A DNA stretch of 64,000 bases, taken from Bacteroidales bacterium. GTDB lineage: Bacteria; Bacteroidota; Bacteroidia; Bacteroidales; UBA932. Within the stretch, counting starts at the first letter, position 1. Every line of letters begins with the position of its first letter. Where the stretch lies: positions 62,001-126,000 of the forward strand of contig JAGBHM010000004.1 of NCBI GenBank assembly GCA_017935505.1. Direction: 5' to 3'. Positions 1-64,000 of the stretch are shown here, in pieces. Both the position numbers and the translations under genes were made by a program. The notes under the pieces are model-generated. The model was not told where the DNA came from. It ran no database searches and saw nothing but the letters and a program-made list of their open reading frames with translations.

Positions 1-2557
1 AGGTGCTGCAACATCTTCAATTATCAACAAGAATGCTCTGGAGCACTTGCAGGCAACATCTTTGGGTGACATCATGTCCCTGCTGCCTGGAGCTTCCCAA
101 CAGAAACCAGATTTGCAAGGTGTATCAACTGCATTTGTGCGTGGAGGAAGTTCTTTGGGTACTGCCGTAATCGTGGACGGCGCCCCTATGTCAAACAATG
201 CCAACCTGCAGGTACTGAGCCAAGGCAGTGGAAGTGAAACCGGTGCAGTATCCCCTACTACCGGTATCGATTTGAGAACCATTACCACCAACAATGTAGA
301 GAGCATTGAGGTTATCCGTGGTATCGCTCCTGTTGAGTATGGTGATATGACTGCCGGCGCCGTTATTGTTAATGCAAAAGCCGGATTCCAGCCTCTTACC
401 ATTAAATTGAATATAAATCCGAATGTATATTCAGCTTCGGCAACACAAGGTTTCAAGCTTGGAAATAAAGCCGGCAACATCAATTACAATGTGGATTATG
501 CGTATAGTGTTGATGAACCGAGAGAGGGTTACGACTACTATCAGCGTGTAACTGCGAAAGTCGGTTATACCAATACTTTCGGCAAATTCTATACAAACAA
601 CTCATTGAGTTTCTTGTGGACATACGATAGAGGTTATCCTAACCCTGCCGATGAAACCGATAAAAACATCTTCTATGAAAAAGACTATGGCATCCGTTTT
701 ACACATAATGGACAATATAATGCCAATGCCGACTTTTTCAAGAGTTTACAGTATAATATCTCATTCAACTATACAAACCGTCACAGCTTCTATGAAAATC
801 TGATCAACGGAAATGGCGATGCTCCATATTCAACATCAAAAGTAGACGGTTCCGTTATGTCTAGCATCCTCAATGGCCATGTTTATGATCAGGAAGGCAA
901 CCAGATTACAAGCTATGATCCTTCACAGATTGATTATGCAAAAGCATGGATTTTGCCGTCAACCTATACTTCACAATATAATATCTATGGCAAGGAGCTG
1001 AATACATTTGCAAAAGTCAAGGCCAATTTTGCCGGAGACTGGGGCAGGACAAACCACAGGCTTGTTGTTGGTGCCGATTTCAAGAGCGATGGCAACTTAG
1101 GAGACGGTAGAGTATATGATATAGAGTGTCCACCTGCAAGACTTGGTGTCGGAAGTGTTGTTGAAACTCTCAGGGAGAGAGCTTTCAAGGATATTCCTTT
1201 CCTCAATCAGTTTGGTGCATATCTGCAGGAGACATTCTCTGTTGACATTGCAAAACGCAAATTGGAACTGGTTGCAGGTTTGAGATACGACCATGTATTC
1301 AATTTTGGAGGAGGTCTCTCACCTCGTCTCAACCTGTCGTACGAACTGGTTCCAAATGTATTGAGCCTCAACGCAGCATACGGTATTACCCGCAAAGCTC
1401 CTACCCTGTACTATCTGTATCCGGACAGCAAATATTACGATGCAATAAACTTCGACAACGCACTCTCTACAAATATTCCGGATGACAAGAAGATGCAGGT
1501 AATTACAACCTATGTAATGGATAGGAAAACCGATGAACTGGAGATGATGAGACAAGAGAAATATGAGATTGGCCTCTCTGCAAATATCGGCAAAATGCAC
1601 TTCTCCATTGTAGGTTATCAGGAAGTTGTAAACAACGGATTCGGAATGTATACAGACCCTGATGATTTGAGACTGATAAATTATGTCCAATACAAACAGG
1701 TACAAAAAGGGTTTGATCCCGAAACAGGTGCACCAAACCTTATTCTTGGAGAGAACGGCATGCCTGTACTTGCTGAAAAGGCAAACAATGCATACTTTAT
1801 CTCTGTCAACAATCCGGGAAACAGAGACAGATACAGAAGAACCGGTATAGAGTATGTGTTCAATTTTGGCAGAATAGATGCCATCAGAACTACATTCCAG
1901 CTCGACGGTACTGTCTATACCACCAAAACACTGCCTACCAAAACATATTCATTCTCAGGTAGAATACCTGCAGGAGCCTCAGGAGATTTCTCAAGATACT
2001 CAGACAAAGGTGTCTTTGACAATTTGGATATCAGCCCTGTATCATATTCAGAGCATGCTGCTACCAATATTACAGCTGTACACAATATTCCACAGATTGG
2101 TCTGGTAATCTCTGCAACTGCCCATATCAGCTGGAGATCAAAGAACTGGGATGTCTATACAACAGACAGGGAATTGCTTACCATTCCTAAATGGTGGATA
2201 CCACGTACAGATGCTGTAATTGACGGAGTTGAGTACAAAGCCGGCCAGATGTATAATTTCAAGAAAGAGTGGGCTAATGAAGACAATCCGAATTATGACA
2301 GATTCCAGTATTTGACAACAGAAGATTCATATAATTGGGATACGTTGTATGAGAGGGAAAATGTATTCAAGCCAACTTTAACCATTGGCCTCAATGTCTC
2401 AAAAGAGTTCGGAAAATTGTTCAATATATCATTCTTTGCACAAAACATGTTCCGCAGCAGCCGTCTGCAGGAGCTTGCCCTTGAGCCGGGCTACTATGTC
2501 CGTATGGGTGGCGGAGGATTTTTCTTCGGATTGCAGTTGAATGCCACAATTAAATAA
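1..2557 (+). CDS. TonB-dependent outer-membrane receptor (5' truncated by window edge)
   Basis: The open frame runs in from the left edge; in-frame codons from base 2 encode receptor sequence ahead of the first possible internal start (a TTG at 47), so the true start lies outside the window. The visible part opens in the plug domain (LGDIMSLLPG, then the RGIAPVEYGDMTAGAV motif, about residues 90-105) and continues into a long barrel rich in alternating aromatic strands, ending in strands of the FFFGLQLNATIK type. About 850 residues are visible. Such receptors import ligands across the outer membrane with TonB energy. The ligand cannot be told from sequence. An 17-base gap separates it from the lipoprotein gene, so the two are probably co-transcribed. 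Confidence 0.9.
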   Translation, partial: GAATSSIINKNALEHLQATSLGDIMSLLPGASQQKPDLQGVSTAFVRGGSSLGTAVIVDGAPMSNNANLQVLSQGSGSETGAVSPTTGIDLRTITTNNVESIEVIRGIAPVEYGDMTAGAVIVNAKAGFQPLTIKLNINPNVYSASATQGFKLGNKAGNINYNVDYAYSVDEPREGYDYYQRVTAKVGYTNTFGKFYTNNSLSFLWTYDRGYPNPADETDKNIFYEKDYGIRFTHNGQYNANADFFKSLQYNISFNYTNRHSFYENLINGNGDAPYSTSKVDGSVMSSILNGHVYDQEGNQITSYDPSQIDYAKAWILPSTYTSQYNIYGKELNTFAKVKANFAGDWGRTNHRLVVGADFKSDGNLGDGRVYDIECPPARLGVGSVVETLRERAFKDIPFLNQFGAYLQETFSVDIAKRKLELVAGLRYDHVFNFGGGLSPRLNLSYELVPNVLSLNAAYGITRKAPTLYYLYPDSKYYDAINFDNALSTNIPDDKKMQVITTYVMDRKTDELEMMRQEKYEIGLSANIGKMHFSIVGYQEVVNNGFGMYTDPDDLRLINYVQYKQVQKGFDPETGAPNLILGENGMPVLAEKANNAYFISVNNPGNRDRYRRTGIEYVFNFGRIDAIRTTFQLDGTVYTTKTLPTKTYSFSGRIPAGASGDFSRYSDKGVFDNLDISPVSYSEHAATNITAVHNIPQIGLVISATAHISWRSKNWDVYTTDRELLTIPKWWIPRTDAVIDGVEYKAGQMYNFKKEWANEDNPNYDRFQYLTTEDSYNWDTLYERENVFKPTLTIGLNVSKEFGKLFNISFFAQNMFRSSRLQELALEPGYYVRMGGGGFFFGLQLNATIK

Positions 2558-2574
2558 TATAAGGAGATACTGTT

Positions 2575-3897
2575 ATGAAAAAAACTTTTAAATTAATATT
2601 CACTTTAACTTTAATTGCCCTTATCTCCTCATGTGTAAAAATAATGGAGAATGCACAGGATGTTCCTGTTATCGGAAAAATTGAAGTTGCATATAAAGTC
2701 AATGCCACAACTGCTTTTCAGGAAAAAGGCGGCACAGTTGTTCCTGATCCGAACTTTCCTACCGGAGGACTTACTGTAAATTTCCTCAATTTGGGAACAA
2801 ATGCCATAACTACCGTTACAACAGATAACGATGGCATTGCATCTGCCCATATTGCCCCCGGCGACTATTCAATTATTGTAACAGGCAGCATAAAGAATGG
2901 TGATGACACCTATATGATGAATGCAACAGTGCCTTCAGTATCATTGATCAGCCCTGTTTCAAAAGAGGAGGCAGCTGCAGACGGCAGCGACAAACAAGTT
3001 ATAATCAGACCTGCAAAATTGGGAACCCTTGTTATCAGTGAAATGTATTATAACGGGTCAACTCAACCATATTATTTCAGGGACCAGACCTATCACATTT
3101 ATAATAATGGAGATAAAACCGAGTACCTTGATGGTCTCTGTTTTGCGCAGATGTATCCCAACATTGTATCCGTTGACACTCCACTGCCTACATGGCCGGA
3201 TGAAGACGGTATAAACAACTATGTATATGCCCGTTTGGTATGGAAATTCCCCGGCAATGGAACAGACTATCCTTTAGAGCCAGGCGAAGCTGTTGTATTG
3301 GCGCAGGAGGCAAGAAACCACTTCACAAACCTTTCCGACAGCAATGATATAACAATAGACAACTCTTCTGCCAATTGGGAGTGCTGGTTCGGCAATGCAT
3401 CCCGAGACAATCCGGATGTTCCAAATCTTCCGCACATATTCTATTGCGACATGAACTATGGCTTCCAATGGCTGGCATCAGTTTATGGTCCTGCACTCTG
3501 TATCTTCAGACCGGATGACGGCACAGTCATAACAGATAATTTTTATGAAAAGCCGGCAAAAAATCCGAACTGTCAGGTTCAGGAAGGCGATGTGGATATG
3601 GTGTATTTTGCCAGAATTCCGGCAAATTGGATAATTGACGGCATTGAGTGTATGGAAGACTTGAGTCTGCTCGGCCTTAAACGTATCCCTGGATTTGTAG
3701 ATGCAGGAGCAGCAACAGCCGGTACCATTTACCAAGCTAAGGTCGTTTCAAGAAAGGTTGTAGACAGGAGAGCCGACGGCACCCCTATTTATGCCGACAC
3801 TAACAACTCTACAAATGACTTTGAGACTCTTTCCGGCCCTGTCATCAGAAGATATGGCCAAAAAGCTCCGGCTTGGGACGGTACTAATAATAACTAA
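2575..3897 (+). CDS. DUF4876-like lipoprotein
   Basis: A 440-residue protein with a lipoprotein signal: basic start (MKKTFK), hydrophobic core and lipobox LISSC with the cysteine at residue 20, so it is probably anchored to the outer membrane. Residues about 30-140 look like a carboxypeptidase-regulatory/prealbumin-like beta domain (GGLTVNFLNLG...TVTTDNDGIASAHIAPGDYS is typical of such folds). From about residue 145 (LVISEMYYNG) the pattern resembles a lamin-tail-like domain. Its arrangement between a TonB receptor and a second barrel matches the DUF4876 family as I remember it; that name is recall, not a search. It may act as a surface partner of the receptor. Function unknown. Confidence 0.7.
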   Translation: MKKTFKLIFTLTLIALISSCVKIMENAQDVPVIGKIEVAYKVNATTAFQEKGGTVVPDPNFPTGGLTVNFLNLGTNAITTVTTDNDGIASAHIAPGDYSIIVTGSIKNGDDTYMMNATVPSVSLISPVSKEEAAADGSDKQVIIRPAKLGTLVISEMYYNGSTQPYYFRDQTYHIYNNGDKTEYLDGLCFAQMYPNIVSVDTPLPTWPDEDGINNYVYARLVWKFPGNGTDYPLEPGEAVVLAQEARNHFTNLSDSNDITIDNSSANWECWFGNASRDNPDVPNLPHIFYCDMNYGFQWLASVYGPALCIFRPDDGTVITDNFYEKPAKNPNCQVQEGDVDMVYFARIPANWIIDGIECMEDLSLLGLKRIPGFVDAGAATAGTIYQAKVVSRKVVDRRADGTPIYADTNNSTNDFETLSGPVIRRYGQKAPAWDGTNNN

Positions 3898-3905
3898 AAC
3901 AGAAA

Positions 3906-5513
3906 GTGATGATTAAGAATATATTTAAAACAGTAGGCTGCCTGTTCTTGGCGGCAGCTGCCTTTAATCCGGTTCTTGCTCAGGAGAATCAGACACCTGC
4001 TTCTGTTGCAAAACTTAAAATGCAGAATATCTGGATGAACAATACCAACAATACCGCAGCCGGTGTTGTAGATGCATCTGAGCACTACAGCATTTCTTCT
4101 GTAGGATATACAAGAGATAAAGGTGATTTCAATTTCATTCAGGCAGGAAACAACAACAGTCAACTGAAACTGCAATCTGAAGGTGGCGGAATTTATGAAA
4201 AAGTCAACAACATGTTCATGTGGGGCAAAATCTCCTACACACGAGATGTACTTAAAGGTGCAAAATTCAACTGCTTGACATACGACCCGTTCAGGGATGT
4301 ACCATTTTTGTTGGCAGATACCAACTCATCAAAATGGATCAGACAACAGTACGACCTTGCAATGAAGATGGCATCTCCAAAATTGTTCAACTTCCTTACA
4401 CTTGGTCTGAGCGGTTCATATATGACAGGTACATCTTCAAAACAGGTAGACCCGAGACCTGAGATGAAGGTTTCAAAATTTGATATCGGCGCCTCATTGT
4501 TAATGAGCTTCGGCAATCACCATATCGGTTTTGACTATAACTACTATAACAGAAGGGAGGACGGTGATGCAACCATCATGAATACCCTGTTTCAATCAAG
4601 GGCTTGGGATTTCGTAGCTCCGGGATTCTTCAAGGAGGCTGAGTTCTCTGCAAATCCTATATTTTACATAGAGAGATATTACCATGCACATGCAATGGGT
4701 GGCGGTGTTCAGTATGGCTTCAAGAACAGCCATTGGAACATCCTGCTTTCAGGTAACTATCAACAGCGAGTTGAAGATATCAATAATGAGCAGCTGCATG
4801 AAGATCCTGAAAATCTCAGAAAAATTATAGGTACAGTAAAAGAGGATATCTATACAGGCAAATTGGTTGCCAACTATACTTTCAATAATGGAAACATGTT
4901 GTCCCTTAATGCCTCTTACCAGGACAAAAGTGTAGACGGCATTGAATATTACCAGAAATTCGACAGTTCAATTGAGGTCAATGGCTGGGTTATTAATGCC
5001 AAATACACTACATCCAATACCTCAAAGGTTGACAAGGAGGTAAAACTGGATTATATTGTCAACGACGGCAATGTCTACAAATGGTGGTTTGGCGTAAACT
5101 ATGCAAACAGAACCAATGACTGGTGCTACTACTTGCCACAGGCAAACCAGGATGTTACCAACAATATCTACGGGGCATTTGCATCACGCCATATCCCGTT
5201 CAAAAAGAACCACTCATTGACAATCAGCTTTAACGGAGGCTTCTCTTCTAACAGTGAGGCTTTCATGAAGTATGAGGGTGAAGGCACCCAACCTGAAAAT
5301 GCAGGATGGACAGACTTCACACTTAGGGATTTCAACTACTTGACAACCAATTATACAAAGTTTGGCGGTGAACTTTCATACGCATATTCAGGATTCAGGA
5401 AAAATGAATCGATGTCGTTGTTCCTTACAGTTGCATTGGATCATTACACACCTGGTACTGACCTGTTCACAAACCGCACAATTACAAACTTCACACTTGG
5501 TATAGCTTTCTAA
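3906..5513 (+). CDS. DUF6850-like outer-membrane beta-barrel protein
   Basis: A 535-residue protein with an N-terminal signal peptide (hydrophobic stretch ending VLAQ at about residue 25) and then continuous amphipathic beta-strand pattern, ending in a strand with terminal phenylalanine (FTLGIAF), the usual outer-membrane barrel signature. It starts 8 bases after the lipoprotein stop, so it belongs to the same operon, and is followed by a strong terminator. The size, the SVGYTRDKGDF type start and the neighbourhood fit the DUF6850 family as recalled. It could form a transport or secretion partner with the upstream receptor. No enzymatic motif is visible. Confidence 0.7.
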   Translation: MMIKNIFKTVGCLFLAAAAFNPVLAQENQTPASVAKLKMQNIWMNNTNNTAAGVVDASEHYSISSVGYTRDKGDFNFIQAGNNNSQLKLQSEGGGIYEKVNNMFMWGKISYTRDVLKGAKFNCLTYDPFRDVPFLLADTNSSKWIRQQYDLAMKMASPKLFNFLTLGLSGSYMTGTSSKQVDPRPEMKVSKFDIGASLLMSFGNHHIGFDYNYYNRREDGDATIMNTLFQSRAWDFVAPGFFKEAEFSANPIFYIERYYHAHAMGGGVQYGFKNSHWNILLSGNYQQRVEDINNEQLHEDPENLRKIIGTVKEDIYTGKLVANYTFNNGNMLSLNASYQDKSVDGIEYYQKFDSSIEVNGWVINAKYTTSNTSKVDKEVKLDYIVNDGNVYKWWFGVNYANRTNDWCYYLPQANQDVTNNIYGAFASRHIPFKKNHSLTISFNGGFSSNSEAFMKYEGEGTQPENAGWTDFTLRDFNYLTTNYTKFGGELSYAYSGFRKNESMSLFLTVALDHYTPGTDLFTNRTITNFTLGIAF

Positions 5514-5554
5514 CAGGTTGCCAAAACGTTGTTTGAACTGATTATTGGATTTTT

Positions 5555-5594
5555 AAAGGGTGGCCTAAAAGTCATATCGGCCACCCTTTTTATA
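5555..5594 (+). terminator. Rho-independent terminator after the receptor operon
   Basis: Perfect 11-bp inverted repeat (AAAGGGTGGCC at 5555-5565 with its complement at 5579-5589) around a 13-base loop, running into T residues. It separates the receptor operon from the peptidase genes. Confidence 0.85.
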
Positions 5595-5655
5595 ACCACA
5601 AAGCATAAAATCATTTAATTTACTAAATATCAACAATATATCAAGTAGCAAAAAG

Positions 5656-7527
5656 ATGAAGCGTAAAACATCTATTTTCTCTCTGTTTGCAGTTGCTTCC
5701 GCAATGTTTTCATCATTGTCGGCAACAGCCCGGAATATAGAGAAACCTACAATAGAGGGCAAGACCAGTTTTGCCGTTGTTGTAGACCAGACTACCTTGG
5801 AGAAGTGCCGCGCCGAGATAGACAGTTACAAGGCTGTTGTTGAGAGCGAGGGTCTTCCAACCTACATTGTTTCAGACAACTGGTGCTCTCCAGAAGAGGT
5901 AAGAAGTGTTCTTGAAGAACTTTACAAAAACAACAAATTGGAGGGTGCATTCCTTGTAGGAGACATTCCAATTGTAATGGCAACAAAAGCAGAGCACTTG
6001 ACCACCGCTTCTGTTCCTACAGACCGCTTCTACGATGATTTCGACCTCAAATTCGACTTTATCAAAGATTCAACCGACGGTCTGAAATTCTACTGCCGGC
6101 TTTCACCTGTTTCAGAACAACATATCGGAAGCGACATCTACACAGCACGTCTGAAACCGCTTGCAGGCAACGGAGACAAATACGGGCAGATAAGCAAATA
6201 TTTGAAGAAGGCTGTGGCATTGCACAAAGAGCACAACCACTTTGATTCATTCGTTTCATATACCGGTTACGGGGCAGGTCCTGAGTGTCTCAAGGCATGG
6301 AGAAGCGAGCAGCAGATCCTTCATGAGCAATACCCGGGCATATTTACAAAATACAACAATGCCAAATTCATCCGCTTCTCAATGGACAAATACCCTAAAG
6401 ACTATGTAATCAGGGAGCTTCGCCGTCCTGATCTTGATTTCATGGTCATCCATGGCCATGGCATGCCCGACAGACAATGTCTGGCCGGCATTCCCAACCA
6501 GATGGATATTGAGCATCCTGAGTACATCAAATATGAGTTGAGACAGATGATGAGGTCAAACCTAAAAGAGCAGAAAGAGAAGGTTTTGGAACTTGTCGGA
6601 AAATGGGGATTGGATTCAGCATGGTATGCCGGCTACGACACTCCCGAAATGATAAGGAAAGACTCCATTGAAGATGCCAGAACCGGTATTCTTACAGAAG
6701 ATGTGAACGCAATCTCTCCTAATGCAAGATTTGTCATTATGGATTGCGGCTTCAATGGCGATTTCAGATACGACAACTTTATTGCCGGCAAATATATCAT
6801 GACCGACGGCAAATGTCTTGCCTCATTTGCAAACAGTGCAAATGTTGTTCAGGACAAATCCGCAACCGGCCTTCTCGGTCTTTTGGGTCAGGGCATAAGA
6901 CTCGGGAACTGGGCAAAATACAACAACTCTCTCGAGTCTCATCTCTTTGGAGATCCTACATTCCATTTCCATGCTCCCCACGGCCATGCACACCATGGAG
7001 AGGAACATCACCACACTCACGACATCAACGGGATGATGGCTGTAAATGACAACGGTTTCTGGGTTGAACATCTGAACCACCACAATCCCGAGTACCAGAA
7101 TGTGGCTCTTATCAAACTTGTATGCAACAACTATGAAGGAATAGAAGATATACTTTTGAAAAAGGTTGTCGGGTCTCCATTTGCAATTGTAAGGTACAAT
7201 GCAATGATGCTTCTGGAGAGACTCAACCATCCTAACTGGCACGAGGCCCTCAAAGCCGCAACCAACGACAGCCACGAGCTTACCCGCAGAATAGCCGTCC
7301 ACAGAATGGGCCTGTGCTGCAACACAGAGTTTATCCCCTACCTGATTGACTCTTATGTAACCGACTACTCTGCACTGCGTGTCAAATTCAACATAACCAA
7401 ATCCCTGCAATGCTTTGACAAAGATCTTGTACTTGGGCAGATAGAAAAATATTTTGCCGACAAGGACTTCTATCTTGCCGCCAGATTCAAGCAGGAACTT
7501 ATTGATCTTGTTTCATCAGAAAAATAA
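5656..7527 (+). CDS. C25-like (gingipain-fold) secreted cysteine peptidase, paralog 1, His-rich linker
   Basis: A 623-residue protein with a Sec signal peptide (about residues 1-26). The body resembles clan CD family C25: a DRFYDDFDL motif, a candidate catalytic histidine in VIHGHG (H268), a candidate nucleophile cysteine in IMDCGFNG (C364) and the closing LFGDPTFHF strand typical of C25 proteins. Directly after this comes a linker with 10 histidines in about 20 residues (about 437-455), absent from the two paralogs. The remaining ~160 residues look like HEAT repeats and are about 100 residues shorter than in the paralogs. No type IX secretion C-terminal domain is recognisable, so a periplasmic or outer-membrane-associated site is possible. 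Family placement rests on motifs only. Confidence 0.75.
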   Translation: MKRKTSIFSLFAVASAMFSSLSATARNIEKPTIEGKTSFAVVVDQTTLEKCRAEIDSYKAVVESEGLPTYIVSDNWCSPEEVRSVLEELYKNNKLEGAFLVGDIPIVMATKAEHLTTASVPTDRFYDDFDLKFDFIKDSTDGLKFYCRLSPVSEQHIGSDIYTARLKPLAGNGDKYGQISKYLKKAVALHKEHNHFDSFVSYTGYGAGPECLKAWRSEQQILHEQYPGIFTKYNNAKFIRFSMDKYPKDYVIRELRRPDLDFMVIHGHGMPDRQCLAGIPNQMDIEHPEYIKYELRQMMRSNLKEQKEKVLELVGKWGLDSAWYAGYDTPEMIRKDSIEDARTGILTEDVNAISPNARFVIMDCGFNGDFRYDNFIAGKYIMTDGKCLASFANSANVVQDKSATGLLGLLGQGIRLGNWAKYNNSLESHLFGDPTFHFHAPHGHAHHGEEHHHTHDINGMMAVNDNGFWVEHLNHHNPEYQNVALIKLVCNNYEGIEDILLKKVVGSPFAIVRYNAMMLLERLNHPNWHEALKAATNDSHELTRRIAVHRMGLCCNTEFIPYLIDSYVTDYSALRVKFNITKSLQCFDKDLVLGQIEKYFADKDFYLAARFKQELIDLVSSEK

Positions 7528-7538
7528 TGGAAATGGGT

Positions 7539-9737
7539 ATGAAAAGATTTTTACTTGTAATTGCTGCTATCATCTGCACAGGCCAGATATTTGCACAAAA
7601 AGCCAAAGTAACAAAACCTGTTACAAAGCAGAGCAACTCGTTTGCCATTGTTATAGACAACATCACATATGAAAAAGCCAATGCAGAGGTTCTGGCCTAC
7701 AGGGATGCCCTTGAGGCCGACGGGCTCTCTACCTACATTATATGTGGTACTTGGGAAAACCCAGATCAGGTAAAGGCCCAGATCAGGAAAGTTTACGCAA
7801 AAGCAAAGAACTTTGAGGGGGTCGTATTCATTGGCGATGTGCCTTATGCAATGGTGCGCAATGCACAGCACATGACTACAGCCTTTAAGATGGATGAGAA
7901 AAAATTTGATAAAGACCAGTCTTCTGTTGCCTCAGACCGTTTCTACGACGATTTGCACCTTGAGTTTGAGTTTATTCAGAAAGACACTGTCAATCCTATG
8001 AAGTTCTGGTATAAACTCACAGAAGATTCTCCCCAAACATTGAACCCTACCTTCTACTCAGGCCGTATCTTCTACCCTCCCATGCTGGGTGGCGACAAAT
8101 ATGAGGCCATTGCAAAATATTTGAGAAAGGCTGTTGAGGCCAAAAAGAATCCTGAGCTTCTCGACAATATGGTAACATTTGCCGGCCATGGATACAACGG
8201 AGACTGTCTTCTTGTATGGCAGGATGAGAAGATTGCAATGAATGAGAACTTCCCGTTCCTTGCAAATGGCCACAACTCTGAAAAGCACCTCAACTTCAGA
8301 ATGGACAAGTATATGAAGTACCAGCTGTTCAGCGAATTGGAGAGACCGGGCATTGATGCCTTTTTCTTCAACGAGCATGGTTCTATTGACAAACAGCACA
8401 TTTCAGGCAGCTCTCCTGAGACTGTAAGTTCAACAGAAGAGCGTCTTTCTTCTTTCCGTTCAAAAATCAATGGAGAGTTGAGATGGATGTCTGAAGAAGA
8501 AAGAGAAGAGTTCAGAAAGAATTTCTTCAAATATTATGGAGTAAATGAGCAATTCTTCAAAGCAAGAGCTGAAGAGAATCAAGAGGAGGTAGAACTGGCC
8601 AAAAACGATCCGGATCCTATCATTTTCAGCCTCGACGATATCAAGAAACTGAAACCTACTCCAAGATTTGTAATGTTCAATGCCTGCTACAACGGTTCAT
8701 TCCACAGACCGGGATATGTTGCCGGTTACTATATTTTTGGCGACGGCAGAACTGTTGTTTGCCAGGGTAACACTGTAAACGTACTCCAAGACAGATGGAC
8801 ATACGAGATGGCAGGTCTTATCTCCCATGGTGTGAGAATCGGTGAATACAACCGCATGATTGCCTCTTTGGAGGGCCATATCATCGGTGACCCTACCTTC
8901 CACTTCCGCGAGCAGGAGGGCTCTACCCTACGCCGTGATGCAGTTGCAAAAGCAAACGACGCAGCATACTGGGAGGCACTTCTGGAGTCTCCATATGCAG
9001 ACATCCAGTCTCTTGCCTTGAGAAAACTTACCGACATGGGTGCTTTGGAATCATTTGATATCCTTGCCCACATGAAGAGATGCAAATTCGGCACAACCCG
9101 TATGGAGTGCATCAAGCTGTTGAGCCGCTTCCGCGACGACAACTACATTGAGGCTATCAAGACCGGTATCTACGACAGCTACGAGCTTACACGCCGCAAC
9201 GCAGCAGACTATGCATGGAGAAGCGGTGATACAAGATTGTCTGAGACCATTATTGATGCTTTTGCAAACTATCCTGAGTCCCAACGCCTGAATTACAACT
9301 TGCAGAAATGCATGACCCTTTTCCCTGAGAAATCGTTGAGAGAGGCTCTCGAGGTTGTCAAAAAGGATTTCACAGACCTTGATGTTGATGCTGCTGTAAA
9401 AAGAGTTGAGGATATGATAGAGTTCCAGCAGAACTTCAAGAGAGAGTACACCTCTACCCTGTTCAATAACAATGCAACCCTCAGGGAGCGTATTGCAGCT
9501 TCGCGCTGGATGAGAAACCACAACTACCACGACCAGATTGGCAGAATGCTGGAGCTTATCGCAGACAAATCTCAGGAACTCGAGTTGAGAGTAAATGTTG
9601 CCGAGATGTTGGGCTGGTACAACAAATCGATGTTCTGCCAACAGATTTCCGACGGCTGCAAGAAAATTCTCGAGAACAAGGATATTGAGGAGGAGCTGCG
9701 CAAAGAGCTTATCCAAACTATAAACAGAGTCAAATAA
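7539..9737 (+). CDS. C25-like secreted cysteine peptidase with HEAT-like C-terminus, paralog 2
   Basis: ATG codons at 7527, 7533 and 7539 are all in frame. The last gives the best signal peptide (MKRFLLVIAA...FAQ), and I prefer it because the first overlaps the upstream stop. The protein shares SDRFYDDLHLEFEF with paralog 1. The candidate catalytic histidine is in FNEHGS (H280) and the cysteine in FNACYNGSFHRP (C383), followed by IIGDPTFHF. Between His and Cys lies a ~100-residue, charged insertion, much longer than the gap in gingipains. From about residue 450 the sequence is alpha-helical repeat (ALRKLTDMGALESF, YDSYELTRRNAADYAW), HEAT-like. Co-transcribed with its neighbours. Confidence 0.75.
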   Translation: MKRFLLVIAAIICTGQIFAQKAKVTKPVTKQSNSFAIVIDNITYEKANAEVLAYRDALEADGLSTYIICGTWENPDQVKAQIRKVYAKAKNFEGVVFIGDVPYAMVRNAQHMTTAFKMDEKKFDKDQSSVASDRFYDDLHLEFEFIQKDTVNPMKFWYKLTEDSPQTLNPTFYSGRIFYPPMLGGDKYEAIAKYLRKAVEAKKNPELLDNMVTFAGHGYNGDCLLVWQDEKIAMNENFPFLANGHNSEKHLNFRMDKYMKYQLFSELERPGIDAFFFNEHGSIDKQHISGSSPETVSSTEERLSSFRSKINGELRWMSEEEREEFRKNFFKYYGVNEQFFKARAEENQEEVELAKNDPDPIIFSLDDIKKLKPTPRFVMFNACYNGSFHRPGYVAGYYIFGDGRTVVCQGNTVNVLQDRWTYEMAGLISHGVRIGEYNRMIASLEGHIIGDPTFHFREQEGSTLRRDAVAKANDAAYWEALLESPYADIQSLALRKLTDMGALESFDILAHMKRCKFGTTRMECIKLLSRFRDDNYIEAIKTGIYDSYELTRRNAADYAWRSGDTRLSETIIDAFANYPESQRLNYNLQKCMTLFPEKSLREALEVVKKDFTDLDVDAAVKRVEDMIEFQQNFKREYTSTLFNNNATLRERIAASRWMRNHNYHDQIGRMLELIADKSQELELRVNVAEMLGWYNKSMFCQQISDGCKKILENKDIEEELRKELIQTINRVK

Positions 9738-9761
9738 CAATCTTTTAATCAATAAACGACA

Positions 9762-11957
9762 ATGATTCGCAAAATCAACATGTTGCTTATGGTGCTGGTG
9801 CTTCTGCCAATGATTTCATTGGCGAAGCGCACCGTAATCAAGCCGTCGGTTAAAACCCCTACCTCATTTGCAATTATTGTAGACCAACAGACTTTTGAAG
9901 CCGTGCGCCCAAGCATAGAGGCTTACAAAAAGGCAATTGAGAACGACGGTTTGGCTACCTATATCGTAGCCGACCATTGGTGCTGTCCCGATGAGATCAA
10001 GGCACAGCTCATGGAGCTTTCAAAAGGCAAAATGCCTCTTGAAGGTGCAGTATTTGTGGGTGATATTCCAGTTGTTATGGCCCGCGATGCCCAACACTTT
10101 GCATCTGCATTCAAAATGGACCAGACTGAGGACTGGAAAGAGTCATCTTGCGGTACAGACCGTTTCTATGATGATTTTGACCTGAAATGGGATTTCATCA
10201 AACAGGATGAGGAGATTCCTCATTTCTATTACTACTCTTTGAGGGCAGATTCTCCCCAAAAAGTATCTACAGATATCTATACCGGCCGTATCCGCCCTAC
10301 CGGTGAGAACAAATATGATAAATTGGAGAAATACCTTGCAAAGGTTGTGGCTGCACATGCAGAGAACAACAGGCTCGATGACCTGTTTGTATTCCGTGGC
10401 CATGCCTACAACTCTGAGGCAAAAGAAGCATGGTCCGGCGAACAGGTAACTCTTAGAGAGCAGATACCTTCATTGTTTACAACCGGAAATACCGCAAGAT
10501 TTGTAGATTTCGAGACCCAATACCCTGTCAAGAATTATGTTATTGAGTATCTCCGCCGTCCTACTCTTGATATTGCACTCGGCCACCATCATGGGTCCGA
10601 AACCCGCCAATACATGAACGACAACCAGAATGCGGCAACTACAGAAGAAGCTATTGAGATGGTCAGGCTGTATCTCCGCTCAAAAGTATCCCGTGAAAGA
10701 GGTGATAAAGGTGCCGCCATGCAGAAGTGGGCTGACGAATTTGGTGTTCCTGTAAGCTGGATTGATACAACTGCTGCACAGAAAGATGCCGACAGAGTTC
10801 GTCAGAAGAGTATGGATATATACCTCGAAGATATCTATGCAAGCAATCCAAACCCGCGTTTTATCATGTTTGACGCATGCTACAACGGCTCTTTCCATAG
10901 AGATGACTGTATAGCCAACGGATACCTTTTCTGCGACGGCAATACTGTAGCCACTCAAGGAAATACACTGAACAGCATTCAGGACAAACATCCCAATGCA
11001 TACCTTGGCCTTCTGGCAAGCGGTCTGCGCATCGGACAATGGAGCCGTCATGCACAGAACTTTTTGGGACTGCACCTTGTTGGAGACCCTACATATAAGT
11101 TTGCAAATACTTCCACTCCGGAGGTTGACATAAACAGAGCAATTGTTGATCAGGCAAAGAACAATGCATATTGGCTGGATATTCTCAATAACAACAAATA
11201 TGCAGCAACAGGTTCAGACTGGCAGGCAATGGCCATCAGAAAATTGGCAGACAATAAATATGAAAATATTGAAGAGCTTGCAATGGAAGTGTACAAAACC
11301 TCCCCTTTCGGCAGCGTAAGAATGGAGTGTCTGAAGGCCCTTTTCAATATGAACTCCGACAAATTGAATGAGATCATAATCCTTGGATTCAACGACAGCT
11401 ATGAACTTGTACGCCGTTTCTGTTCGGAATACAGCGGCCTTTGCGGAGATGATGAACTTATTCCGGCAGTTGTAAATGCAGTCATCAATGATAAGATTTC
11501 GGCACGTGTCGCATATCGTGCCGGTGAAAATCTTAACCTCTTCCCTGCTGATAAAGTCTGTGCAGAAATCCGCAAACAGTTTGCCCGGCAGAAGCATATC
11601 CTTAATGCCGAAGAGAGAATGAATGGGATGATTGCAACACGAACCAGAGGAGAAAGAAGGGCAAACGCAATTCTTAATGTACTTACAGACAGTTCTGTTA
11701 AACTTGAAGAGAGAAAATTCAATATTGCAACATTGAGGAATTACCGTTATCATTACATTATTCCTCAGGTAATTGCATTCGTAGAAGACGCTTCCCAACC
11801 TGTTGAGCTCAGAATCAGGGCAACTGAGGCATTAGGCTGGTACCGCCATTCATACAGAAATGAAGAGATAGCTCAGGCCTGTAGGAGAATTATGGCATCC
11901 GACGCTCCACAGGAACTTAAAAACGAAGCCAAGAAAACACTTGGCAGACTGCAGTAA
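9762..11957 (+). CDS. C25-like secreted cysteine peptidase with HEAT-like C-terminus, paralog 3
   Basis: A 731-residue protein with a short signal peptide (to about residue 21). It shares the whole layout of paralog 2: TDRFYDDFDLKWDF, a histidine cluster GHHHGSE with the candidate catalytic H277, MFDACYNGSFHRDD with candidate nucleophile C373, LVGDPTYKF, and then HEAT-like helices to the end. It starts 24 bases after paralog 2 and is followed by a long hairpin, so it closes a three-gene unit. Three differently diverged copies in tandem suggest duplication followed by specialisation for different substrates. The peptidase activity is inferred from motifs; no close characterised relative is known to me. 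Confidence 0.75.
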   Translation: MIRKINMLLMVLVLLPMISLAKRTVIKPSVKTPTSFAIIVDQQTFEAVRPSIEAYKKAIENDGLATYIVADHWCCPDEIKAQLMELSKGKMPLEGAVFVGDIPVVMARDAQHFASAFKMDQTEDWKESSCGTDRFYDDFDLKWDFIKQDEEIPHFYYYSLRADSPQKVSTDIYTGRIRPTGENKYDKLEKYLAKVVAAHAENNRLDDLFVFRGHAYNSEAKEAWSGEQVTLREQIPSLFTTGNTARFVDFETQYPVKNYVIEYLRRPTLDIALGHHHGSETRQYMNDNQNAATTEEAIEMVRLYLRSKVSRERGDKGAAMQKWADEFGVPVSWIDTTAAQKDADRVRQKSMDIYLEDIYASNPNPRFIMFDACYNGSFHRDDCIANGYLFCDGNTVATQGNTLNSIQDKHPNAYLGLLASGLRIGQWSRHAQNFLGLHLVGDPTYKFANTSTPEVDINRAIVDQAKNNAYWLDILNNNKYAATGSDWQAMAIRKLADNKYENIEELAMEVYKTSPFGSVRMECLKALFNMNSDKLNEIIILGFNDSYELVRRFCSEYSGLCGDDELIPAVVNAVINDKISARVAYRAGENLNLFPADKVCAEIRKQFARQKHILNAEERMNGMIATRTRGERRANAILNVLTDSSVKLEERKFNIATLRNYRYHYIIPQVIAFVEDASQPVELRIRATEALGWYRHSYRNEEIAQACRRIMASDAPQELKNEAKKTLGRLQ

Positions 11958-11994
11958 ACCTCTTGCATAGATACTGCAAAATCACATTCCAACG

Positions 11995-12040
11995 GTGGCG
12001 TATGAATGAACTGCATGGTTCACTGCATACGCCACTTTTG
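11995..12040 (+). terminator. Terminator-like hairpin after the peptidase trio
   Basis: Inverted repeat GTGGCGTATG (11995-12004) with CATACGCCAC (12026-12035), with a further inner GAAC/GTTC pairing and a short T run after it on the plus strand. It lies between the convergent peptidase and GH13 genes. Confidence 0.7.
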
Positions 12041-12051
12041 TATAAGTAGCT

Positions 12052-13839
12052 CTATCCCACAAATTTAACTATCGAAACTCCGTACCTGCCAACCGGGAGC
12101 TCCACTTCCCCGTTGCGCTCAAGATGAATGCCATGCGATACGGTTACGACCTCCTTTCCACCACCTTTTTCAGCGGCTGAGGCAGCACAAGCCTCTTCAT
12201 CTTCAAAGAGGCTTACAGCAGAGTATTCGCCCTCTGCCAACCTCCAGAAATCAAACAGATGCTCCGGAAGTTTTACACTGAGGCTCTTTGCAGTTTGTGA
12301 AAAATCGGCGGCAACAAGCAGAAACTCTTCCCTATCCTTTGCTTTGCGGGCAAATACAAAATTGTCATTGGCATTGAATCCCGCAGTATCAAAATTGGCA
12401 TATTCCAGATCATAAGTAGCTCCCTCCCTTATGGCCTTCTCCTCCATTGCAATCTGCATAAGCTTGCAATAGAGCTCATACAACCCCTTTTCTGAGGCCG
12501 ACAAACCTGTTACACCTGAGTTCTGTCCCTGGCAATCCCTGCATTCCAAAGCTTTAAGCCATCTTGCAACCGACGGCGCCGAACAGTAATCAAATATTGA
12601 AGTTCTGCCATCTACTCCACTGAAACCTTCAGCCAGCATTCCCCTTTCACCAAATTCCTGCCCGAAATAGAGCATGAATGGTGCAGTATTGAGCATAAGG
12701 GATACTGTCAGCTCCGGTATAGCCTTGAATGGATCTCCAATATTAAAATCTGAGGCAACTCTCTGCTCATCATGATTTTCAAGAAAATTGAGCATTGAAT
12801 GCTGCATATCTCCCAAAGATTGCCAGTTTCCGGTAATTGAACTTGCAGGAGAGAACCATGGAGCCTTGCCGGCAAAACGCTGTGTTATAACCTTCAGATT
12901 ATCATAAAGGCCAACTTTATCATACAGATAATCAAATCCGCCTACATTCAGATATGAGCCATACTGCTGAGGATTGTAAACTTCAGCAATAAATATAATG
13001 TGCGGATATCGCCTTTTCACCTCCCCTATTGCCCAATTCCAGAACTCGACAGGAACCATCTCTGCCATATCGCAACGAAATCCGTCAACACCTTTTGATG
13101 CCCAGAAAAGGAGCACATCCAGCATCATTCCCCAGGTTTTCGGCCTTGGTTCAAAATACTTTGCACCACCATTGGCATAGTCCACTCCATAGTTGAGCTT
13201 TACAGTCTCATACCAGTCATTTCTGCCAGGAGTTGCCGAAAAACAGTCATTTCCGGTAGCCCTTGCAGGCTGCTCCAGATATTTCTGTCCTTGGATTATA
13301 CCCGACAGATCAAGAGCCTGTCCGGGTAAATAATAGAAATTATTCTGAGGGGAAAAAGAGACCGAAACATCATCACCACATCCGAAATGTTCCACCCCTG
13401 AAGGTGTTGAATCGGAGTTATACCCACGGGCCAGATGATTGGGAATAAAATCTATAATAACCTTTAAACCAGATGAGTGGGTACGTTTTACCAACGCGCA
13501 GAACTCATCCATCCTATCCTCTGCAGAATCTGCCAGATAGGGATTTACATCGTAATAATCTTTTATTGCATATGGAGAACCGGCCTCACCCTTTATCACT
13601 TCAGGATTGTCAGCCGCTATTGCAAACTGCTCAAAAGAGGTTTTTGTAACATGTTCAATAACACCCGTGTACCACACATGAGTCACAGCAAGTCTTTTCA
13701 AGCTGTGCAATACAGAGCCTGTTACCGAACTGAATTTTCCGGTACCATTCAATTGGAGAGAGCCTCCGGGAACACAATTTTCATTGGTGTTACCAAAGAC
13801 TCTCAGCAATAATTGATAAATGATAAACTTGGATGCCAT
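12052..13839 (-). CDS. Alpha-amylase family (GH13) enzyme
   Basis: A 595-residue cytoplasmic protein without a signal peptide. The GH13 TIM barrel is recognisable: the region with DFIPNHLARG, the nucleophile in GFRCDMAE (D257), the acid/base in FIAEVYNP (E286) and the third acid in LENHDEQR (D357). All three catalytic residues are present. It would act on alpha-glucans or malto-oligosaccharides; exact specificity is not readable. It sits 12 bases downstream of the phosphofructokinase gene, on the same strand, so glucan breakdown and glycolysis are likely transcribed together. Confidence 0.85.
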   Translation of the reverse strand: MASKFIIYQLLLRVFGNTNENCVPGGSLQLNGTGKFSSVTGSVLHSLKRLAVTHVWYTGVIEHVTKTSFEQFAIAADNPEVIKGEAGSPYAIKDYYDVNPYLADSAEDRMDEFCALVKRTHSSGLKVIIDFIPNHLARGYNSDSTPSGVEHFGCGDDVSVSFSPQNNFYYLPGQALDLSGIIQGQKYLEQPARATGNDCFSATPGRNDWYETVKLNYGVDYANGGAKYFEPRPKTWGMMLDVLLFWASKGVDGFRCDMAEMVPVEFWNWAIGEVKRRYPHIIFIAEVYNPQQYGSYLNVGGFDYLYDKVGLYDNLKVITQRFAGKAPWFSPASSITGNWQSLGDMQHSMLNFLENHDEQRVASDFNIGDPFKAIPELTVSLMLNTAPFMLYFGQEFGERGMLAEGFSGVDGRTSIFDYCSAPSVARWLKALECRDCQGQNSGVTGLSASEKGLYELYCKLMQIAMEEKAIREGATYDLEYANFDTAGFNANDNFVFARKAKDREEFLLVAADFSQTAKSLSVKLPEHLFDFWRLAEGEYSAVSLFEDEEACAASAAEKGGGKEVVTVSHGIHLERNGEVELPVGRYGVSIVKFVG

Positions 13840-13851
13840 CAGGCAATAAGA

Positions 13852-17214
<3,363 letters not shown>

Positions 17215-17244
17215 AATGATATATTAAATTAAATATGTAAAATT

Positions 17245-18432
17245 ATGAAAGAGATCAGAATTACAGACAAAATCTGGTATGTAGGAACGAATGACAGACG
17301 CAAGGAGCTTTTTGAGAACAATTGGCCTCTTCCTTACGGAGTATCTTACAACTCTTATTTGATAAATGATACAAAAAGTGCCCTTATAGATACCGTAGAG
17401 GCGGGTTCATGCAATGATTATATTGAAAAGATATTGAGAATCCTGAATGGAAAACCGCTCGATTACCTTGTAATCAACCATCTTGAACCGGACCATGCCA
17501 GCATGATTACCGCTGTGCGAGCTGCATTCCCTCAGGTAAAGCTGGTGGGCAACTGCCAGACATTCAAAATACTGCAGCATTACTACAAAACAGACGAAGA
17601 GAGTTTTCTTCTTGTAAAGGATGGTGACAAACTTGAATTGGGTGAGTCGTCACTGCAATTTGTACTTGTTCCTTGGGTACACTGGCCTGAGACCATGGTA
17701 ACATATGAGGCATCTACACAGACACTCTTCTCTTGTGATGCATTTGGCGGTTTTGGCACCCTGGACGGCGGCATTTTTGATACAAACAATGATTTTGAGG
17801 GATTCTATCTGTCGGAGATGAGAAGATATTACTCAAATATTGTAGGAAAATACAGCAATATGGTGCAGAAAGCACTTGCAAAACTGCAAGGTGTACCGGT
17901 AAAGATGATAGCCCCTTCACATGGCCTGATCTGGAACAATCCGGAAAAGGTAATATCACTTTATGACAAATGGAGCAGGTATGAGGCTGAGAAGGGCGTT
18001 GTAATTGCCTATGCATCGATGTATGGAAATACAGCCCAGATGGCAGACTATATCGGCAATCTGATTGGAAGCAGAGGTATTCCTGTAAGGACATTTGATG
18101 TTTCGAAAACACATGCGTCATATCTTCTAAACGAGATATGGAAGTACAGCGGCCTCGTTCTTGGCACCTGTGCCTACAATACAAAAATGCACCCTATGAT
18201 GGAGCATTTGTGCAATGAGATAGATTTGTCGCAGCCAAAAGAGAAGAAAGTTGCACTATTTGGAACATCTACATGGAATGGTGCAGGAGTAAAATGTCTC
18301 AAGAAGTTTGCAGAGGAGTATGCGGGATTTGAACTGATGCCTACTGTAGCTGAAACATTCGGCTCAGTTTCACCGGAGAAGGTTGATGAGGCAGTTGCCG
18401 CAATGGTTGAAGAACTTGTTTCAAAATTATAA
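17245..18432 (+). CDS. fprA: Flavodiiron protein (FprA family, A-type flavoprotein)
   Basis: A 395-residue protein with a metallo-beta-lactamase-like domain holding the diiron ligands in NHLEPDHAS (H79, E81, D83, H84), and a flavodoxin domain from about residue 250 (AYASMYGNTAQMADYIG binds FMN). Flavodiiron proteins reduce O2 to water and/or NO to N2O in the cytoplasm of anaerobes, which fits an oxygen-sensitive lifestyle with radical SAM enzymes. It starts 30 bases after ligA, and the next gene follows 13 bases after its stop. Whether O2 or NO is the substrate cannot be told. Confidence 0.92.
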   Translation: MKEIRITDKIWYVGTNDRRKELFENNWPLPYGVSYNSYLINDTKSALIDTVEAGSCNDYIEKILRILNGKPLDYLVINHLEPDHASMITAVRAAFPQVKLVGNCQTFKILQHYYKTDEESFLLVKDGDKLELGESSLQFVLVPWVHWPETMVTYEASTQTLFSCDAFGGFGTLDGGIFDTNNDFEGFYLSEMRRYYSNIVGKYSNMVQKALAKLQGVPVKMIAPSHGLIWNNPEKVISLYDKWSRYEAEKGVVIAYASMYGNTAQMADYIGNLIGSRGIPVRTFDVSKTHASYLLNEIWKYSGLVLGTCAYNTKMHPMMEHLCNEIDLSQPKEKKVALFGTSTWNGAGVKCLKKFAEEYAGFELMPTVAETFGSVSPEKVDEAVAAMVEELVSKL

Positions 18433-18445
18433 GAGTGTAATAATT

Positions 18446-18823
18446 ATGGCAGAGAATATTAAACCCGGAATGGAGAACCGGGCAGAGATGACAGTTACTG
18501 CAGAGGATACTGCAAAAGCATATAGTTCAGGAGCACTTGAGGTATTTGCAACACCCGGAATGATTGCCCTCATGGAGTGTGCCTCATTTGAACTCCTTAA
18601 AAAGGAGGGTTCCGACAGCGTAGGTACAGAACTGAATGTCCAGCACCTGAGAGCCTGCTTGCCAGGAACTGAAGTATGGGCAATAGCGGAAGTTATTGAG
18701 GTTAACGGCAATTGGGTGAAATTCAATGTTGCAGCCTACGACAATAAAGGAGAGATCGGCAAAGGCTCTCACACGAGATATATTATTGATTCTGAGAAAT
18801 TTATGGCAAAACTACGCAAATAG
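18446..18823 (+). CDS. FlK-like hot-dog thioesterase
   Basis: The ATG at 18446 lies after the stop of the flavodiiron gene, gives a 125-residue hot-dog protein and avoids overlap, so I use it over an earlier in-frame codon at 18383. The residues expected for fluoroacetyl-CoA-thioesterase-type proteins are visible: Thr in ATPGM (T36), Glu in ALMEC (E44) and His in VQHLRA (H67). Members hydrolyse or bind small acyl-CoA esters. The true substrate here is unknown and fluoroacetyl-CoA is unlikely. It lies in the flavodiiron-to-ispG run. Confidence 0.8.
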   Translation: MAENIKPGMENRAEMTVTAEDTAKAYSSGALEVFATPGMIALMECASFELLKKEGSDSVGTELNVQHLRACLPGTEVWAIAEVIEVNGNWVKFNVAAYDNKGEIGKGSHTRYIIDSEKFMAKLRK

Positions 18824-18832
18824 TGAGCATAA

Positions 18833-19834
18833 ATGTTCTCTATAAAAGGCACTGCTATTTTGAAAGATCTGGTAGAAGAGATAAAGGAATTTTACAGATG
18901 GCTTGTAAAGTTCATTACTGAGGATATATGGAAGCTCAATATTGATGATTTCGGCAAAGCAAAAAGAAGAGCTATCAAATATCTGAAGGTGGCATTGATT
19001 ACCATAAAGAAATCGGGAAACGACAAACTTGGACTGTATGCTGTCTCCCTAAGTTTCTTTGCGGCCATGTCTGTTGTTCCATTTATGGCTGTAGCTTTGG
19101 CAGTTACAGGTGGTATAGGGTTTGAAAAGAAGCTGCAGGAGCTCCTGCTTGAGAACTTTTCCGGAAGTCAGGAGGTGATAAACTGGGTGCTGCAATTTGC
19201 CAATAATATTATAGAGAGCGGTCAGAAAGATATATTTGGAGTAATAAGTTTCCTCTTCTTTGTGTGGATCGTAATATGGATGATTCTCAATATAGAGAAG
19301 AGTTTTAATGAGATATGGAATGTTGAACGCGGGCGCTCCATTGCAAAGAGATTCCTCTATTATTTTGGAATACTCATAACAGCCCCATTCATCATCATCA
19401 TTTTCTTGTCGGTATACTCTGTCTTTACAAACCAGATAAACAACATCGGTTTTGGCCTCAGACATATGGAGTCAATAGGATTCGTTCTGCAGTGGATGCT
19501 GTTCTATGCAACAATACTCTTCACATTTACAGTGATGTACAAATATATTCCGAATGTGAAGGTTCATTTTTCAGCAGCCTTTAATGCGGCAATAATAGCG
19601 GCAGCAGCCTTTGTAATAATGCAGTACCTCTACATGGAGACGCAGATTCTCGTATCGAGGATAAATGCAGTTTACGGAGCATTTGCCGCCGTTCCGCTCT
19701 TCCTCATCTGGATGAATGTAAGTTGGGTGATAATATTGATAGGAGCAGAAGTTTCCCATGCCTTCCAATATGTAGACGGCAATCCCGACAGATATATTAA
19801 GAATAGTAACAATAACAGCAGGATTGGAAAATAG
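18833..19834 (+). CDS. YihY/BrkB-family inner-membrane protein
   Basis: A 333-residue protein with about six hydrophobic segments (near residues 65-90, 140-160, 185-205, 225-245, 255-275 and 290-310) and the family-typical LYAVSLSFFAAMSVVPFMA near the first. The family was once annotated as ribonuclease BN but is a membrane protein of unclear, possibly transport, function. It starts 9 bases after the thioesterase stop. Confidence 0.85.
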   Translation: MFSIKGTAILKDLVEEIKEFYRWLVKFITEDIWKLNIDDFGKAKRRAIKYLKVALITIKKSGNDKLGLYAVSLSFFAAMSVVPFMAVALAVTGGIGFEKKLQELLLENFSGSQEVINWVLQFANNIIESGQKDIFGVISFLFFVWIVIWMILNIEKSFNEIWNVERGRSIAKRFLYYFGILITAPFIIIIFLSVYSVFTNQINNIGFGLRHMESIGFVLQWMLFYATILFTFTVMYKYIPNVKVHFSAAFNAAIIAAAAFVIMQYLYMETQILVSRINAVYGAFAAVPLFLIWMNVSWVIILIGAEVSHAFQYVDGNPDRYIKNSNNNSRIGK

Positions 19835-19844
19835 CAGAAGAGAT

Positions 19845-21269
19845 ATGGAGATAAAATTGAATATGGAATTGAGCAAGGGTGCTGTAGATTTCATCAATGA
19901 TGATTATCTGCACTCCTTGATTGAAAATACAAAGGAAGACCCTGTAAGAATCAGGGAGATTTTTGAAAAGAGCCGACGCAAACAGCCTCTTACCGTTGAG
20001 GAGACTGCGGCATTGCTGGCCATCAAGTCGAAGGAGGGGCTGGAGGAGCTGTATGCCACAGCACGTGAGCTGAAACGCTCAATTTATGGCAACCGTATAG
20101 TTCTGTTTGCACCGCTATATGTTGGAAACCTGTGCGTAAACAACTGTAAATATTGTGGTTTCAGAAGCAGTTCAAAAGGCACTATCCGCAAAACATTGAA
20201 CCATCAGGAGCTTGTAAATGAAATATATAACCTGGAAGATGAAGGTCATAAAAGGTTGATCCTGGTATTCGGAGAAGCTCCAAAATATACTCCCGAATTC
20301 ATTGCAGAGTGTGTAAGGACCTGTTATGCGACAAAAAAGGGAAATGGAGAGATCAGACGTGTAAATATCAATGCCGCCCCATTGGATATCGAGGGATACA
20401 AGATTGTAAAGGAGGCAGGAATCGGAACATTCCAGGTGTTCCAGGAGACCTATCACAAGGAGACTTATGCCAAATATCATCCTGCCGATACAATAAAAGG
20501 CAATTACATGTGGCGTCTGAATGCCATGGACAGGGCTTTCGAGGCTGGAATTGACGATATGGGCATAGGTGCGCTCTTCGGACTGTACGACTGGCGTTTT
20601 GAGGTACTCGGCCTTGTATCACATGCAATCCATCTCCAGACAACCCATGGAGTGGGCCCTCATACCATCAGTTTCCCTAGAATACAGCCGGCTCAGGATC
20701 TGAACATAGAACTTCCATACAGGGTTACTGACGAGCAGTTCAAGCAGCTCGTTGCCGTTCTGAGGCTTGCAGTTCCTTATACTGGCCTTATAATGACAGC
20801 ACGTGAGAGCAAGGAGATCAGAGATGCAGTAATTGAATTTGGTGTTTCACAGATAGATGCAGGAACAAAACTCGAAATCGGAGGATATCAGAAAGATAAA
20901 GGCAAGGCTCAGGAGCTCAACAAGGAGCAGTTCCAGATTGGAGATACAAGGGAGCTGGATGATGTGATATGCTGGCTTCTGGAGAGGGAGTTCCTCCCTA
21001 GTTTCTGTACCTCATGCTACAGATTGGGAAGGACCGGAGAGCACTTCATGGAGTTTGCCATCCCTGGATTCATAAAGCAGTTCTGCACACCTAACGCCAT
21101 GCTCACATTGGCCGAATATCTGGAGGATTATTCGAGTCCTAAGACAAAAGAGACAGGCTACCGGCTGATTGCAAAAACTTTGGAAAATATGCCGGAGAGT
21201 GATCAAAAACAAAAGATTCTCACTAAATTAGAGGCCATAAAAAACAGTAAACGAGACTTATTATTCTGA
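19845..21269 (+). CDS. hydG: [FeFe]-hydrogenase maturase HydG (radical SAM tyrosine lyase)
   Basis: Splits tyrosine to make the CO and CN ligands of the hydrogenase H-cluster. The radical SAM cysteines are C97, C101 and C104 in CVNNCKYCGFR. The C-terminal cluster region FCTSCYRLGRTGEHFMEF...QFCTPN marks HydG rather than ThiH. I chose ATG 19845 (474 residues) because the upstream TTG at 19824 overlaps the previous gene. HydE, HydF and the hydrogenase are not in this window. Presence of HydG implies that the organism makes an [FeFe] hydrogenase. Confidence 0.92.
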   Translation: MEIKLNMELSKGAVDFINDDYLHSLIENTKEDPVRIREIFEKSRRKQPLTVEETAALLAIKSKEGLEELYATARELKRSIYGNRIVLFAPLYVGNLCVNNCKYCGFRSSSKGTIRKTLNHQELVNEIYNLEDEGHKRLILVFGEAPKYTPEFIAECVRTCYATKKGNGEIRRVNINAAPLDIEGYKIVKEAGIGTFQVFQETYHKETYAKYHPADTIKGNYMWRLNAMDRAFEAGIDDMGIGALFGLYDWRFEVLGLVSHAIHLQTTHGVGPHTISFPRIQPAQDLNIELPYRVTDEQFKQLVAVLRLAVPYTGLIMTARESKEIRDAVIEFGVSQIDAGTKLEIGGYQKDKGKAQELNKEQFQIGDTRELDDVICWLLEREFLPSFCTSCYRLGRTGEHFMEFAIPGFIKQFCTPNAMLTLAEYLEDYSSPKTKETGYRLIAKTLENMPESDQKQKILTKLEAIKNSKRDLLF

Positions 21270-21271
21270 TT

Positions 21272-23578
21272 ATGTTCACGAAAGAGGATAACGATTTGAT
21301 TTATAAAGAATTTGAGTCATTACGACTTGCAAGTCTGAAACGGTGCGCCAATAAAGAGGAGTACGAAGGTGTGGTACGCGCTTTTGAGTTTGCCAATGAG
21401 GCGCACAAAGGAGTGAGGAGACGTTCAGGAGAGCCATATATACTGCACCCTATTGCTGTAGCCAAAATAGTGGTACAGGAGATTGGTCTGGGATATAAAT
21501 CAATCGTTACAGCCCTTCTTCACGACATTGTGGAGGATACCGAATATACAGTTGAAGATATCTCCAGGCTTTTTGGGGAGAAGGTGGCATCATTGGTCGA
21601 CGGACTTACAAAGATCAAGTCGGCAATGGATACCAACCACAACAAGGCACAAGGTGGTGACAAAAATGCAAAACTGTCGGAAAATCAGGAAAAGTCACTG
21701 CAAGCCGAGAATTTCAAGCGTATTCTCCTCACTTTGAATGATGATGTGAGGGTCATCCTTATAAAACTGGCAGACAGGCTGCACAACCTCCGCACAATCG
21801 ATTCGATGCCGGAGCGCAAAAAGGACAAGATTCTCAGTGAAACCATGTACATCTTCATTCCACTGGCACACAGGCTGGGTCTGTACAGCATAAAGTCGGA
21901 GATGGAGAATATATGGCTAAGATTCAGACAACCTGACGATTACGCCTACATCCAGAAGAAACTTGCTATATACACCCAGGAGAAGAGTTGTGATATAGAC
22001 CGCTTCATCGAGCCTATCGAGAAAATACTGAAGAAAGAGGGATACAAATTTACCATCAGCAAAAGGACAAAGACCCCCTACTCCATCTGGAGGAAGATGC
22101 AGAACAAGGGAATACAGTTCGACCAGATATACGATCTGTTTGCCATCAGAATAATATTCGAACCAAAGGAGGGCATAACAGAGAGGCAGCAGTGTTATGA
22201 TATATTCTCACTCATCTCGGCAGATTACATCTCTAAGCCCGACAGGTTGAGAGACTGGGTTGGACGTCCTAAATCAAATGGTTACGAGGCACTTCACTGT
22301 ACCCTAATGAGTACATTGGGCAACTGGATGGAGGTGCAGATACGCTCCAGAAGAATGGATGAGATTGCAGAACGCGGACTTGCAGCCCACTGGAGCTACA
22401 AAGGTGTCCAGAAAAACGAAAGCGAACTGGACAACTGGCTCAACATGGTAAGGGAGGTTCTTGAGAATCCGGATGTGAGTGCTCTTGAATTCCTCGACAA
22501 GTTCCATGCAAGTCTTCTCTCTTCAGAGATATATGTATTCACTCCTACCGGAGAGTCCAAAAAGCTGCAGAAAGGTGCAACTGCGCTCGATTTTGCATAT
22601 TACATCCACTCAAAAATTGGAGAGAGGGCCATTGCGGCAAAGGTAAACCTCAAACTGGTGCCGCTTTCACATGTGCTCCAGAATGGAGACCAGGTGGAGA
22701 TAATTACAGCCGAAACGCAGAAGCCCAAACGCGAGTGGCTCGATTTTGTAACCACCACAAAAGCCAAAAGGCTTATATACGACTCTTTGAAAGCAGATAT
22801 CAAAAACGCTATCAAAGAGGGACAACACGCTTTGGACCAAGCACTTGCAAAGCTGGGCGTAACACCTCAAAACAGAGTTTTCAAAAAACTTCTGCTCGAA
22901 TATAACCTCAACAACAAGGATGAGCTCTATAATAAGATAGGTACAGGACTTATCGATCTGTCGGAACTTGAAAAAGTACTGAAGAAGAACAATGAGAACA
23001 AGTTTGTAAAATTCTGGAACCTACAGTTCTTTTTCGGCAATTCTGACAAGGAGAAGGATGATCAGGAGGGTGATGATACACAGAATGAGGCAAAACGTCC
23101 GAAGGTTGACAAGAAAAAGGACTATCTGCTTGAGGAGAATCCTCTGGACAAGACCTTGTCTTACAAGGCCGCTGAGTGTTGCAACCCTATTCCAGGTGAT
23201 CCTATAATAGGTTTTCTCGATGACAACAATGAGGTTGTGATCCACAAGAAGGTGTGTCCTCATGCAATATCGCTTGCCTCTCGCCAGGGAGGAAAGATTG
23301 TAAATGCAAAATGGACCAAACATACCATCTTATCATTCCTTGCAAGAATCGGCCTTAAGGGAATAGACCGCATCGGCATTGTAAATGAAATAACAAAATA
23401 CATTACGCTCGTATTGAGTGTGAACATAAGGAAAATTCATTTTGAGACACACGACGGCATATTTGAAGGTTACATCGACCTCTATGTGCACAACACCGAG
23501 GATCTGGAAATGATTATGAAGAGAATGCTCAAAATCAAGGGAGTGGAGAGTGCTACCAGAACTGACATTAAAGAGTGA
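21272..23578 (+). CDS. spoT: Bifunctional (p)ppGpp synthetase/hydrolase (RelA/SpoT)
   Basis: Makes and degrades the stringent-response alarmone. In order: HD hydrolase domain with intact LLHDIVEDT (H84, D85), synthetase domain with KRTKTPYSIWRKM, YDLFAIRII, LHCTL and EVQIRS, TGS domain (VFTPTGESKKLQKGATALDFAYYIH), a zinc/helical region (AECCNPIPGD) and a C-terminal ACT domain. Both catalytic sites look intact, so it is a full-length bifunctional Rel (768 residues). It starts 2 bases after hydG. Confidence 0.92.
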   Translation: MFTKEDNDLIYKEFESLRLASLKRCANKEEYEGVVRAFEFANEAHKGVRRRSGEPYILHPIAVAKIVVQEIGLGYKSIVTALLHDIVEDTEYTVEDISRLFGEKVASLVDGLTKIKSAMDTNHNKAQGGDKNAKLSENQEKSLQAENFKRILLTLNDDVRVILIKLADRLHNLRTIDSMPERKKDKILSETMYIFIPLAHRLGLYSIKSEMENIWLRFRQPDDYAYIQKKLAIYTQEKSCDIDRFIEPIEKILKKEGYKFTISKRTKTPYSIWRKMQNKGIQFDQIYDLFAIRIIFEPKEGITERQQCYDIFSLISADYISKPDRLRDWVGRPKSNGYEALHCTLMSTLGNWMEVQIRSRRMDEIAERGLAAHWSYKGVQKNESELDNWLNMVREVLENPDVSALEFLDKFHASLLSSEIYVFTPTGESKKLQKGATALDFAYYIHSKIGERAIAAKVNLKLVPLSHVLQNGDQVEIITAETQKPKREWLDFVTTTKAKRLIYDSLKADIKNAIKEGQHALDQALAKLGVTPQNRVFKKLLLEYNLNNKDELYNKIGTGLIDLSELEKVLKKNNENKFVKFWNLQFFFGNSDKEKDDQEGDDTQNEAKRPKVDKKKDYLLEENPLDKTLSYKAAECCNPIPGDPIIGFLDDNNEVVIHKKVCPHAISLASRQGGKIVNAKWTKHTILSFLARIGLKGIDRIGIVNEITKYITLVLSVNIRKIHFETHDGIFEGYIDLYVHNTEDLEMIMKRMLKIKGVESATRTDIKE

Positions 23579-23586
23579 CCGTTTTT

Positions 23587-25440
23587 ATGAACAGATATAT
23601 CTCATATATAAAGAACAACATATTCAAGATTGTACCGATAGTGCTCATAGGCCTCTATTGTACCCACACATCGTCTTGCGCAAATACTACAGGTGCCCCT
23701 ACCGGCGGACCGAAAGATACAATTCCGCCAGTAATTACAGCAACAATACCTGATTCAAACGCAACCAATGTTCCAGTGCACAAGACCTCTGTAACATTGA
23801 CATTCGATGAGTATGTACAGTTGAAGGATGCCAGCAAGAATATATTCCTCTCGCCTCCACAGAAAAAGAGGCCTGAGACCAAAATCAGAGGCAAGAGTGT
23901 TGTGATCACTTTTCCGGAAGATCTGGATTCGAACCGCACCTATGCCTTGAACTTCGGAATGGCGCTTGCAGACAATAATGAGGGCAATCCACTCCCGAAT
24001 TATGTATACAGCTTCTCCACTGGAGCCACTGTCGATTCCATGCTTGTAAGCGGTACAGTGCTCGACTACTCAACACTGCTCCCGATAGAGGGCATATCTG
24101 TTGCCCTGTATGAACAGCCTGAGGACTCTTCGGTATTCAAAGTTCTTCCGAGCGCTGTAACAAAGAGTGATGTATGGGGATATTTCTGTATAAGAAATCT
24201 CAAACCTGTACCCTATGCCTTATACGCATTCAAAGATGAAAACAACAATAACATGTATGAGCCAGGTGTTGAATCTGTAGGTTTCTCAGATTCACTTGTA
24301 ACCCCGTATGTGGTAATGCACAAAGGAATGCCGCAATTGGCCATATATGATATGAAGGATACTGTTGCATGCCTTATGCGTCCGAGTGAAATGGATGTGT
24401 ATATATTTAATGAAAAGCCTGTTACACAGTATATTTCATCATACGAAAGAGTTTCGAAACGCGGTGCATATATCACCTTTGGAGCCCCAAATGTGATTAT
24501 AGATTCATTCTCAATAAAAGGCATCAAGTCTGAAAAGATAATCCAGCAATTCAATGATACTTTCGACAGCCTCTCATTTTGGATCAACGAGGGATCCAAA
24601 CTCCCTGACACACTTTATCTGGGCATAAAGTACCATAAGACCGACAGCCTTGGAAAACTTGTGCCTACCGTTGAAAACCTCAAACTTGTGGCCCCTTTTG
24701 AGAAAGACAAGAATGCAAAGGAGAAAAATAGGGACCAGCAGAAGAGGGAGCGCGAGGATCTGCTGAAATTCACACTCTCCGCAGATGCCAAAATGGTTGA
24801 GCAGAATGGTTATGTATTGGAATTTCCAGAACCCCTTGCCTATGCCGGATTCGACTCCATCCGCTTTACAATGAGTACTCCAAGAGGTATTGTAACCAAT
24901 GAGGAACTCATTATAACCCAGGACAGTACCAATGTGAGAAAGTATATCATGAAGCCAAAGGAGAACTTCAAACCCGGCAATGATTATGAACTTATAATCC
25001 CTTATGCCACTTTCAGGGACATAAACGGATTCACCAATGACTCCACTTACAACAAACTTATCCTCCCAACCGACGACAAGCTTAGCTCAATAACTCTCGA
25101 AATGGTAAATGTAAATGCCAGATACATAGTTGAGCTCGTCAATGACCAGAGGAACAGAGTGTACAGAAAATATATCATAAACAGTGATACAATACTCCTT
25201 TTCCCTTATCTCGACAAAGGCAATTACTCGATAAGGGTAACCGAGGATAAAAACAATAACGGTCTGCTCGATCCAGGCTCCATTCTGGAGAAGAGACAAC
25301 CTGAAAAAGTACGTCTCTATATGTTGGAGAATGGAGAAGATATCATAATACTTGATGAGAGGACCGATTTGGAGCAGACAGTAGATATGGAGATACTGTT
25401 CAATGGTAAAAATAGCGAAAACACAACACCGTTACAATAG
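23587..25440 (+). CDS. Lipoprotein with N-terminal Ig-like (Big_5/SbsA) domain
   Basis: A 617-residue protein from the ATG at 23587; an in-frame GTG at 23575 overlaps the stop of spoT and is less likely. The N-terminal hydrophobic stretch ends in TSSC (C31), a probable lipid anchor, followed by GAPTGGPKDTIPPVI, the usual start of this Bacteroidetes family. The first ~110 residues form an Ig-like domain (TFDEYVQLKDASKNIFLSPP). It occurs widely in Bacteroidetes but function is unknown. It is followed 2 bases later by a barrel protein, suggesting a shared envelope role. Confidence 0.8.
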   Translation: MNRYISYIKNNIFKIVPIVLIGLYCTHTSSCANTTGAPTGGPKDTIPPVITATIPDSNATNVPVHKTSVTLTFDEYVQLKDASKNIFLSPPQKKRPETKIRGKSVVITFPEDLDSNRTYALNFGMALADNNEGNPLPNYVYSFSTGATVDSMLVSGTVLDYSTLLPIEGISVALYEQPEDSSVFKVLPSAVTKSDVWGYFCIRNLKPVPYALYAFKDENNNNMYEPGVESVGFSDSLVTPYVVMHKGMPQLAIYDMKDTVACLMRPSEMDVYIFNEKPVTQYISSYERVSKRGAYITFGAPNVIIDSFSIKGIKSEKIIQQFNDTFDSLSFWINEGSKLPDTLYLGIKYHKTDSLGKLVPTVENLKLVAPFEKDKNAKEKNRDQQKREREDLLKFTLSADAKMVEQNGYVLEFPEPLAYAGFDSIRFTMSTPRGIVTNEELIITQDSTNVRKYIMKPKENFKPGNDYELIIPYATFRDINGFTNDSTYNKLILPTDDKLSSITLEMVNVNARYIVELVNDQRNRVYRKYIINSDTILLFPYLDKGNYSIRVTEDKNNNGLLDPGSILEKRQPEKVRLYMLENGEDIIILDERTDLEQTVDMEILFNGKNSENTTPLQ

Positions 25441-25442
25441 AG

Positions 25443-26237
25443 ATGCCTGCAAAAAAAATCATATCAATAACCCTCATGATACTCTTTGTGGCAGCTGCCT
25501 CTGCAGTCTTTGCCCAAAATGTTGATGACAAGAAGAAAGAGGGAGAAAAGAAGACAGTTGACATTTATAAGGAGTTCAGCGAAACATCATTTGAAGATGC
25601 TGCCATGAAGGTAAAGGACAGTACAGTTCTCACCCAGCATCTTATAGGTATAAAGGCCGGATATTCAATTGCTAAGGTTGGATTTAGCCAGGATGTTGAC
25701 CACACCGGAATAAAGAGTCCTATAAATTTTGGTATATATTATACATATTACCATTCTCTGTGGAACAGCATGCCTTTCTTTGGCTTCCAGACAGGTCTGG
25801 AGTATTCAGAAATAGGATATACAGATATTATGAAAGATAAGGATGACAATATAATATCTGAAGAAGAGCAGAGATACCAGACAGTGCAGCTTCCGCTGCT
25901 TTCGCAGTTCAGGGTTGATTTCTGGAAGATGAGGCTGATGCTGAATCTGGGCCCCTACGGATATTACATAACATCCACAAGCCTTAAGGATGGTATTCCT
26001 GAAACAACCAACAAAGCCGGTATAGGAATAATGGGTGGTGGAGGCCTTGCTCTGGTTTTCAAGCCGGTAGAGCTTCACCTTGAGTGCAACTACAGATATG
26101 CGATGTCCCATTTCTGCGACCCTAAAATCTATTCTGAACAACATTGGACATATACTCATGCCAACCAGCTGACATTCAGTCTGGGTCTCTTTTTCAGGCT
26201 TGGAGACGGCAAAAAAAATAAACAACAGGCATTGTAA
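25443..26237 (+). CDS. PorT-like outer-membrane beta-barrel protein
   Basis: A 264-residue protein with a signal peptide (to about residue 25, ending VFAQ) and a barrel pattern from about residue 65 (GIKAGYSIAKVGFS) with repeated aromatic/glycine strands, ending in a strand with LGLFFRLGDG. The segment PFFGFQTGLEYSEIGY is characteristic of small PorT/OmpA-like barrels of Bacteroidetes. It overlaps ispG by one base (TAATG) and follows the Ig-like lipoprotein. Function unknown. Confidence 0.8.
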   Translation: MPAKKIISITLMILFVAAASAVFAQNVDDKKKEGEKKTVDIYKEFSETSFEDAAMKVKDSTVLTQHLIGIKAGYSIAKVGFSQDVDHTGIKSPINFGIYYTYYHSLWNSMPFFGFQTGLEYSEIGYTDIMKDKDDNIISEEEQRYQTVQLPLLSQFRVDFWKMRLMLNLGPYGYYITSTSLKDGIPETTNKAGIGIMGGGGLALVFKPVELHLECNYRYAMSHFCDPKIYSEQHWTYTHANQLTFSLGLFFRLGDGKKNKQQAL

Positions 26238-27577
26238 TGAGAAATTTGGAAGTAAAGGTAAAAGATATAACAATAGGCGGCAACTCCCCTATTGTGGTGC
26301 AAACAATGTGCAATACCCATACTCAGGATGTTGCACCATCTGTAGAGCAGTGCAAGGAGATGATTGGGGCAGGTGCAAAGATAATAAGGCTCACAACTCA
26401 GGGGTTGAAAGAGGTTGAAGCTCTAAAAGAGATCAAGAGGCAACTTCTGGAAGAGGGCTATACAACACCGCTTGTTGCAGATGTCCATTTCAGTTCAGAT
26501 GTAGCCATTGCTGCAGCATCCGTAGCCGATAAAGTGAGGATAAACCCTGGCAATTTTGCGAAGGAGCATGAAGAGGCTAAACGTCAGTTTGCCAAATTTA
26601 TTGAGGTCTGTAAAGAGCATGGCACTGCAGTCAGAATTGGATTAAACCACGGTTCTCTTGGCGAAAGGATAATAAATCTCTACGGTGATACACCTCTTGG
26701 CATGAAGGAGGCTGTAATGGAGTGGCTGGAGATGTGCGTGGAGAATGATTTCTACAATGTCGTTGTCTCGCTCAAAGCCAGCAATACAATTGTGATGGCC
26801 ACTGCATACAGGTTGCTCAAAGAGGCTATGGAACAGAGAGGTGTGGTATTTCCGCTTCACCTTGGCGTAACAGAAGCCGGCAACGGCGATATGGGAAGAA
26901 TAAAATCTGCCGTTGGCATAGGTGCCCTTCTCTCAGAGGGCATTGGTGACACTATCCGTGTATCACTCACAGAAAATCCTGTAAATGAAATACCTGCAGC
27001 TCAAACAATTGCAGACTACTTCAAAAAAGACGGCGAATTTCACAATAATATAAAGGTTGTGACAGAGCAGATATCATCCGGCAAGGTTCCCCATTTCCAT
27101 TTCGAGGAAAAGAGCTGGAATGAGTTTATAATAAAGGCTTCATCACTGTTCGGACCGCTTCTGCTCGACAAAAAAATTGATGACCTTTCTGTAAGCTGCC
27201 AGATCGGTTCAGACCTCTTTGCAGATGATTCAGAGAAGATAGCAGAGTTTAAGGATAACCTGATGCAGGCCTCAAGAAGAAAATTTACCAAACCTGAATA
27301 TATTGCATGTCCGGGATGTGGAAGAACCCTATATAATCTGGAGGAGACATTCAACGAAGTCAAAAAGCGTACATCACACCTTAAAGGGATGAGAATTGCC
27401 GTTATGGGATGTATTGTAAATGGTCCAGGAGAGATGGCTGACGCCGATTACGGATATGTTGGTGAGGGCAAAGGTAAGGTTGCAATTTACAGAGGAAAAG
27501 AGCCGGTAATGCGCTCTGTGCCACAAGAAGAGGCCATTGATGCCTTACTACGCATAATAGAAGAGGACAGCAAATAA
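26237..27577 (+). CDS. ispG: 4-hydroxy-3-methylbut-2-enyl diphosphate synthase
   Basis: Seventh-step [4Fe-4S] enzyme of the MEP isoprenoid pathway. The N-terminal TIM barrel is clear (PIVVQTMCNTHTQD, VRINPGNF, IGLNHGSLGERI). The cluster cysteines are C358, C361 and C392 (ACPGCGR and VMGCIVNGPGE). The protein is 446 residues: longer than the 372-residue E. coli type by a segment of roughly 90 residues at about 260-350, but much shorter than the ~600-residue form with a full middle domain usual in Bacteroidales. See findings. It is the last gene of the plus-strand run. Confidence 0.93.
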   Translation: MRNLEVKVKDITIGGNSPIVVQTMCNTHTQDVAPSVEQCKEMIGAGAKIIRLTTQGLKEVEALKEIKRQLLEEGYTTPLVADVHFSSDVAIAAASVADKVRINPGNFAKEHEEAKRQFAKFIEVCKEHGTAVRIGLNHGSLGERIINLYGDTPLGMKEAVMEWLEMCVENDFYNVVVSLKASNTIVMATAYRLLKEAMEQRGVVFPLHLGVTEAGNGDMGRIKSAVGIGALLSEGIGDTIRVSLTENPVNEIPAAQTIADYFKKDGEFHNNIKVVTEQISSGKVPHFHFEEKSWNEFIIKASSLFGPLLLDKKIDDLSVSCQIGSDLFADDSEKIAEFKDNLMQASRRKFTKPEYIACPGCGRTLYNLEETFNEVKKRTSHLKGMRIAVMGCIVNGPGEMADADYGYVGEGKGKVAIYRGKEPVMRSVPQEEAIDALLRIIEEDSK

Positions 27578-27592
27578 TGCTGCCCTCTTTCT
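27562..27592 (+). terminator. Imperfect hairpin overlapping the ispG stop
   Basis: AGAGGACAGC (27562-27571) pairs with GCTGCCCTCT (27579-27588) with one mismatch, followed by a pyrimidine-rich tract. It includes the stop codon of ispG and lies before the convergent nfeD gene. Confidence 0.5.
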
Positions 27593-27615
27593 CTATTATA
27601 TATATGTATACTTAC

Positions 27616-28983
27616 TTATTTTCTGCGACAATAGAGTATCCCCTGCTCAACCCTTGAAACCTCTATCTCCTCCCCTTTTGCAGCGAATCCGCAATTAATT
27701 TGCGCATAATATCTCTTACCCTCAACCTCCACAGTTCCAGAGGGTTTCAGATCTGTTACAACTATACCATACTTTCCAACAAGATGCTGCAATGAGTCTG
27801 TCTCAACCCCCACAAAGCCCTCTTCACTGGTAAGATCCTTCTTGAGTGCTATACGCGAAAACATCTTTGTGCCATAAAGTTTTGCAGCCAGATATATTGA
27901 GCCGAAGAGCGATGCGGTCATGCTCACAGTAACTATCGCAAATGGTTTTAGAGCCGGCCTGAGATTCAATTTACCGTCGAATGAGAGCAGATCGTTGTCA
28001 ACCATGGCAAAAGCCAGTCCCACAATCATAAGGATAATGCCGCTGACTCCGGCCACTCCAAATCCGGGCAGAACAAATATCTCGACACCCATCAGAATGA
28101 CTCCGGCAATAAATGCAACCATCTCCCAGTTCTGCACCAGCCCTTCGAGGTACAGCGGTGCAAAATAGAGCACCGAGCCTGTTATTGCAGCTATCAGCGG
28201 AAATCCAATGCCGGGACTCTGCATTTCAAAATATATTCCACCTATTATCAGCATCAGAAGCAGCCCCTGTACTGCAGGAGAGAGCAGAAAATCAAGAATT
28301 TTATCAACAACACTCTCTTTATGGTAGACAATTTTATGGTCTCCCTCTGCTATCATCGATACAACCTCCTCAATATCAGCCGCAATACCCTCACAATAAC
28401 CATTTTCAACCGCCTCTGTCGGGGTAAAGCTAAGTACGCTGTCCTTGCTCACCATAGCCTGGGCAACAGCAGGATCCCTGTGCCAGAATTCAACGGTATC
28501 TCCATCGGCAGTAACAAATCTCTTCTTGCCGTGACTTTCTGCCGTTGAGCGCATCATCGCACGCATGAATGACTGATATTTGTCGGGCATGACTTCTCCC
28601 TGGGCATTTACAACTGTGGCGGCACCAATTGAGCTGCCCGATGTCATATATATTGAGTCGCAAGCAATGGAGATAAGTGCTCCGGCAGATGCTGCCTGCA
28701 CATTTACAAACGACACCACAGGTATCGGGAACTTCAGAATTGCATTGCGTATGCTGTCTGCGACATCTACAGCTCCCCCATATGTATTCATATCTATAAT
28801 ACAGTAGTCTGCGCCTGCTTTCAAAGCACCGTCGAGTCCCTTATTCATACTTCTTAAAGCAGCTTTGTCGATATCATGATGCAGCTTCACCACATAGAAA
28901 GAGAGGGAGTCTGCAGCATGCAGAAGTGTTGAAATAGAGAGGAATAGTGTGCAGAACAGTGTAAATGGAGTGTATCGTTTCAT
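27616..28983 (-). CDS. NfeD-family membrane-bound serine protease
   Basis: A 455-residue protein: signal peptide, ClpP-like protease domain (DMNTYGGAVDVADSIRNAI, and VQAASAGALIS whose Ser is the candidate nucleophile; also SGSSIGAATVV), then about four membrane segments (about residues 230-350) and a C-terminal OB-fold domain (GKYGIVVTDLKPSGTVEVEG). Long NfeD proteins cooperate with stomatin-like partners in membrane quality control. No stomatin gene is adjacent here. Transcribed opposite to ispG and likely in line with the lysO genes upstream (11-base gap). Confidence 0.88.
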   Translation of the reverse strand: MKRYTPFTLFCTLFLSISTLLHAADSLSFYVVKLHHDIDKAALRSMNKGLDGALKAGADYCIIDMNTYGGAVDVADSIRNAILKFPIPVVSFVNVQAASAGALISIACDSIYMTSGSSIGAATVVNAQGEVMPDKYQSFMRAMMRSTAESHGKKRFVTADGDTVEFWHRDPAVAQAMVSKDSVLSFTPTEAVENGYCEGIAADIEEVVSMIAEGDHKIVYHKESVVDKILDFLLSPAVQGLLLMLIIGGIYFEMQSPGIGFPLIAAITGSVLYFAPLYLEGLVQNWEMVAFIAGVILMGVEIFVLPGFGVAGVSGIILMIVGLAFAMVDNDLLSFDGKLNLRPALKPFAIVTVSMTASLFGSIYLAAKLYGTKMFSRIALKKDLTSEEGFVGVETDSLQHLVGKYGIVVTDLKPSGTVEVEGKRYYAQINCGFAAKGEEIEVSRVEQGILYCRRK

Positions 28984-28994
28984 AAATGTATAAT

Positions 28995-29645
28995 TTAACC
29001 CAAAGATATAAAGAATGTAAGAAAAAGAGGAACAGAAAAGTCTACCACAACTCCGTGGAATATAGAAAGCGGCACATATTCATTCCCAGCAGTTTTCTGT
29101 ATTATAGGCAATGTGGTATCCATTGATGTTGCCCCTCCAGAGGAGATTGGTGCAAGTTTCCCGAAGAATCTCACCATCAACGGAGCAAACGCAATGGTTA
29201 TCAGCTCCCTCAATATATTGGCAGCCAATGCAATTGTTCCAATCTCCGCACCTCTTGCCTCATTGAGGAATATGCTCGACAACGAGTAATATCCAAACCC
29301 GGCCCCTACAGAGATCGAATCTGCAAGGCTCAGACTCCCCGTCTCCGCCAATCCTCCAAATGCTCCCAAAGAGGAGGCCAACCTCAAAATTCCCCAAGCC
29401 AGCACTGCACCTGCAAATGTACCTGCCATTGTTGAAAACGGAAGAAGAAGCATCCTTTTGGGCTGCGATTTAATTGTCTTCACAACCTCTTTATCCAACC
29501 CCAAATTAAGTCCCACAAGGAACATCAGCAGATAGAGGATATATTTTGAAATTGCAGAAAAATCAAAATCCGACGGAACTATCCCAAATACCGCCAAAAA
29601 CAGCCCTACAACAAACGATGACAATATTATAATACTAGCTGCCAT
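28995..29645 (-). CDS. lysO: Lysine exporter LysO, C-terminal part
   Basis: The DUF340/LysO family C-terminal part: 216 residues with about five or six membrane helices and the motif LADSISVGAGFGYYSLSSIF, where the conserved acidic and aromatic residues of the family lie. I chose ATG 29645 over two upstream GTG codons because of a purine-rich AGGGGAGGGG just ahead of it. It overlaps the N-terminal gene by 11 bases. In E. coli LysO (YbjE) is one protein that exports lysine; here it is split, as in other Bacteroidetes. Confidence 0.85.
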   Translation of the reverse strand: MAASIIILSSFVVGLFLAVFGIVPSDFDFSAISKYILYLLMFLVGLNLGLDKEVVKTIKSQPKRMLLLPFSTMAGTFAGAVLAWGILRLASSLGAFGGLAETGSLSLADSISVGAGFGYYSLSSIFLNEARGAEIGTIALAANILRELITIAFAPLMVRFFGKLAPISSGGATSMDTTLPIIQKTAGNEYVPLSIFHGVVVDFSVPLFLTFFISLG

Positions 29646-29913
29646 CACCACCCCTCCCCTTTATATATTTATAGAATATTCCGGCTGTAACACAACTTCC
29701 CAAAACCGCACATAGCGATAATACGGCCGCAGAAACCCCGATATGGGCAAACCTCGAGACAAGCTGTTCATTGAATCCCAGCTCAATACCCAACACCATA
29801 AGCAGAAGTGATATCACAACCAGAATGCATTTAGACAGCTCCACCTTCACAAAGCCTCCCAGCAGTCTTCCCAGCAGAAGGCCCAAAAACATCAAAGCCA
29901 GGGCTATATACAT
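29635..29913 (-). CDS. Lysine exporter LysO, N-terminal part
   Basis: A 92-residue membrane protein with three hydrophobic helices (about residues 1-22, 30-46 and 55-80) equivalent to the first section of E. coli LysO. The reading frame closes just after the start of the C-terminal gene, giving a translationally coupled pair. The two proteins presumably assemble into one exporter. With lysine fermentation in the same genome region, this could control lysine overflow or dipeptide-derived lysine. Confidence 0.8.
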   Translation of the reverse strand: MYIALALMFLGLLLGRLLGGFVKVELSKCILVVISLLLMVLGIELGFNEQLVSRFAHIGVSAAVLSLCAVLGSCVTAGIFYKYIKGRGGDGS

Positions 29914-29964
29914 AATTCAAAAAATAATTATAGAATATTTCCACTAATATACGGCTTTATTTTT

Positions 29965-29972
29965 TATATTTG
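29965..29972 (+). promoter_or_regulatory. Bacteroidetes -7 element for the C69 dipeptidase
   Basis: TATATTTG fits TAnnTTTG, 44 bases upstream of the ATG at 30017, in the 103-base divergent region between lysO and the dipeptidase gene. No clear -33 element. Confidence 0.5.
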
Positions 29973-30016
29973 TATCCATTACCCTTATCTTTTAAAACTT
30001 TTAAGACCCTATAGTT

Positions 30017-31687
30017 ATGAACTTAAGAAAAAGCCTACTGACACTGCTGCTCGCAGGGTTTGCAGTTGTTGCCTATGCCCAGCCATATGCATACAATCCT
30101 TACGACGAAAATGAAGCTGAGAGCTGTACTTCCATTATGGTGGGTAAAAAAGCCAGCACCGACGGTTCGGTAATGACAGCCCACACATGTGATTCGAACT
30201 ACCGCACATGGCTGACAATGGAAAAACGCAAAAAATATAATGCAGGTGACACCCAGCCTATCTATTGGGGAGCACTTCACACTGAGGAGCCGCATGATCC
30301 GCGCGGACTCAAGGAGAAGGGCCGCATCCCTGCAAAAGAGGGTGAGACATACTCGTTCCTTAATGTAGCCTACCCATGCCTGAATGAGAAACAGCTCGCC
30401 ATTGGAGAGACCACAACTGTGGGCAAAAGGTCTCTAAAAGATACAAACGGCCTCTTCCTTATTGAGGAGCTGGAGAGAATTGCACTGGAGAGATGTACAA
30501 CCGCACGCGAAGCAATCAGACTGATCGGCTCATTGGCCGAAGAGTTTGGTTACGCAGATAATGGCGAATGTCTCACCATCGCAGACAAAAATGAGGTGTG
30601 GCACTTTGAAATATATGGTACCAACATGCCTAAGAAAGATGCTCCGGCAGAAAAAGGCAAAAAGAAAAAACCTTCAAAATTCGACAAACCAGGTGCTTTA
30701 TGGGTTGCACAGCGAATTCCTGACGACCATGTGGGAATCTCTGCAAACATCCCGAGAATTGGCGTTGTGGATTTCAATGATCCGGACAACTTCATGTATG
30801 CTTCAGACCTCAAGGAGAGGACAATGCACATGGGTCTTTGGGATGGCACAAGTGAATTCAAATTCTACAAGATGGTTTCTGACGAAAAACCGTTCAGCGT
30901 ACGCGAGTACTTTGTACTCAATGCATTGGCTCCGTCACTCGGCTTGAAATATGACGCAGATGAGCTTCCTTTCTCCGTAAAACCAGACAAGAAAGTCTCT
31001 CCTGAGACCATGTTCGCACTCTATCGCCAAACATACGAGGGAACAGAATTTGATCAGGTGAAAGGTCTTGAAGTTGTTGTAGACAGAAGAGTGAGACAGC
31101 ACAATGGCGAATATATAAACTTCAAAGATACTGTATGCCCTGTATCGACATTCATGCCTAACGATTTGAGAGCTCTCTTTAACAAAATCAAACCGGGCTC
31201 TGCACAAAGATTCCGCACAATTGCAGTTATCCAGTGTTCATACTCACACATTATACAATTGAGAGACTGGCTTCCTGATGAGATTGGAGGAGTTGCATAC
31301 TTTGCATTCGACAACCCTGCACAAACTCCTCGCGTCCCTATCTATTGCGGAGAGACAGAGCTTCCTAAAGGATTTGACGTGTGCGGACAGCACCGTTACA
31401 GAAAAGATGCGGCTGTCTGGTCATATAGGGAGACCAATAGAATTGCAACAATAAATTGGGACAAGACCCGTCATCTTCTTGAACCATTGGTACTTGATTA
31501 TGAAAAACTTATGATGGAAGAATGCAAAAAGGTTGAAGCAGTTGCCGCACAGATGATTAAAGAGGGTAAAAAAGATGAGGCCATAAAGATGGTCAATCAG
31601 TTCACGCAACAATTTGAGGCATCTACAAGAAGCAGCTGGGAGAATCTCAAATGCGATTTGTGGCCAATTTTTGCAAGAGGAATGTAA
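30017..31687 (+). CDS. C69-family dipeptidase, secreted
   Basis: A 556-residue protein with a signal peptide (to about residue 22, VVAYAQ) followed by ESCTSIMVGKKASTDGS; C37 is the expected N-terminal nucleophile after maturation of this Ntn-hydrolase family (PepD/U34). It hydrolyses dipeptides, probably in the periplasm, and could provide amino acids to the fermentation pathways. The region about residues 213-222 is lysine-rich (KKDAPAEKGKKKKPSK). A single-gene unit, with a promoter before and a terminator after. Confidence 0.9.
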   Translation: MNLRKSLLTLLLAGFAVVAYAQPYAYNPYDENEAESCTSIMVGKKASTDGSVMTAHTCDSNYRTWLTMEKRKKYNAGDTQPIYWGALHTEEPHDPRGLKEKGRIPAKEGETYSFLNVAYPCLNEKQLAIGETTTVGKRSLKDTNGLFLIEELERIALERCTTAREAIRLIGSLAEEFGYADNGECLTIADKNEVWHFEIYGTNMPKKDAPAEKGKKKKPSKFDKPGALWVAQRIPDDHVGISANIPRIGVVDFNDPDNFMYASDLKERTMHMGLWDGTSEFKFYKMVSDEKPFSVREYFVLNALAPSLGLKYDADELPFSVKPDKKVSPETMFALYRQTYEGTEFDQVKGLEVVVDRRVRQHNGEYINFKDTVCPVSTFMPNDLRALFNKIKPGSAQRFRTIAVIQCSYSHIIQLRDWLPDEIGGVAYFAFDNPAQTPRVPIYCGETELPKGFDVCGQHRYRKDAAVWSYRETNRIATINWDKTRHLLEPLVLDYEKLMMEECKKVEAVAAQMIKEGKKDEAIKMVNQFTQQFEASTRSSWENLKCDLWPIFARGM

Positions 31688-31715
31688 CCTGAACCATCTG
31701 GTAAAAATTAATTGG

Positions 31716-31741
31716 ACGACAGCAAAAAGCTGTCGTTTTTT
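31716..31741 (+). terminator. Terminator after the C69 dipeptidase
   Basis: ACGACAGC (31716-31723), five-A loop, GCTGTCGT (31729-31736), then a run of six T. A textbook Rho-independent terminator. Confidence 0.9.
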
Positions 31742-31752
31742 ATATCATTTTA

Positions 31753-31783
31753 TTGCAGCAACCCTCTTTTTTTATTAATTTTG
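31753..31783 (+). promoter_or_regulatory. Promoter of carAB
   Basis: A -33 TTG (31753-31755) and a -7 TAATTTTG (31776-31783) with 20 bases between, the spacing expected for the Bacteroidetes housekeeping sigma factor. The carA ATG is 31 bases downstream. Confidence 0.65.
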
Positions 31784-31814
31784 CTCAATTTTGTAAACTT
31801 CATACTTCATAAAG

Positions 31815-32873
31815 ATGCAATCAATAAAAAAAGCTAAGTTAATTTTGGAGAATGGCCTTGAGTTTGAGGGCTATTCGTTCGGCTATAACCAGCCGGCATG
31901 CGGAGAAGTAGTATTCAGTACCGCAATGGTTGGATATCCTGAAAGTTTAACTGATCCGTCTTATTCAGGACAGATGTTATGTGTCACCTATCCGATTGTC
32001 GGTAATTATGGAGTTCCTGCAGACGAATTAAAAAATGGCATTTCAAAATATTTTGAGTCAGATAAAATTCACGTAAAAGCGTTGATTATATCTGACTATT
32101 CTTTTAATTATAGCCACTGGAATGCATCAAAAAGTCTTGACCAATGGCTGAAAGAAGAGAAGATTCCCGGAATTTTCGGCATTGACACTCGTGAACTTAC
32201 AAAAGTGTTGAGAGACAATGGAGCTATGATGGGAAAAATAGAGATTGAGGGTTGTGATAATGAAATTTCATGCTCAAATCCTAATTTGGTAAATCAGGTA
32301 GACATAGTAAGTTGTAAAGAGATTGTAAAATATAACCAAGGTTGTGGAAAGAAGGTGGTATTGTTGGATTGTGGCGTTAAAAACAGCATTCTCAGAACTT
32401 TAGCACAAAAAGATGTTGAAGTGATCAGAGTTCCTTGGAATTATAATTTCAACGAATTGGAGTATGATGGCCTAATTATATCAAATGGTCCGGGCAATCC
32501 TGAATATTGCAATGATGCAGTAGAAAACATAAAAGTTGCAATGGAGAGGAACAAACCGATTTTTGGAATTTGCATGGGCAACCAGCTTTTGGGCAAAGCT
32601 GCAGGAGCTGGAACCATAAAGCTGAAATCAGGCCATAGAACACATAACCAGCCTGTTATAAAAGTTGGAACTACCACTTGTTATATCACTACACAAAATC
32701 ATGGTTATGCTATTGATGCATCAACCCTCAATGCAGAATGGGAACCGTTGTACGAAAATTTGAATGATGGCAGCAATGAGGGAATCAGACACAAAACCAA
32801 GCCTTTCTTTGCTATTCAGTTCCAGCCAGACGGTGTAGAGTTTTTATTTGATGAGTTTATTAAAATGTTGTAA
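31815..32873 (+). CDS. carA: Carbamoyl phosphate synthase small subunit, with altered glutaminase site
   Basis: A 352-residue class I glutamine amidotransferase subunit that normally feeds ammonia from glutamine to CarB for arginine and pyrimidine synthesis. The N-terminal domain and the nucleophile elbow FGICMGNQLLG (C253) are present. The segment that should carry the catalytic His and Glu (FHPE then SGP, as in E. coli H353/E355) reads IQFQPDGVEF (Q337, D339): His is replaced by Gln, Glu by Asp, and several residues that usually follow are missing. The frame is otherwise intact and the protein runs straight on to the expected C-terminus, LFDEFIKML. It may have no glutaminase activity. Confidence 0.9.
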   Translation: MQSIKKAKLILENGLEFEGYSFGYNQPACGEVVFSTAMVGYPESLTDPSYSGQMLCVTYPIVGNYGVPADELKNGISKYFESDKIHVKALIISDYSFNYSHWNASKSLDQWLKEEKIPGIFGIDTRELTKVLRDNGAMMGKIEIEGCDNEISCSNPNLVNQVDIVSCKEIVKYNQGCGKKVVLLDCGVKNSILRTLAQKDVEVIRVPWNYNFNELEYDGLIISNGPGNPEYCNDAVENIKVAMERNKPIFGICMGNQLLGKAAGAGTIKLKSGHRTHNQPVIKVGTTTCYITTQNHGYAIDASTLNAEWEPLYENLNDGSNEGIRHKTKPFFAIQFQPDGVEFLFDEFIKML

Positions 32874-32879
32874 TATATA

Positions 32880-35800
32880 ATGGAGAAAATTACTAAAGTA
32901 CTTCTATTGGGTTCCGGTGCGCTTAAAATTGGTGAAGCCGGAGAGTTTGATTATTCCGGTTCTCAGGCTATCAAAGCCATGAAAGATGAGGGAATAGAGA
33001 CAATCCTTATAAATCCGAATATTGCAACAGTACAGACTTCCGAGGGTGTTGCAGATAAAATTTATTACTTGCCTGTTACCCCCTATTTTGTTGAGCAAGT
33101 TATCAAAAAAGAGAAACCTCAGGGAATATTGCTTGCTTTTGGAGGTCAGACAGCACTTAACTGCGGTGTAGAATTGTACAAGGCCGGCATTTTGGAGAAA
33201 TATAATCTGCAAGTGCTGGGTACTCCTGTACAAGCCATTATGGATACCGAAGACAGAGAGTTGTTTGTAAAGAAATTGGATGAAATTGATGTAAAAACCA
33301 TCAAGAGCCATGCTGTAGAGAATCTGGAAGATGCAAAAAAAGCGGCAGAGGAACTTGGTTATCCTGTTATCATAAGAGCTGCATATGCTCTTGGAGGCCT
33401 GGGTTCGGGCTTTTGCAACAATGAAGAGGAGTTGGTAAAACTTGCAGAAAAGTCATTTACATTCTCCCCTCAGGTTCTTGTAGAGAAATCGTTGAAAGGC
33501 TGGAAAGAGATAGAGTTTGAGGTTGTAAGGGACAAATATGACAACTGTATTACAGTTTGTAATATGGAGAACTTCGACCCTCTTGGAATACATACCGGTG
33601 AAAGTATTGTAGTTGCACCTTGCCAGACCCTTACAAATTCAGAATTGCATAAACTTAGAGAGATTGCAATCAGAATTGTAAGACATATCGGTATTGTTGG
33701 TGAGTGTAATGTACAGTATGCATTTGACACTGAGAGTGAGGATTATAGGGTAATTGAAATCAATGCCCGTCTGAGCCGTTCATCTGCATTGGCTTCTAAA
33801 GCAACCGGTTATCCACTGGCATTTGTCGCAGCAAAGATTGGTTTGGGCTATGGTCTATTTGAGCTCAAGAATTCTGCTAATGGCATTACTCCGGCATTCA
33901 TGGAGCCTTCTTGCGACTATATAGTATGTAAAATGCCTCGTTGGGACCTTTCAAAATTCCATGGTGTAAGCCGTGAGATTGGTTCTTCAATGAAGAGTGT
34001 GGGTGAAATCATGTCTATCGGACGTACTTTTGAGGAGGTTATCCAAAAAGGTATAAGGATGATCGGACAGGGAGCACACGGTTTTGTTGCAAATAAAGAG
34101 ATTGTGGTAAATGATATTGAGAAAGCCCTCAATCAGCCTACAGACAACCGTATATTTGTAATTTCCAAAGCATTCAATGCTGGTTATACTGTAGATCAGA
34201 TTCATGATCTCACAAAAATTGACAAATGGTTCCTGGACAAACTGTACAATATTATCATAACCGGTAAAGAGCTTATGGCCCTTAACAGTACCGAAGAGTT
34301 GGGTTATGATCTTCTCAAAAAGGCAAAACGTCAGGGATTCTCAGATTTCCAGATTGCAAGACTTGTACTGAAGGAGCTTACAGCCCAGGATTCCGATTTG
34401 GGAAGTGCCACCATCAGAAAATACCGAAAATCACTCAACATCCTCCCTGTTGTAAAACAGATCGACACCTTGGGAGGTGAATACCCTGCAAAAATAAATT
34501 ACCTCTATTTGTCATACAGCGGAGACAAACATGATATTGAGTTTGCAAATGACAAGAAATCTATCATTGTATTGGGTTCAGGTGCATATAGAATCGGCAG
34601 TTCTGTGGAGTTTGACTGGTGTAGCGTAAATGCACTTACCACTATCCAAAAATGCGGATGGCGCGGTGTGATGATAAACTACAATCCGGAAACAGTCTCT
34701 ACCGACTACGACATGTGCGACAGACTCTATTTTGATGAGCTCACATTTGAACGTGTAATGGATATCCATGATTTGGAGAATCCTCATGGAATGGTAGTCT
34801 CTGTAGGAGGACAGATACCTAATAACCTTGCACTCAAACTGGATGCAAGTGGTGTAAATATACTTGGCACACAAGCAAAATATATAGACAATGCAGAGGA
34901 CAGACACAAATTCTCATCTATGCTCGACACATTGGAGATCGACCAGCCAAAATGGAAAGAGCTTTCCACAATGTCTGATGTGTACGAATTTGTTGATAAA
35001 GTTGGATTCCCTGTACTTGTAAGGCCTTCTTATGTATTGTCGGGAGCAGCAATGAATGTCTGCTCAAACAAAGTTGAATTGGAGCAATTCCTTAATCTGG
35101 CTGCAAATGTTTCTAAAAAGCATCCGGTAGTTGTGAGTGAGTTCATTCAAAATGCCAAAGAGATAGAATTTGATGCTGTAGCCAATAAAGGTGAGGTTAT
35201 TGCCTATGCCATTTCTGAACATATTGAGTTTGCAGGAGTGCACTCGGGAGATGCTACCATTCAGTTCCCTCCTCAAAAATTGTATGTGGAGACAGCCCGC
35301 AGGATTAAGAAAATTGCCCGTAAGATAGCTGAGGCCCTCAATATTACAGGTCCTTTCAATATTCAGTTCCTGGCTAAAGAAAATGACATTAAAGTTATTG
35401 AATGTAACCTCAGAGCGTCAAGAAGCTTCCCATTCGTATCTAAAGTTCTAAAAATCAACCTTATAGAACTAGCAACAAAGGCAATGATAGGAGAAAAGGT
35501 AGAGGCTCCTAACAAGAGTGCTTTTGATTTGGATTATGTAGGAATTAAAGCTTCACAGTTCTCATTCTCACGTCTGCAAAAGGCAGACCCTGTCCTTGGT
35601 GTGGATATGGCCTCTACTGGAGAGGTTGGATGTCTGGGAGATGATACAAATGAAGCAATTCTGAAATCGATGCTTTCTGTAGGTTACAAGATTCCTGAGA
35701 AGAACATTCTTCTCTCAACTGGTGATGCCAAACAAAAAGCAGAGTTGCTGGGTGCAGCAAAATTGCTTGCAGATAAAGGTTATAAATTGTTTGCAACAGG

Positions 35801-36107
35801 TGGTTCCCACAGATACCTTGTAGAGAATAATATCCCTGCAACCAGAGTTTATTGGCCAAGCGAACCGGGAATGGAGCCACAGGCTATGGAGATGCTCCAA
35901 AACGGCAAGATTGATATGGTTGTGAATATACCTAAGAACCTCACTCAAGTTGAGCTTGAAAACGGTTACAGAGTTAGACGAGCATCTGTTGACTTCAACA
36001 TTCCACTCATCACAAATGCCCGCCTTGCAAGCGCATTCATCAATGCATTCTGTACAATTCCATTGGAAAAGATACAGATCAAGAGCTGGGACGAGTACAA
36101 CTCATAA
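32880..36107 (+). CDS. carB: Carbamoyl phosphate synthase large subunit
   Basis: A 1075-residue protein with two homologous ATP-grasp halves (first: GSGALKIGEAGEFDYSG and GGQTALNCG; second from about residue 560: GSGAYRIGSSVEFDW and GGQIPNNLA) and a C-terminal MGS-like regulatory domain (about 940-1075, FATGGSHRYLVENN). It condenses bicarbonate, ammonia and two ATP to carbamoyl phosphate. It starts 6 bases after carA and is followed by a strong terminator. Nothing is visibly missing in this subunit. Confidence 0.95.
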   Translation: MEKITKVLLLGSGALKIGEAGEFDYSGSQAIKAMKDEGIETILINPNIATVQTSEGVADKIYYLPVTPYFVEQVIKKEKPQGILLAFGGQTALNCGVELYKAGILEKYNLQVLGTPVQAIMDTEDRELFVKKLDEIDVKTIKSHAVENLEDAKKAAEELGYPVIIRAAYALGGLGSGFCNNEEELVKLAEKSFTFSPQVLVEKSLKGWKEIEFEVVRDKYDNCITVCNMENFDPLGIHTGESIVVAPCQTLTNSELHKLREIAIRIVRHIGIVGECNVQYAFDTESEDYRVIEINARLSRSSALASKATGYPLAFVAAKIGLGYGLFELKNSANGITPAFMEPSCDYIVCKMPRWDLSKFHGVSREIGSSMKSVGEIMSIGRTFEEVIQKGIRMIGQGAHGFVANKEIVVNDIEKALNQPTDNRIFVISKAFNAGYTVDQIHDLTKIDKWFLDKLYNIIITGKELMALNSTEELGYDLLKKAKRQGFSDFQIARLVLKELTAQDSDLGSATIRKYRKSLNILPVVKQIDTLGGEYPAKINYLYLSYSGDKHDIEFANDKKSIIVLGSGAYRIGSSVEFDWCSVNALTTIQKCGWRGVMINYNPETVSTDYDMCDRLYFDELTFERVMDIHDLENPHGMVVSVGGQIPNNLALKLDASGVNILGTQAKYIDNAEDRHKFSSMLDTLEIDQPKWKELSTMSDVYEFVDKVGFPVLVRPSYVLSGAAMNVCSNKVELEQFLNLAANVSKKHPVVVSEFIQNAKEIEFDAVANKGEVIAYAISEHIEFAGVHSGDATIQFPPQKLYVETARRIKKIARKIAEALNITGPFNIQFLAKENDIKVIECNLRASRSFPFVSKVLKINLIELATKAMIGEKVEAPNKSAFDLDYVGIKASQFSFSRLQKADPVLGVDMASTGEVGCLGDDTNEAILKSMLSVGYKIPEKNILLSTGDAKQKAELLGAAKLLADKGYKLFATGGSHRYLVENNIPATRVYWPSEPGMEPQAMEMLQNGKIDMVVNIPKNLTQVELENGYRVRRASVDFNIPLITNARLASAFINAFCTIPLEKIQIKSWDEYNS

Positions 36108-36125
36108 AACAGTCATACACAATAG

Positions 36126-36172
36126 AGAGACCGGATCAGAATCACATTGATGAGATCCGGTCTCTTTTTTTA
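36126..36172 (+). terminator. Terminator after carAB
   Basis: AGAGACCGGATC (36126-36137) pairs perfectly with GATCCGGTCTCT (36154-36165), loop of 16 bases, then a T run. Confidence 0.9.
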
Positions 36173-36234
36173 TAAGAAAAAGTTAAGATTATATATCAAT
36201 ATATTGGAAGCACTCTCCTTTGAAGTAAAATGGC

Positions 36235-36242
36235 TATATTTG
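36235..36242 (+). promoter_or_regulatory. Bacteroidetes -7 element for the Ca/Na antiporter
   Basis: TATATTTG, 35 bases ahead of the ATG. No convincing -33 partner. Confidence 0.45.
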
Positions 36243-36277
36243 CACAATCAAGGACAAAACATTCTAAATAGAAAAAA

Positions 36278-37279
36278 ATGATAGATATACTTATACTAAT
36301 TGCAGGCCTTATTCTTATATTGCTTGGAGCAAATTATCTTGTAGACGGTGCAAGTGCCATCGCCAAGAGGTTTGGCATATCCGATTTTATAATAGGAATG
36401 ACCATTGTTGGAATAGGCACATCCACTCCGGAGATGGTAGTAAGTTTTCTCTCTGCAGCTCAAGGAAACGCAGATATTGCAGTTGGCAATGTTGTCGGGT
36501 CTAATCTCTTCAACACCCTGATGATTCTTGGTGTCACAGCGCTCATATTGCCACTTCCACTCACAAGCAATAATATAAAAAAGGATATTCCGTTTGCATT
36601 GCTGGCAGCATTAACACTGGCCTTTGCCGGCAGTGACATTCTATTTGATGGAGCTGCTTCCAATATTGTAAGCCGCACCGACGGTCTTATGCTGCTCAGC
36701 CTGTTTGCCGTATTTATGGCATATACAATTTACTCTTCCCAGAGCGCCGGAGCAGAACCGCTGCAAGCAGAAACCACTTCCCAGAATGGTGCAGCAGAGA
36801 CCCCTGCCAAACCAAAACCAATCTGGCTCTCACTCATAATGGTTGTGGGCGGACTTGCAGGACTTATATATGGAGGTGACCTTTTCGTCGCTTCAGCAAG
36901 CTCCCTTGCCAAAATACTTGGTGTTTCAGATGCTGTAATTGCCGTTACAATCATGGCTGGAGGAACTTCACTGCCAGAACTGGCTTCATGTGTTGTTGCA
37001 GCATTAAAAAAGAACACCGACCTGGCATTGGGTAATGTAATAGGCTCAAATGTCTCAAACATATTCCTGATACTTGGAGGAAGTGCCATTATTCATCCGC
37101 TCGGAATGAACGATATCGGACAGATGGATCTGGGATTCCTTATTCTCTCGTCAATATTACTCTTCATCACTGCATTCACCTTCAAGAAACGCTCCCTCGA
37201 CAGAGTTGAAGGTCTCCTCTTTATACTTATATATATAGGGTATGTGATACTTACAATAAAGAACGGCGCCATTGCTTAG
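36278..37279 (+). CDS. Calcium/sodium antiporter (CaCA/YrbG family)
   Basis: A 333-residue protein with about ten membrane helices and the two inverted alpha-repeats of cation/Ca exchangers: first IVGIGTSTPEMVVS...GNVVGSNLFNTLMILG, second MAGGTSLPELASC...LGNVIGSNVSNIFLILG. The acidic residues of TSTPE and TSLPE bind cations. A central cytoplasmic loop (about 152-180) is rich in Pro/Ala/Glu. The stop codon lies inside a terminator hairpin. Confidence 0.92.
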   Translation: MIDILILIAGLILILLGANYLVDGASAIAKRFGISDFIIGMTIVGIGTSTPEMVVSFLSAAQGNADIAVGNVVGSNLFNTLMILGVTALILPLPLTSNNIKKDIPFALLAALTLAFAGSDILFDGAASNIVSRTDGLMLLSLFAVFMAYTIYSSQSAGAEPLQAETTSQNGAAETPAKPKPIWLSLIMVVGGLAGLIYGGDLFVASASSLAKILGVSDAVIAVTIMAGGTSLPELASCVVAALKKNTDLALGNVIGSNVSNIFLILGGSAIIHPLGMNDIGQMDLGFLILSSILLFITAFTFKKRSLDRVEGLLFILIYIGYVILTIKNGAIA

Positions 37280-37295
37280 CAATGCGCCGTTTTTC
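37262..37295 (+). terminator. Terminator hairpin containing the antiporter stop codon
   Basis: AACGGCGC (37262-37269) pairs with GCGCCGTT (37284-37291), and ATTGC with GCAAT inside it, with one bulged C and a three-base loop TTA, followed by T. The TAG stop (37277-37279) sits in the loop and inner arm. It also separates the convergent rmuC gene. Confidence 0.85.
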
Positions 37296-37322
37296 TTTAT
37301 CTGCAAGTTGCATGAGAAGAAT

Positions 37323-38765
37323 CTAGAGCTCCATATCAAGCAGATTTCTGCTCTCCCCCGCTTCAAGGCTCTCCACAGAACGCAATTTCCTCTGTATAGC
37401 CCTTGTCCTTACACCTACAAGCGAATCCATATCGTTAAGACCTCCCTGAATCTTATCTTTGGCCTTTTCAAGGATACCACCAAATTTTTCAAACTCACTC
37501 TTCACAGCACCCAAAGTCTCCCACACCTCACTGCTGCGTTTCTGTATGGCAAGAGTCTTGAAACCTATCTGCAAACTGTTAAGAATTGCTGCAAGAGTTG
37601 TAGGACCGGTAACAATTATATTGTAGTTGCGCTGCAGATATTCCAGCAGATCTGCCCTACGCACAACTTCTGCATATATACCTTCAAAAGGAAGGAACAT
37701 AATTGCAAAATTGGTAGTGTATGGTGTGTCTATGTATTTTGATGAGATATCCTTTGCATTCAATTTAATTGCCGCCTCCAGCTCTTTCTGGGCAGTTTCA
37801 ATTGCAGGCAGATCGCCAGAATCGTAGGCCTCTTGCAATTTTTCATATACATCCTTAGGAAATTTTGCATCTATCGGAAGCCAGATGTTTGGAATATCAT
37901 CACTACTGCCGGGGAGTTTCACTGCAAACTCAACAACATCCCTACTACCCTTCTTGGTGGCCACATTGGCTGAATATTGGTCTGGAGCGAGTATATTTTC
38001 GAGTAACATCTGCAGCTGTATCTCACCCAAACCGCCGCGCATCTTCACATTGCCGAGCACTTTTTTCAGGCCTCCCACATCCTGGGCCAGAGTCTTCATC
38101 TCGCCCAATCCCTGCTGCACCTCATTGAGCTGCTTGCCAACTGTTTCAAAGCTCTTTCCAAGTCTGTCGGCCAGAGTCTTGTCGAGTTTCTCCTCCACTG
38201 TAACCCTTATATGCTCCAACCTCTCATCGGTCTTCTTGATCAGTTCATTCTGAGTTTTGTCGAGTCTTTCCAAGCTCTCCTTCTGAGTTTTATCGAGACG
38301 CTCTAGGCTCTCCCTTAACCCTTTATCGAACAACTCCATACTCTCCTTCTGAGTTTTATCCAGCACTGCAAAGGCCTCCTTCTGGCTCTTCTCCACCTGC
38401 TGCAGCCTCTCACTCTGCATCTGCTCCATCTTGGCAACCCTCTCCGAAAGGAGATCACTCATAAGTCTGGAACTCTTCTCAAGCCCCTCTCTATTTGAAG
38501 CAAACTGCTTCATAAGTTCCTCACGCATAGAAGATTGAGTCTTGTAAAACTCCTCTCTCAGCTCCTTCTGTGCCACTGCATACCCATCTCTCAGTTCCTT
38601 CTGGAACCCGACAGAGTTCTCATTGCTCTCCTTTACAAAAGAGTTGAACTTCTCCTCCAGACCTGCATTGCGTCCCCTCAATGCAGAGAGCACCTGCAAC
38701 AGGAGCACAACCGCCACAACTGAAACAACAGCCAGAGCTATTACTGCAACCAATAATCCATCCAT
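37323..38765 (-). CDS. rmuC: DNA recombination protein RmuC
   Basis: The ATG at 38765 (480 residues, MDGLLVAVIALAVV...) is preferred over one at 38804, because a -7 element lies between them. An N-terminal membrane anchor (residues 1-27) is followed by a long coiled coil (about 30-215) with repeated LDKTQKESLERLDKTQ units, then the RmuC nuclease-like domain (GGLGEIQLQMLLENIL, LPIDAKFPKDVYEKLQ). RmuC proteins limit inversions at short inverted repeats. The coiled coil contains four near-identical repeats. Confidence 0.92.
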   Translation of the reverse strand: MDGLLVAVIALAVVSVVAVVLLLQVLSALRGRNAGLEEKFNSFVKESNENSVGFQKELRDGYAVAQKELREEFYKTQSSMREELMKQFASNREGLEKSSRLMSDLLSERVAKMEQMQSERLQQVEKSQKEAFAVLDKTQKESMELFDKGLRESLERLDKTQKESLERLDKTQNELIKKTDERLEHIRVTVEEKLDKTLADRLGKSFETVGKQLNEVQQGLGEMKTLAQDVGGLKKVLGNVKMRGGLGEIQLQMLLENILAPDQYSANVATKKGSRDVVEFAVKLPGSSDDIPNIWLPIDAKFPKDVYEKLQEAYDSGDLPAIETAQKELEAAIKLNAKDISSKYIDTPYTTNFAIMFLPFEGIYAEVVRRADLLEYLQRNYNIIVTGPTTLAAILNSLQIGFKTLAIQKRSSEVWETLGAVKSEFEKFGGILEKAKDKIQGGLNDMDSLVGVRTRAIQRKLRSVESLEAGESRNLLDMEL

Positions 38766-38782
38766 AATGATATCTTTTTGAA

Positions 38783-38790
38783 CAAAGATA
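38783..38790 (-). promoter_or_regulatory. Bacteroidetes -7 element for rmuC
   Basis: TATCTTTG on the minus strand, 17 bases upstream of ATG 38765. It places the transcription start downstream of the alternative start at 38804. Confidence 0.55.
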
Positions 38791-38842
38791 CACAATAAGA
38801 GCAAAATTTGTCGGTTTTTATTTTTTATTGTAGAATAATGAC

Positions 38843-38850
38843 TACTTTTG
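38843..38850 (+). promoter_or_regulatory. Bacteroidetes -7 element for the marR-hdr operon
   Basis: TACTTTTG fits TAnnTTTG, 29 bases before the marR ATG and divergent from the rmuC promoter. The -33 region is weak. Confidence 0.5.
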
Positions 38851-38879
38851 CAAATTAGTAAAAGGTTATACTATATAAT

Positions 38880-39350
38880 ATGATACTTAACAAACAGGTC
38901 GGTGTGTTCCTAAATCTGGTGCACAACCGCTTCAAGCAGTACATTACAGCATTTTTTCAAGAAGAGGGATACAACCTCACGCCAGAACAGTTCCTTGTAA
39001 TGGATGCAATCTGGGATGAAGGAAAAATGTCACAACAGAAAATTGCCGATACAATCTTTAAAGACAAGAACTCTGTTGTAAAACTGCTCGACGGCCTTGA
39101 AAAAAAGAACCTTGTGAGAAGGGTTGCAAATAAAGATGACCGCCGCCAGAACCTGATTGAAATAACCCCGCATGCAAAAGAGATACAGCAGAATGTTACA
39201 GACATTGCCATGAATGCTGTAGACCTTATAATAAAGGATATTCCTAAACAAGATCTGCATATCTTCATAAAAGTGCTTACCAAAATGGCCGAGAATATGA
39301 ATGAAAATACAGATTTACAACAACTTGCAAATAATAAAAAGAATTTATAA
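38880..39350 (+). CDS. MarR-family transcriptional regulator
   Basis: A 156-residue winged-helix protein: the recognition region KMSQQKIADTIFKDKNSVVKLLDGLEKK and the wing DKDDRRQNLIEIT-like segment (NKDDRRQNLIEITPHAKE) are intact. It is the first gene of the redox cluster and its stop overlaps the next start by one base (TAATG), so it is likely a local, self-regulating repressor of the Hdr-like genes, responding to an unknown ligand. Confidence 0.88.
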   Translation: MILNKQVGVFLNLVHNRFKQYITAFFQEEGYNLTPEQFLVMDAIWDEGKMSQQKIADTIFKDKNSVVKLLDGLEKKNLVRRVANKDDRRQNLIEITPHAKEIQQNVTDIAMNAVDLIIKDIPKQDLHIFIKVLTKMAENMNENTDLQQLANNKKNL

Positions 39351-40045
39351 TGGGAAAATTGTACGACAGACTTACCCAGGATTACCGCATCAAGGAGGGA
39401 TTGAAGGCCTGCATAAACTGCGGCACTTGCACAGCTATCTGTCCGGCAGCTGAATTTTACCAATATGACCCGAGGCAGATTGTGGACATTGTCCAGAGCA
39501 AAGATGATGCAGAGATTGAAAAACTGCTCAAAAGCGAGACAATATGGTATTGTGGAGAGTGCATGTCCTGCATTACAAGATGTCCAAGAAAAAATGCACC
39601 AGGGCTCGTTATTATGGCACTGAGAAGCCTCTCTATGGAGATGGGATACTTTGCTGAATCAGAAAAAGGACGCCAGCAATATGCACTCACAAAGGTGCTT
39701 TGCGACAACATACTCAATTATGGCTACTGTGTATATCCGAGAACATTTGCCTCTGCACTCCACCCGGAAGCCGGGAAAATATGGGAGTGGCAGGAGAAAC
39801 ATATGGAAGATATCTATGCCAGAATGGGTGCCAATCTCGACGGAGACGGAACCGGAGCATTGAGAAGAATTCCTCAAAAAGACCTTGACGAGCTTAAACG
39901 CATTTTTGACATAACAGGCGCTACACAAAGGATAGAGACTATCAACAGATGCTCCATGGAAAAGGCCAAAGAGCTGGGACTCAGCGAAGAGGAGTATTTT
40001 ATGAAAGTCTTTACAGAAACTGAAAAAGATCACTTGAACCATTAG
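39350..40045 (+). CDS. HdrC-like 4Fe-4S dicluster protein
   Basis: A 231-residue cytoplasmic protein with two ferredoxin cluster motifs near the start: CINCGTCTAICP (about 22-33) and CGECMSCITRCP (about 69-80). The C-terminal half is helical. This is the HdrC-type electron-carrying subunit of heterodisulfide-reductase-like complexes. It overlaps marR by one base and is followed 4 bases later by the HdrB-like gene. Confidence 0.85.
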   Translation: MGKLYDRLTQDYRIKEGLKACINCGTCTAICPAAEFYQYDPRQIVDIVQSKDDAEIEKLLKSETIWYCGECMSCITRCPRKNAPGLVIMALRSLSMEMGYFAESEKGRQQYALTKVLCDNILNYGYCVYPRTFASALHPEAGKIWEWQEKHMEDIYARMGANLDGDGTGALRRIPQKDLDELKRIFDITGATQRIETINRCSMEKAKELGLSEEEYFMKVFTETEKDHLNH

Positions 40046-40049
40046 AATC

Positions 40050-41117
40050 ATGATATACGAAGGAAAACAGAAGATATGGTCTGATTATCAGAAAGATATT
40101 CCGGATGACCACTATTTTTATGTAAGAAGCTGCATAAGGCAGAGCTTCTTTCCGGCATCAGAACAGACCTTTCTTGACATTACCAGAAACAGGTTGCATA
40201 AAGATTTCTTTGAGTCGGAACACCATACAACATGCGGAGGTATAGCCTACCATTCGGATGCAATACCTCAGGAGACTGCAATGACTATAATTGCCAGACA
40301 GTTTGCCCTGATGCACAAATATGGCTATGAAAACTATGTCTGCTCATGCATAACCTCATTCGGACTCTATACAGAGACACTTGAGACATGGCGCGAGTTT
40401 CCAGAACTGGAGGCCAGAATAAAGGAGAAGCTGTGGGAGTCATGCAAATTGGAGTTTGCAAAACCAAAATATCTTGCCCATGCCAGTGATATAATCTACA
40501 AATTCAGGAACCAAATTGCCCAGCAGGCAAAATTCAAGCTCATCAATAAAAAGACCGGAGAGCCGCTCAGAGTGGTGGAACATATCGGATGCCACTATGC
40601 CAAGATGTTCCCATCCAAAGGGTTTGGAGGAGCCGAATATCCATATGTACTTGCCGGAATGATTGAGGCGTGGGGTGGCGAAGTAATTGATTATCCTGAA
40701 CGTAGGCATTGCTGCGGATTCGGATTCAGACAATATCTTGTACAGAGCAACCGCGGCTACTCACTTTCAAATACACACAAAAAATTTGAATCGATGGAGC
40801 CGTATAAACCGGATATGATAATTACCAATTGCCCTGGATGCCCATACTTCCTCGACAGATGGCAATATGTAATATCTGAAATGGAGGGCAAGACCTACGG
40901 CAAGGATGGCCACGGTATTCCGGTATTCACCTACGAAGAGGTTGCCGGCCTTGTATTGGGATACGACCCTTGGGATCTTGGCCTGCAGGTACACCAGGTA
41001 AGCGTGGAACCGCTCCTCGACAAGATGGGAATACCATATGACCCGTCGAAAAAATATAAAGGAATAAATGGCAAAGATCTGGGTAGGCCGGAACTTCCTA
41101 CTTGCGCATGTCTGTAA
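40050..41117 (+). CDS. HdrB-like protein (CCG domain, one copy degenerate)
   Basis: A 355-residue HdrB-like subunit. The C-terminal CCG motif is complete: C181, C221-C222 (CCGFG), C261 and C264 (CPGC), which in HdrB holds a noncubane [4Fe-4S] cluster. The N-terminal copy is altered: C28, then TCGG with a single Cys (C62) instead of CC, then CSC (C98, C100) instead of CxxC. So only one of the two clusters of methanogen HdrB is certain. The partner thiol or disulfide is unknown. Confidence 0.85.
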   Translation: MIYEGKQKIWSDYQKDIPDDHYFYVRSCIRQSFFPASEQTFLDITRNRLHKDFFESEHHTTCGGIAYHSDAIPQETAMTIIARQFALMHKYGYENYVCSCITSFGLYTETLETWREFPELEARIKEKLWESCKLEFAKPKYLAHASDIIYKFRNQIAQQAKFKLINKKTGEPLRVVEHIGCHYAKMFPSKGFGGAEYPYVLAGMIEAWGGEVIDYPERRHCCGFGFRQYLVQSNRGYSLSNTHKKFESMEPYKPDMIITNCPGCPYFLDRWQYVISEMEGKTYGKDGHGIPVFTYEEVAGLVLGYDPWDLGLQVHQVSVEPLLDKMGIPYDPSKKYKGINGKDLGRPELPTCACL

Positions 41118-41135
41118 AATTTAACCAAACTTAAG

Positions 41136-42152
41136 ATGAATAATAATGTAATAATTATAGGAGGCGGCCCATGTGGTCTTGAGGCTTCTGCCCAGCTCCA
41201 CCAAATGGGATACAATGTAATACTTGTTGAAAGAGAGCCACAATTGGGAGGCCATCTTGCAAAATGGGACAGACTCTTTCCGGAAGGAATAAAGGCTAAA
41301 GAGGTTCTGGATCAATTAATTGCAAATATAAACGGAGTAAAATACTTCCTTAATACAGAGGTAAAATCAATAAACCAGCTCGACAAGGAGTACAATGTGA
41401 TACTCTCGAACGGAATCACAATTCTTGCAACAGCGGTCCTTATGGCCTCAGGCTTCGACCTCTTCCCTGCCGAAAAGAAAGAGGAGTACGGATATGGCAT
41501 CTACGACAAGGTTATTACCAATGCCGACCTGGAAAACTACTTCAATACCGGTAAGGACCGTCGTATTACAGCGGCCCCAAAGAGAATCGGATTTGTGCAC
41601 TGTGTCGGTTCCAGAGATGAAAAAGCGGGAAACAGATATTGCTCAAAAGTATGCTGTGCCACTGCCGTAAAACAGGCATGTGAAGCCAAAGAGGCCTTCC
41701 CTGATGCTGAAGTCTTCTGTTTCTATATGGATTTGAGGATGTTCGGACGAGGCTATGAAGATCTTTATCTGCGTGCCCAGAAAGAGTATGGCGTACGTTT
41801 TATAAGGGGCCGTGTTTCTGAGGTTGCAGAGGATATCAACAGCCAGCTTATTGTAAAGGCAGAGGATACATTGAGTGGAAAACCGATAAAGGTAACTCTC
41901 GACCTGCTTGTTCTGATGGCCGGAATGACAAATTGCCAGGCAGGAGTCAAAGTGGCAAACATGCTCTCTCTCAAAAAGGATGATGATGGTTTCTTCACCT
42001 GCAAGGATTCGATACTGCATCTGCAGCAGAGCGACAAGAAGGGAATTTTCTATGCAGGCGCATGTACAGGTCCCAAGACATTGCCGGATACTCTGCACGA
42101 AGCGAGAGCTGCAGCTATCGCCATACATAACTATTTTAAAGAGAGGAAATAA
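41136..42152 (+). CDS. HdrA/QmoA-like FAD oxidoreductase (short form)
   Basis: A 338-residue flavoprotein with FAD-binding IIIGGGPCGLEASAQ at residues 5-19 and the HdrA-specific FVHCVGSRDEKAGNRYCSKVCC cluster motif at about 150. Full HdrA proteins are about 650 residues and carry extra ferredoxin domains; this one lacks them and is closer in size to QmoA. The one-base overlap (TAATG) with the next gene suggests coupling. It could be the electron-bifurcating or electron-input flavin. Confidence 0.85.
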   Translation: MNNNVIIIGGGPCGLEASAQLHQMGYNVILVEREPQLGGHLAKWDRLFPEGIKAKEVLDQLIANINGVKYFLNTEVKSINQLDKEYNVILSNGITILATAVLMASGFDLFPAEKKEEYGYGIYDKVITNADLENYFNTGKDRRITAAPKRIGFVHCVGSRDEKAGNRYCSKVCCATAVKQACEAKEAFPDAEVFCFYMDLRMFGRGYEDLYLRAQKEYGVRFIRGRVSEVAEDINSQLIVKAEDTLSGKPIKVTLDLLVLMAGMTNCQAGVKVANMLSLKKDDDGFFTCKDSILHLQQSDKKGIFYAGACTGPKTLPDTLHEARAAAIAIHNYFKERK

Positions 42153-42481
42153 TGGCAAATTTCGGATATTCTTTGACAAAAAGTTCCAGAATTGATCTCA
42201 ACAACCGCAACATAGAAAAATGGAACAGGCTTGTTGAACTGGAACCAGATGTGCTCAAATGTATGGCCTGCGGCTCGTGTACAGCCAGCTGTACTGCCGG
42301 TAAATTCACAAAAACAAGTTTGAGAAGCGCCATACTCTATCTGCAAAATGGTCAGGAGAAGGAGGCACTGGAGTATATACAGTCATGCCTGTTGTGCGGC
42401 AAATGTTTCATGGTATGCCCAAGAGCCATCAATACGAGACATTTATTATTATCAATCAGCAAAATTTACAGTAATAGATGA
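42152..42481 (+). CDS. Second HdrC-like 4Fe-4S protein
   Basis: A 109-residue protein with CMACGSCTASCT (about residues 31-42) and CLLCGKCFMVCP (about 75-86), giving two [4Fe-4S] clusters. Smaller than the first HdrC-like subunit and probably bridges the flavoprotein and the membrane subunit. Overlaps the next gene by 4 bases (ATGA). Confidence 0.85.
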   Translation: MANFGYSLTKSSRIDLNNRNIEKWNRLVELEPDVLKCMACGSCTASCTAGKFTKTSLRSAILYLQNGQEKEALEYIQSCLLCGKCFMVCPRAINTRHLLLSISKIYSNR

Positions 42482-44310
42482 GAGAAAGAATTATAGGTGG
42501 CTATGACCATTTTGTGCTGCCATTCATGATAGGAATGATCTTTATCCTTGTATATCTGCTTATTGCAATGATAAAGGTCATAATGTCGCTGCCGGCCTCC
42601 GACAGAAAGAAACTGGCTCTTTCGCTTATAAATCCCAAGATAATGTACAAAAATATAAGGGACATTATTTGCGATTGCCTTTTACATATAAAAATATTCA
42701 AACGCAACCTGTTGCTGGGTTACATGCATGCCAGCATTGCATTCGGCTGGTTTATGATAATTGTCATCGGACATATTGAAGTGATGCTGTTTGTGCCACA
42801 GCGCAACGGTTCGCTCTACTACCCTCTCTTCTACAGATTTTTTGTTGCAGAGCAGAACCAGACACTTAAAGGTGCAGTATTCTTCTTTTTGATGGACTTC
42901 TTCCTTCTGGTAATACTCAGCGGTATCGGACTTGCCATGTACAAGAGGATAAGGTCCCGTGCGCTTGGAATGAGAAGGACAACCAAACCATGCTTTGCAG
43001 ATAGGGTTGCATTATATTGCCTCTGGTCTATTTTCCCATTAAGACTTCTGGCCGAAGGATTTACAGCAGGCATAAGTGGCGGCAGCTTCCTTACCAAGCC
43101 TACCAATATGCTATTTGCAAGTTTCCTTGGCAACGACATGAATATAATGCCTACATGGTGGGCATACTCAACAGTTCTCGGAATCTTTTTCCTTGCATTG
43201 CCATTCAGCAGATATATGCACATCCCTACCGAAGCATTCTACATTTTCCTCAGAAATGCAGGATTGAAGATACACCATCCACGCAAAGGAGTTGCGGAGG
43301 CCGAAATCTACTCATGCTCAAGTTGCGGAATATGTCTTGATGCATGTCCGATGAATGTGCAAAAGAAGAATCTGCCATACTCTTCTGTATATTTCATACG
43401 TTTCCAAAGAAGAAATAACAAAAAGAAAATCAATGAGATAGCCGACAAATGTCTGATGTGTGGCAAATGTGTTGCACTTTGTCCTGTTGGGGTAGATTCA
43501 TGTGGTCTGAAACAGGCTCAGAGAGCTGTTGTAAATAACACCCTGCCGTATGACTACAAATTCCTCGGCACTGCAGGTCATACCGCAGCAGCTCCTCAGA
43601 ATGACGATAACGGCATACTCTATTTTGCAGGCTGTATGACACACCTCACCCCTGCCATCATCAAATCAATGACAAAAATATTTGAAGCGGCAGGAGAAAA
43701 ATATCTCTTTGCAGATAAAGATGGCGGTGTATGTTGCGGAAGGCCGCTTATGCTGGCCGGAAAGACAGAGGCGGCAAAAGAGGTGATTGCAAAGAATACA
43801 CAAAATATTATGGAGAGCGGCTGCAAGACAGTTGTACTGTCGTGTCCAATCTGTCTAAAAGTGCTGAAAGAGGAGTATAATCTGAAAGGAATTACCCTTC
43901 TGCACCATACCCAGTATATAAACAACCTGATCCAGCAGAAGCGTCTTGTACTCAACAAGAGTGAGGAGAGCTTCGTCTTCCACGACCCTTGCGAACTTGG
44001 AAGAGGCTGTAATATCTACAATGAACCGAGAAATGTACTGCAATCTATCGGGCAGTTGAAGAAGGCAGGCAAAGAGAAGAAGGAGAGCATATGCTGTGGA
44101 GGAAGTTTGGGCAGCCTCACACTCAATTATAACGACAGAGTAAAGATTACACAGGAATCGCTCAATATACTCACATACAATAATCCTGACAAGATTGTCA
44201 CAGCATGTCCTCTGTGTCTTAAAACATTCTCAGACCAATCTGCCAGACCTGTTGTAGACATTGCGCAAACCGTTGCAGAGAATATTTGCAACGGTTGCAT
44301 AAAACAGTAA
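42478..44310 (+). CDS. Membrane-bound HdrE-HdrD fusion-like iron-sulfur subunit
   Basis: A 610-residue protein. The first ~260 residues hold about five membrane helices with histidines (YMHASIAFGW, VIGHIEVM) like those that bind heme b in NarI/HdrE. Two ferredoxin motifs follow (CSSCGICLDACP and CLMCGKCVALCP, about 280-335). The C-terminal half has two CCG domains (CMTH...CCGRP...CPIC; CELG...CCGGS...CPLC). This order is that of DsrM-DsrK or HmeC-HmeD joined in one chain. It would connect menaquinone in the membrane to the soluble Hdr-like subunits. The fusion layout is notable. Confidence 0.85.
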   Translation: MRERIIGGYDHFVLPFMIGMIFILVYLLIAMIKVIMSLPASDRKKLALSLINPKIMYKNIRDIICDCLLHIKIFKRNLLLGYMHASIAFGWFMIIVIGHIEVMLFVPQRNGSLYYPLFYRFFVAEQNQTLKGAVFFFLMDFFLLVILSGIGLAMYKRIRSRALGMRRTTKPCFADRVALYCLWSIFPLRLLAEGFTAGISGGSFLTKPTNMLFASFLGNDMNIMPTWWAYSTVLGIFFLALPFSRYMHIPTEAFYIFLRNAGLKIHHPRKGVAEAEIYSCSSCGICLDACPMNVQKKNLPYSSVYFIRFQRRNNKKKINEIADKCLMCGKCVALCPVGVDSCGLKQAQRAVVNNTLPYDYKFLGTAGHTAAAPQNDDNGILYFAGCMTHLTPAIIKSMTKIFEAAGEKYLFADKDGGVCCGRPLMLAGKTEAAKEVIAKNTQNIMESGCKTVVLSCPICLKVLKEEYNLKGITLLHHTQYINNLIQQKRLVLNKSEESFVFHDPCELGRGCNIYNEPRNVLQSIGQLKKAGKEKKESICCGGSLGSLTLNYNDRVKITQESLNILTYNNPDKIVTACPLCLKTFSDQSARPVVDIAQTVAENICNGCIKQ

Positions 44311-44325
44311 AATAGATTACTTTTG
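44295..44325 (+). promoter_or_regulatory. Promoter of the cysteate synthase-SulP pair
   Basis: A -33 TTG (44295-44297) and a -7 TACTTTTG (44318-44325) with 20 bases between, 26 bases upstream of the ATG. The -33 lies in the last codons of the membrane Hdr gene, so the pair can be transcribed separately. Confidence 0.65.
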
Positions 44326-44351
44326 CACCCGTTTTAAATCTACTTAAAATT

Positions 44352-45641
44352 ATGGAAATCAAACCTACAGAATACACCCTGCAGACCGTTGCCACCGGCC
44401 GCAATTACCCGGACAGCGGATGGCTGCTTGGTGATAAGGAGTGCTCATCCCCATCACTTATAAGAGCAGTATATGCAAAAAAACAGATTGAGTTCAAAGA
44501 TAACAGCTTCGGACTCTATAAATTTGCCGACTGGCTCCCTGTGCAAAGGGCGCTGGAGGGTTCATGCGCACCTGTAACATATAAAAGCGAAGGTTTGGCC
44601 AAAGAGCTTGGTCTTACTAACCTATATATCACATTCTCAGGCTATTGGCCAGAGAAGGGGGCAACAATGTACACATGTTCATTCAAGGAGACAGAGGCCT
44701 ACTCCGTATGTGCAAGGCTTCCTAAAGATGAAAAGAAGATTCTTGTTGTTGCTTCAGCCGGAAATACTGCAAGGGCTTTTGCTCAGGTATGTTCCGACAA
44801 CAATATTCCTATTGTAATAGCGGTTCCTTTTGAAAATATGGGAGCCCTCTGGTTTAAGAAACCCCTCAACAAATGTGTGAAGATCATCTGCACACCTGCC
44901 GGAACAGACTACTTTGATGCAATCCAGCTCGGAGCAAAGGTTTGTGAGTCTCCTGCATTCCTCGAAGAGGGCGGTGCAAAGAATGTGGCTCGCAGAGACG
45001 GTATGGGTACAACTGTTCTCTCTGCTGTTGAACATATCGGACGCATTCCTGACAGCTATTTCCAGGCTATCGGAAGCGGTACCGGAACTATCGCAGCATG
45101 GGAGGCCAACATGAGATTTATAGAAGACGGCCGTTTCGGCAACCACCTGATGAAGCTTATCCCATCACAAAACATTCCTTTCACTCCTATGTATGATGCC
45201 TGGAAACAGGATAGCAGGGCTCTTCTCCAATATGATGAGGAGGATGCTGTAAAACGTGCGCTGGAGATTGATGCAAAAGTGCTTTCAAACAGAAGGCCTC
45301 CATACTCTCTTGCCGGAGGATTGTACGATGCGGTAAAAGCTACCGGCGGAGATATTGAACTTGCCACCAATGAGGAGCTCAGAGAGGCTTGTCAGCTCTT
45401 TGAGAAGGTAGAGGGTAATGATGTACATCCTGCAGCAGGAGTTGCCATTGTAAGCCTTAAAAAGGCCCTTGCAAGCGGTAAGATATCAAAAGATGAGGTT
45501 GTAATGCTCAATATTACCGGAGGTGGTGAGAAACGTTTCAAGAGAGAATTCAAATATGTACAGGCAGAGCCGGATCTTGTAATTTCAAGTACAGAAGATT
45601 CTGCTGTGATTATTGAGAAAGTTCTGAATCTGTTCAAATAA
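44352..45641 (+). CDS. Cysteate synthase-like PLP enzyme
   Basis: A 429-residue fold-type II PLP enzyme related to threonine synthase. The candidate PLP lysine lies in TCSFKETEAY, the Asn loop in SAGNTARAF and the phosphate loop in GSGTGTIAAWEA. The overall layout, including the N-terminal GRNYPDSGWLL region and the FSGYWPEKGATM segment, fits cysteate synthase (phosphoserine + sulfite to L-cysteate), known from coenzyme M synthesis in Methanosarcina and, in Bacteroidetes, linked to sulfonolipids. The assignment is by recall. Threonine synthase is the main alternative. It forms a unit with the SulP gene. Confidence 0.75.
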   Translation: MEIKPTEYTLQTVATGRNYPDSGWLLGDKECSSPSLIRAVYAKKQIEFKDNSFGLYKFADWLPVQRALEGSCAPVTYKSEGLAKELGLTNLYITFSGYWPEKGATMYTCSFKETEAYSVCARLPKDEKKILVVASAGNTARAFAQVCSDNNIPIVIAVPFENMGALWFKKPLNKCVKIICTPAGTDYFDAIQLGAKVCESPAFLEEGGAKNVARRDGMGTTVLSAVEHIGRIPDSYFQAIGSGTGTIAAWEANMRFIEDGRFGNHLMKLIPSQNIPFTPMYDAWKQDSRALLQYDEEDAVKRALEIDAKVLSNRRPPYSLAGGLYDAVKATGGDIELATNEELREACQLFEKVEGNDVHPAAGVAIVSLKKALASGKISKDEVVMLNITGGGEKRFKREFKYVQAEPDLVISSTEDSAVIIEKVLNLFK

Positions 45642-45667
45642 TAAACTGTCGGATAAAAAAGTTTTAT

Positions 45668-47383
45668 ATGGCAAAATTCAATCTGGCTGAAGTTTTCCAG
45701 CCCAAAATACTTGAGTTGTTCAAAAAGGGCAACTACAATAAACAGACATTTACGGCCGACCTTATAGCCGGTATCATAGTTGGTATCATTGCGCTTCCTC
45801 TTGCAATTGCATTCGGTATCGCATCTGGTGTATCACCTCAGCAAGGTTTGATAACTGCAGTTGTTGCGGGTTTCCTTGTATCACTACTTGGTGGATCACA
45901 CTTTTTGATTGGAGGTCCTACAGGTGCATTCATTGTAATTGTATATGGAATTGTTGCACAATATGGCATCTCAGGATTGATCATAGCAACTGTTCTGGCC
46001 GGTATCATACTGGTACTTATGGGCGTGTTCAAGCTGGGAAGCATCATCAAGTTCATCCCCTATCCTATTGTGGTTGGTTTTACCAGCGGTATCGCTGTTG
46101 TAATATTCTCAACCCAGGTAAAGGATTTCCTCGGCCTTACAATAGATAATCTTCCAAGTGAGTTCATCCCTCAATGGGGAGCATATTTCAGCCACATCAG
46201 CACATTCAATCTCAATGAGTTCCTGTTGAGCCTCGGCTGTCTGCTCATTATTATATTCTGGCCTAAGGTAACCAACAAAGTGCCTGGTTCGCTCATTGCT
46301 ATAATAGTTGGAACCGGAGCCTCTATCATTCTGGCAAAATATTGCGGAATAGAGTTCGCTACAATCGGAAGCAAATTCCCTGAGCTGGCAAATGGTATTG
46401 AAATACCTAAACCGACAGCTCCAAATATCACTTGGGATACTGTACAAAGCATGTTCCAGCCTGCATTCACCATTGCACTTCTGTGTGCTATCGAGTCACT
46501 TTTGGCAGCAATGGTTGCCGATGGTGTTACAGGAAAAAGACACAACTCAAATACAGAGCTTATTGGTCAGGGTATTGCAAATATAATTACCCCATTCTTT
46601 GGCGGTATTCCTGCAACAGGTGCATTGGCTAGAACAATGGCAAATATCAATAACGGCGGAAAATCTCCGGTAGCAGGTATTGTACACGCTATTGTACTTC
46701 TGCTCATCTTCCTCTTCCTGATGCCTTATGCAGTCTATATTCCACTGGGATGTCTGGCTGCAATCCTTGTAATGGTTGCATACAATATGAGTGAGTGGAG
46801 AACATTCAAATACCTGCTAAAAGGAAATAAAATGGATGTTTCGGTGCTTCTCATCACCTTCTTCCTTACAGTAGTGATAGACCTTACTGTTGCAATTGAA
46901 GTGGGACTTGTATTGGCCATTATATTGTTTGTAAAACGTATCTCTGAAACTTCATCAATAAAAGTACTTGAAGGTGACAGCGTTGCCGGAACTGAAAATG
47001 ATGAGATTGCACAGCTTGCAGATACTGAGCATCTGGATATTGCACCAGGTGTTGAGATATATGAGATCGACGGTCCTTTCTTCTTCGGACTTGCCAGCAA
47101 ACTTGACGAAATAGACAGGGATTTGCGCAAACAGGGTATCAAGGTGCGTATCATAAGGATGAGGAAAGTTCCGTTCATGGATTCAACAGGTCTTAACAAC
47201 TTGAGAAGCCTTTGGAAACGCTCAAATAGAGAGAATGTACAGATAATCCTCAGCGGTGTAAATGAGAATGTTCTTGCATACCTCAATAAGGTTGGATTTG
47301 CCCAGGAGTTGGGAGAAGAGTACATCTTCCCTCACATCATTCCGGCAGTAGCCAAGGCAAATGAGCTGAGCGAAAGGAAATAA
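45668..47383 (+). CDS. SulP-family anion transporter with STAS domain
   Basis: A 571-residue protein with about 11-14 membrane helices (from about residue 28) carrying the family signature (FGIASGVSPQQGL, GGSHFLIGGPTGAF) and a C-terminal STAS domain (PFMDSTGLNNLRSL, about 500-515). SulP proteins move sulfate, bicarbonate or other anions. Sitting 26 bases after cysteate synthase and ending in a terminator, it most likely supplies sulfate or sulfite for cysteate. A bicarbonate transporter is the alternative. Confidence 0.9.
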   Translation: MAKFNLAEVFQPKILELFKKGNYNKQTFTADLIAGIIVGIIALPLAIAFGIASGVSPQQGLITAVVAGFLVSLLGGSHFLIGGPTGAFIVIVYGIVAQYGISGLIIATVLAGIILVLMGVFKLGSIIKFIPYPIVVGFTSGIAVVIFSTQVKDFLGLTIDNLPSEFIPQWGAYFSHISTFNLNEFLLSLGCLLIIIFWPKVTNKVPGSLIAIIVGTGASIILAKYCGIEFATIGSKFPELANGIEIPKPTAPNITWDTVQSMFQPAFTIALLCAIESLLAAMVADGVTGKRHNSNTELIGQGIANIITPFFGGIPATGALARTMANINNGGKSPVAGIVHAIVLLLIFLFLMPYAVYIPLGCLAAILVMVAYNMSEWRTFKYLLKGNKMDVSVLLITFFLTVVIDLTVAIEVGLVLAIILFVKRISETSSIKVLEGDSVAGTENDEIAQLADTEHLDIAPGVEIYEIDGPFFFGLASKLDEIDRDLRKQGIKVRIIRMRKVPFMDSTGLNNLRSLWKRSNRENVQIILSGVNENVLAYLNKVGFAQELGEEYIFPHIIPAVAKANELSERK

Positions 47384-47403
47384 TCTTCCCGACACATAAT
47401 TGT

Positions 47404-47438
47404 AAAGTCCCTATCCCGCGTGGAAAGGGACTTTTTTT
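47404..47438 (+). terminator. Terminator after the SulP gene
   Basis: AAAGTCCCT (47404-47412) pairs with AGGGACTTT (47426-47434), 13-base loop, then seven T. Confidence 0.9.
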
Positions 47439-47440
47439 AT

Positions 47441-47448
47441 TATCTTTG
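47441..47448 (+). promoter_or_regulatory. Bacteroidetes -7 element for uraA-upp
   Basis: TATCTTTG, directly after the preceding terminator and 25 bases before the ATG at 47474. The -33 region falls in the terminator and is weak. Confidence 0.5.
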
Positions 47449-47473
47449 TTCTAATTCAAACCATTCAATTTGT

Positions 47474-48685
47474 ATGGTCATGGCTGACACTCGAAAACTT
47501 AATCCTGTACAGAAGGCGGTGGTGGGTACACAGTTTCTGTTTGTTGCATTTGGAGCAACAGTGCTTGTACCGCTGCTGGTTGGCATGGACCCCTCTGTGG
47601 CGCTGTTTACCGCCGGAATTGGAACACTTATTTTTCACCTGGTTACAAAGGGAAAGGTTCCCATCTTTCTGGGGAGCAGTTTTGCCTTCATCGCCCCAAT
47701 CGTAAAGGCTTCTGAGTTGTACGGACTGGCCGGAACTTTGTCGGGATTGGCCGCAGTGGGTATCGTTTATGGTATTATGAGTGCACTGGTCAGATTCCGA
47801 GGTGTAGGGTTTATTTCCAGACTCTTCCCTCCTGTTGTGGTTGGTCCTGTGATTATGCTCATAGGTCTTTCTCTTGCCGGAACCGGTGTGGATATGGCAA
47901 AAAGCAACTGGCTCCTTGCTCTTGTAACTCTGGCAACAACTGTCGTGGTTTCACTTTTTGGAAAAGGGATGCTGCGCCTGATTCCAATATTTTCGGGAAT
48001 AGTGGTGGGTTATGGCCTGGCTATTGCCTTGGGAATGATAGATTTCCAGCCAGTGGTGGATGCGCCTTGGTTTGCCCTTCCTGCATTTGTACGCCCAGAA
48101 TTCTCATGGGAGGCCATTATCTTTATGGTTCCTGTAGCAATAGCCCCTGTCATTGAACATATAGGTGATGTTTATGCCATCAATGAGGTAGCAGGGAAGG
48201 ATTTTGTAAAGGATCCTGGACTGCACCGCACTATGTTGGGCGACGGACTGGCCTGTATTGCAGCATCATGTATTGGCGGTCCTCCTGTTACAACTTATTC
48301 TGAGGTTACCGGTGCCATCTCCCTTACCAAGATTACAGATCCTGCAGTTATACGTATAGCAGCCGTTGTAGGCATCATTTTCTCAGTTTTCGGAAAGATA
48401 AGCGCAATCCTCAAGACTATTCCAAGTGCCGTTCTTGGCGGCATTATGTTGCTTCTATTCGGTACAATTGCTTCTGTAGGTGTAAATTCCCTAATAAAGA
48501 ACAAGGTTGATATGGGCAATACCCGCAATCTTGTAATTGCATCCCTCATCCTCACATTGGGCATAGGCGGTGCAGAAATGGTTTTTGGAAGCATTACAAT
48601 AGGCGGTATAGGCTTGTCTGCACTTGTAGGTGTAATATTGAATCTCATTCTACCAAAAGGTAAAGAAGGTAAAGAAGACAAATAA
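47474..48685 (+). CDS. uraA: Uracil permease (NCS2 family)
   Basis: A 403-residue protein with about 12-14 membrane segments and the uracil-carrier motifs GSSFAFIAP, APVIEHIGDVYAIN (with the conserved Glu) and GGPPVTTYSE. It takes up uracil by proton symport. The long open frame starts at 47420 but that lies within the terminator; the ATG at 47474 (or 47480) follows the -7 element and gives the expected N-terminus. The next gene, upp, converts the uracil, so this is a salvage operon. Confidence 0.9.
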   Translation: MVMADTRKLNPVQKAVVGTQFLFVAFGATVLVPLLVGMDPSVALFTAGIGTLIFHLVTKGKVPIFLGSSFAFIAPIVKASELYGLAGTLSGLAAVGIVYGIMSALVRFRGVGFISRLFPPVVVGPVIMLIGLSLAGTGVDMAKSNWLLALVTLATTVVVSLFGKGMLRLIPIFSGIVVGYGLAIALGMIDFQPVVDAPWFALPAFVRPEFSWEAIIFMVPVAIAPVIEHIGDVYAINEVAGKDFVKDPGLHRTMLGDGLACIAASCIGGPPVTTYSEVTGAISLTKITDPAVIRIAAVVGIIFSVFGKISAILKTIPSAVLGGIMLLLFGTIASVGVNSLIKNKVDMGNTRNLVIASLILTLGIGGAEMVFGSITIGGIGLSALVGVILNLILPKGKEGKEDK

Positions 48686-48701
48686 TTTAAAATAACGAAA
48701 T

Positions 48702-49325
48702 ATGAGCTTACATATAATCAACCATCCTCTGATTCTGCATAAACTCAGCATTATGCGCAACAAGAAGACCTCCACAATGGAATTCCGCAAGATACTGAAG
48801 GAGATTTCCATGCTTATGGGGTATGAAATCACACGCGATTTTCCATTGGAGTACAAGACAATTGAAACGCCTCTGCAAACTATGGAGGCCCCGAAACTTG
48901 CCGGCAAAAAGGTTGTAATTGCCCCTATTTTGAGGGCTGGTCTTGGTATGGTGGAGGGTTTGTTGAACCTTATCCCGTCTGCACGTGTGGGACATATTGG
49001 CCTTTATAGGGATGAAACCACATGCGAACCGATATTCTACTACTACAAGATGCCTGCAAATAAAGAGAGGCTGGTAATCCTTACCGACCCTATGCTTGCA
49101 ACCGGAGGTAGCGCATGCGATGCAATAATGCGTCTGAAGAAAGACGGATTCAAGGAGATAAAACTTATGTGTCTGGTAGCCTCACCACAAGGGGTAAAGA
49201 GAGTTCAAGAGACCTATCCCGATGTTGAAATATACCTGGCATCACTCGATGAAGGTCTTAATGAGAAGAATTACATCCTTCCTGGCCTTGGAGATGCTGG
49301 AGACAGAATCTTTGGAACAAAATAA
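48702..49325 (+). CDS. upp: Uracil phosphoribosyltransferase
   Basis: A 207-residue enzyme making UMP from uracil and PRPP. It has [13 protein letters not shown], the PRPP motif [14 protein letters not shown] and the C-terminal uracil-binding segment [14 protein letters not shown]. It follows uraA by 16 bases. A hairpin after it also serves the convergent transporter gene. Confidence 0.95.
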
Positions 49326-49370
49326 TTGGGAAGTGAATTATCCCAAAAAGTGCCATAAGGGCAAAATAAA

Positions 49371-49400
49371 AGCGGTTGGAAACTCCAGCCGCTTACTTTA
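49371..49400 (-). terminator. Terminator between upp and atoE
   Basis: AGCGGTTGGA (49371-49380) pairs with TCCAGCCGCT (49384-49393), one G-T wobble, three-base loop. On the minus strand it runs into a T-rich tract, so it terminates atoE; it may also act on upp. Confidence 0.8.
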
Positions 49401-49416
49401 TCTGTATCATTTAAAG

Positions 49417-50805
49417 CTACACCAGGAACAAAAATCCAAGCACCACAATCAGGGCTACAACAAAGAGGTCTATCAGACAGTACCCCATAATGTCTTTTGC
49501 ATTAAGTTTTGCAATTGCAAGGGCTGGAAGAGCCCAAAACGGCTGTATCAGATTTGTCCAGGCATCACCGTAGGCAATTGCCATTCCGGTAATTGCCGGC
49601 TCTACACCAAGCTGCATTCCGGCAGGCAGCATAATAGGAGCCTGAACAGCCCATTGACCGCCACCACTAGGCACAAATACATTTACAATACCTGCACTCA
49701 AGAATGTGAGCATAGGAAATGTGGTTTTATTTGAAATAGCGACACATGCCTCACTTATCTGGCCTGCAAGTGAAACGCCTTCGGCTGAGGCAGAGGTCAT
49801 GATACCCATAATTCCCGCATAAAACGGAAATTGAAGCAAAATGCCGGCACATGATGAAGAGGCATTTGTAACAGCCTTGACATATTTTATCGGGGTTTTA
49901 TGCAGAATTATACCAAGGAACATGAAGAGCATGATCACGCTGTTCAAATCAAGTCCTCCCCCATTCACAAAGAGTCTGATAATGAGATATCCCAAGCCCA
50001 TTACAGATATTATGCCCGATAGCAGTATGCTGTTGTTCAGCTTTTCTGAAGGGGTAAGTTTCCACTCTATCTTGCACTCCTTTTCACCAGTTGCACCACA
50101 AAGATTGTTCTCTTTAATCTCCTCAGCATCTCCCAACAAAGCCGGATCTACAATAAACGCCTTCTCTGGAGAAGGGTGCATAAGTGTATTCACAACGGTA
50201 AGTGCTGCAATTATCAGAAATACTATAATAAGATTATATGTAGCAAATATTGTTTGGGAAATTGGTATTGCCGACGTTATGGTTCCACGCGATACCTCTA
50301 CCAACGAGGCCCCCTCTGTTGCCATTGCCAAAGGTATTGAGGCTGACAGGCCGGAGTGCCACACCACAAATCCGCTATAGGCAGATGCGATAAGCAGACG
50401 GTAATCCACCCCTTTTACGGCACGCGCTATCTCCTTTGCAAATATGGCTCCAACTATAAGGCCGAATCCCCAGTTGATCCAGCATGCCACACTTGCTACC
50501 AATGTAACGGTAGTTATGGCCGCAGCCGGAGTCTTGGGAAATGCAGCTATTTTACGCAAGCCTCTCTTTATCAGAGGAGCATCGGCCAGAGCAGAGCCGC
50601 ATACCAGCACAAGAGCCATCTGCATCGAAAAGGCCAGCAGACTCCAGACTCCCCCACCCCAGTTTTCAACCACATCAAGAGGAGACTGTCCTGTAGAGAT
50701 CATTGCAGCCAAAGCTGCCACTATTGTAAGAATTATTGCAAAAACAAATGGATCGGGAAGATATTTTCTAATTAGCTTCACCGACAAATCAATCAATTTT
50801 CCCAT
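49417..50805 (-). CDS. atoE: Short-chain fatty acid transporter (AtoE family)
   Basis: A 462-residue protein from the ATG at 50805; the upstream extension to 50904 crosses the promoter element and lacks conservation. About 11-12 membrane helices and the family sequences WINWGFGLIVGAIFA, WHSGLSASIPLA and FVPSGGGQWAVQAPIMLPA. Such proteins carry acetoacetate, butyrate or similar acids. It lies right behind the lysine-to-butyrate operon but is separated by a terminator and has its own -7 element, so regulation can differ. Confidence 0.9.
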   Translation of the reverse strand: MGKLIDLSVKLIRKYLPDPFVFAIILTIVAALAAMISTGQSPLDVVENWGGGVWSLLAFSMQMALVLVCGSALADAPLIKRGLRKIAAFPKTPAAAITTVTLVASVACWINWGFGLIVGAIFAKEIARAVKGVDYRLLIASAYSGFVVWHSGLSASIPLAMATEGASLVEVSRGTITSAIPISQTIFATYNLIIVFLIIAALTVVNTLMHPSPEKAFIVDPALLGDAEEIKENNLCGATGEKECKIEWKLTPSEKLNNSILLSGIISVMGLGYLIIRLFVNGGGLDLNSVIMLFMFLGIILHKTPIKYVKAVTNASSSCAGILLQFPFYAGIMGIMTSASAEGVSLAGQISEACVAISNKTTFPMLTFLSAGIVNVFVPSGGGQWAVQAPIMLPAGMQLGVEPAITGMAIAYGDAWTNLIQPFWALPALAIAKLNAKDIMGYCLIDLFVVALIVVLGFLFLV

Positions 50806-50830
50806 AATTTTAATACACTTTATCCGAATG

Positions 50831-50838
50831 CAAAGATA
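50831..50838 (-). promoter_or_regulatory. Bacteroidetes -7 element for atoE
   Basis: TATCTTTG on the minus strand, 25 bases upstream of the ATG at 50805. It argues against the 50904 start. Confidence 0.5.
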
Positions 50839-50872
50839 CTGCAAAAAGGAATGTATTATTCTTAAACATATA

Positions 50873-50920
50873 TAAAAAAGGCACCCGGAGGCTGGATTTA
50901 CCAACTCTCTCCGGATGCCT
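50873..50920 (-). terminator. Terminator of the lysine fermentation operon
   Basis: AGGCATCCGGAG pairs with CTCCGGGTGCCT on the minus strand (12 bp, one wobble), loop of 18 bases, then six T. It follows etfA by 28 bases. Confidence 0.9.
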
Positions 50921-50948
50921 GATCTTTATTGGTCAATATTTCAGATCA

Positions 50949-51962
50949 CTATTTCTTGATCTCTTTTGCCAATCTCTCTGTAAGCATAGGAACAATCTTG
51001 TTAGCATCGCCAACGATTCCCAAATCAGCTACCTGGAAGATAGGAGCAAATTTGTCTTTGTTGATTGCAATGATAAGTTCAGACTCTTCCATACCTGCCA
51101 AGTGCTGGATAGCACCAGAGATACCGCATGCAAGATACAAGTCTGGACGAACTGTTTTACCAGTTTGACCAACTTGTCTGTCGTGATCCATAACGCCAGC
51201 GTCAACCATAGCACGTGAAGAAGAAACCTCACCACCGAGAACACCAGCAAGAGCTGTAAGTTTCTCAAAGTTCTCTTTGTTACCTACACCACGACCACCA
51301 GAAACTAGTACTTTAGCCTCAGTAATGTCAACAAGACCTTTCTCAGCTTTAACAGTCTCTAGCAATTTAACAGCAAATTTAGAAGAATCGAATACTACGT
51401 TGAAAGGAATTATATTACCTTTTCTAGAAGCATCTTTCTCTTTTTTCTGCATAACGCCTGGACGAACTGTTGCCATCTGAACACCATCTTTAGCTGCAAC
51501 GATAGTAGCCATAAGGTTACCGCCAAATGCAGGACGGGTCATCATCAATTTTCTGGCAGCCAATTTAGGATCAGAACCATCTGAGATCTCCAATTTAGTA
51601 CAGTCTGCAGTTAGACCTTTCTCCAATCTAGCTGATAGTCTTGGAGCCAAATCTCTACCAATTGTAGTTGCACCAAATAGAACGATATCTGGGTTCATAG
51701 CTGTGATAACTTGGTATACAGCTTGAGTATATTGCTCAGTTACATAATCTTTTAGCTCAGGAGCATCAACAACGATAACGTCATCAGCACCATAAGCAAT
51801 AAGCTCATTAGCCTGGTCTGCAATGTTATGGCCAGCGAAAATAGCTACTACTTTATCGCCCAAAACATCAGCCAAATCTCTTGCTTTGCCAATAAGCTCT
51901 AGAGCAACAGGTTGGATAACACCCTCTCTCTGCTCTGCGAATACATATACGTTTTTATTCAT
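50949..51962 (-). CDS. etfA: Electron transfer flavoprotein alpha subunit
   Basis: A 337-residue protein with the C-terminal FAD-binding domain (SGGRGVGNKENF, SSSRAMVDAG, GQTGKTVRPDLYLACGISGAIQH). With EtfB it accepts electrons in the butyryl-CoA dehydrogenase step. The Bcd/EtfAB set of amino-acid fermenters can bifurcate electrons from NADH to crotonyl-CoA and ferredoxin; whether this one does is not shown by what I can see. Last gene of the operon. Confidence 0.93.
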   Translation of the reverse strand: MNKNVYVFAEQREGVIQPVALELIGKARDLADVLGDKVVAIFAGHNIADQANELIAYGADDVIVVDAPELKDYVTEQYTQAVYQVITAMNPDIVLFGATTIGRDLAPRLSARLEKGLTADCTKLEISDGSDPKLAARKLMMTRPAFGGNLMATIVAAKDGVQMATVRPGVMQKKEKDASRKGNIIPFNVVFDSSKFAVKLLETVKAEKGLVDITEAKVLVSGGRGVGNKENFEKLTALAGVLGGEVSSSRAMVDAGVMDHDRQVGQTGKTVRPDLYLACGISGAIQHLAGMEESELIIAINKDKFAPIFQVADLGIVGDANKIVPMLTERLAKEIKK

Positions 51963-51982
51963 TTCTTATTAAGTTTTGGCGA

Positions 51983-52762
51983 TTAGATAATAAATTTCTC
52001 TTTTAGTTTGCTTACGATCAAGCCAACAGCTTGCTCTGCATCAACCTCGTGAACCTCACCTGCAGCTTTAACGCCTTTAGTGAATGATTTGTAAACTTTT
52101 GTACCTGAGCCTTTAAGACCAAGCATCTCTACAGGAAGATCAACTTTCTCAACACCCCAAACTGCTACTGGTTTGTCAAATGCGTCAACGATACCTGCTA
52201 CATTCATATAACGGGCTTTGAAACCGCTTGCAAGAGCTGTAAGAAGAACTGGACCAGCTACCTCCAACATTTGGTAACCCTCCTCAGTCTCTTTCTTAAC
52301 AACGAATTTGCCATCTTTATACTCAAGACCTGCAACATATGAAATCTGTGGAAGACCAAGGTGCTCAGCAATTTGAGGACCTACCTGTGCAGTATCACCA
52401 TCAATAGCCTGACGGCCTGCAATGATCAAATCATACTCCAAGTTCTTAAGAGCTGCAGCAATAGTGTGAGATGTTGCCAAAGTATCAGCACCACCAAACT
52501 CTCTTCCTGTTAGCAAAATAGCCTCGTCAGCACCCATAGCGTATGCCTCTCTAAGGATAGCATCTGCTTGAGGAGGACCCATTGTAATAACTGTTACATG
52601 AGCGCCATACTGATCTTTCAACTGAAGAGCCATCTCCAAGCCACCTTTATCATCAGGGTTCATAATGCTTGGAACGCCATCACGGATAAGTGTACCTGTT
52701 ACAGGGTTAATTTTAATAACTGTAGTATCCGGTACTTGTTTAATACAAACTACTATTTTCAT
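51983..52762 (-). CDS. etfB: Electron transfer flavoprotein beta subunit
   Basis: A 259-residue protein with the EtfB start MKIVVCIKQVPDTT and the nucleotide loop VTVITMGPPQADAILREA, GADEAILLTGREFGGADTLAT and AGRQAIDGDTAQVGPQIAEHLG. It forms a dimer with EtfA; the genes are 20 bases apart. Confidence 0.94.
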   Translation of the reverse strand: MKIVVCIKQVPDTTVIKINPVTGTLIRDGVPSIMNPDDKGGLEMALQLKDQYGAHVTVITMGPPQADAILREAYAMGADEAILLTGREFGGADTLATSHTIAAALKNLEYDLIIAGRQAIDGDTAQVGPQIAEHLGLPQISYVAGLEYKDGKFVVKKETEEGYQMLEVAGPVLLTALASGFKARYMNVAGIVDAFDKPVAVWGVEKVDLPVEMLGLKGSGTKVYKSFTKGVKAAGEVHEVDAEQAVGLIVSKLKEKFII

Positions 52763-52774
52763 ATTTGTGTGATT

Positions 52775-53914
52775 CTATTTAAATAATTTTGCTGCAATTA
52801 CCATTCTCTGAACCTCTGAAGTTCCCTCATAAATCTCGGTGATCTTAGCGTCACGCATCATTCTCTCAACTGGATACTCTCTTGTGTAACCGTAACCGCC
52901 GTGGAATTGAACTGCTTTAGTAGTTACCTCCATTGCAGTCTCAGCAGCGAACAATTTACACATAGCTGCATCAGCAGAGAAAGGCATGTGCTGATCCTGT
53001 TTCCAAGCTGCTGATCTAACCAATAGACGAGCTGCCTGTACTTTAGTCTCAAGATCTGCCATCTGGAACTGGGTATTTTGGAAAGCAGAAATTGATTTAC
53101 CGAACTGTTTTCTCTCTTTAGTATATTTAACAGTCTCATCCATAGCGCCTTGAGCGATACCAAGAGCCTGAGAAGCAATACCGATACGGCCACCGTCAAG
53201 AGTCTTCATAGCAACTTTGAAGCCCTCACCCATTTTACCTAGCATGTTAGCTTTAGGAACGCGGCAGTTCTCGAAAATAAGCTCGCAAGTAGCAGAACCT
53301 CTAATACCTAGTTTGTGCTCTTTTTTACCAATTGAGAAACCAGGAGTACCAGCCTCAACGATGAAAGTGGTAATACCTTTGTTTCCTAGAGATTTGTCAG
53401 TCATAGTAGCAACTACATACACGTGAGCAGGACCTGCGTTAGTGATGAAGATTTTGCTACCGTTAAGGATATAATCATCACCATCCTCAACAGCAGTTGT
53501 CTGCTGACCGGCAGCATCAGTACCTGCATTAGGCTCAGTTAGACCGAAAGCACCAATCCACTCACCGCTGGCAAGTTTTGGAAGGTATTTCTGTTTCTGC
53601 TCCTCAGTACCGAACTCCCAGATTGGAGACATACACAAAGAAGTGTGTGCAGAAAGGATTACACCGGTAGTAGCACATACTCTTGAAAGCTCCTCTACAG
53701 CTATAGAATACATAATGTGGTCACCACCAGCACCACCATAATTTTTAGGGATGTAAATACCGAATAGACCTAATTTAGCCATTTTTTCAACGGTTTCCAT
53801 AGGGAATCTTTCGGTATCATCTACCTCAGCAGCAAGGGGTTTTACCTCTTTCTCAGCAAACTCTCTGATCATTTGCTGGAACAATTGCTGTGTTTTAGTT
53901 AGTTGAAAATTCAT
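52775..53914 (-). CDS. bcd: Butyryl-CoA dehydrogenase (short-chain acyl-CoA dehydrogenase)
   Basis: A 379-residue acyl-CoA dehydrogenase that reduces crotonyl-CoA to butyryl-CoA. Family motifs: LTEPNAGTDAAGQQTTA, WKQDQHMPFSADAAMCKLFAAE, and the C-terminal ITEIYEGTSEVQRM with the catalytic Glu. It is placed between the CoA transferase and etfBA, and in this pathway works with EtfAB. Gaps of 7 and 12 bases link it to both neighbours. Confidence 0.93.
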   Translation of the reverse strand: MNFQLTKTQQLFQQMIREFAEKEVKPLAAEVDDTERFPMETVEKMAKLGLFGIYIPKNYGGAGGDHIMYSIAVEELSRVCATTGVILSAHTSLCMSPIWEFGTEEQKQKYLPKLASGEWIGAFGLTEPNAGTDAAGQQTTAVEDGDDYILNGSKIFITNAGPAHVYVVATMTDKSLGNKGITTFIVEAGTPGFSIGKKEHKLGIRGSATCELIFENCRVPKANMLGKMGEGFKVAMKTLDGGRIGIASQALGIAQGAMDETVKYTKERKQFGKSISAFQNTQFQMADLETKVQAARLLVRSAAWKQDQHMPFSADAAMCKLFAAETAMEVTTKAVQFHGGYGYTREYPVERMMRDAKITEIYEGTSEVQRMVIAAKLFK

Positions 53915-53921
53915 TTTGTAT

Positions 53922-54584
53922 TTAGTTTAAGTTAACTTGTTTTAAATTGTCTGAAATAATAAGAGTAGCCTCTGTAGCCTCCTGAACCTGCTCAACAGTA
54001 AACTCAGGATTGATCTCTGTAAGCAAAATACCTTTTGGAGTAATTTCCATTACACCCATCTCGGTAATGATCATATTTACCTGACCGGCAGCAGTCAAAG
54101 GCAATTTACACTTTTTCAAGATCTTGTGATTGCCTTTTGCAGTATGCTCCATTGTAAGGATAACCTTCTTCGCACCAACCAGAAGGTCCATGGCGCCACC
54201 CATACCAGGGGTTTTCTTACCAGGAATCATCCAGTTTGCCAAGTTACCCTCTTCATCAACCTCCAATGCACCAAGGAAAGTCACATTTACATGACCACCT
54301 CTGATAATACCAAAAGAAGTTGCTGAATCAAATGTAGAAGCACCCGGTTGATATGTGATATATCCGCCACCTGCATTTACAAAGTGTGGATCCTCCTTTC
54401 CTTGTTCAGGCTCTGGGCCCATACCAAGCATACCATTCTCAGATTGAAGAGTAACTGATACGCCTTTTGGAAGGTAGTTTGGAATAAGTGTAGGCAAACC
54501 TATACCCAAATTCACAACATCACCATCTTTAATCTCAAGAGCTGCCCTTTTGGCAATAAATTCTCTAATTTGATTTTTATCCAT
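53922..54584 (-). CDS. atoA: Butyrate-acetoacetate CoA-transferase beta subunit
   Basis: A 220-residue class I CoA transferase subunit B with GIGLPTLIPNYLP and the catalytic Glu in LQSENGMLGMGP. It should move CoA from butyryl-CoA to acetoacetate, releasing butyrate. Its partner, the alpha subunit, is the first gene of the operon, about 8.4 kb upstream, so the two subunit genes bracket the amino-acid steps instead of lying side by side. Confidence 0.88.
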   Translation of the reverse strand: MDKNQIREFIAKRAALEIKDGDVVNLGIGLPTLIPNYLPKGVSVTLQSENGMLGMGPEPEQGKEDPHFVNAGGGYITYQPGASTFDSATSFGIIRGGHVNVTFLGALEVDEEGNLANWMIPGKKTPGMGGAMDLLVGAKKVILTMEHTAKGNHKILKKCKLPLTAAGQVNMIITEMGVMEITPKGILLTEINPEFTVEQVQEATEATLIISDNLKQVNLN

Positions 54585-54599
54585 GATATTTTGTGTTAA

Positions 54600-55385
54600 T
54601 TATTTGTTTCTGTTAACCATCTCCTGAGCAACATAAGATGCCACATCGTCTGCATAGGTGTTTGCACCGAAACCGGCATCATAACCAAGCTCTTTTGCAA
54701 GCTCATGGCTTATTCTAGGGCCACCGCATACAACAATCATCTTGTCTCTCAAGCCCTCAGCCTCCATAAGCTCAATAAGCTCTGTAAGGTTCTGGATATG
54801 TACATCTTTCTGGGTTACTGTCTGGGATACAAGAATAGCATCAGCCTTTAACTCGATAGCCTTTGCAAGGAACTCCTCATTAGGAACCTGGCTACCCAAG
54901 TTGTAAGCCTCAACCATATCATATCTCTCAAGGCCGTAGTGGCCAGCATAACCCTTCATATTCATGATTGCATCAATACCTACAGTGTGGGCATCTGTAC
55001 CGGTACTTGCACCAACCATAACAATCTTACGTCCGATATTCTCCTTGATATACTCGTCACACTCATGCATATCCATGGTATTACTCTCTACCTTAGGAAC
55101 ATAAATGTTTGAATAATCTACTGTATGGGTAAGATTTCCATAGCAGTTGAAGAATGTGAATCCAGGAGTAAGCTCTTTTGCAAATGCTACAAGCGGATTC
55201 TCAAAACCCATCTTTTTCATAAGAAGCTTTGCTGCCTCTTCTGCCTCTGCACCGTTAGGAACAGGAAGTGTAAAGCTCACCTGAACTTTACCGTCATTCA
55301 TTGTATCACCGTATGGTTTTACTTTCGCCAAATCAAGTGTCTGATCAAAATCCTTTGCAGACATTGAATATAATCCACCTGCCAT
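54600..55385 (-). CDS. kamE: Lysine 5,6-aminomutase beta subunit
   Basis: A 261-residue B12-binding subunit. DAHTVG (D131, H133, G136) is the cobalt-ligand motif and K144 in MKGY lies where the C. sticklandii enzyme forms its PLP link. With KamD it moves the terminal amino group of beta-lysine (or lysine) from C6 to C5, using adenosylcobalamin and PLP. Follows KamD by 2 bases. Confidence 0.94.
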   Translation of the reverse strand: MAGGLYSMSAKDFDQTLDLAKVKPYGDTMNDGKVQVSFTLPVPNGAEAEEAAKLLMKKMGFENPLVAFAKELTPGFTFFNCYGNLTHTVDYSNIYVPKVESNTMDMHECDEYIKENIGRKIVMVGASTGTDAHTVGIDAIMNMKGYAGHYGLERYDMVEAYNLGSQVPNEEFLAKAIELKADAILVSQTVTQKDVHIQNLTELIELMEAEGLRDKMIVVCGGPRISHELAKELGYDAGFGANTYADDVASYVAQEMVNRNK

Positions 55386-55387
55386 TG

Positions 55388-56941
55388 TTATTTCCTCCCT
55401 TTCATTAAGTTAATAAATGGATTCATATAGTTGGCACCCTTCTCAACAACACCATCCAAACCTTTACCGCCAACTCTGCTTCTCTTGACATCACCAAAGA
55501 TACCCTTCTCCAGAGCATTGAACAATCCCTCAGATGTCATCTGCTCAAGAAGTGAAATTGCATTATCAAGAACCTCTTTTGCTCTGTTTCTGATAATTCC
55601 ACCCTCTTTGAACTCCATCTCATCACCGATGCTCTTCATATTGTTGAAGATATATTTAGCATTCTCGATAGAGAGGAAACGGTCAGACATGAATGGAGTG
55701 TGGATAGCCTCTGTAGGCATACCAAGAAGCTGCAGACCCTGGCTTGTCCAGATACCGATCATATTGAACAATGCATCCTGAAGATGTCCTCTGAAGATAT
55801 TTCCGGTCATGAATTTTGTAGGAGGCATATATTTAAGAGGTGCTTTAGGGAAGATTTCCCTTGCCATCTGTGCCTGTGCAAGCTCATAAAGGAATCCGTT
55901 CTCAAGCATAGGATCCATCTCAAATGCGTGACCAAGACCCATCTGCTCCTCTGGAAGACCTGCCAACAGTGCCAACTGCTCGTTAATCAGATCAGAAGCA
56001 AGAACTGTATGGGCAGCCTCAACAGCATCTGCAGTTGTAAGGTAGTTATCCTCACCAGTGTTGATGATGACACCTGCAAATCCGTTGATTATTCTCGACA
56101 TATACTGGTCGATAAGAGTTCTCTGCATGTTGATATCGCGGAAGAGGATACCGTAAAGGGCATCATTCAACATTACATCCAAACCCTCAAATGCACCCAT
56201 AATCGCAATCTCAGGCATACACAAACCTGAACAGTAGTTACATACTCTGATATAACGGCCAAGCTCCTCGCCCACTTTATCCATTGCCTCACGCATAATC
56301 TTGAAGTTGGCTTGTGTAGCGTAAGTACCACCAAAACCCTCAGTTGTTACACCGTATGGCACATAATCAAGCAAACTCTGGCCTGTAGTTCTGATAACTG
56401 CAATAATATCAGCACCTTGTCTTGCAGCAGCCTCTGCCTGTACTGCATCTTCGTAGATATTTCCGGTAGCAACAATTACATATAGATAAGGTTTTGCACC
56501 CTCACCGATTGTATTCAGGTAATGCTCCCTTCTCTCTCTTCTCGCCCTTATCTTATTGATACTCTCATCTATAACAGGTTGAAGCACTTTATCAAGGGCA
56601 GCCTTGTCGGCCACTTCAACTTTGGTGAGATCCAAAGAGCCCTCTGCAACTTTTTCTGCAATTTGCTGAGGAGTCATGCCTGTATTGACCATAGCGTTGG
56701 CCAAATAGAACAAAACACCCTGATTGAGAACACCTTTAGATTTCAAATCATCCACAACCACATTAGGAAGCGGAACTTCATTAGCATCTACCCCATCAAT
56801 GCCCATGAGTCTGCACAATGTACGCTCAACAGCTACAGTAGTGTAAGACTCTACAAAAGACTGAACTTCATTGGCAATCTCTTTTGCCAAGCCTTTGGCG
56901 CGCTCAACCTTTTTAAAATCTAATCCTAATTTACTCTGCAT
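55388..56941 (-). CDS. kamD: Lysine 5,6-aminomutase alpha subunit
   Basis: A 517-residue TIM-barrel subunit (start QSKLGLDFKKVERAKGLAKE, middle RTTGQSLLDYVPYGVTTEGFGGTYATQAN). It holds the adenosylcobalamin active site with KamE and converts L-beta-lysine to 3,5-diaminohexanoate. Length and partner match the Clostridium enzyme. Confidence 0.94.
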   Translation of the reverse strand: MQSKLGLDFKKVERAKGLAKEIANEVQSFVESYTTVAVERTLCRLMGIDGVDANEVPLPNVVVDDLKSKGVLNQGVLFYLANAMVNTGMTPQQIAEKVAEGSLDLTKVEVADKAALDKVLQPVIDESINKIRARRERREHYLNTIGEGAKPYLYVIVATGNIYEDAVQAEAAARQGADIIAVIRTTGQSLLDYVPYGVTTEGFGGTYATQANFKIMREAMDKVGEELGRYIRVCNYCSGLCMPEIAIMGAFEGLDVMLNDALYGILFRDINMQRTLIDQYMSRIINGFAGVIINTGEDNYLTTADAVEAAHTVLASDLINEQLALLAGLPEEQMGLGHAFEMDPMLENGFLYELAQAQMAREIFPKAPLKYMPPTKFMTGNIFRGHLQDALFNMIGIWTSQGLQLLGMPTEAIHTPFMSDRFLSIENAKYIFNNMKSIGDEMEFKEGGIIRNRAKEVLDNAISLLEQMTSEGLFNALEKGIFGDVKRSRVGGKGLDGVVEKGANYMNPFINLMKGRK

Positions 56942-56951
56942 ATTATTTTTA

Positions 56952-58298
56952 TTAGTTATTTAAGTGTTTTCTGGTCAATTCAATCCACTCTCTGTCTATA
57001 CCAAGCTTCTCTGCTATGGCTACAGCTTCATGAGGAACATCTCCACTCTCAGCCTCCACCAGCATATAGTCCATCACTCCATCCACAAGTCCCTTCACAC
57101 GATATCTCTTCACCTTATCATTCTTTATATTATAGTGTGTTGTCAATACAAGCCCCCCTGCATTCGAAGGCAGCACCTCAAGAAGTCCTTCAACAAGTGC
57201 CGTTCCCTCCACAGGATTGGTTGTCCTTGCCGGCTCGTCTATCAATGCAAGAATATTCTCCCCCTTGCGGATACTCTTCACAACTGAGTCTATCGCCAGC
57301 ATCTCAGCTGCAAATGAAGAGAGTCCCTTCTGCATATTCTGGTCATCCCCAATGCAGAACATTATCTTGTCCACAATATTCACACAACAGCACTCTGCCG
57401 CAACGCCGAATCCAAATTGCGCAAGCAATTGATTCACTGCCAAGGTTTTAAGCACAACTGTTTTACCTCCCATATTGGCACCTATAATTGTTACAGGCAC
57501 ATTTTGGAATGCAATGTCAACCGGACAGAACTCCTTTCCAGCCTCCTCCAGAGCCTTCTTCACCATAGGGTTGAACATCTTGCAGTAGAATGTTTCCACT
57601 CCTTCTGCCACAGATGGGAAACACAAACCCAACCGTTTCATCTGCACACATTTGGCTATCATTATATCCAACAGCGACAGACTTTTGAGCACATGCTCCA
57701 GTTTGGCGGCATATTCCAATAGTTTTCCAACCAAGTTCTCCCTTATCTGGAACTCCTGCTCATCATTGAGTCTCTGAAGCTCCAGCAGCTGTTCACGCTC
57801 CTGCTCACCTATCTCCTTTCCATAGCCGGAAATATTGCGCATCTCCTTTCGTATATATGCCAATTGCTCTGAATATGAATCATATACATAAAACGAAGGA
57901 ATATTCAGACTGTCGGGATCCAGTATTTCAACAACTTTTTTCAAATCGGGCAAATTCACAGCAGTAATCCTCTGCTCCAAGAGCAGTTTCCTTACATCCT
58001 GCGAGATCATTGCCAGATATTTTATTTCAAACAACTCTATATCATCCAATACAACTCCCGCTCCAAGCCTCTTTATAGTTGTATGGATATCTTTAAGACA
58101 CATCAGTTTAAGTGATATCGCCTTAAAATCTTTGGTATACAACTCATTCAATTTGCCGTAATAGACATCTATCTCTCTCTTGGAGGTCATCATCTCACTC
58201 TCCAGCAGCATTTTCCTTGCACAAGAGGAGTTTAGCTCCAAATCTTCATACATAAACCGTATGCCACAATCTATGTCCAATACAGACTTAAAAGTCAT
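56952..58298 (-). CDS. kamC: KamC, MutS-like ATPase associated with lysine aminomutase reactivation
   Basis: A 448-residue MutS-related ATPase with Walker A in IIGANMGGKTVVLKT, a Walker B-type sequence ILALIDEPARTTNPVEGT and LVLTTHYN. The MutS mismatch-recognition domains are absent. Such genes occur next to kamDE in lysine fermenters and, as I recall, are named KamC, thought with KamB to reactivate the aminomutase by exchanging damaged cobalamin. The role is inferred from neighbourhood and family name, not from the sequence itself. Confidence 0.8.
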   Translation of the reverse strand: MTFKSVLDIDCGIRFMYEDLELNSSCARKMLLESEMMTSKREIDVYYGKLNELYTKDFKAISLKLMCLKDIHTTIKRLGAGVVLDDIELFEIKYLAMISQDVRKLLLEQRITAVNLPDLKKVVEILDPDSLNIPSFYVYDSYSEQLAYIRKEMRNISGYGKEIGEQEREQLLELQRLNDEQEFQIRENLVGKLLEYAAKLEHVLKSLSLLDIMIAKCVQMKRLGLCFPSVAEGVETFYCKMFNPMVKKALEEAGKEFCPVDIAFQNVPVTIIGANMGGKTVVLKTLAVNQLLAQFGFGVAAECCCVNIVDKIMFCIGDDQNMQKGLSSFAAEMLAIDSVVKSIRKGENILALIDEPARTTNPVEGTALVEGLLEVLPSNAGGLVLTTHYNIKNDKVKRYRVKGLVDGVMDYMLVEAESGDVPHEAVAIAEKLGIDREWIELTRKHLNN

Positions 58299-59307
58299 AC
58301 CTGTTCTTTACTATATCATAAACCGGAAGCTTTATAGCCTCCTGCAATTTTTCACACAATATCCCACTATCCAAAACATAACCATTTGGAGCAGTAGGAT
58401 TTACGCAAACCGCTACAAGTCTGCTCTTTTGAAGAACCACTATTCTTCCCCCTCTCGATACAAAATTTCTGTACAACATCTCGTTCACAAAAATCTTTGT
58501 AAAATCCCTCACCACCAGAACCACACTCTTTATATTTCCAGAATTGGCCACAAGATTCAAAAATCTGTCTGTGAGCGCACCCGACACAAAAATATACCTC
58601 ATTCCTGCTGTAATATCCTTGTCAACAGCTGAGAGCGACAACGATGATGTGAGACCGAAATCAACAATCTCTCCCTCATCGTCCAACCCCCACACGCCGG
58701 ATTCCACCGGATCAAAAGCCTCAACCACACCTTTATCAGCCTCAGGCAGATTAATCATCTCAACAACAAATCTGGTCTTCTGCACCAGTGTATTTATATT
58801 CGATGAATATGCTGCACCTGTAGAGAGTACCATAGCCTTGCTTATTGCAGGTGAAGCCGAACTCAACCTCGAGATGGCACCATCTATTATAGTAAGCTCC
58901 ACACCCAAATCCCTGGCCGATTTCACCCACCTTTTCAAAGAGGGACCGCTCGACGGGCCGGATATGAGAGCCTTTCCTCCCACAATAACCTTTCCTGTAA
59001 CAATTCTGCCCAAAGAACTGCGTTCGTTTGTTATTTCCACAAGCTCACTCACAAGCCTACGGCTCCTGTAATGTGCCTCAGCTGTGGAAAAATAGACACC
59101 TTCCCTCAAATAAATCTCAGGTTTCTTAGTTGCTGTAACCTGATCCTTATTCTCTCCATCTATACCTATCGAGGTTACCGCCACTCTTCTCTTTTCCAGC
59201 GGTAACCTTGACAGGATATAATTCAGACACTCTGTTTTGCCAACATTCTTTTCAAGACCAACTATCGACAAACTGTCGTATTTTAAAATCTCGTCAATGA
59301 ATGGCAT
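58288..59307 (-). CDS. kamB: KamB, lysine aminomutase reactivase subunit
   Basis: A 339-residue protein with a P-loop-like motif GLEKNVGKT (about residues 17-25), a region with GRIVTGKVIVGGKALISGPSSG and a C-terminal domain without clear homologues to me. It overlaps kamC by 11 bases. KamB is known only from lysine fermentation clusters and presumably partners KamC in aminomutase maintenance. Alternative names are not supported. Confidence 0.75.
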   Translation of the reverse strand: MPFIDEILKYDSLSIVGLEKNVGKTECLNYILSRLPLEKRRVAVTSIGIDGENKDQVTATKKPEIYLREGVYFSTAEAHYRSRRLVSELVEITNERSSLGRIVTGKVIVGGKALISGPSSGPSLKRWVKSARDLGVELTIIDGAISRLSSASPAISKAMVLSTGAAYSSNINTLVQKTRFVVEMINLPEADKGVVEAFDPVESGVWGLDDEGEIVDFGLTSSLSLSAVDKDITAGMRYIFVSGALTDRFLNLVANSGNIKSVVLVVRDFTKIFVNEMLYRNFVSRGGRIVVLQKSRLVAVCVNPTAPNGYVLDSGILCEKLQEAIKLPVYDIVKNRYDF

Positions 59308-59318
59308 AACATGAATGA

Positions 59319-60566
59319 CTATTTTTTAGATCTCTCTTTTCTGCTCAATACAGAAGGCTCAATAGCCATACCTCTGCCCTCAAGCAATGAAGAAACGCCC
59401 TCAATAGATTTAGACTTGTTGGCCTGGCAATACTGGCAGTTGCACTCGTTCTTGTAATCTGTAGGCTCTGTGTAAGTGGTGATTACACCCTCAAAGTTTC
59501 TCAATACAACTTTACCAGGAGCCTGTGAAATCACATACTGAGGCATAACTGGAGTCTTTCCACCTCCACCAGGTGCATCAACTACAAATGTAGGAACTGC
59601 ATAACCTGAAGTGTGGCCTCTCAAGCCCTCAATGATCTCAATACCTTTAGAAACTGGTGTTCTGAAGTGCTCGATACCCATTGAAAGGTCACATTGGTAG
59701 ATATAGTAAGGTCTAACCCTCATCTTAACCAACTCATGCATAAGTTTCTTCATAGTGTTCACGCAATCATTAACACCTCTTAGAAGAACAGTCTGGTTAC
59801 CCAAAGGAATACCTGCATTAGCCAATTTTGCACAAGCCTCAGCAGCCTCTTTGGTAACCTCCTGTGGATGGTTGAAGTGAGTGTTCAACCATATTGGATG
59901 GTATTTCTTAAGCATGTTTACCAGGTCATCGGTAATTCTCTGAGGACAAACAACAGGAGTTCTTGAACCGATACGAACAATCTCAACGTGAGGGATCTGC
60001 CTCAAACGTGAAATGATGTACTCAAGTCTCTCATCGCTTACCATAAGTGCGTCACCACCTGAAAGGAGCACGTCACGTACCTGTGGAGTTTTTGCAATAT
60101 ACTCAATTGCCCTGTCAATTCTCTCGATAGCGCTCTCACCATCTTTCTGGCCAGCAAAACGTCTTCTGGTACAGTGACGGCAATACATTGAACACATATC
60201 GGTGATAAGGAGCAATACTCTGTCCGGATATCTGTGGGTAAGACCAGGAACTGGAGAATCCTCATCCTCGTGTAGAGGGTCAAGTAGGTCTGCAGGTGAC
60301 TGGTAAGTCTCCTTGCCTGTAGGAACAGCCTGTTTTCTAACAGGACAATCAGGGTTATTAGGGTCAATCAAACTTACATAATAAGGAGTGATTGCCATTC
60401 TCAAAGTCTGAAGAGTTTTCTTTACACCCTCCTCCTCTTCTGGAGTAAGAGAAACATACTTCTTCAGATCCTCAAGAGTCTCTATTCTATTTTTTACCTG
60501 CCATTTCCAATCGTTCCATTGCTCATCGGTAACATTTGGAAACAACTCAAATCTTCTTGATTCCAT
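59319..60566 (-). CDS. kamA: Lysine 2,3-aminomutase
   Basis: A 415-residue radical SAM/PLP enzyme, first step of the pathway (L-lysine to L-beta-lysine). CSMYCRHC gives cysteines C125, C129 and C132, the same numbers as in the Clostridium enzyme. GGGGKTP holds the PLP lysine, and the C-terminal CNCQYC is the zinc-binding set. It starts 24 bases after kdd. Confidence 0.95.
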   Translation of the reverse strand: MESRRFELFPNVTDEQWNDWKWQVKNRIETLEDLKKYVSLTPEEEEGVKKTLQTLRMAITPYYVSLIDPNNPDCPVRKQAVPTGKETYQSPADLLDPLHEDEDSPVPGLTHRYPDRVLLLITDMCSMYCRHCTRRRFAGQKDGESAIERIDRAIEYIAKTPQVRDVLLSGGDALMVSDERLEYIISRLRQIPHVEIVRIGSRTPVVCPQRITDDLVNMLKKYHPIWLNTHFNHPQEVTKEAAEACAKLANAGIPLGNQTVLLRGVNDCVNTMKKLMHELVKMRVRPYYIYQCDLSMGIEHFRTPVSKGIEIIEGLRGHTSGYAVPTFVVDAPGGGGKTPVMPQYVISQAPGKVVLRNFEGVITTYTEPTDYKNECNCQYCQANKSKSIEGVSSLLEGRGMAIEPSVLSRKERSKK

Positions 60567-60590
60567 ATTTGTCTGTTAAATAGTTTAAAA

Positions 60591-61661
60591 TTAAGCGTAA
60601 AGTTCAGTAAAGATCTTTCTCAAAGCCTCACACTCTCTTAGCTCCTGTAGAGTAAATTCTGCGTGACCTTTAGTGTAACCGTTACCGATAATCATATTAA
60701 CGTCTGAGCCGATTCCCTCTGCACCTAGAGCAGCTTTTGTAAAGCTTGTAGCCATAGAGAAGAAATAAACAACACCATCATCTTTAGTACAAAGAACAGC
60801 TGTCATCTCCTGATCTGGAACGTTTACACAGTTGATGGTAACATCTGCCATCTTGCCGTTTGTAAGTTTTGAAACAAGCTCATTAACCTGAACTGGAGTC
60901 ATGCCACCGATGCTCTCTACAACATCACAGAAGCCAAGATCTTTGATACGCTGTGTACTTCTTTGAGAGTTTGTCAAACCAATAACTTTACCAGTTACAC
61001 CAACACGTTTTTTAGCCTCGTAGCAGCAAAGCATACCTGATTTACCACCAGCACCAAGGATAACTACATTCTGGCCATATTGGCAAAGTTTTGCAGTTTG
61101 TGCAGGAGCACCAGCTACGTCAAGAGCAGACAATGCAAGTTTCTCAGGCATATCATCTGGAATCTTAGCATAGATACCGCTTTCAAACAAGATAGCTTTA
61201 CCTTTAATATCAACTTGATCCACATCCGGACGGATCTCAAGGATCTCATCAATTCTAAGTGGAGTAAGTGACAAAGAGACTAGAGTAGCAATGCGATCAC
61301 CCTCTTTAAGATCAATTTTACCTTTAAGAGCGTCACCAATCTTCTCAACTTTACCAAGTAGCATACCACCTGAACCGGTACGACGGTTACGATGTTTACC
61401 CTGCAACTCTACGTTAAGGAACATCTCTTTCTTAACCTCTTCCAAGATTTGCTCTTCAGTAGCACCCTCGCCTGCCTGTTGTTTAGCATAGTTGTGGATA
61501 TCTGTGAAAGATGCTGAGTCAATATTAAGTGTTTGAACGTCAATCAAGATCTCATTATCATAGATTTCGTCCATGTTGTTGTCAATTTTGTTAGCTGGCT
61601 GTGGAAGAACGCCAACTGGTTCAATCACGCGGTGAACACCGTATTTGTTACCTTTTTTCAT
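60591..61661 (-). CDS. kdd: L-erythro-3,5-diaminohexanoate dehydrogenase
   Basis: A 356-residue protein with a Rossmann-type dinucleotide site (NVVILGAGGKSGMLCCYEAKKR, about 198-219) after an N-terminal alpha/beta half. It oxidises and deaminates 3,5-diaminohexanoate to 3-keto-5-aminohexanoate. It is identified mainly by its place among kam, kce and kal genes and by its length, which match the Fusobacterium/Clostridium enzyme. Confidence 0.92.
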   Translation of the reverse strand: MKKGNKYGVHRVIEPVGVLPQPANKIDNNMDEIYDNEILIDVQTLNIDSASFTDIHNYAKQQAGEGATEEQILEEVKKEMFLNVELQGKHRNRRTGSGGMLLGKVEKIGDALKGKIDLKEGDRIATLVSLSLTPLRIDEILEIRPDVDQVDIKGKAILFESGIYAKIPDDMPEKLALSALDVAGAPAQTAKLCQYGQNVVILGAGGKSGMLCCYEAKKRVGVTGKVIGLTNSQRSTQRIKDLGFCDVVESIGGMTPVQVNELVSKLTNGKMADVTINCVNVPDQEMTAVLCTKDDGVVYFFSMATSFTKAALGAEGIGSDVNMIIGNGYTKGHAEFTLQELRECEALRKIFTELYA

Positions 61662-61686
61662 TGTATCGTTGTATTTTAAATGTTTA

Positions 61687-62508
61687 TTATTTTGTCAACC
61701 CTAAAATTTCACGAGCCTCAGCAGGAGTTGCGATCTCACGGCCCATCTCTTTTGCTATTCTTGCAACTTTTGCAACCAATTCGCCATTTGATTTTGCAAG
61801 AACACCTTTTTCGAGGTAGAGGTTATCCTCAAAACCTACTCTCACATTACCGCCCATTGCAATTGCAGCAGCAGCTAAAGTGAAAGCATGACGGCCGATA
61901 CCTGTTGCTGTCCATGTAGAACCTGCTGGAATTGCATTTACCAACCAGCAAAGGTTTTGAACTGTAGCAGGAGTACAGCCAGGAACACCCAATACGAAGT
62001 TGAACTGCATAGGAGCACCAGGAACCTGGCCTTTCTTGGCCATAGCAAGAATTGTATCCAAGTGACCCATCTCAAAACACTCGTACTCAGGTTTGATATT
62101 GTTCTCCAACATTCTCTTGCCGAACTCACGCATCATAGGCATGGTGTTCTCAAACACATCGTCGCCAAAGTTACAGGTTCCGCAATCCAAAGTTGCCATT
62201 TCAGGATAAAGCTCAGTTGGCTGCAGACGCTCCTCTGCTGTCATACCAACAGCGCCACCGGTCGAAGGGATAAGGATTACATCAGGACAAGCAGCCTTGA
62301 TGGCATCCATACATACTTTGAAACGCTCTTTGCTTTGAGTAGGTGTACCGTCATCCTCGCGAACATGCACGTGAACGATTGCAGCACCTGCATCAACAGC
62401 AGATTTAGCCTCCCTTACAATCTCCTCTACTGTATAAGGAACTGCAGGGTTCTGCTCTTTGGTTACCTCAGCACCGCAAATAGCAGCTGTAATAATCAAT
62501 TTAGCCAT
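61687..62508 (-). CDS. kce: 3-keto-5-aminohexanoate cleavage enzyme
   Basis: A 273-residue BKACE (DUF849) TIM-barrel protein with the zinc motif IVHVHVRE (about residues 44-51) and NFGDDVFENTMPMMREFG. It reacts 3-keto-5-aminohexanoate with acetyl-CoA to give 3-aminobutyryl-CoA and acetoacetate. Placed directly after kal in the operon. Confidence 0.93.
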   Translation of the reverse strand: MAKLIITAAICGAEVTKEQNPAVPYTVEEIVREAKSAVDAGAAIVHVHVREDDGTPTQSKERFKVCMDAIKAACPDVILIPSTGGAVGMTAEERLQPTELYPEMATLDCGTCNFGDDVFENTMPMMREFGKRMLENNIKPEYECFEMGHLDTILAMAKKGQVPGAPMQFNFVLGVPGCTPATVQNLCWLVNAIPAGSTWTATGIGRHAFTLAAAAIAMGGNVRVGFEDNLYLEKGVLAKSNGELVAKVARIAKEMGREIATPAEAREILGLTK

Positions 62509-62520
62509 ATTATATCCGAA

Positions 62521-62916
62521 TTATTTTTTTCTTTGACATTTAACAGGAACAACGCAAGTACCGCTTGCTTTGCAAACTACGATTGGCTCCTCCAATACAT
62601 CAGCAGCTGAGTCTGAAATATCAGGTCTTGGAACAATCACTTTGCGAGCCTCAAAAACCATCTTTCTTGAAGAGTTTCCTGTAGAAACGATCTCTCCGGT
62701 AGCCTCAATATAGTCACCTGCGTAAACAGGAGCCATGAACTCTACACTGTCATAAGCCTTGAAAAGACCCTCATCACCATCATTTATAATAAGAAGCTCA
62801 GTAGCAACATCACCAAAAAGGTTCAACATTCTTGCACCGTCTACAAGATTTCCACCATAATGAGCATCGTGGCAGCTCATTCTAACTCTGATTAAAGCTT
62901 TCTTTGTCATTGTCAA
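62521..62916 (-). CDS. kal: 3-aminobutyryl-CoA ammonia lyase
   Basis: A 131-residue hot-dog protein ([30 protein letters not shown]) that removes ammonia from 3-aminobutyryl-CoA to give crotonyl-CoA. Length and placement between kce and the CoA transferase match the lysine pathway. It resembles MaoC-like hydratases, which is the alternative, but the neighbourhood decides. Confidence 0.92.
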
Positions 62917-62946
62917 TTGTTTTTAATATATCATTAATTACTATTA

Positions 62947-63594
62947 TTATTTCGCGTAGATATAGTCTACAAACATAGCAGGAGTGTGAACCTGCTCAGG
63001 AGCGATCTCACCAACTTTCACAACCCTCTCAGCCTCTACAATCACAACATCTGCAGCTGTAGCCATCAATGGGTTGAAGTTCTGGGTAGTTCCTACATAT
63101 ACAAGGTTTCCATCCTCGTCAGCAATTGTAGCGCCCAACAATGCGATATCTGCTCTCAAAGGTTTCTCAAGGAGATACTCTTTACCGTCAACCTTTACAA
63201 TCTCTTTGCCTTCAGCTACAACAGTACCCATACCTGTAGTTGTAAGCACACCTCCCAAGCCGGCACCTGCTGCCCTCACTCTCTCAGCCAATGTTCCCTG
63301 CGGAGCGAATTCGATCTCCAGCTCACCGCTGTTCATCTGCTCGCTTGTGTTTGGATTTGTTCCGATATGGGACACTATGACTTTTTTAACCTGTTTGTTG
63401 GTAATCAACTTGCCATGAGCCACATCAGCATAAGCTGTATCGTTGCAAATAAGAGTAAGGTCCTTTACTCCGCTTTTGGCAAGCTCATCAAGAATTGTAA
63501 TAGGGCTGCCTGCAGCCAAGAAGCCGCCAACCATTACTGTCATGCCATCTTTGACTTTTGAAACGGCATCCTGCAAAGAAATTTTCTTGTCCAT
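62947..63594 (-). CDS. atoD: Butyrate-acetoacetate CoA-transferase alpha subunit
   Basis: A 215-residue class I CoA transferase subunit A (DGMTVMVGGFLAAGSPITILDEL, GTLAERVRAAGAGLGGVLTTTG). First gene of the lysine operon. Pairs with the beta subunit (atoA) near the operon's other end. Confidence 0.9.
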   Translation of the reverse strand: MDKKISLQDAVSKVKDGMTVMVGGFLAAGSPITILDELAKSGVKDLTLICNDTAYADVAHGKLITNKQVKKVIVSHIGTNPNTSEQMNSGELEIEFAPQGTLAERVRAAGAGLGGVLTTTGMGTVVAEGKEIVKVDGKEYLLEKPLRADIALLGATIADEDGNLVYVGTTQNFNPLMATAADVVIVEAERVVKVGEIAPEQVHTPAMFVDYIYAK

Positions 63595-63659
63595 GTTGAA
63601 TTTTTTTTAAAAAAATATATATTATTTCTCTATAACTCACATTTTACCTTAAGTACGGG

Positions 63660-63690
63660 CAAAATTATACAAATAAAATGTCATTTCAAA
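63660..63690 (-). promoter_or_regulatory. Promoter of the lysine fermentation operon
   Basis: On the minus strand, TTTG (63690-63687) and TAATTTTG (63667-63660) with exactly 19 bases between fit the Bacteroidetes -33/-7 promoter, giving a leader of about 60 bases that is very A/T-rich. The 197-base intergenic region also carries the divergent mscS promoter; no operator could be defined. Confidence 0.65.
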
Positions 63691-63758
63691 TAACAATCTT
63701 GTTATATTTCAATAAAAAATTTATTGTGCCGAAAGCTCCATATTTGAACTATTATTAA

Positions 63759-63766
63759 TACTTTTG
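63759..63766 (+). promoter_or_regulatory. Bacteroidetes -7 element for the mscS-like gene
   Basis: TACTTTTG matches TAnnTTTG, 25 bases upstream of the ATG at 63792. A TTTG at 63743-63746 is too close to be a good -33. Confidence 0.45.
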
Positions 63767-63791
63767 TAGAAGTTTTTTAATTCTTGTAAAA

Positions 63792-64000
63792 ATGACCTTT
63801 TCAACCCTATTGCAGAGCCTTCCAACAGGCACAGCAGACACCACAGCGAAAGCGATTGTCCAGATAGAGGAGACTATCGGCAAATTGGCAGAGATGCCAA
63901 AGGAGGAGCTGTTTGCCTTTCTGGTTGAGAAATGTATAAATATCGGCCTAAAAATATTGGCGGCAATCATCATATACACCGTCGGGGCATGGCTGATAAG
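63792..64000 (+). CDS. MscS-family mechanosensitive channel (3' truncated by window edge)
   Basis: The ATG at 63792 opens a frame that runs off the right edge (69 codons plus two bases). The visible N-terminus has a helix-rich lead (TDTTAKAIVQIEETIGKL) and then the first membrane helix (KILAAIIIYTVGAWLIK), typical of the small MscS channel that opens on osmotic down-shock. Only the start is visible, so the assignment rests on this segment. Confidence 0.75.
   Translation, partial: MTFSTLLQSLPTGTADTTAKAIVQIEETIGKLAEMPKEELFAFLVEKCINIGLKILAAIIIYTVGAWLI

Follow-up and report, generated by a model that had tools for sequence, protein, structure and literature searches.

A conserved heterodisulfide reductase-like cassette with a fused membrane subunit in Bacteroidales

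Gene layout and conservation

Analysis of the window (the whole 64,000-nt stretch of DNA presented above) located a five-gene Hdr-like set at positions 39350 to 44310. It encodes HdrC1, HdrB1, a short HdrA with one FAD domain, a small HdrC2, and a 610-aa HdrE-HdrD fusion, with intergenic distances from a 4-nt overlap up to 18 nt. The same-strand run extends past the cassette into a cysteate synthase gene and then a SulP gene. Every open reading frame named in the initial annotation was found at the coordinates given there, and its description of a non-methanogen carrying genes for five Hdr-like subunits, one of them a membrane fusion, was borne out. The features are as follows:

38880-39350, + strand: MarR-family regulator (PF01047, 51 bits)
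39350-40045, + strand: HdrC1, 231 aa, ferredoxin-type subunit with two [4Fe-4S] (Fer4; NF041890, 92 bits)
40050-41117, + strand: HdrB1, 355 aa, sHdrB1-like CCG subunit (CCG; NF041780, 133 bits)
41136-42152, + strand: short HdrA, 338 aa, one FAD domain and a [4Fe-4S] motif (FAD fold; NF040770, 264 bits)
42152-42481, + strand: HdrC2, 109 aa, two-[4Fe-4S] ferredoxin subunit (Fer4)
42478-44310, + strand: fused HdrE-HdrD, 610 aa (domain calls Fer4 and two CCG; AlphaFold model)
44352-45641, + strand: cysteate synthase, next gene 3' of the cassette, outside the core complex (TIGR03844, 485 bits, cut-off 324.9)
45668-47383, + strand: SulP-family anion transporter with a STAS domain, possible operon member (PF00916, 296 bits)

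Comparison of genome contigs showed that the gene order was kept in about 80 related loci and that 77 of the 99 sampled loci carried complete cassettes, which means that the arrangement is more than chance. Loss of gene order had been named beforehand as one result that would refute the proposal, and the proposal withstood this check. Nearly all cassette loci, like the window itself, have the C1-B1-A order. HdrB1, the most conserved subunit, was present in 133 of 392 Bacteroidales genomes (about one-third of those sampled) from 53 families, and the carriers include many gut and rumen lineages. Beyond Bacteroidales, a search of 395 phylum-wide genomes gave only weak HdrB1 matches (E value of 1e-35 or worse), and a search of plasmids for the fused subunit found none. 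Standard family models name the module at the generic Hdr level only, and no earlier description of the cassette was found in the open-access literature searched.

The flanking genes were less constant. The set had been annotated as standing under a MarR regulator; the MarR gene is indeed present in the window, but only some of the related loci have it upstream, and a two-component system takes that place in other lineages. The MarR protein contains zero cysteines, which excludes an OhrR-type thiol switch. SulP, similarly, was retained in some related loci only.

Subunits and their cofactor ligands

The cluster cysteines of HdrC1 (C21/24/27/31 and C68/71/74/78) were >93% conserved in 92 sequences, and those of HdrC2 are C37/40/43/47 and C79/82/85/89. 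In HdrB1, the C-terminal CCG site is complete (C181, C221, C222, C261, and C264), and the N-terminal site is reduced to C28, C62, and C100 plus Y67-H68; all eight cysteines were found in 93 of 93 sequences. The C28/C62/C100 signature is common to HdrB1, the Picosynechococcus B1 protein, and an Acidithiobacillus plasmid protein, the latter two being sHdr-like proteins. The best PDB fold for the HdrB1 AlphaFold model (mean pLDDT of 80.6) was HdrB (5odc_B).

HdrA is 338 aa long compared to 643 to 671 aa for canonical HdrA chains in the PDB, and its [4Fe-4S] motif (C156/C169/C173/C174) has cysteines in 87 of 87 sequences. It matched 6tjr_A, which we take to be the Hyphomicrobium sHdrA, in a full-length, colinear manner (E value of 5e-61). 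In a tree that included one characterized sHdrA, HdrA grouped with this solved protein, apart from the canonical HdrA and Qmo-like proteins tested (UFBoot of 92 to 99). These features bear on the earlier suggestion of a bifurcating complex, in which HdrA would divide electron pairs, with ferredoxin taking one share and either menaquinone or a disulfide the other. Membership of the HdrA family and the FAD are consistent with such a function, and a membrane quinone branch could serve as the high-potential arm. However, the canonical bifurcating HdrABC has a long HdrA with ferredoxin domains and an HdrB with two complete CCG sites, and the cassette has neither. Furthermore, HdrA is nearest to the non-bifurcating-type sHdrA, and the cassette has no NADH, H2, or formate module and no Flx, Mvh, or Fdh partner. 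Bifurcation thus has very little chance of being correct.

The fused subunit consists of a five-helix membrane domain (residues ~1 to 260), two [4Fe-4S] clusters (C280 to C335), and two complete CCG sites (C386/419/420/456/459 and C505/539/540/577/580). All 18 cluster cysteines, including the ten of the HdrD-type CCG sites (five per site), were kept in 82 of 82 sequences. A Pfam search of the membrane part gave no match. However, the AlphaFold model (mean pLDDT of 87.3) showed five long helices and aligned with NarI over residues 4 to 268 (Z of about 9, rmsd of 5 to 6 Å) and with the whole of EtfD (9ojn) over 575 residues (Z of 25.2, rmsd of 3.8, TM of 0.76). Foldseek also returned racemase matches for the CCG domains, and these were taken as fold-level background. 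H84 and H248 are invariant, and H248 aligns with EtfD His241; the two are candidate heme ligands, putative counterparts of those of EtfD. As annotated, a NarI/HdrE-type membrane part is joined to two ferredoxin motifs and two CCG domains. The DsrK-type assignment of the partner unit had to be replaced, because the fused unit is HdrE-HdrD/EtfD-like, with HdrD-type rather than DsrK-type domains.

The resemblance to EtfD raises the question of whether the fused subunit is an ETF:menaquinone oxidoreductase that takes electrons from EtfAB during acyl-CoA dehydrogenation. EtfD is its best full-length fold, and EtfD/EMO/FadF proteins likewise combine five membrane helices with two [4Fe-4S] clusters and two CCG domains in a single chain. 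Etf and acyl-CoA dehydrogenase genes are also neighbors in three loci, adjoining the cassette in two of them (L124 and L125; the third is L247), and in the window they lie 6.6 kb from the cassette. Nevertheless, several observations argue against this function. First, the fused subunit retains every Hdr cluster cysteine, whereas losses have occurred in EtfD, FadF, and DgcB. For instance, C420 (82 of 82 sequences) and I458 (80 of 82, with V or Y in the others) occupy the positions of the EtfD non-catalytic Thr539 and His583. This retention, together with the C420/I458 difference, suggests a subunit of the disulfide-reactive Hdr kind. Second, the L247 locus has, in addition to the cassette, a separate EtfD-type pair beside EtfAB-ACAD (437 and 268 aa, with a degenerate first CCG and a CDPHD motif). 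Third, Etf is missing from nearly all cassette loci, and the Etf genes of the window are part of a gene cluster for lysine fermentation that lies on the opposite strand. Given the invariant Hdr-type cysteines and the separate pair in L247, EMO function appears unlikely, and we would give it little chance.

Relation to known Hdr-type systems

The closest resemblance was to sHdr, the sulfur-oxidizing heterodisulfide reductase-like complex. The syntenic shdrC1-B1-A core defines sHdr type I and type II (PMC11582611), and both share with the Bacteroidales cassette this gene order, a one-FAD HdrA colinear with 6tjr_A, probably an HdrB1 with a reduced N-terminal and a complete C-terminal CCG site, and a second C/B-type pair that rounds off the set (in type II, one fused protein, B3). 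However, several differences were apparent. First, the position of the sHdr hypothetical protein H is taken by the 109-aa ferredoxin, and C2B2 or B3 by the membrane-fused HdrE-HdrD. Second, the etfAB genes of type II are missing from the cassette. Third, the carriers here are anaerobic Bacteroidales. Finally, LbpA and TusA are absent from the source genome: a GcvH search found a single full, canonical GcvH with an ordinary score, and the same search found none in two cassette-bearing genomes that are 98 to 99% complete (G040 and G053). Full sHdr membership, or sHdr working with LbpA, was dismissed because of the missing LbpA and TusA and the replaced C2B2. The nearest non-Bacteroidales relatives found were the C1, B1, and A proteins of a Picosynechococcus sp. 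PCC 7003 plasmid (NZ_CP016476.1), with 47, 40, and 42% identity. This plasmid carries a soluble C1-B1-A-C2-B2 cluster, in which the second B subunit is not fused to a membrane domain and is followed by a separate SQR-like flavoprotein.

The HdrDE of Methanosarcina shares the HdrE-type membrane domain and an HdrD with two [4Fe-4S] clusters and two complete CCG sites. The Bacteroidales version differs in being one polypeptide accompanied by HdrC1B1A and HdrC2, and the organism uses menaquinone instead of methanophenazine and has no CoM-S-S-CoB, the heterodisulfide that HdrDE reduces; to our knowledge, CoM and CoB are not expected in Bacteroidales. The set had also been viewed as a mix of QmoA-like and DsrMK-like pieces. 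QmoABC and DsrMKJOP do have menaquinone-linked modules of the HdrC/HdrD/HdrE type, together with an HdrA-like flavoprotein. However, the cassette has neither a second long HdrA (QmoB with its MvhD part) nor a QmoC-type HdrC-HdrE fusion, its membrane subunit bearing HdrD domains instead, and no DsrJ, DsrO, or DsrP adjoins it in the window. The QmoC model scored 48 bits on HdrC1 against a cut-off of 300, and the DsrK model (NF045796) scored 42.5 bits against a cut-off of 400. On these NCBIfam scores and the HdrA tree, a Qmo/Dsr mixture was dismissed, and the three-cysteine signature of HdrB1 likewise recurs in sHdr-like proteins. In one locus (L113), a Qmo-like set adjoins the cassette as separate genes.

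Proposed function and sulfur context

The sequence establishes which genes are present and that they are conserved, and also the cluster ligands, membrane domain, candidate heme ligands, menaquinone genes, and lack of LbpA. On this basis, we tentatively propose, with a probability of about 0.45, that the cassette encodes a membrane-bound oxidoreductase, derived from sHdr but independent of LbpA, that would link thiols or sulfane sulfur to menaquinone. Noncubane CCG clusters, in HdrB1 and in the HdrD part, would bind and oxidize a reduced sulfur compound, which could be a persulfide, a dithiol, or a low-molecular thiol. The electrons would then travel through the [4Fe-4S] clusters of HdrC1, of HdrC2, and of the fused subunit, the FAD/[4Fe-4S] of HdrA connecting the two branches. 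They would reach heme b in the membrane and then menaquinone, which may deliver them to an anaerobic acceptor, with fumarate reductase as a candidate. Assembly of the five proteins into a single complex is inferred, as are the kind of substrate, the direction in which electrons flow, and the role of fumarate as the sink. The quinone link, claimed previously, is probably correct, since the genome has MenA and MenG genes and H84 and H248 are invariant. Most thiol/disulfide couples lie at about -230 mV, below menaquinone at about -74 mV, and thiol oxidation by menaquinone would therefore be downhill. Against this reading, sulfur-related neighbors are not general, most cassette loci lying among housekeeping genes, and the known soluble sulfur carriers (LbpA and TusA) are missing from the source genome. 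The methanogen HdrDE also works in the opposite direction.

If thiol or sulfane sulfur oxidation with menaquinone is true, it would give a major gut order a sulfur step that conserves energy, with a bearing on gut sulfide, methanethiol, and sulfonolipid levels. The cassette would also invite comparison with sHdr, whose mechanism is not yet clear, as the same C1-B1-A core would operate without LbpA. A broader version, which we consider conceivable though doubtful, is that this LbpA-independent, membrane-integrated sHdr descendant is a hitherto undescribed respiratory module, widespread among anaerobic Bacteroidales, that passes electrons from the thiols or sulfane sulfur of sulfur-amino-acid catabolism to menaquinone. 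Gut fermenters would then perform sulfur-linked anaerobic respiration.

The direction could instead be that of the methanogen HdrDE. The fused subunit would then be a menaquinol-driven reductase of a low-molecular or protein heterodisulfide, and HdrC1B1A a second, soluble electron entry. The HdrE plus HdrD architecture fits this, as do cluster ligands matching those of HdrB/HdrD, in which disulfides are cleaved at noncubane clusters. However, as general knowledge, menaquinol is too weak for most disulfides without the membrane potential, no candidate disulfide is known in the Bacteroidales carriers, and the relatives of HdrA and HdrB1 are of the sulfur-oxidizing type. A disulfide reductase is thus unlikely, though it deserves weight.

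Another alternative is that sulfane sulfur is oxidized to sulfite as in sHdr and, in the window's own family (f1), supplies the adjoining cysteate synthase for sulfonolipid synthesis. Cysteate synthase, which uses phosphoserine plus sulfite, is the next gene after the cassette in three genera of this family. A PAPS reductase family protein was not found in the source genome and was found in few genomes of its genus; the sulfite in the source genome must therefore have another origin. In addition, sHdr-LbpA produces sulfite (PMC10451225, PMC11582611). However, LbpA, which is essential for sHdr, is missing here. Cysteate synthase also occurs in a genome (G039) that has neither the cassette nor PAPS reductase, and sulfite could be imported, as SulP adjoins. 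Outside the family, the cassette and cysteate synthase are unassociated (cysteate synthase with HdrB1, 42/127 versus 67/258; P = 0.15), which led us to dismiss cysteate synthase as a general partner. We consider sulfite production improbable. The sulfur context of the cassette is local but recurrent, and it speaks for the main proposal of a thiol- or sulfane-sulfur-linked enzyme. Besides cysteate synthase in family f1, it includes a methionine-gamma-lyase-like gene, which in five families lies at a distance of 1 from either hdrC1B1 or the whole cassette, and the SQR-like flavoprotein following the soluble Picosynechococcus version of the cluster.

Conservation of the cassette

The initial annotation described a heterodisulfide reductase (Hdr)-like gene set with a fused membrane subunit in this Bacteroidales metagenome-assembled genome (2.24 Mb, 90% complete), and the forward-strand open reading frames bear it out. 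Spacing from the MarR gene through the fused subunit ranges from a 4-nt overlap up to 18 nt.

38880-39350, +, MarR regulator
39350-40045, +, HdrC1
40050-41117, +, HdrB1
41136-42152, +, HdrA
42152-42481, +, HdrC2
42478-44310, +, fused membrane subunit
44352-45641, +, cysteate synthase (TIGR03844, 485 bits versus a cut-off of 325), downstream of the cassette
45668-47383, +, SulP transporter, downstream of the cysteate synthase on the cassette strand

When gene-order conservation was checked, the order C1-B1-A-C2-fused was kept wherever a contig covers the cassette (80 genome-contig loci); a few lineages (L246 and L248) show a variant, C1-C2-fused-B1-A. From this synteny, we assume that the five proteins assemble into one complex. 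HdrB1 was present in 133 of 392 Bacteroidales genomes (79/205 genera, 53 families), and no strong relative was found elsewhere among 395 genomes drawn across the phylum. The full cassette, counted as HdrC1, HdrB1, HdrA, and a fused subunit of >570 aa, occurred in 77 of the 99 loci drawn for neighborhood analysis, the others being contig ends, misses of the simple ORF caller, non-cassette Hdr loci, and ∼10 HdrC1-HdrB1-only pairs. Such pairs occur at L228, L231, L233, L240, L244, L249, L268, and other loci; several adjoin NifX-like, Mrp/ParA-type ATPase, DUF134-type, and methionine-gamma-lyase-like genes, resembling an ORP-type cluster.

Relation to sHdr and EtfD proteins

HdrA, a one-FAD protein, is colinear along its full length with 6tjr_A (E = 5e-61), which we take to be sHdrA, from the sulfur-oxidizing Hdr-like (sHdr) system, of Hyphomicrobium. 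In a maximum-likelihood tree (UFBoot 92-99), the cassette and Picosynechococcus HdrAs formed one group, 6tjr_A came next, and both canonical HdrA and the Qmo-like proteins of Bacteroidales were separate; 6tjr_A is the sole certain sHdr reference here, the other sHdr-like ones being plasmid genes of unproven function. In HdrB1, all five Cys of the C-terminal CCG (noncubane cluster) site were kept (93/93 sequences), whereas only C28, C62, and C100 remain at the N-terminal site (93/93), compared to the full N-terminal motif in HdrB of the HdrABC type. HdrB1 has this signature (TSC-x4-YHG, CxTSFxxY) in common with Picosynechococcus B1 and an Acidithiobacillus plasmid protein. One Acidithiobacillus plasmid locus (L161:787-4490) has a lone sHdrB1-like gene with GcvH-like and hemerythrin genes. 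A cyanobacterial plasmid (L160:8116-13856) carries hdrC1-B1-A-C2-B2 as a soluble set, with an SQR-like flavoprotein gene after it; the placement of the plasmid's HdrA within the Bacteroidales group (UFBoot 77 with L116) points to horizontal transfer.

Type I sHdr systems are arranged C1-B1-A-H-C2-B2, and type II C1-B1-A-H-B3 with etfAB, where B3 is C2 fused to B2 (PMC11582611). The cassette shares the core C1-B1-A, but a small ferredoxin and then a membrane-fused C/B-type protein follow it. The lipoate-binding protein LbpA is essential to sHdr systems (PMC6067878, PMC10332631). A single GcvH of the ordinary kind, with no second copy, is present in the window's genome, and no GcvH was found in two cassette carriers that are 98-99% complete (G040 and G053). 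Because no LbpA was found in these three genomes and no TusA in the window's genome, the complex is filed as putatively sHdr-derived, not as an sHdr-LbpA system.

The AlphaFold2 model of the fused subunit (52 sequences; mean pLDDT 87.3) has five long hydrophobic helices, and its best fold match is Mycobacterium EtfD (TM 0.76; Z 25.2, rmsd 3.8 Å over 575 residues), with NarI matching residues 4-268 and HdrB 378-606. In EtfD, which acts as a wire carrying electrons from ETF to menaquinone, Thr539 and His583 take the place of Hdr catalytic features (PMC13083937). Since C420 and I458 occupy these positions and all ten CCG Cys are invariant (82/82 sequences), the fused subunit combines EtfD-like wiring with HdrD's disulfide-reactive set of ligands. 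H248, aligning to EtfD His241, and H84, the sole well-placed counterpart of His78, are invariant, as is H70. At L247:1905-15475, the cassette adjoins EtfAB, acyl-CoA dehydrogenase, and an EtfD-type protein that is split and whose first CCG site is degenerate.

Proposed function and sulfur context

Menaquinone is expected in this organism because MenA (TIGR00751, 170 bits) adjoins MenG (TIGR01934, 259 bits) in its genome. Judging from sequences and predicted folds, the basis of all comparisons, the complex may be a thiol- or sulfane-sulfur:menaquinone oxidoreductase (probability roughly 0.45). The substrate, electron direction, and partner are our inference; oxidation would be the preferred working direction over reduction, since thiol/disulfide couples sit below menaquinone in potential.

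A methionine-gamma-lyase-like gene immediately adjoins hdrC1B1 or the cassette at five loci from five families (L113, L228, L231, L240, and L264). The chance of at least four such adjacencies in 190 slots is 5e-5, with the background assumed at 3 per 3,000 genes. The wording "-like" is used because the four scanned proteins scored 491-497 bits on TIGR01328, short of its cut-off of 549.7. At L113:812-14155, Qmo-like genes (for a long HdrA, an HdrA, and an HdrC-HdrE protein) lie directly upstream of the cassette, with TusA upstream and the methionine-gamma-lyase-like gene after the cassette. An SQR-like flavoprotein follows the soluble Picosynechococcus relative, a two-component system lies upstream in several loci, and the remaining neighbors are mostly housekeeping genes or regulators.

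Cysteate synthase follows the cassette in three genera of the window's own family. Order-wide, its co-occurrence with HdrB1 was weak (48/133 versus 67/259, P = 0.046) and, excluding this family, not significant (P = 0.15); it was therefore dropped as a general partner and is a local one at most. Because no PAPS-reductase-family protein was found in the window's genome, sulfite for this enzyme would need to come from import or from a different route, perhaps this complex; within the genus, only two genomes (G010 and G015) had a clear CysH/CysD-type match. However, one compared genome (G039) has cysteate synthase without the cassette and also lacks PAPS reductase, which weakens the link between the complex and sulfite supply.

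Elsewhere in the window, a lysine-fermentation cluster (49417-62508, - strand) was identified by eye from translations; it includes a fatty-acid transporter, EtfAB, acyl-CoA dehydrogenase, CoA-transferase subunits, and lysine aminomutase-type proteins, among others. Three secreted proteins arranged in tandem (5656-11957; 623-736 aa), seemingly mutually related, are possibly C25-peptidase-like with repeat tails.
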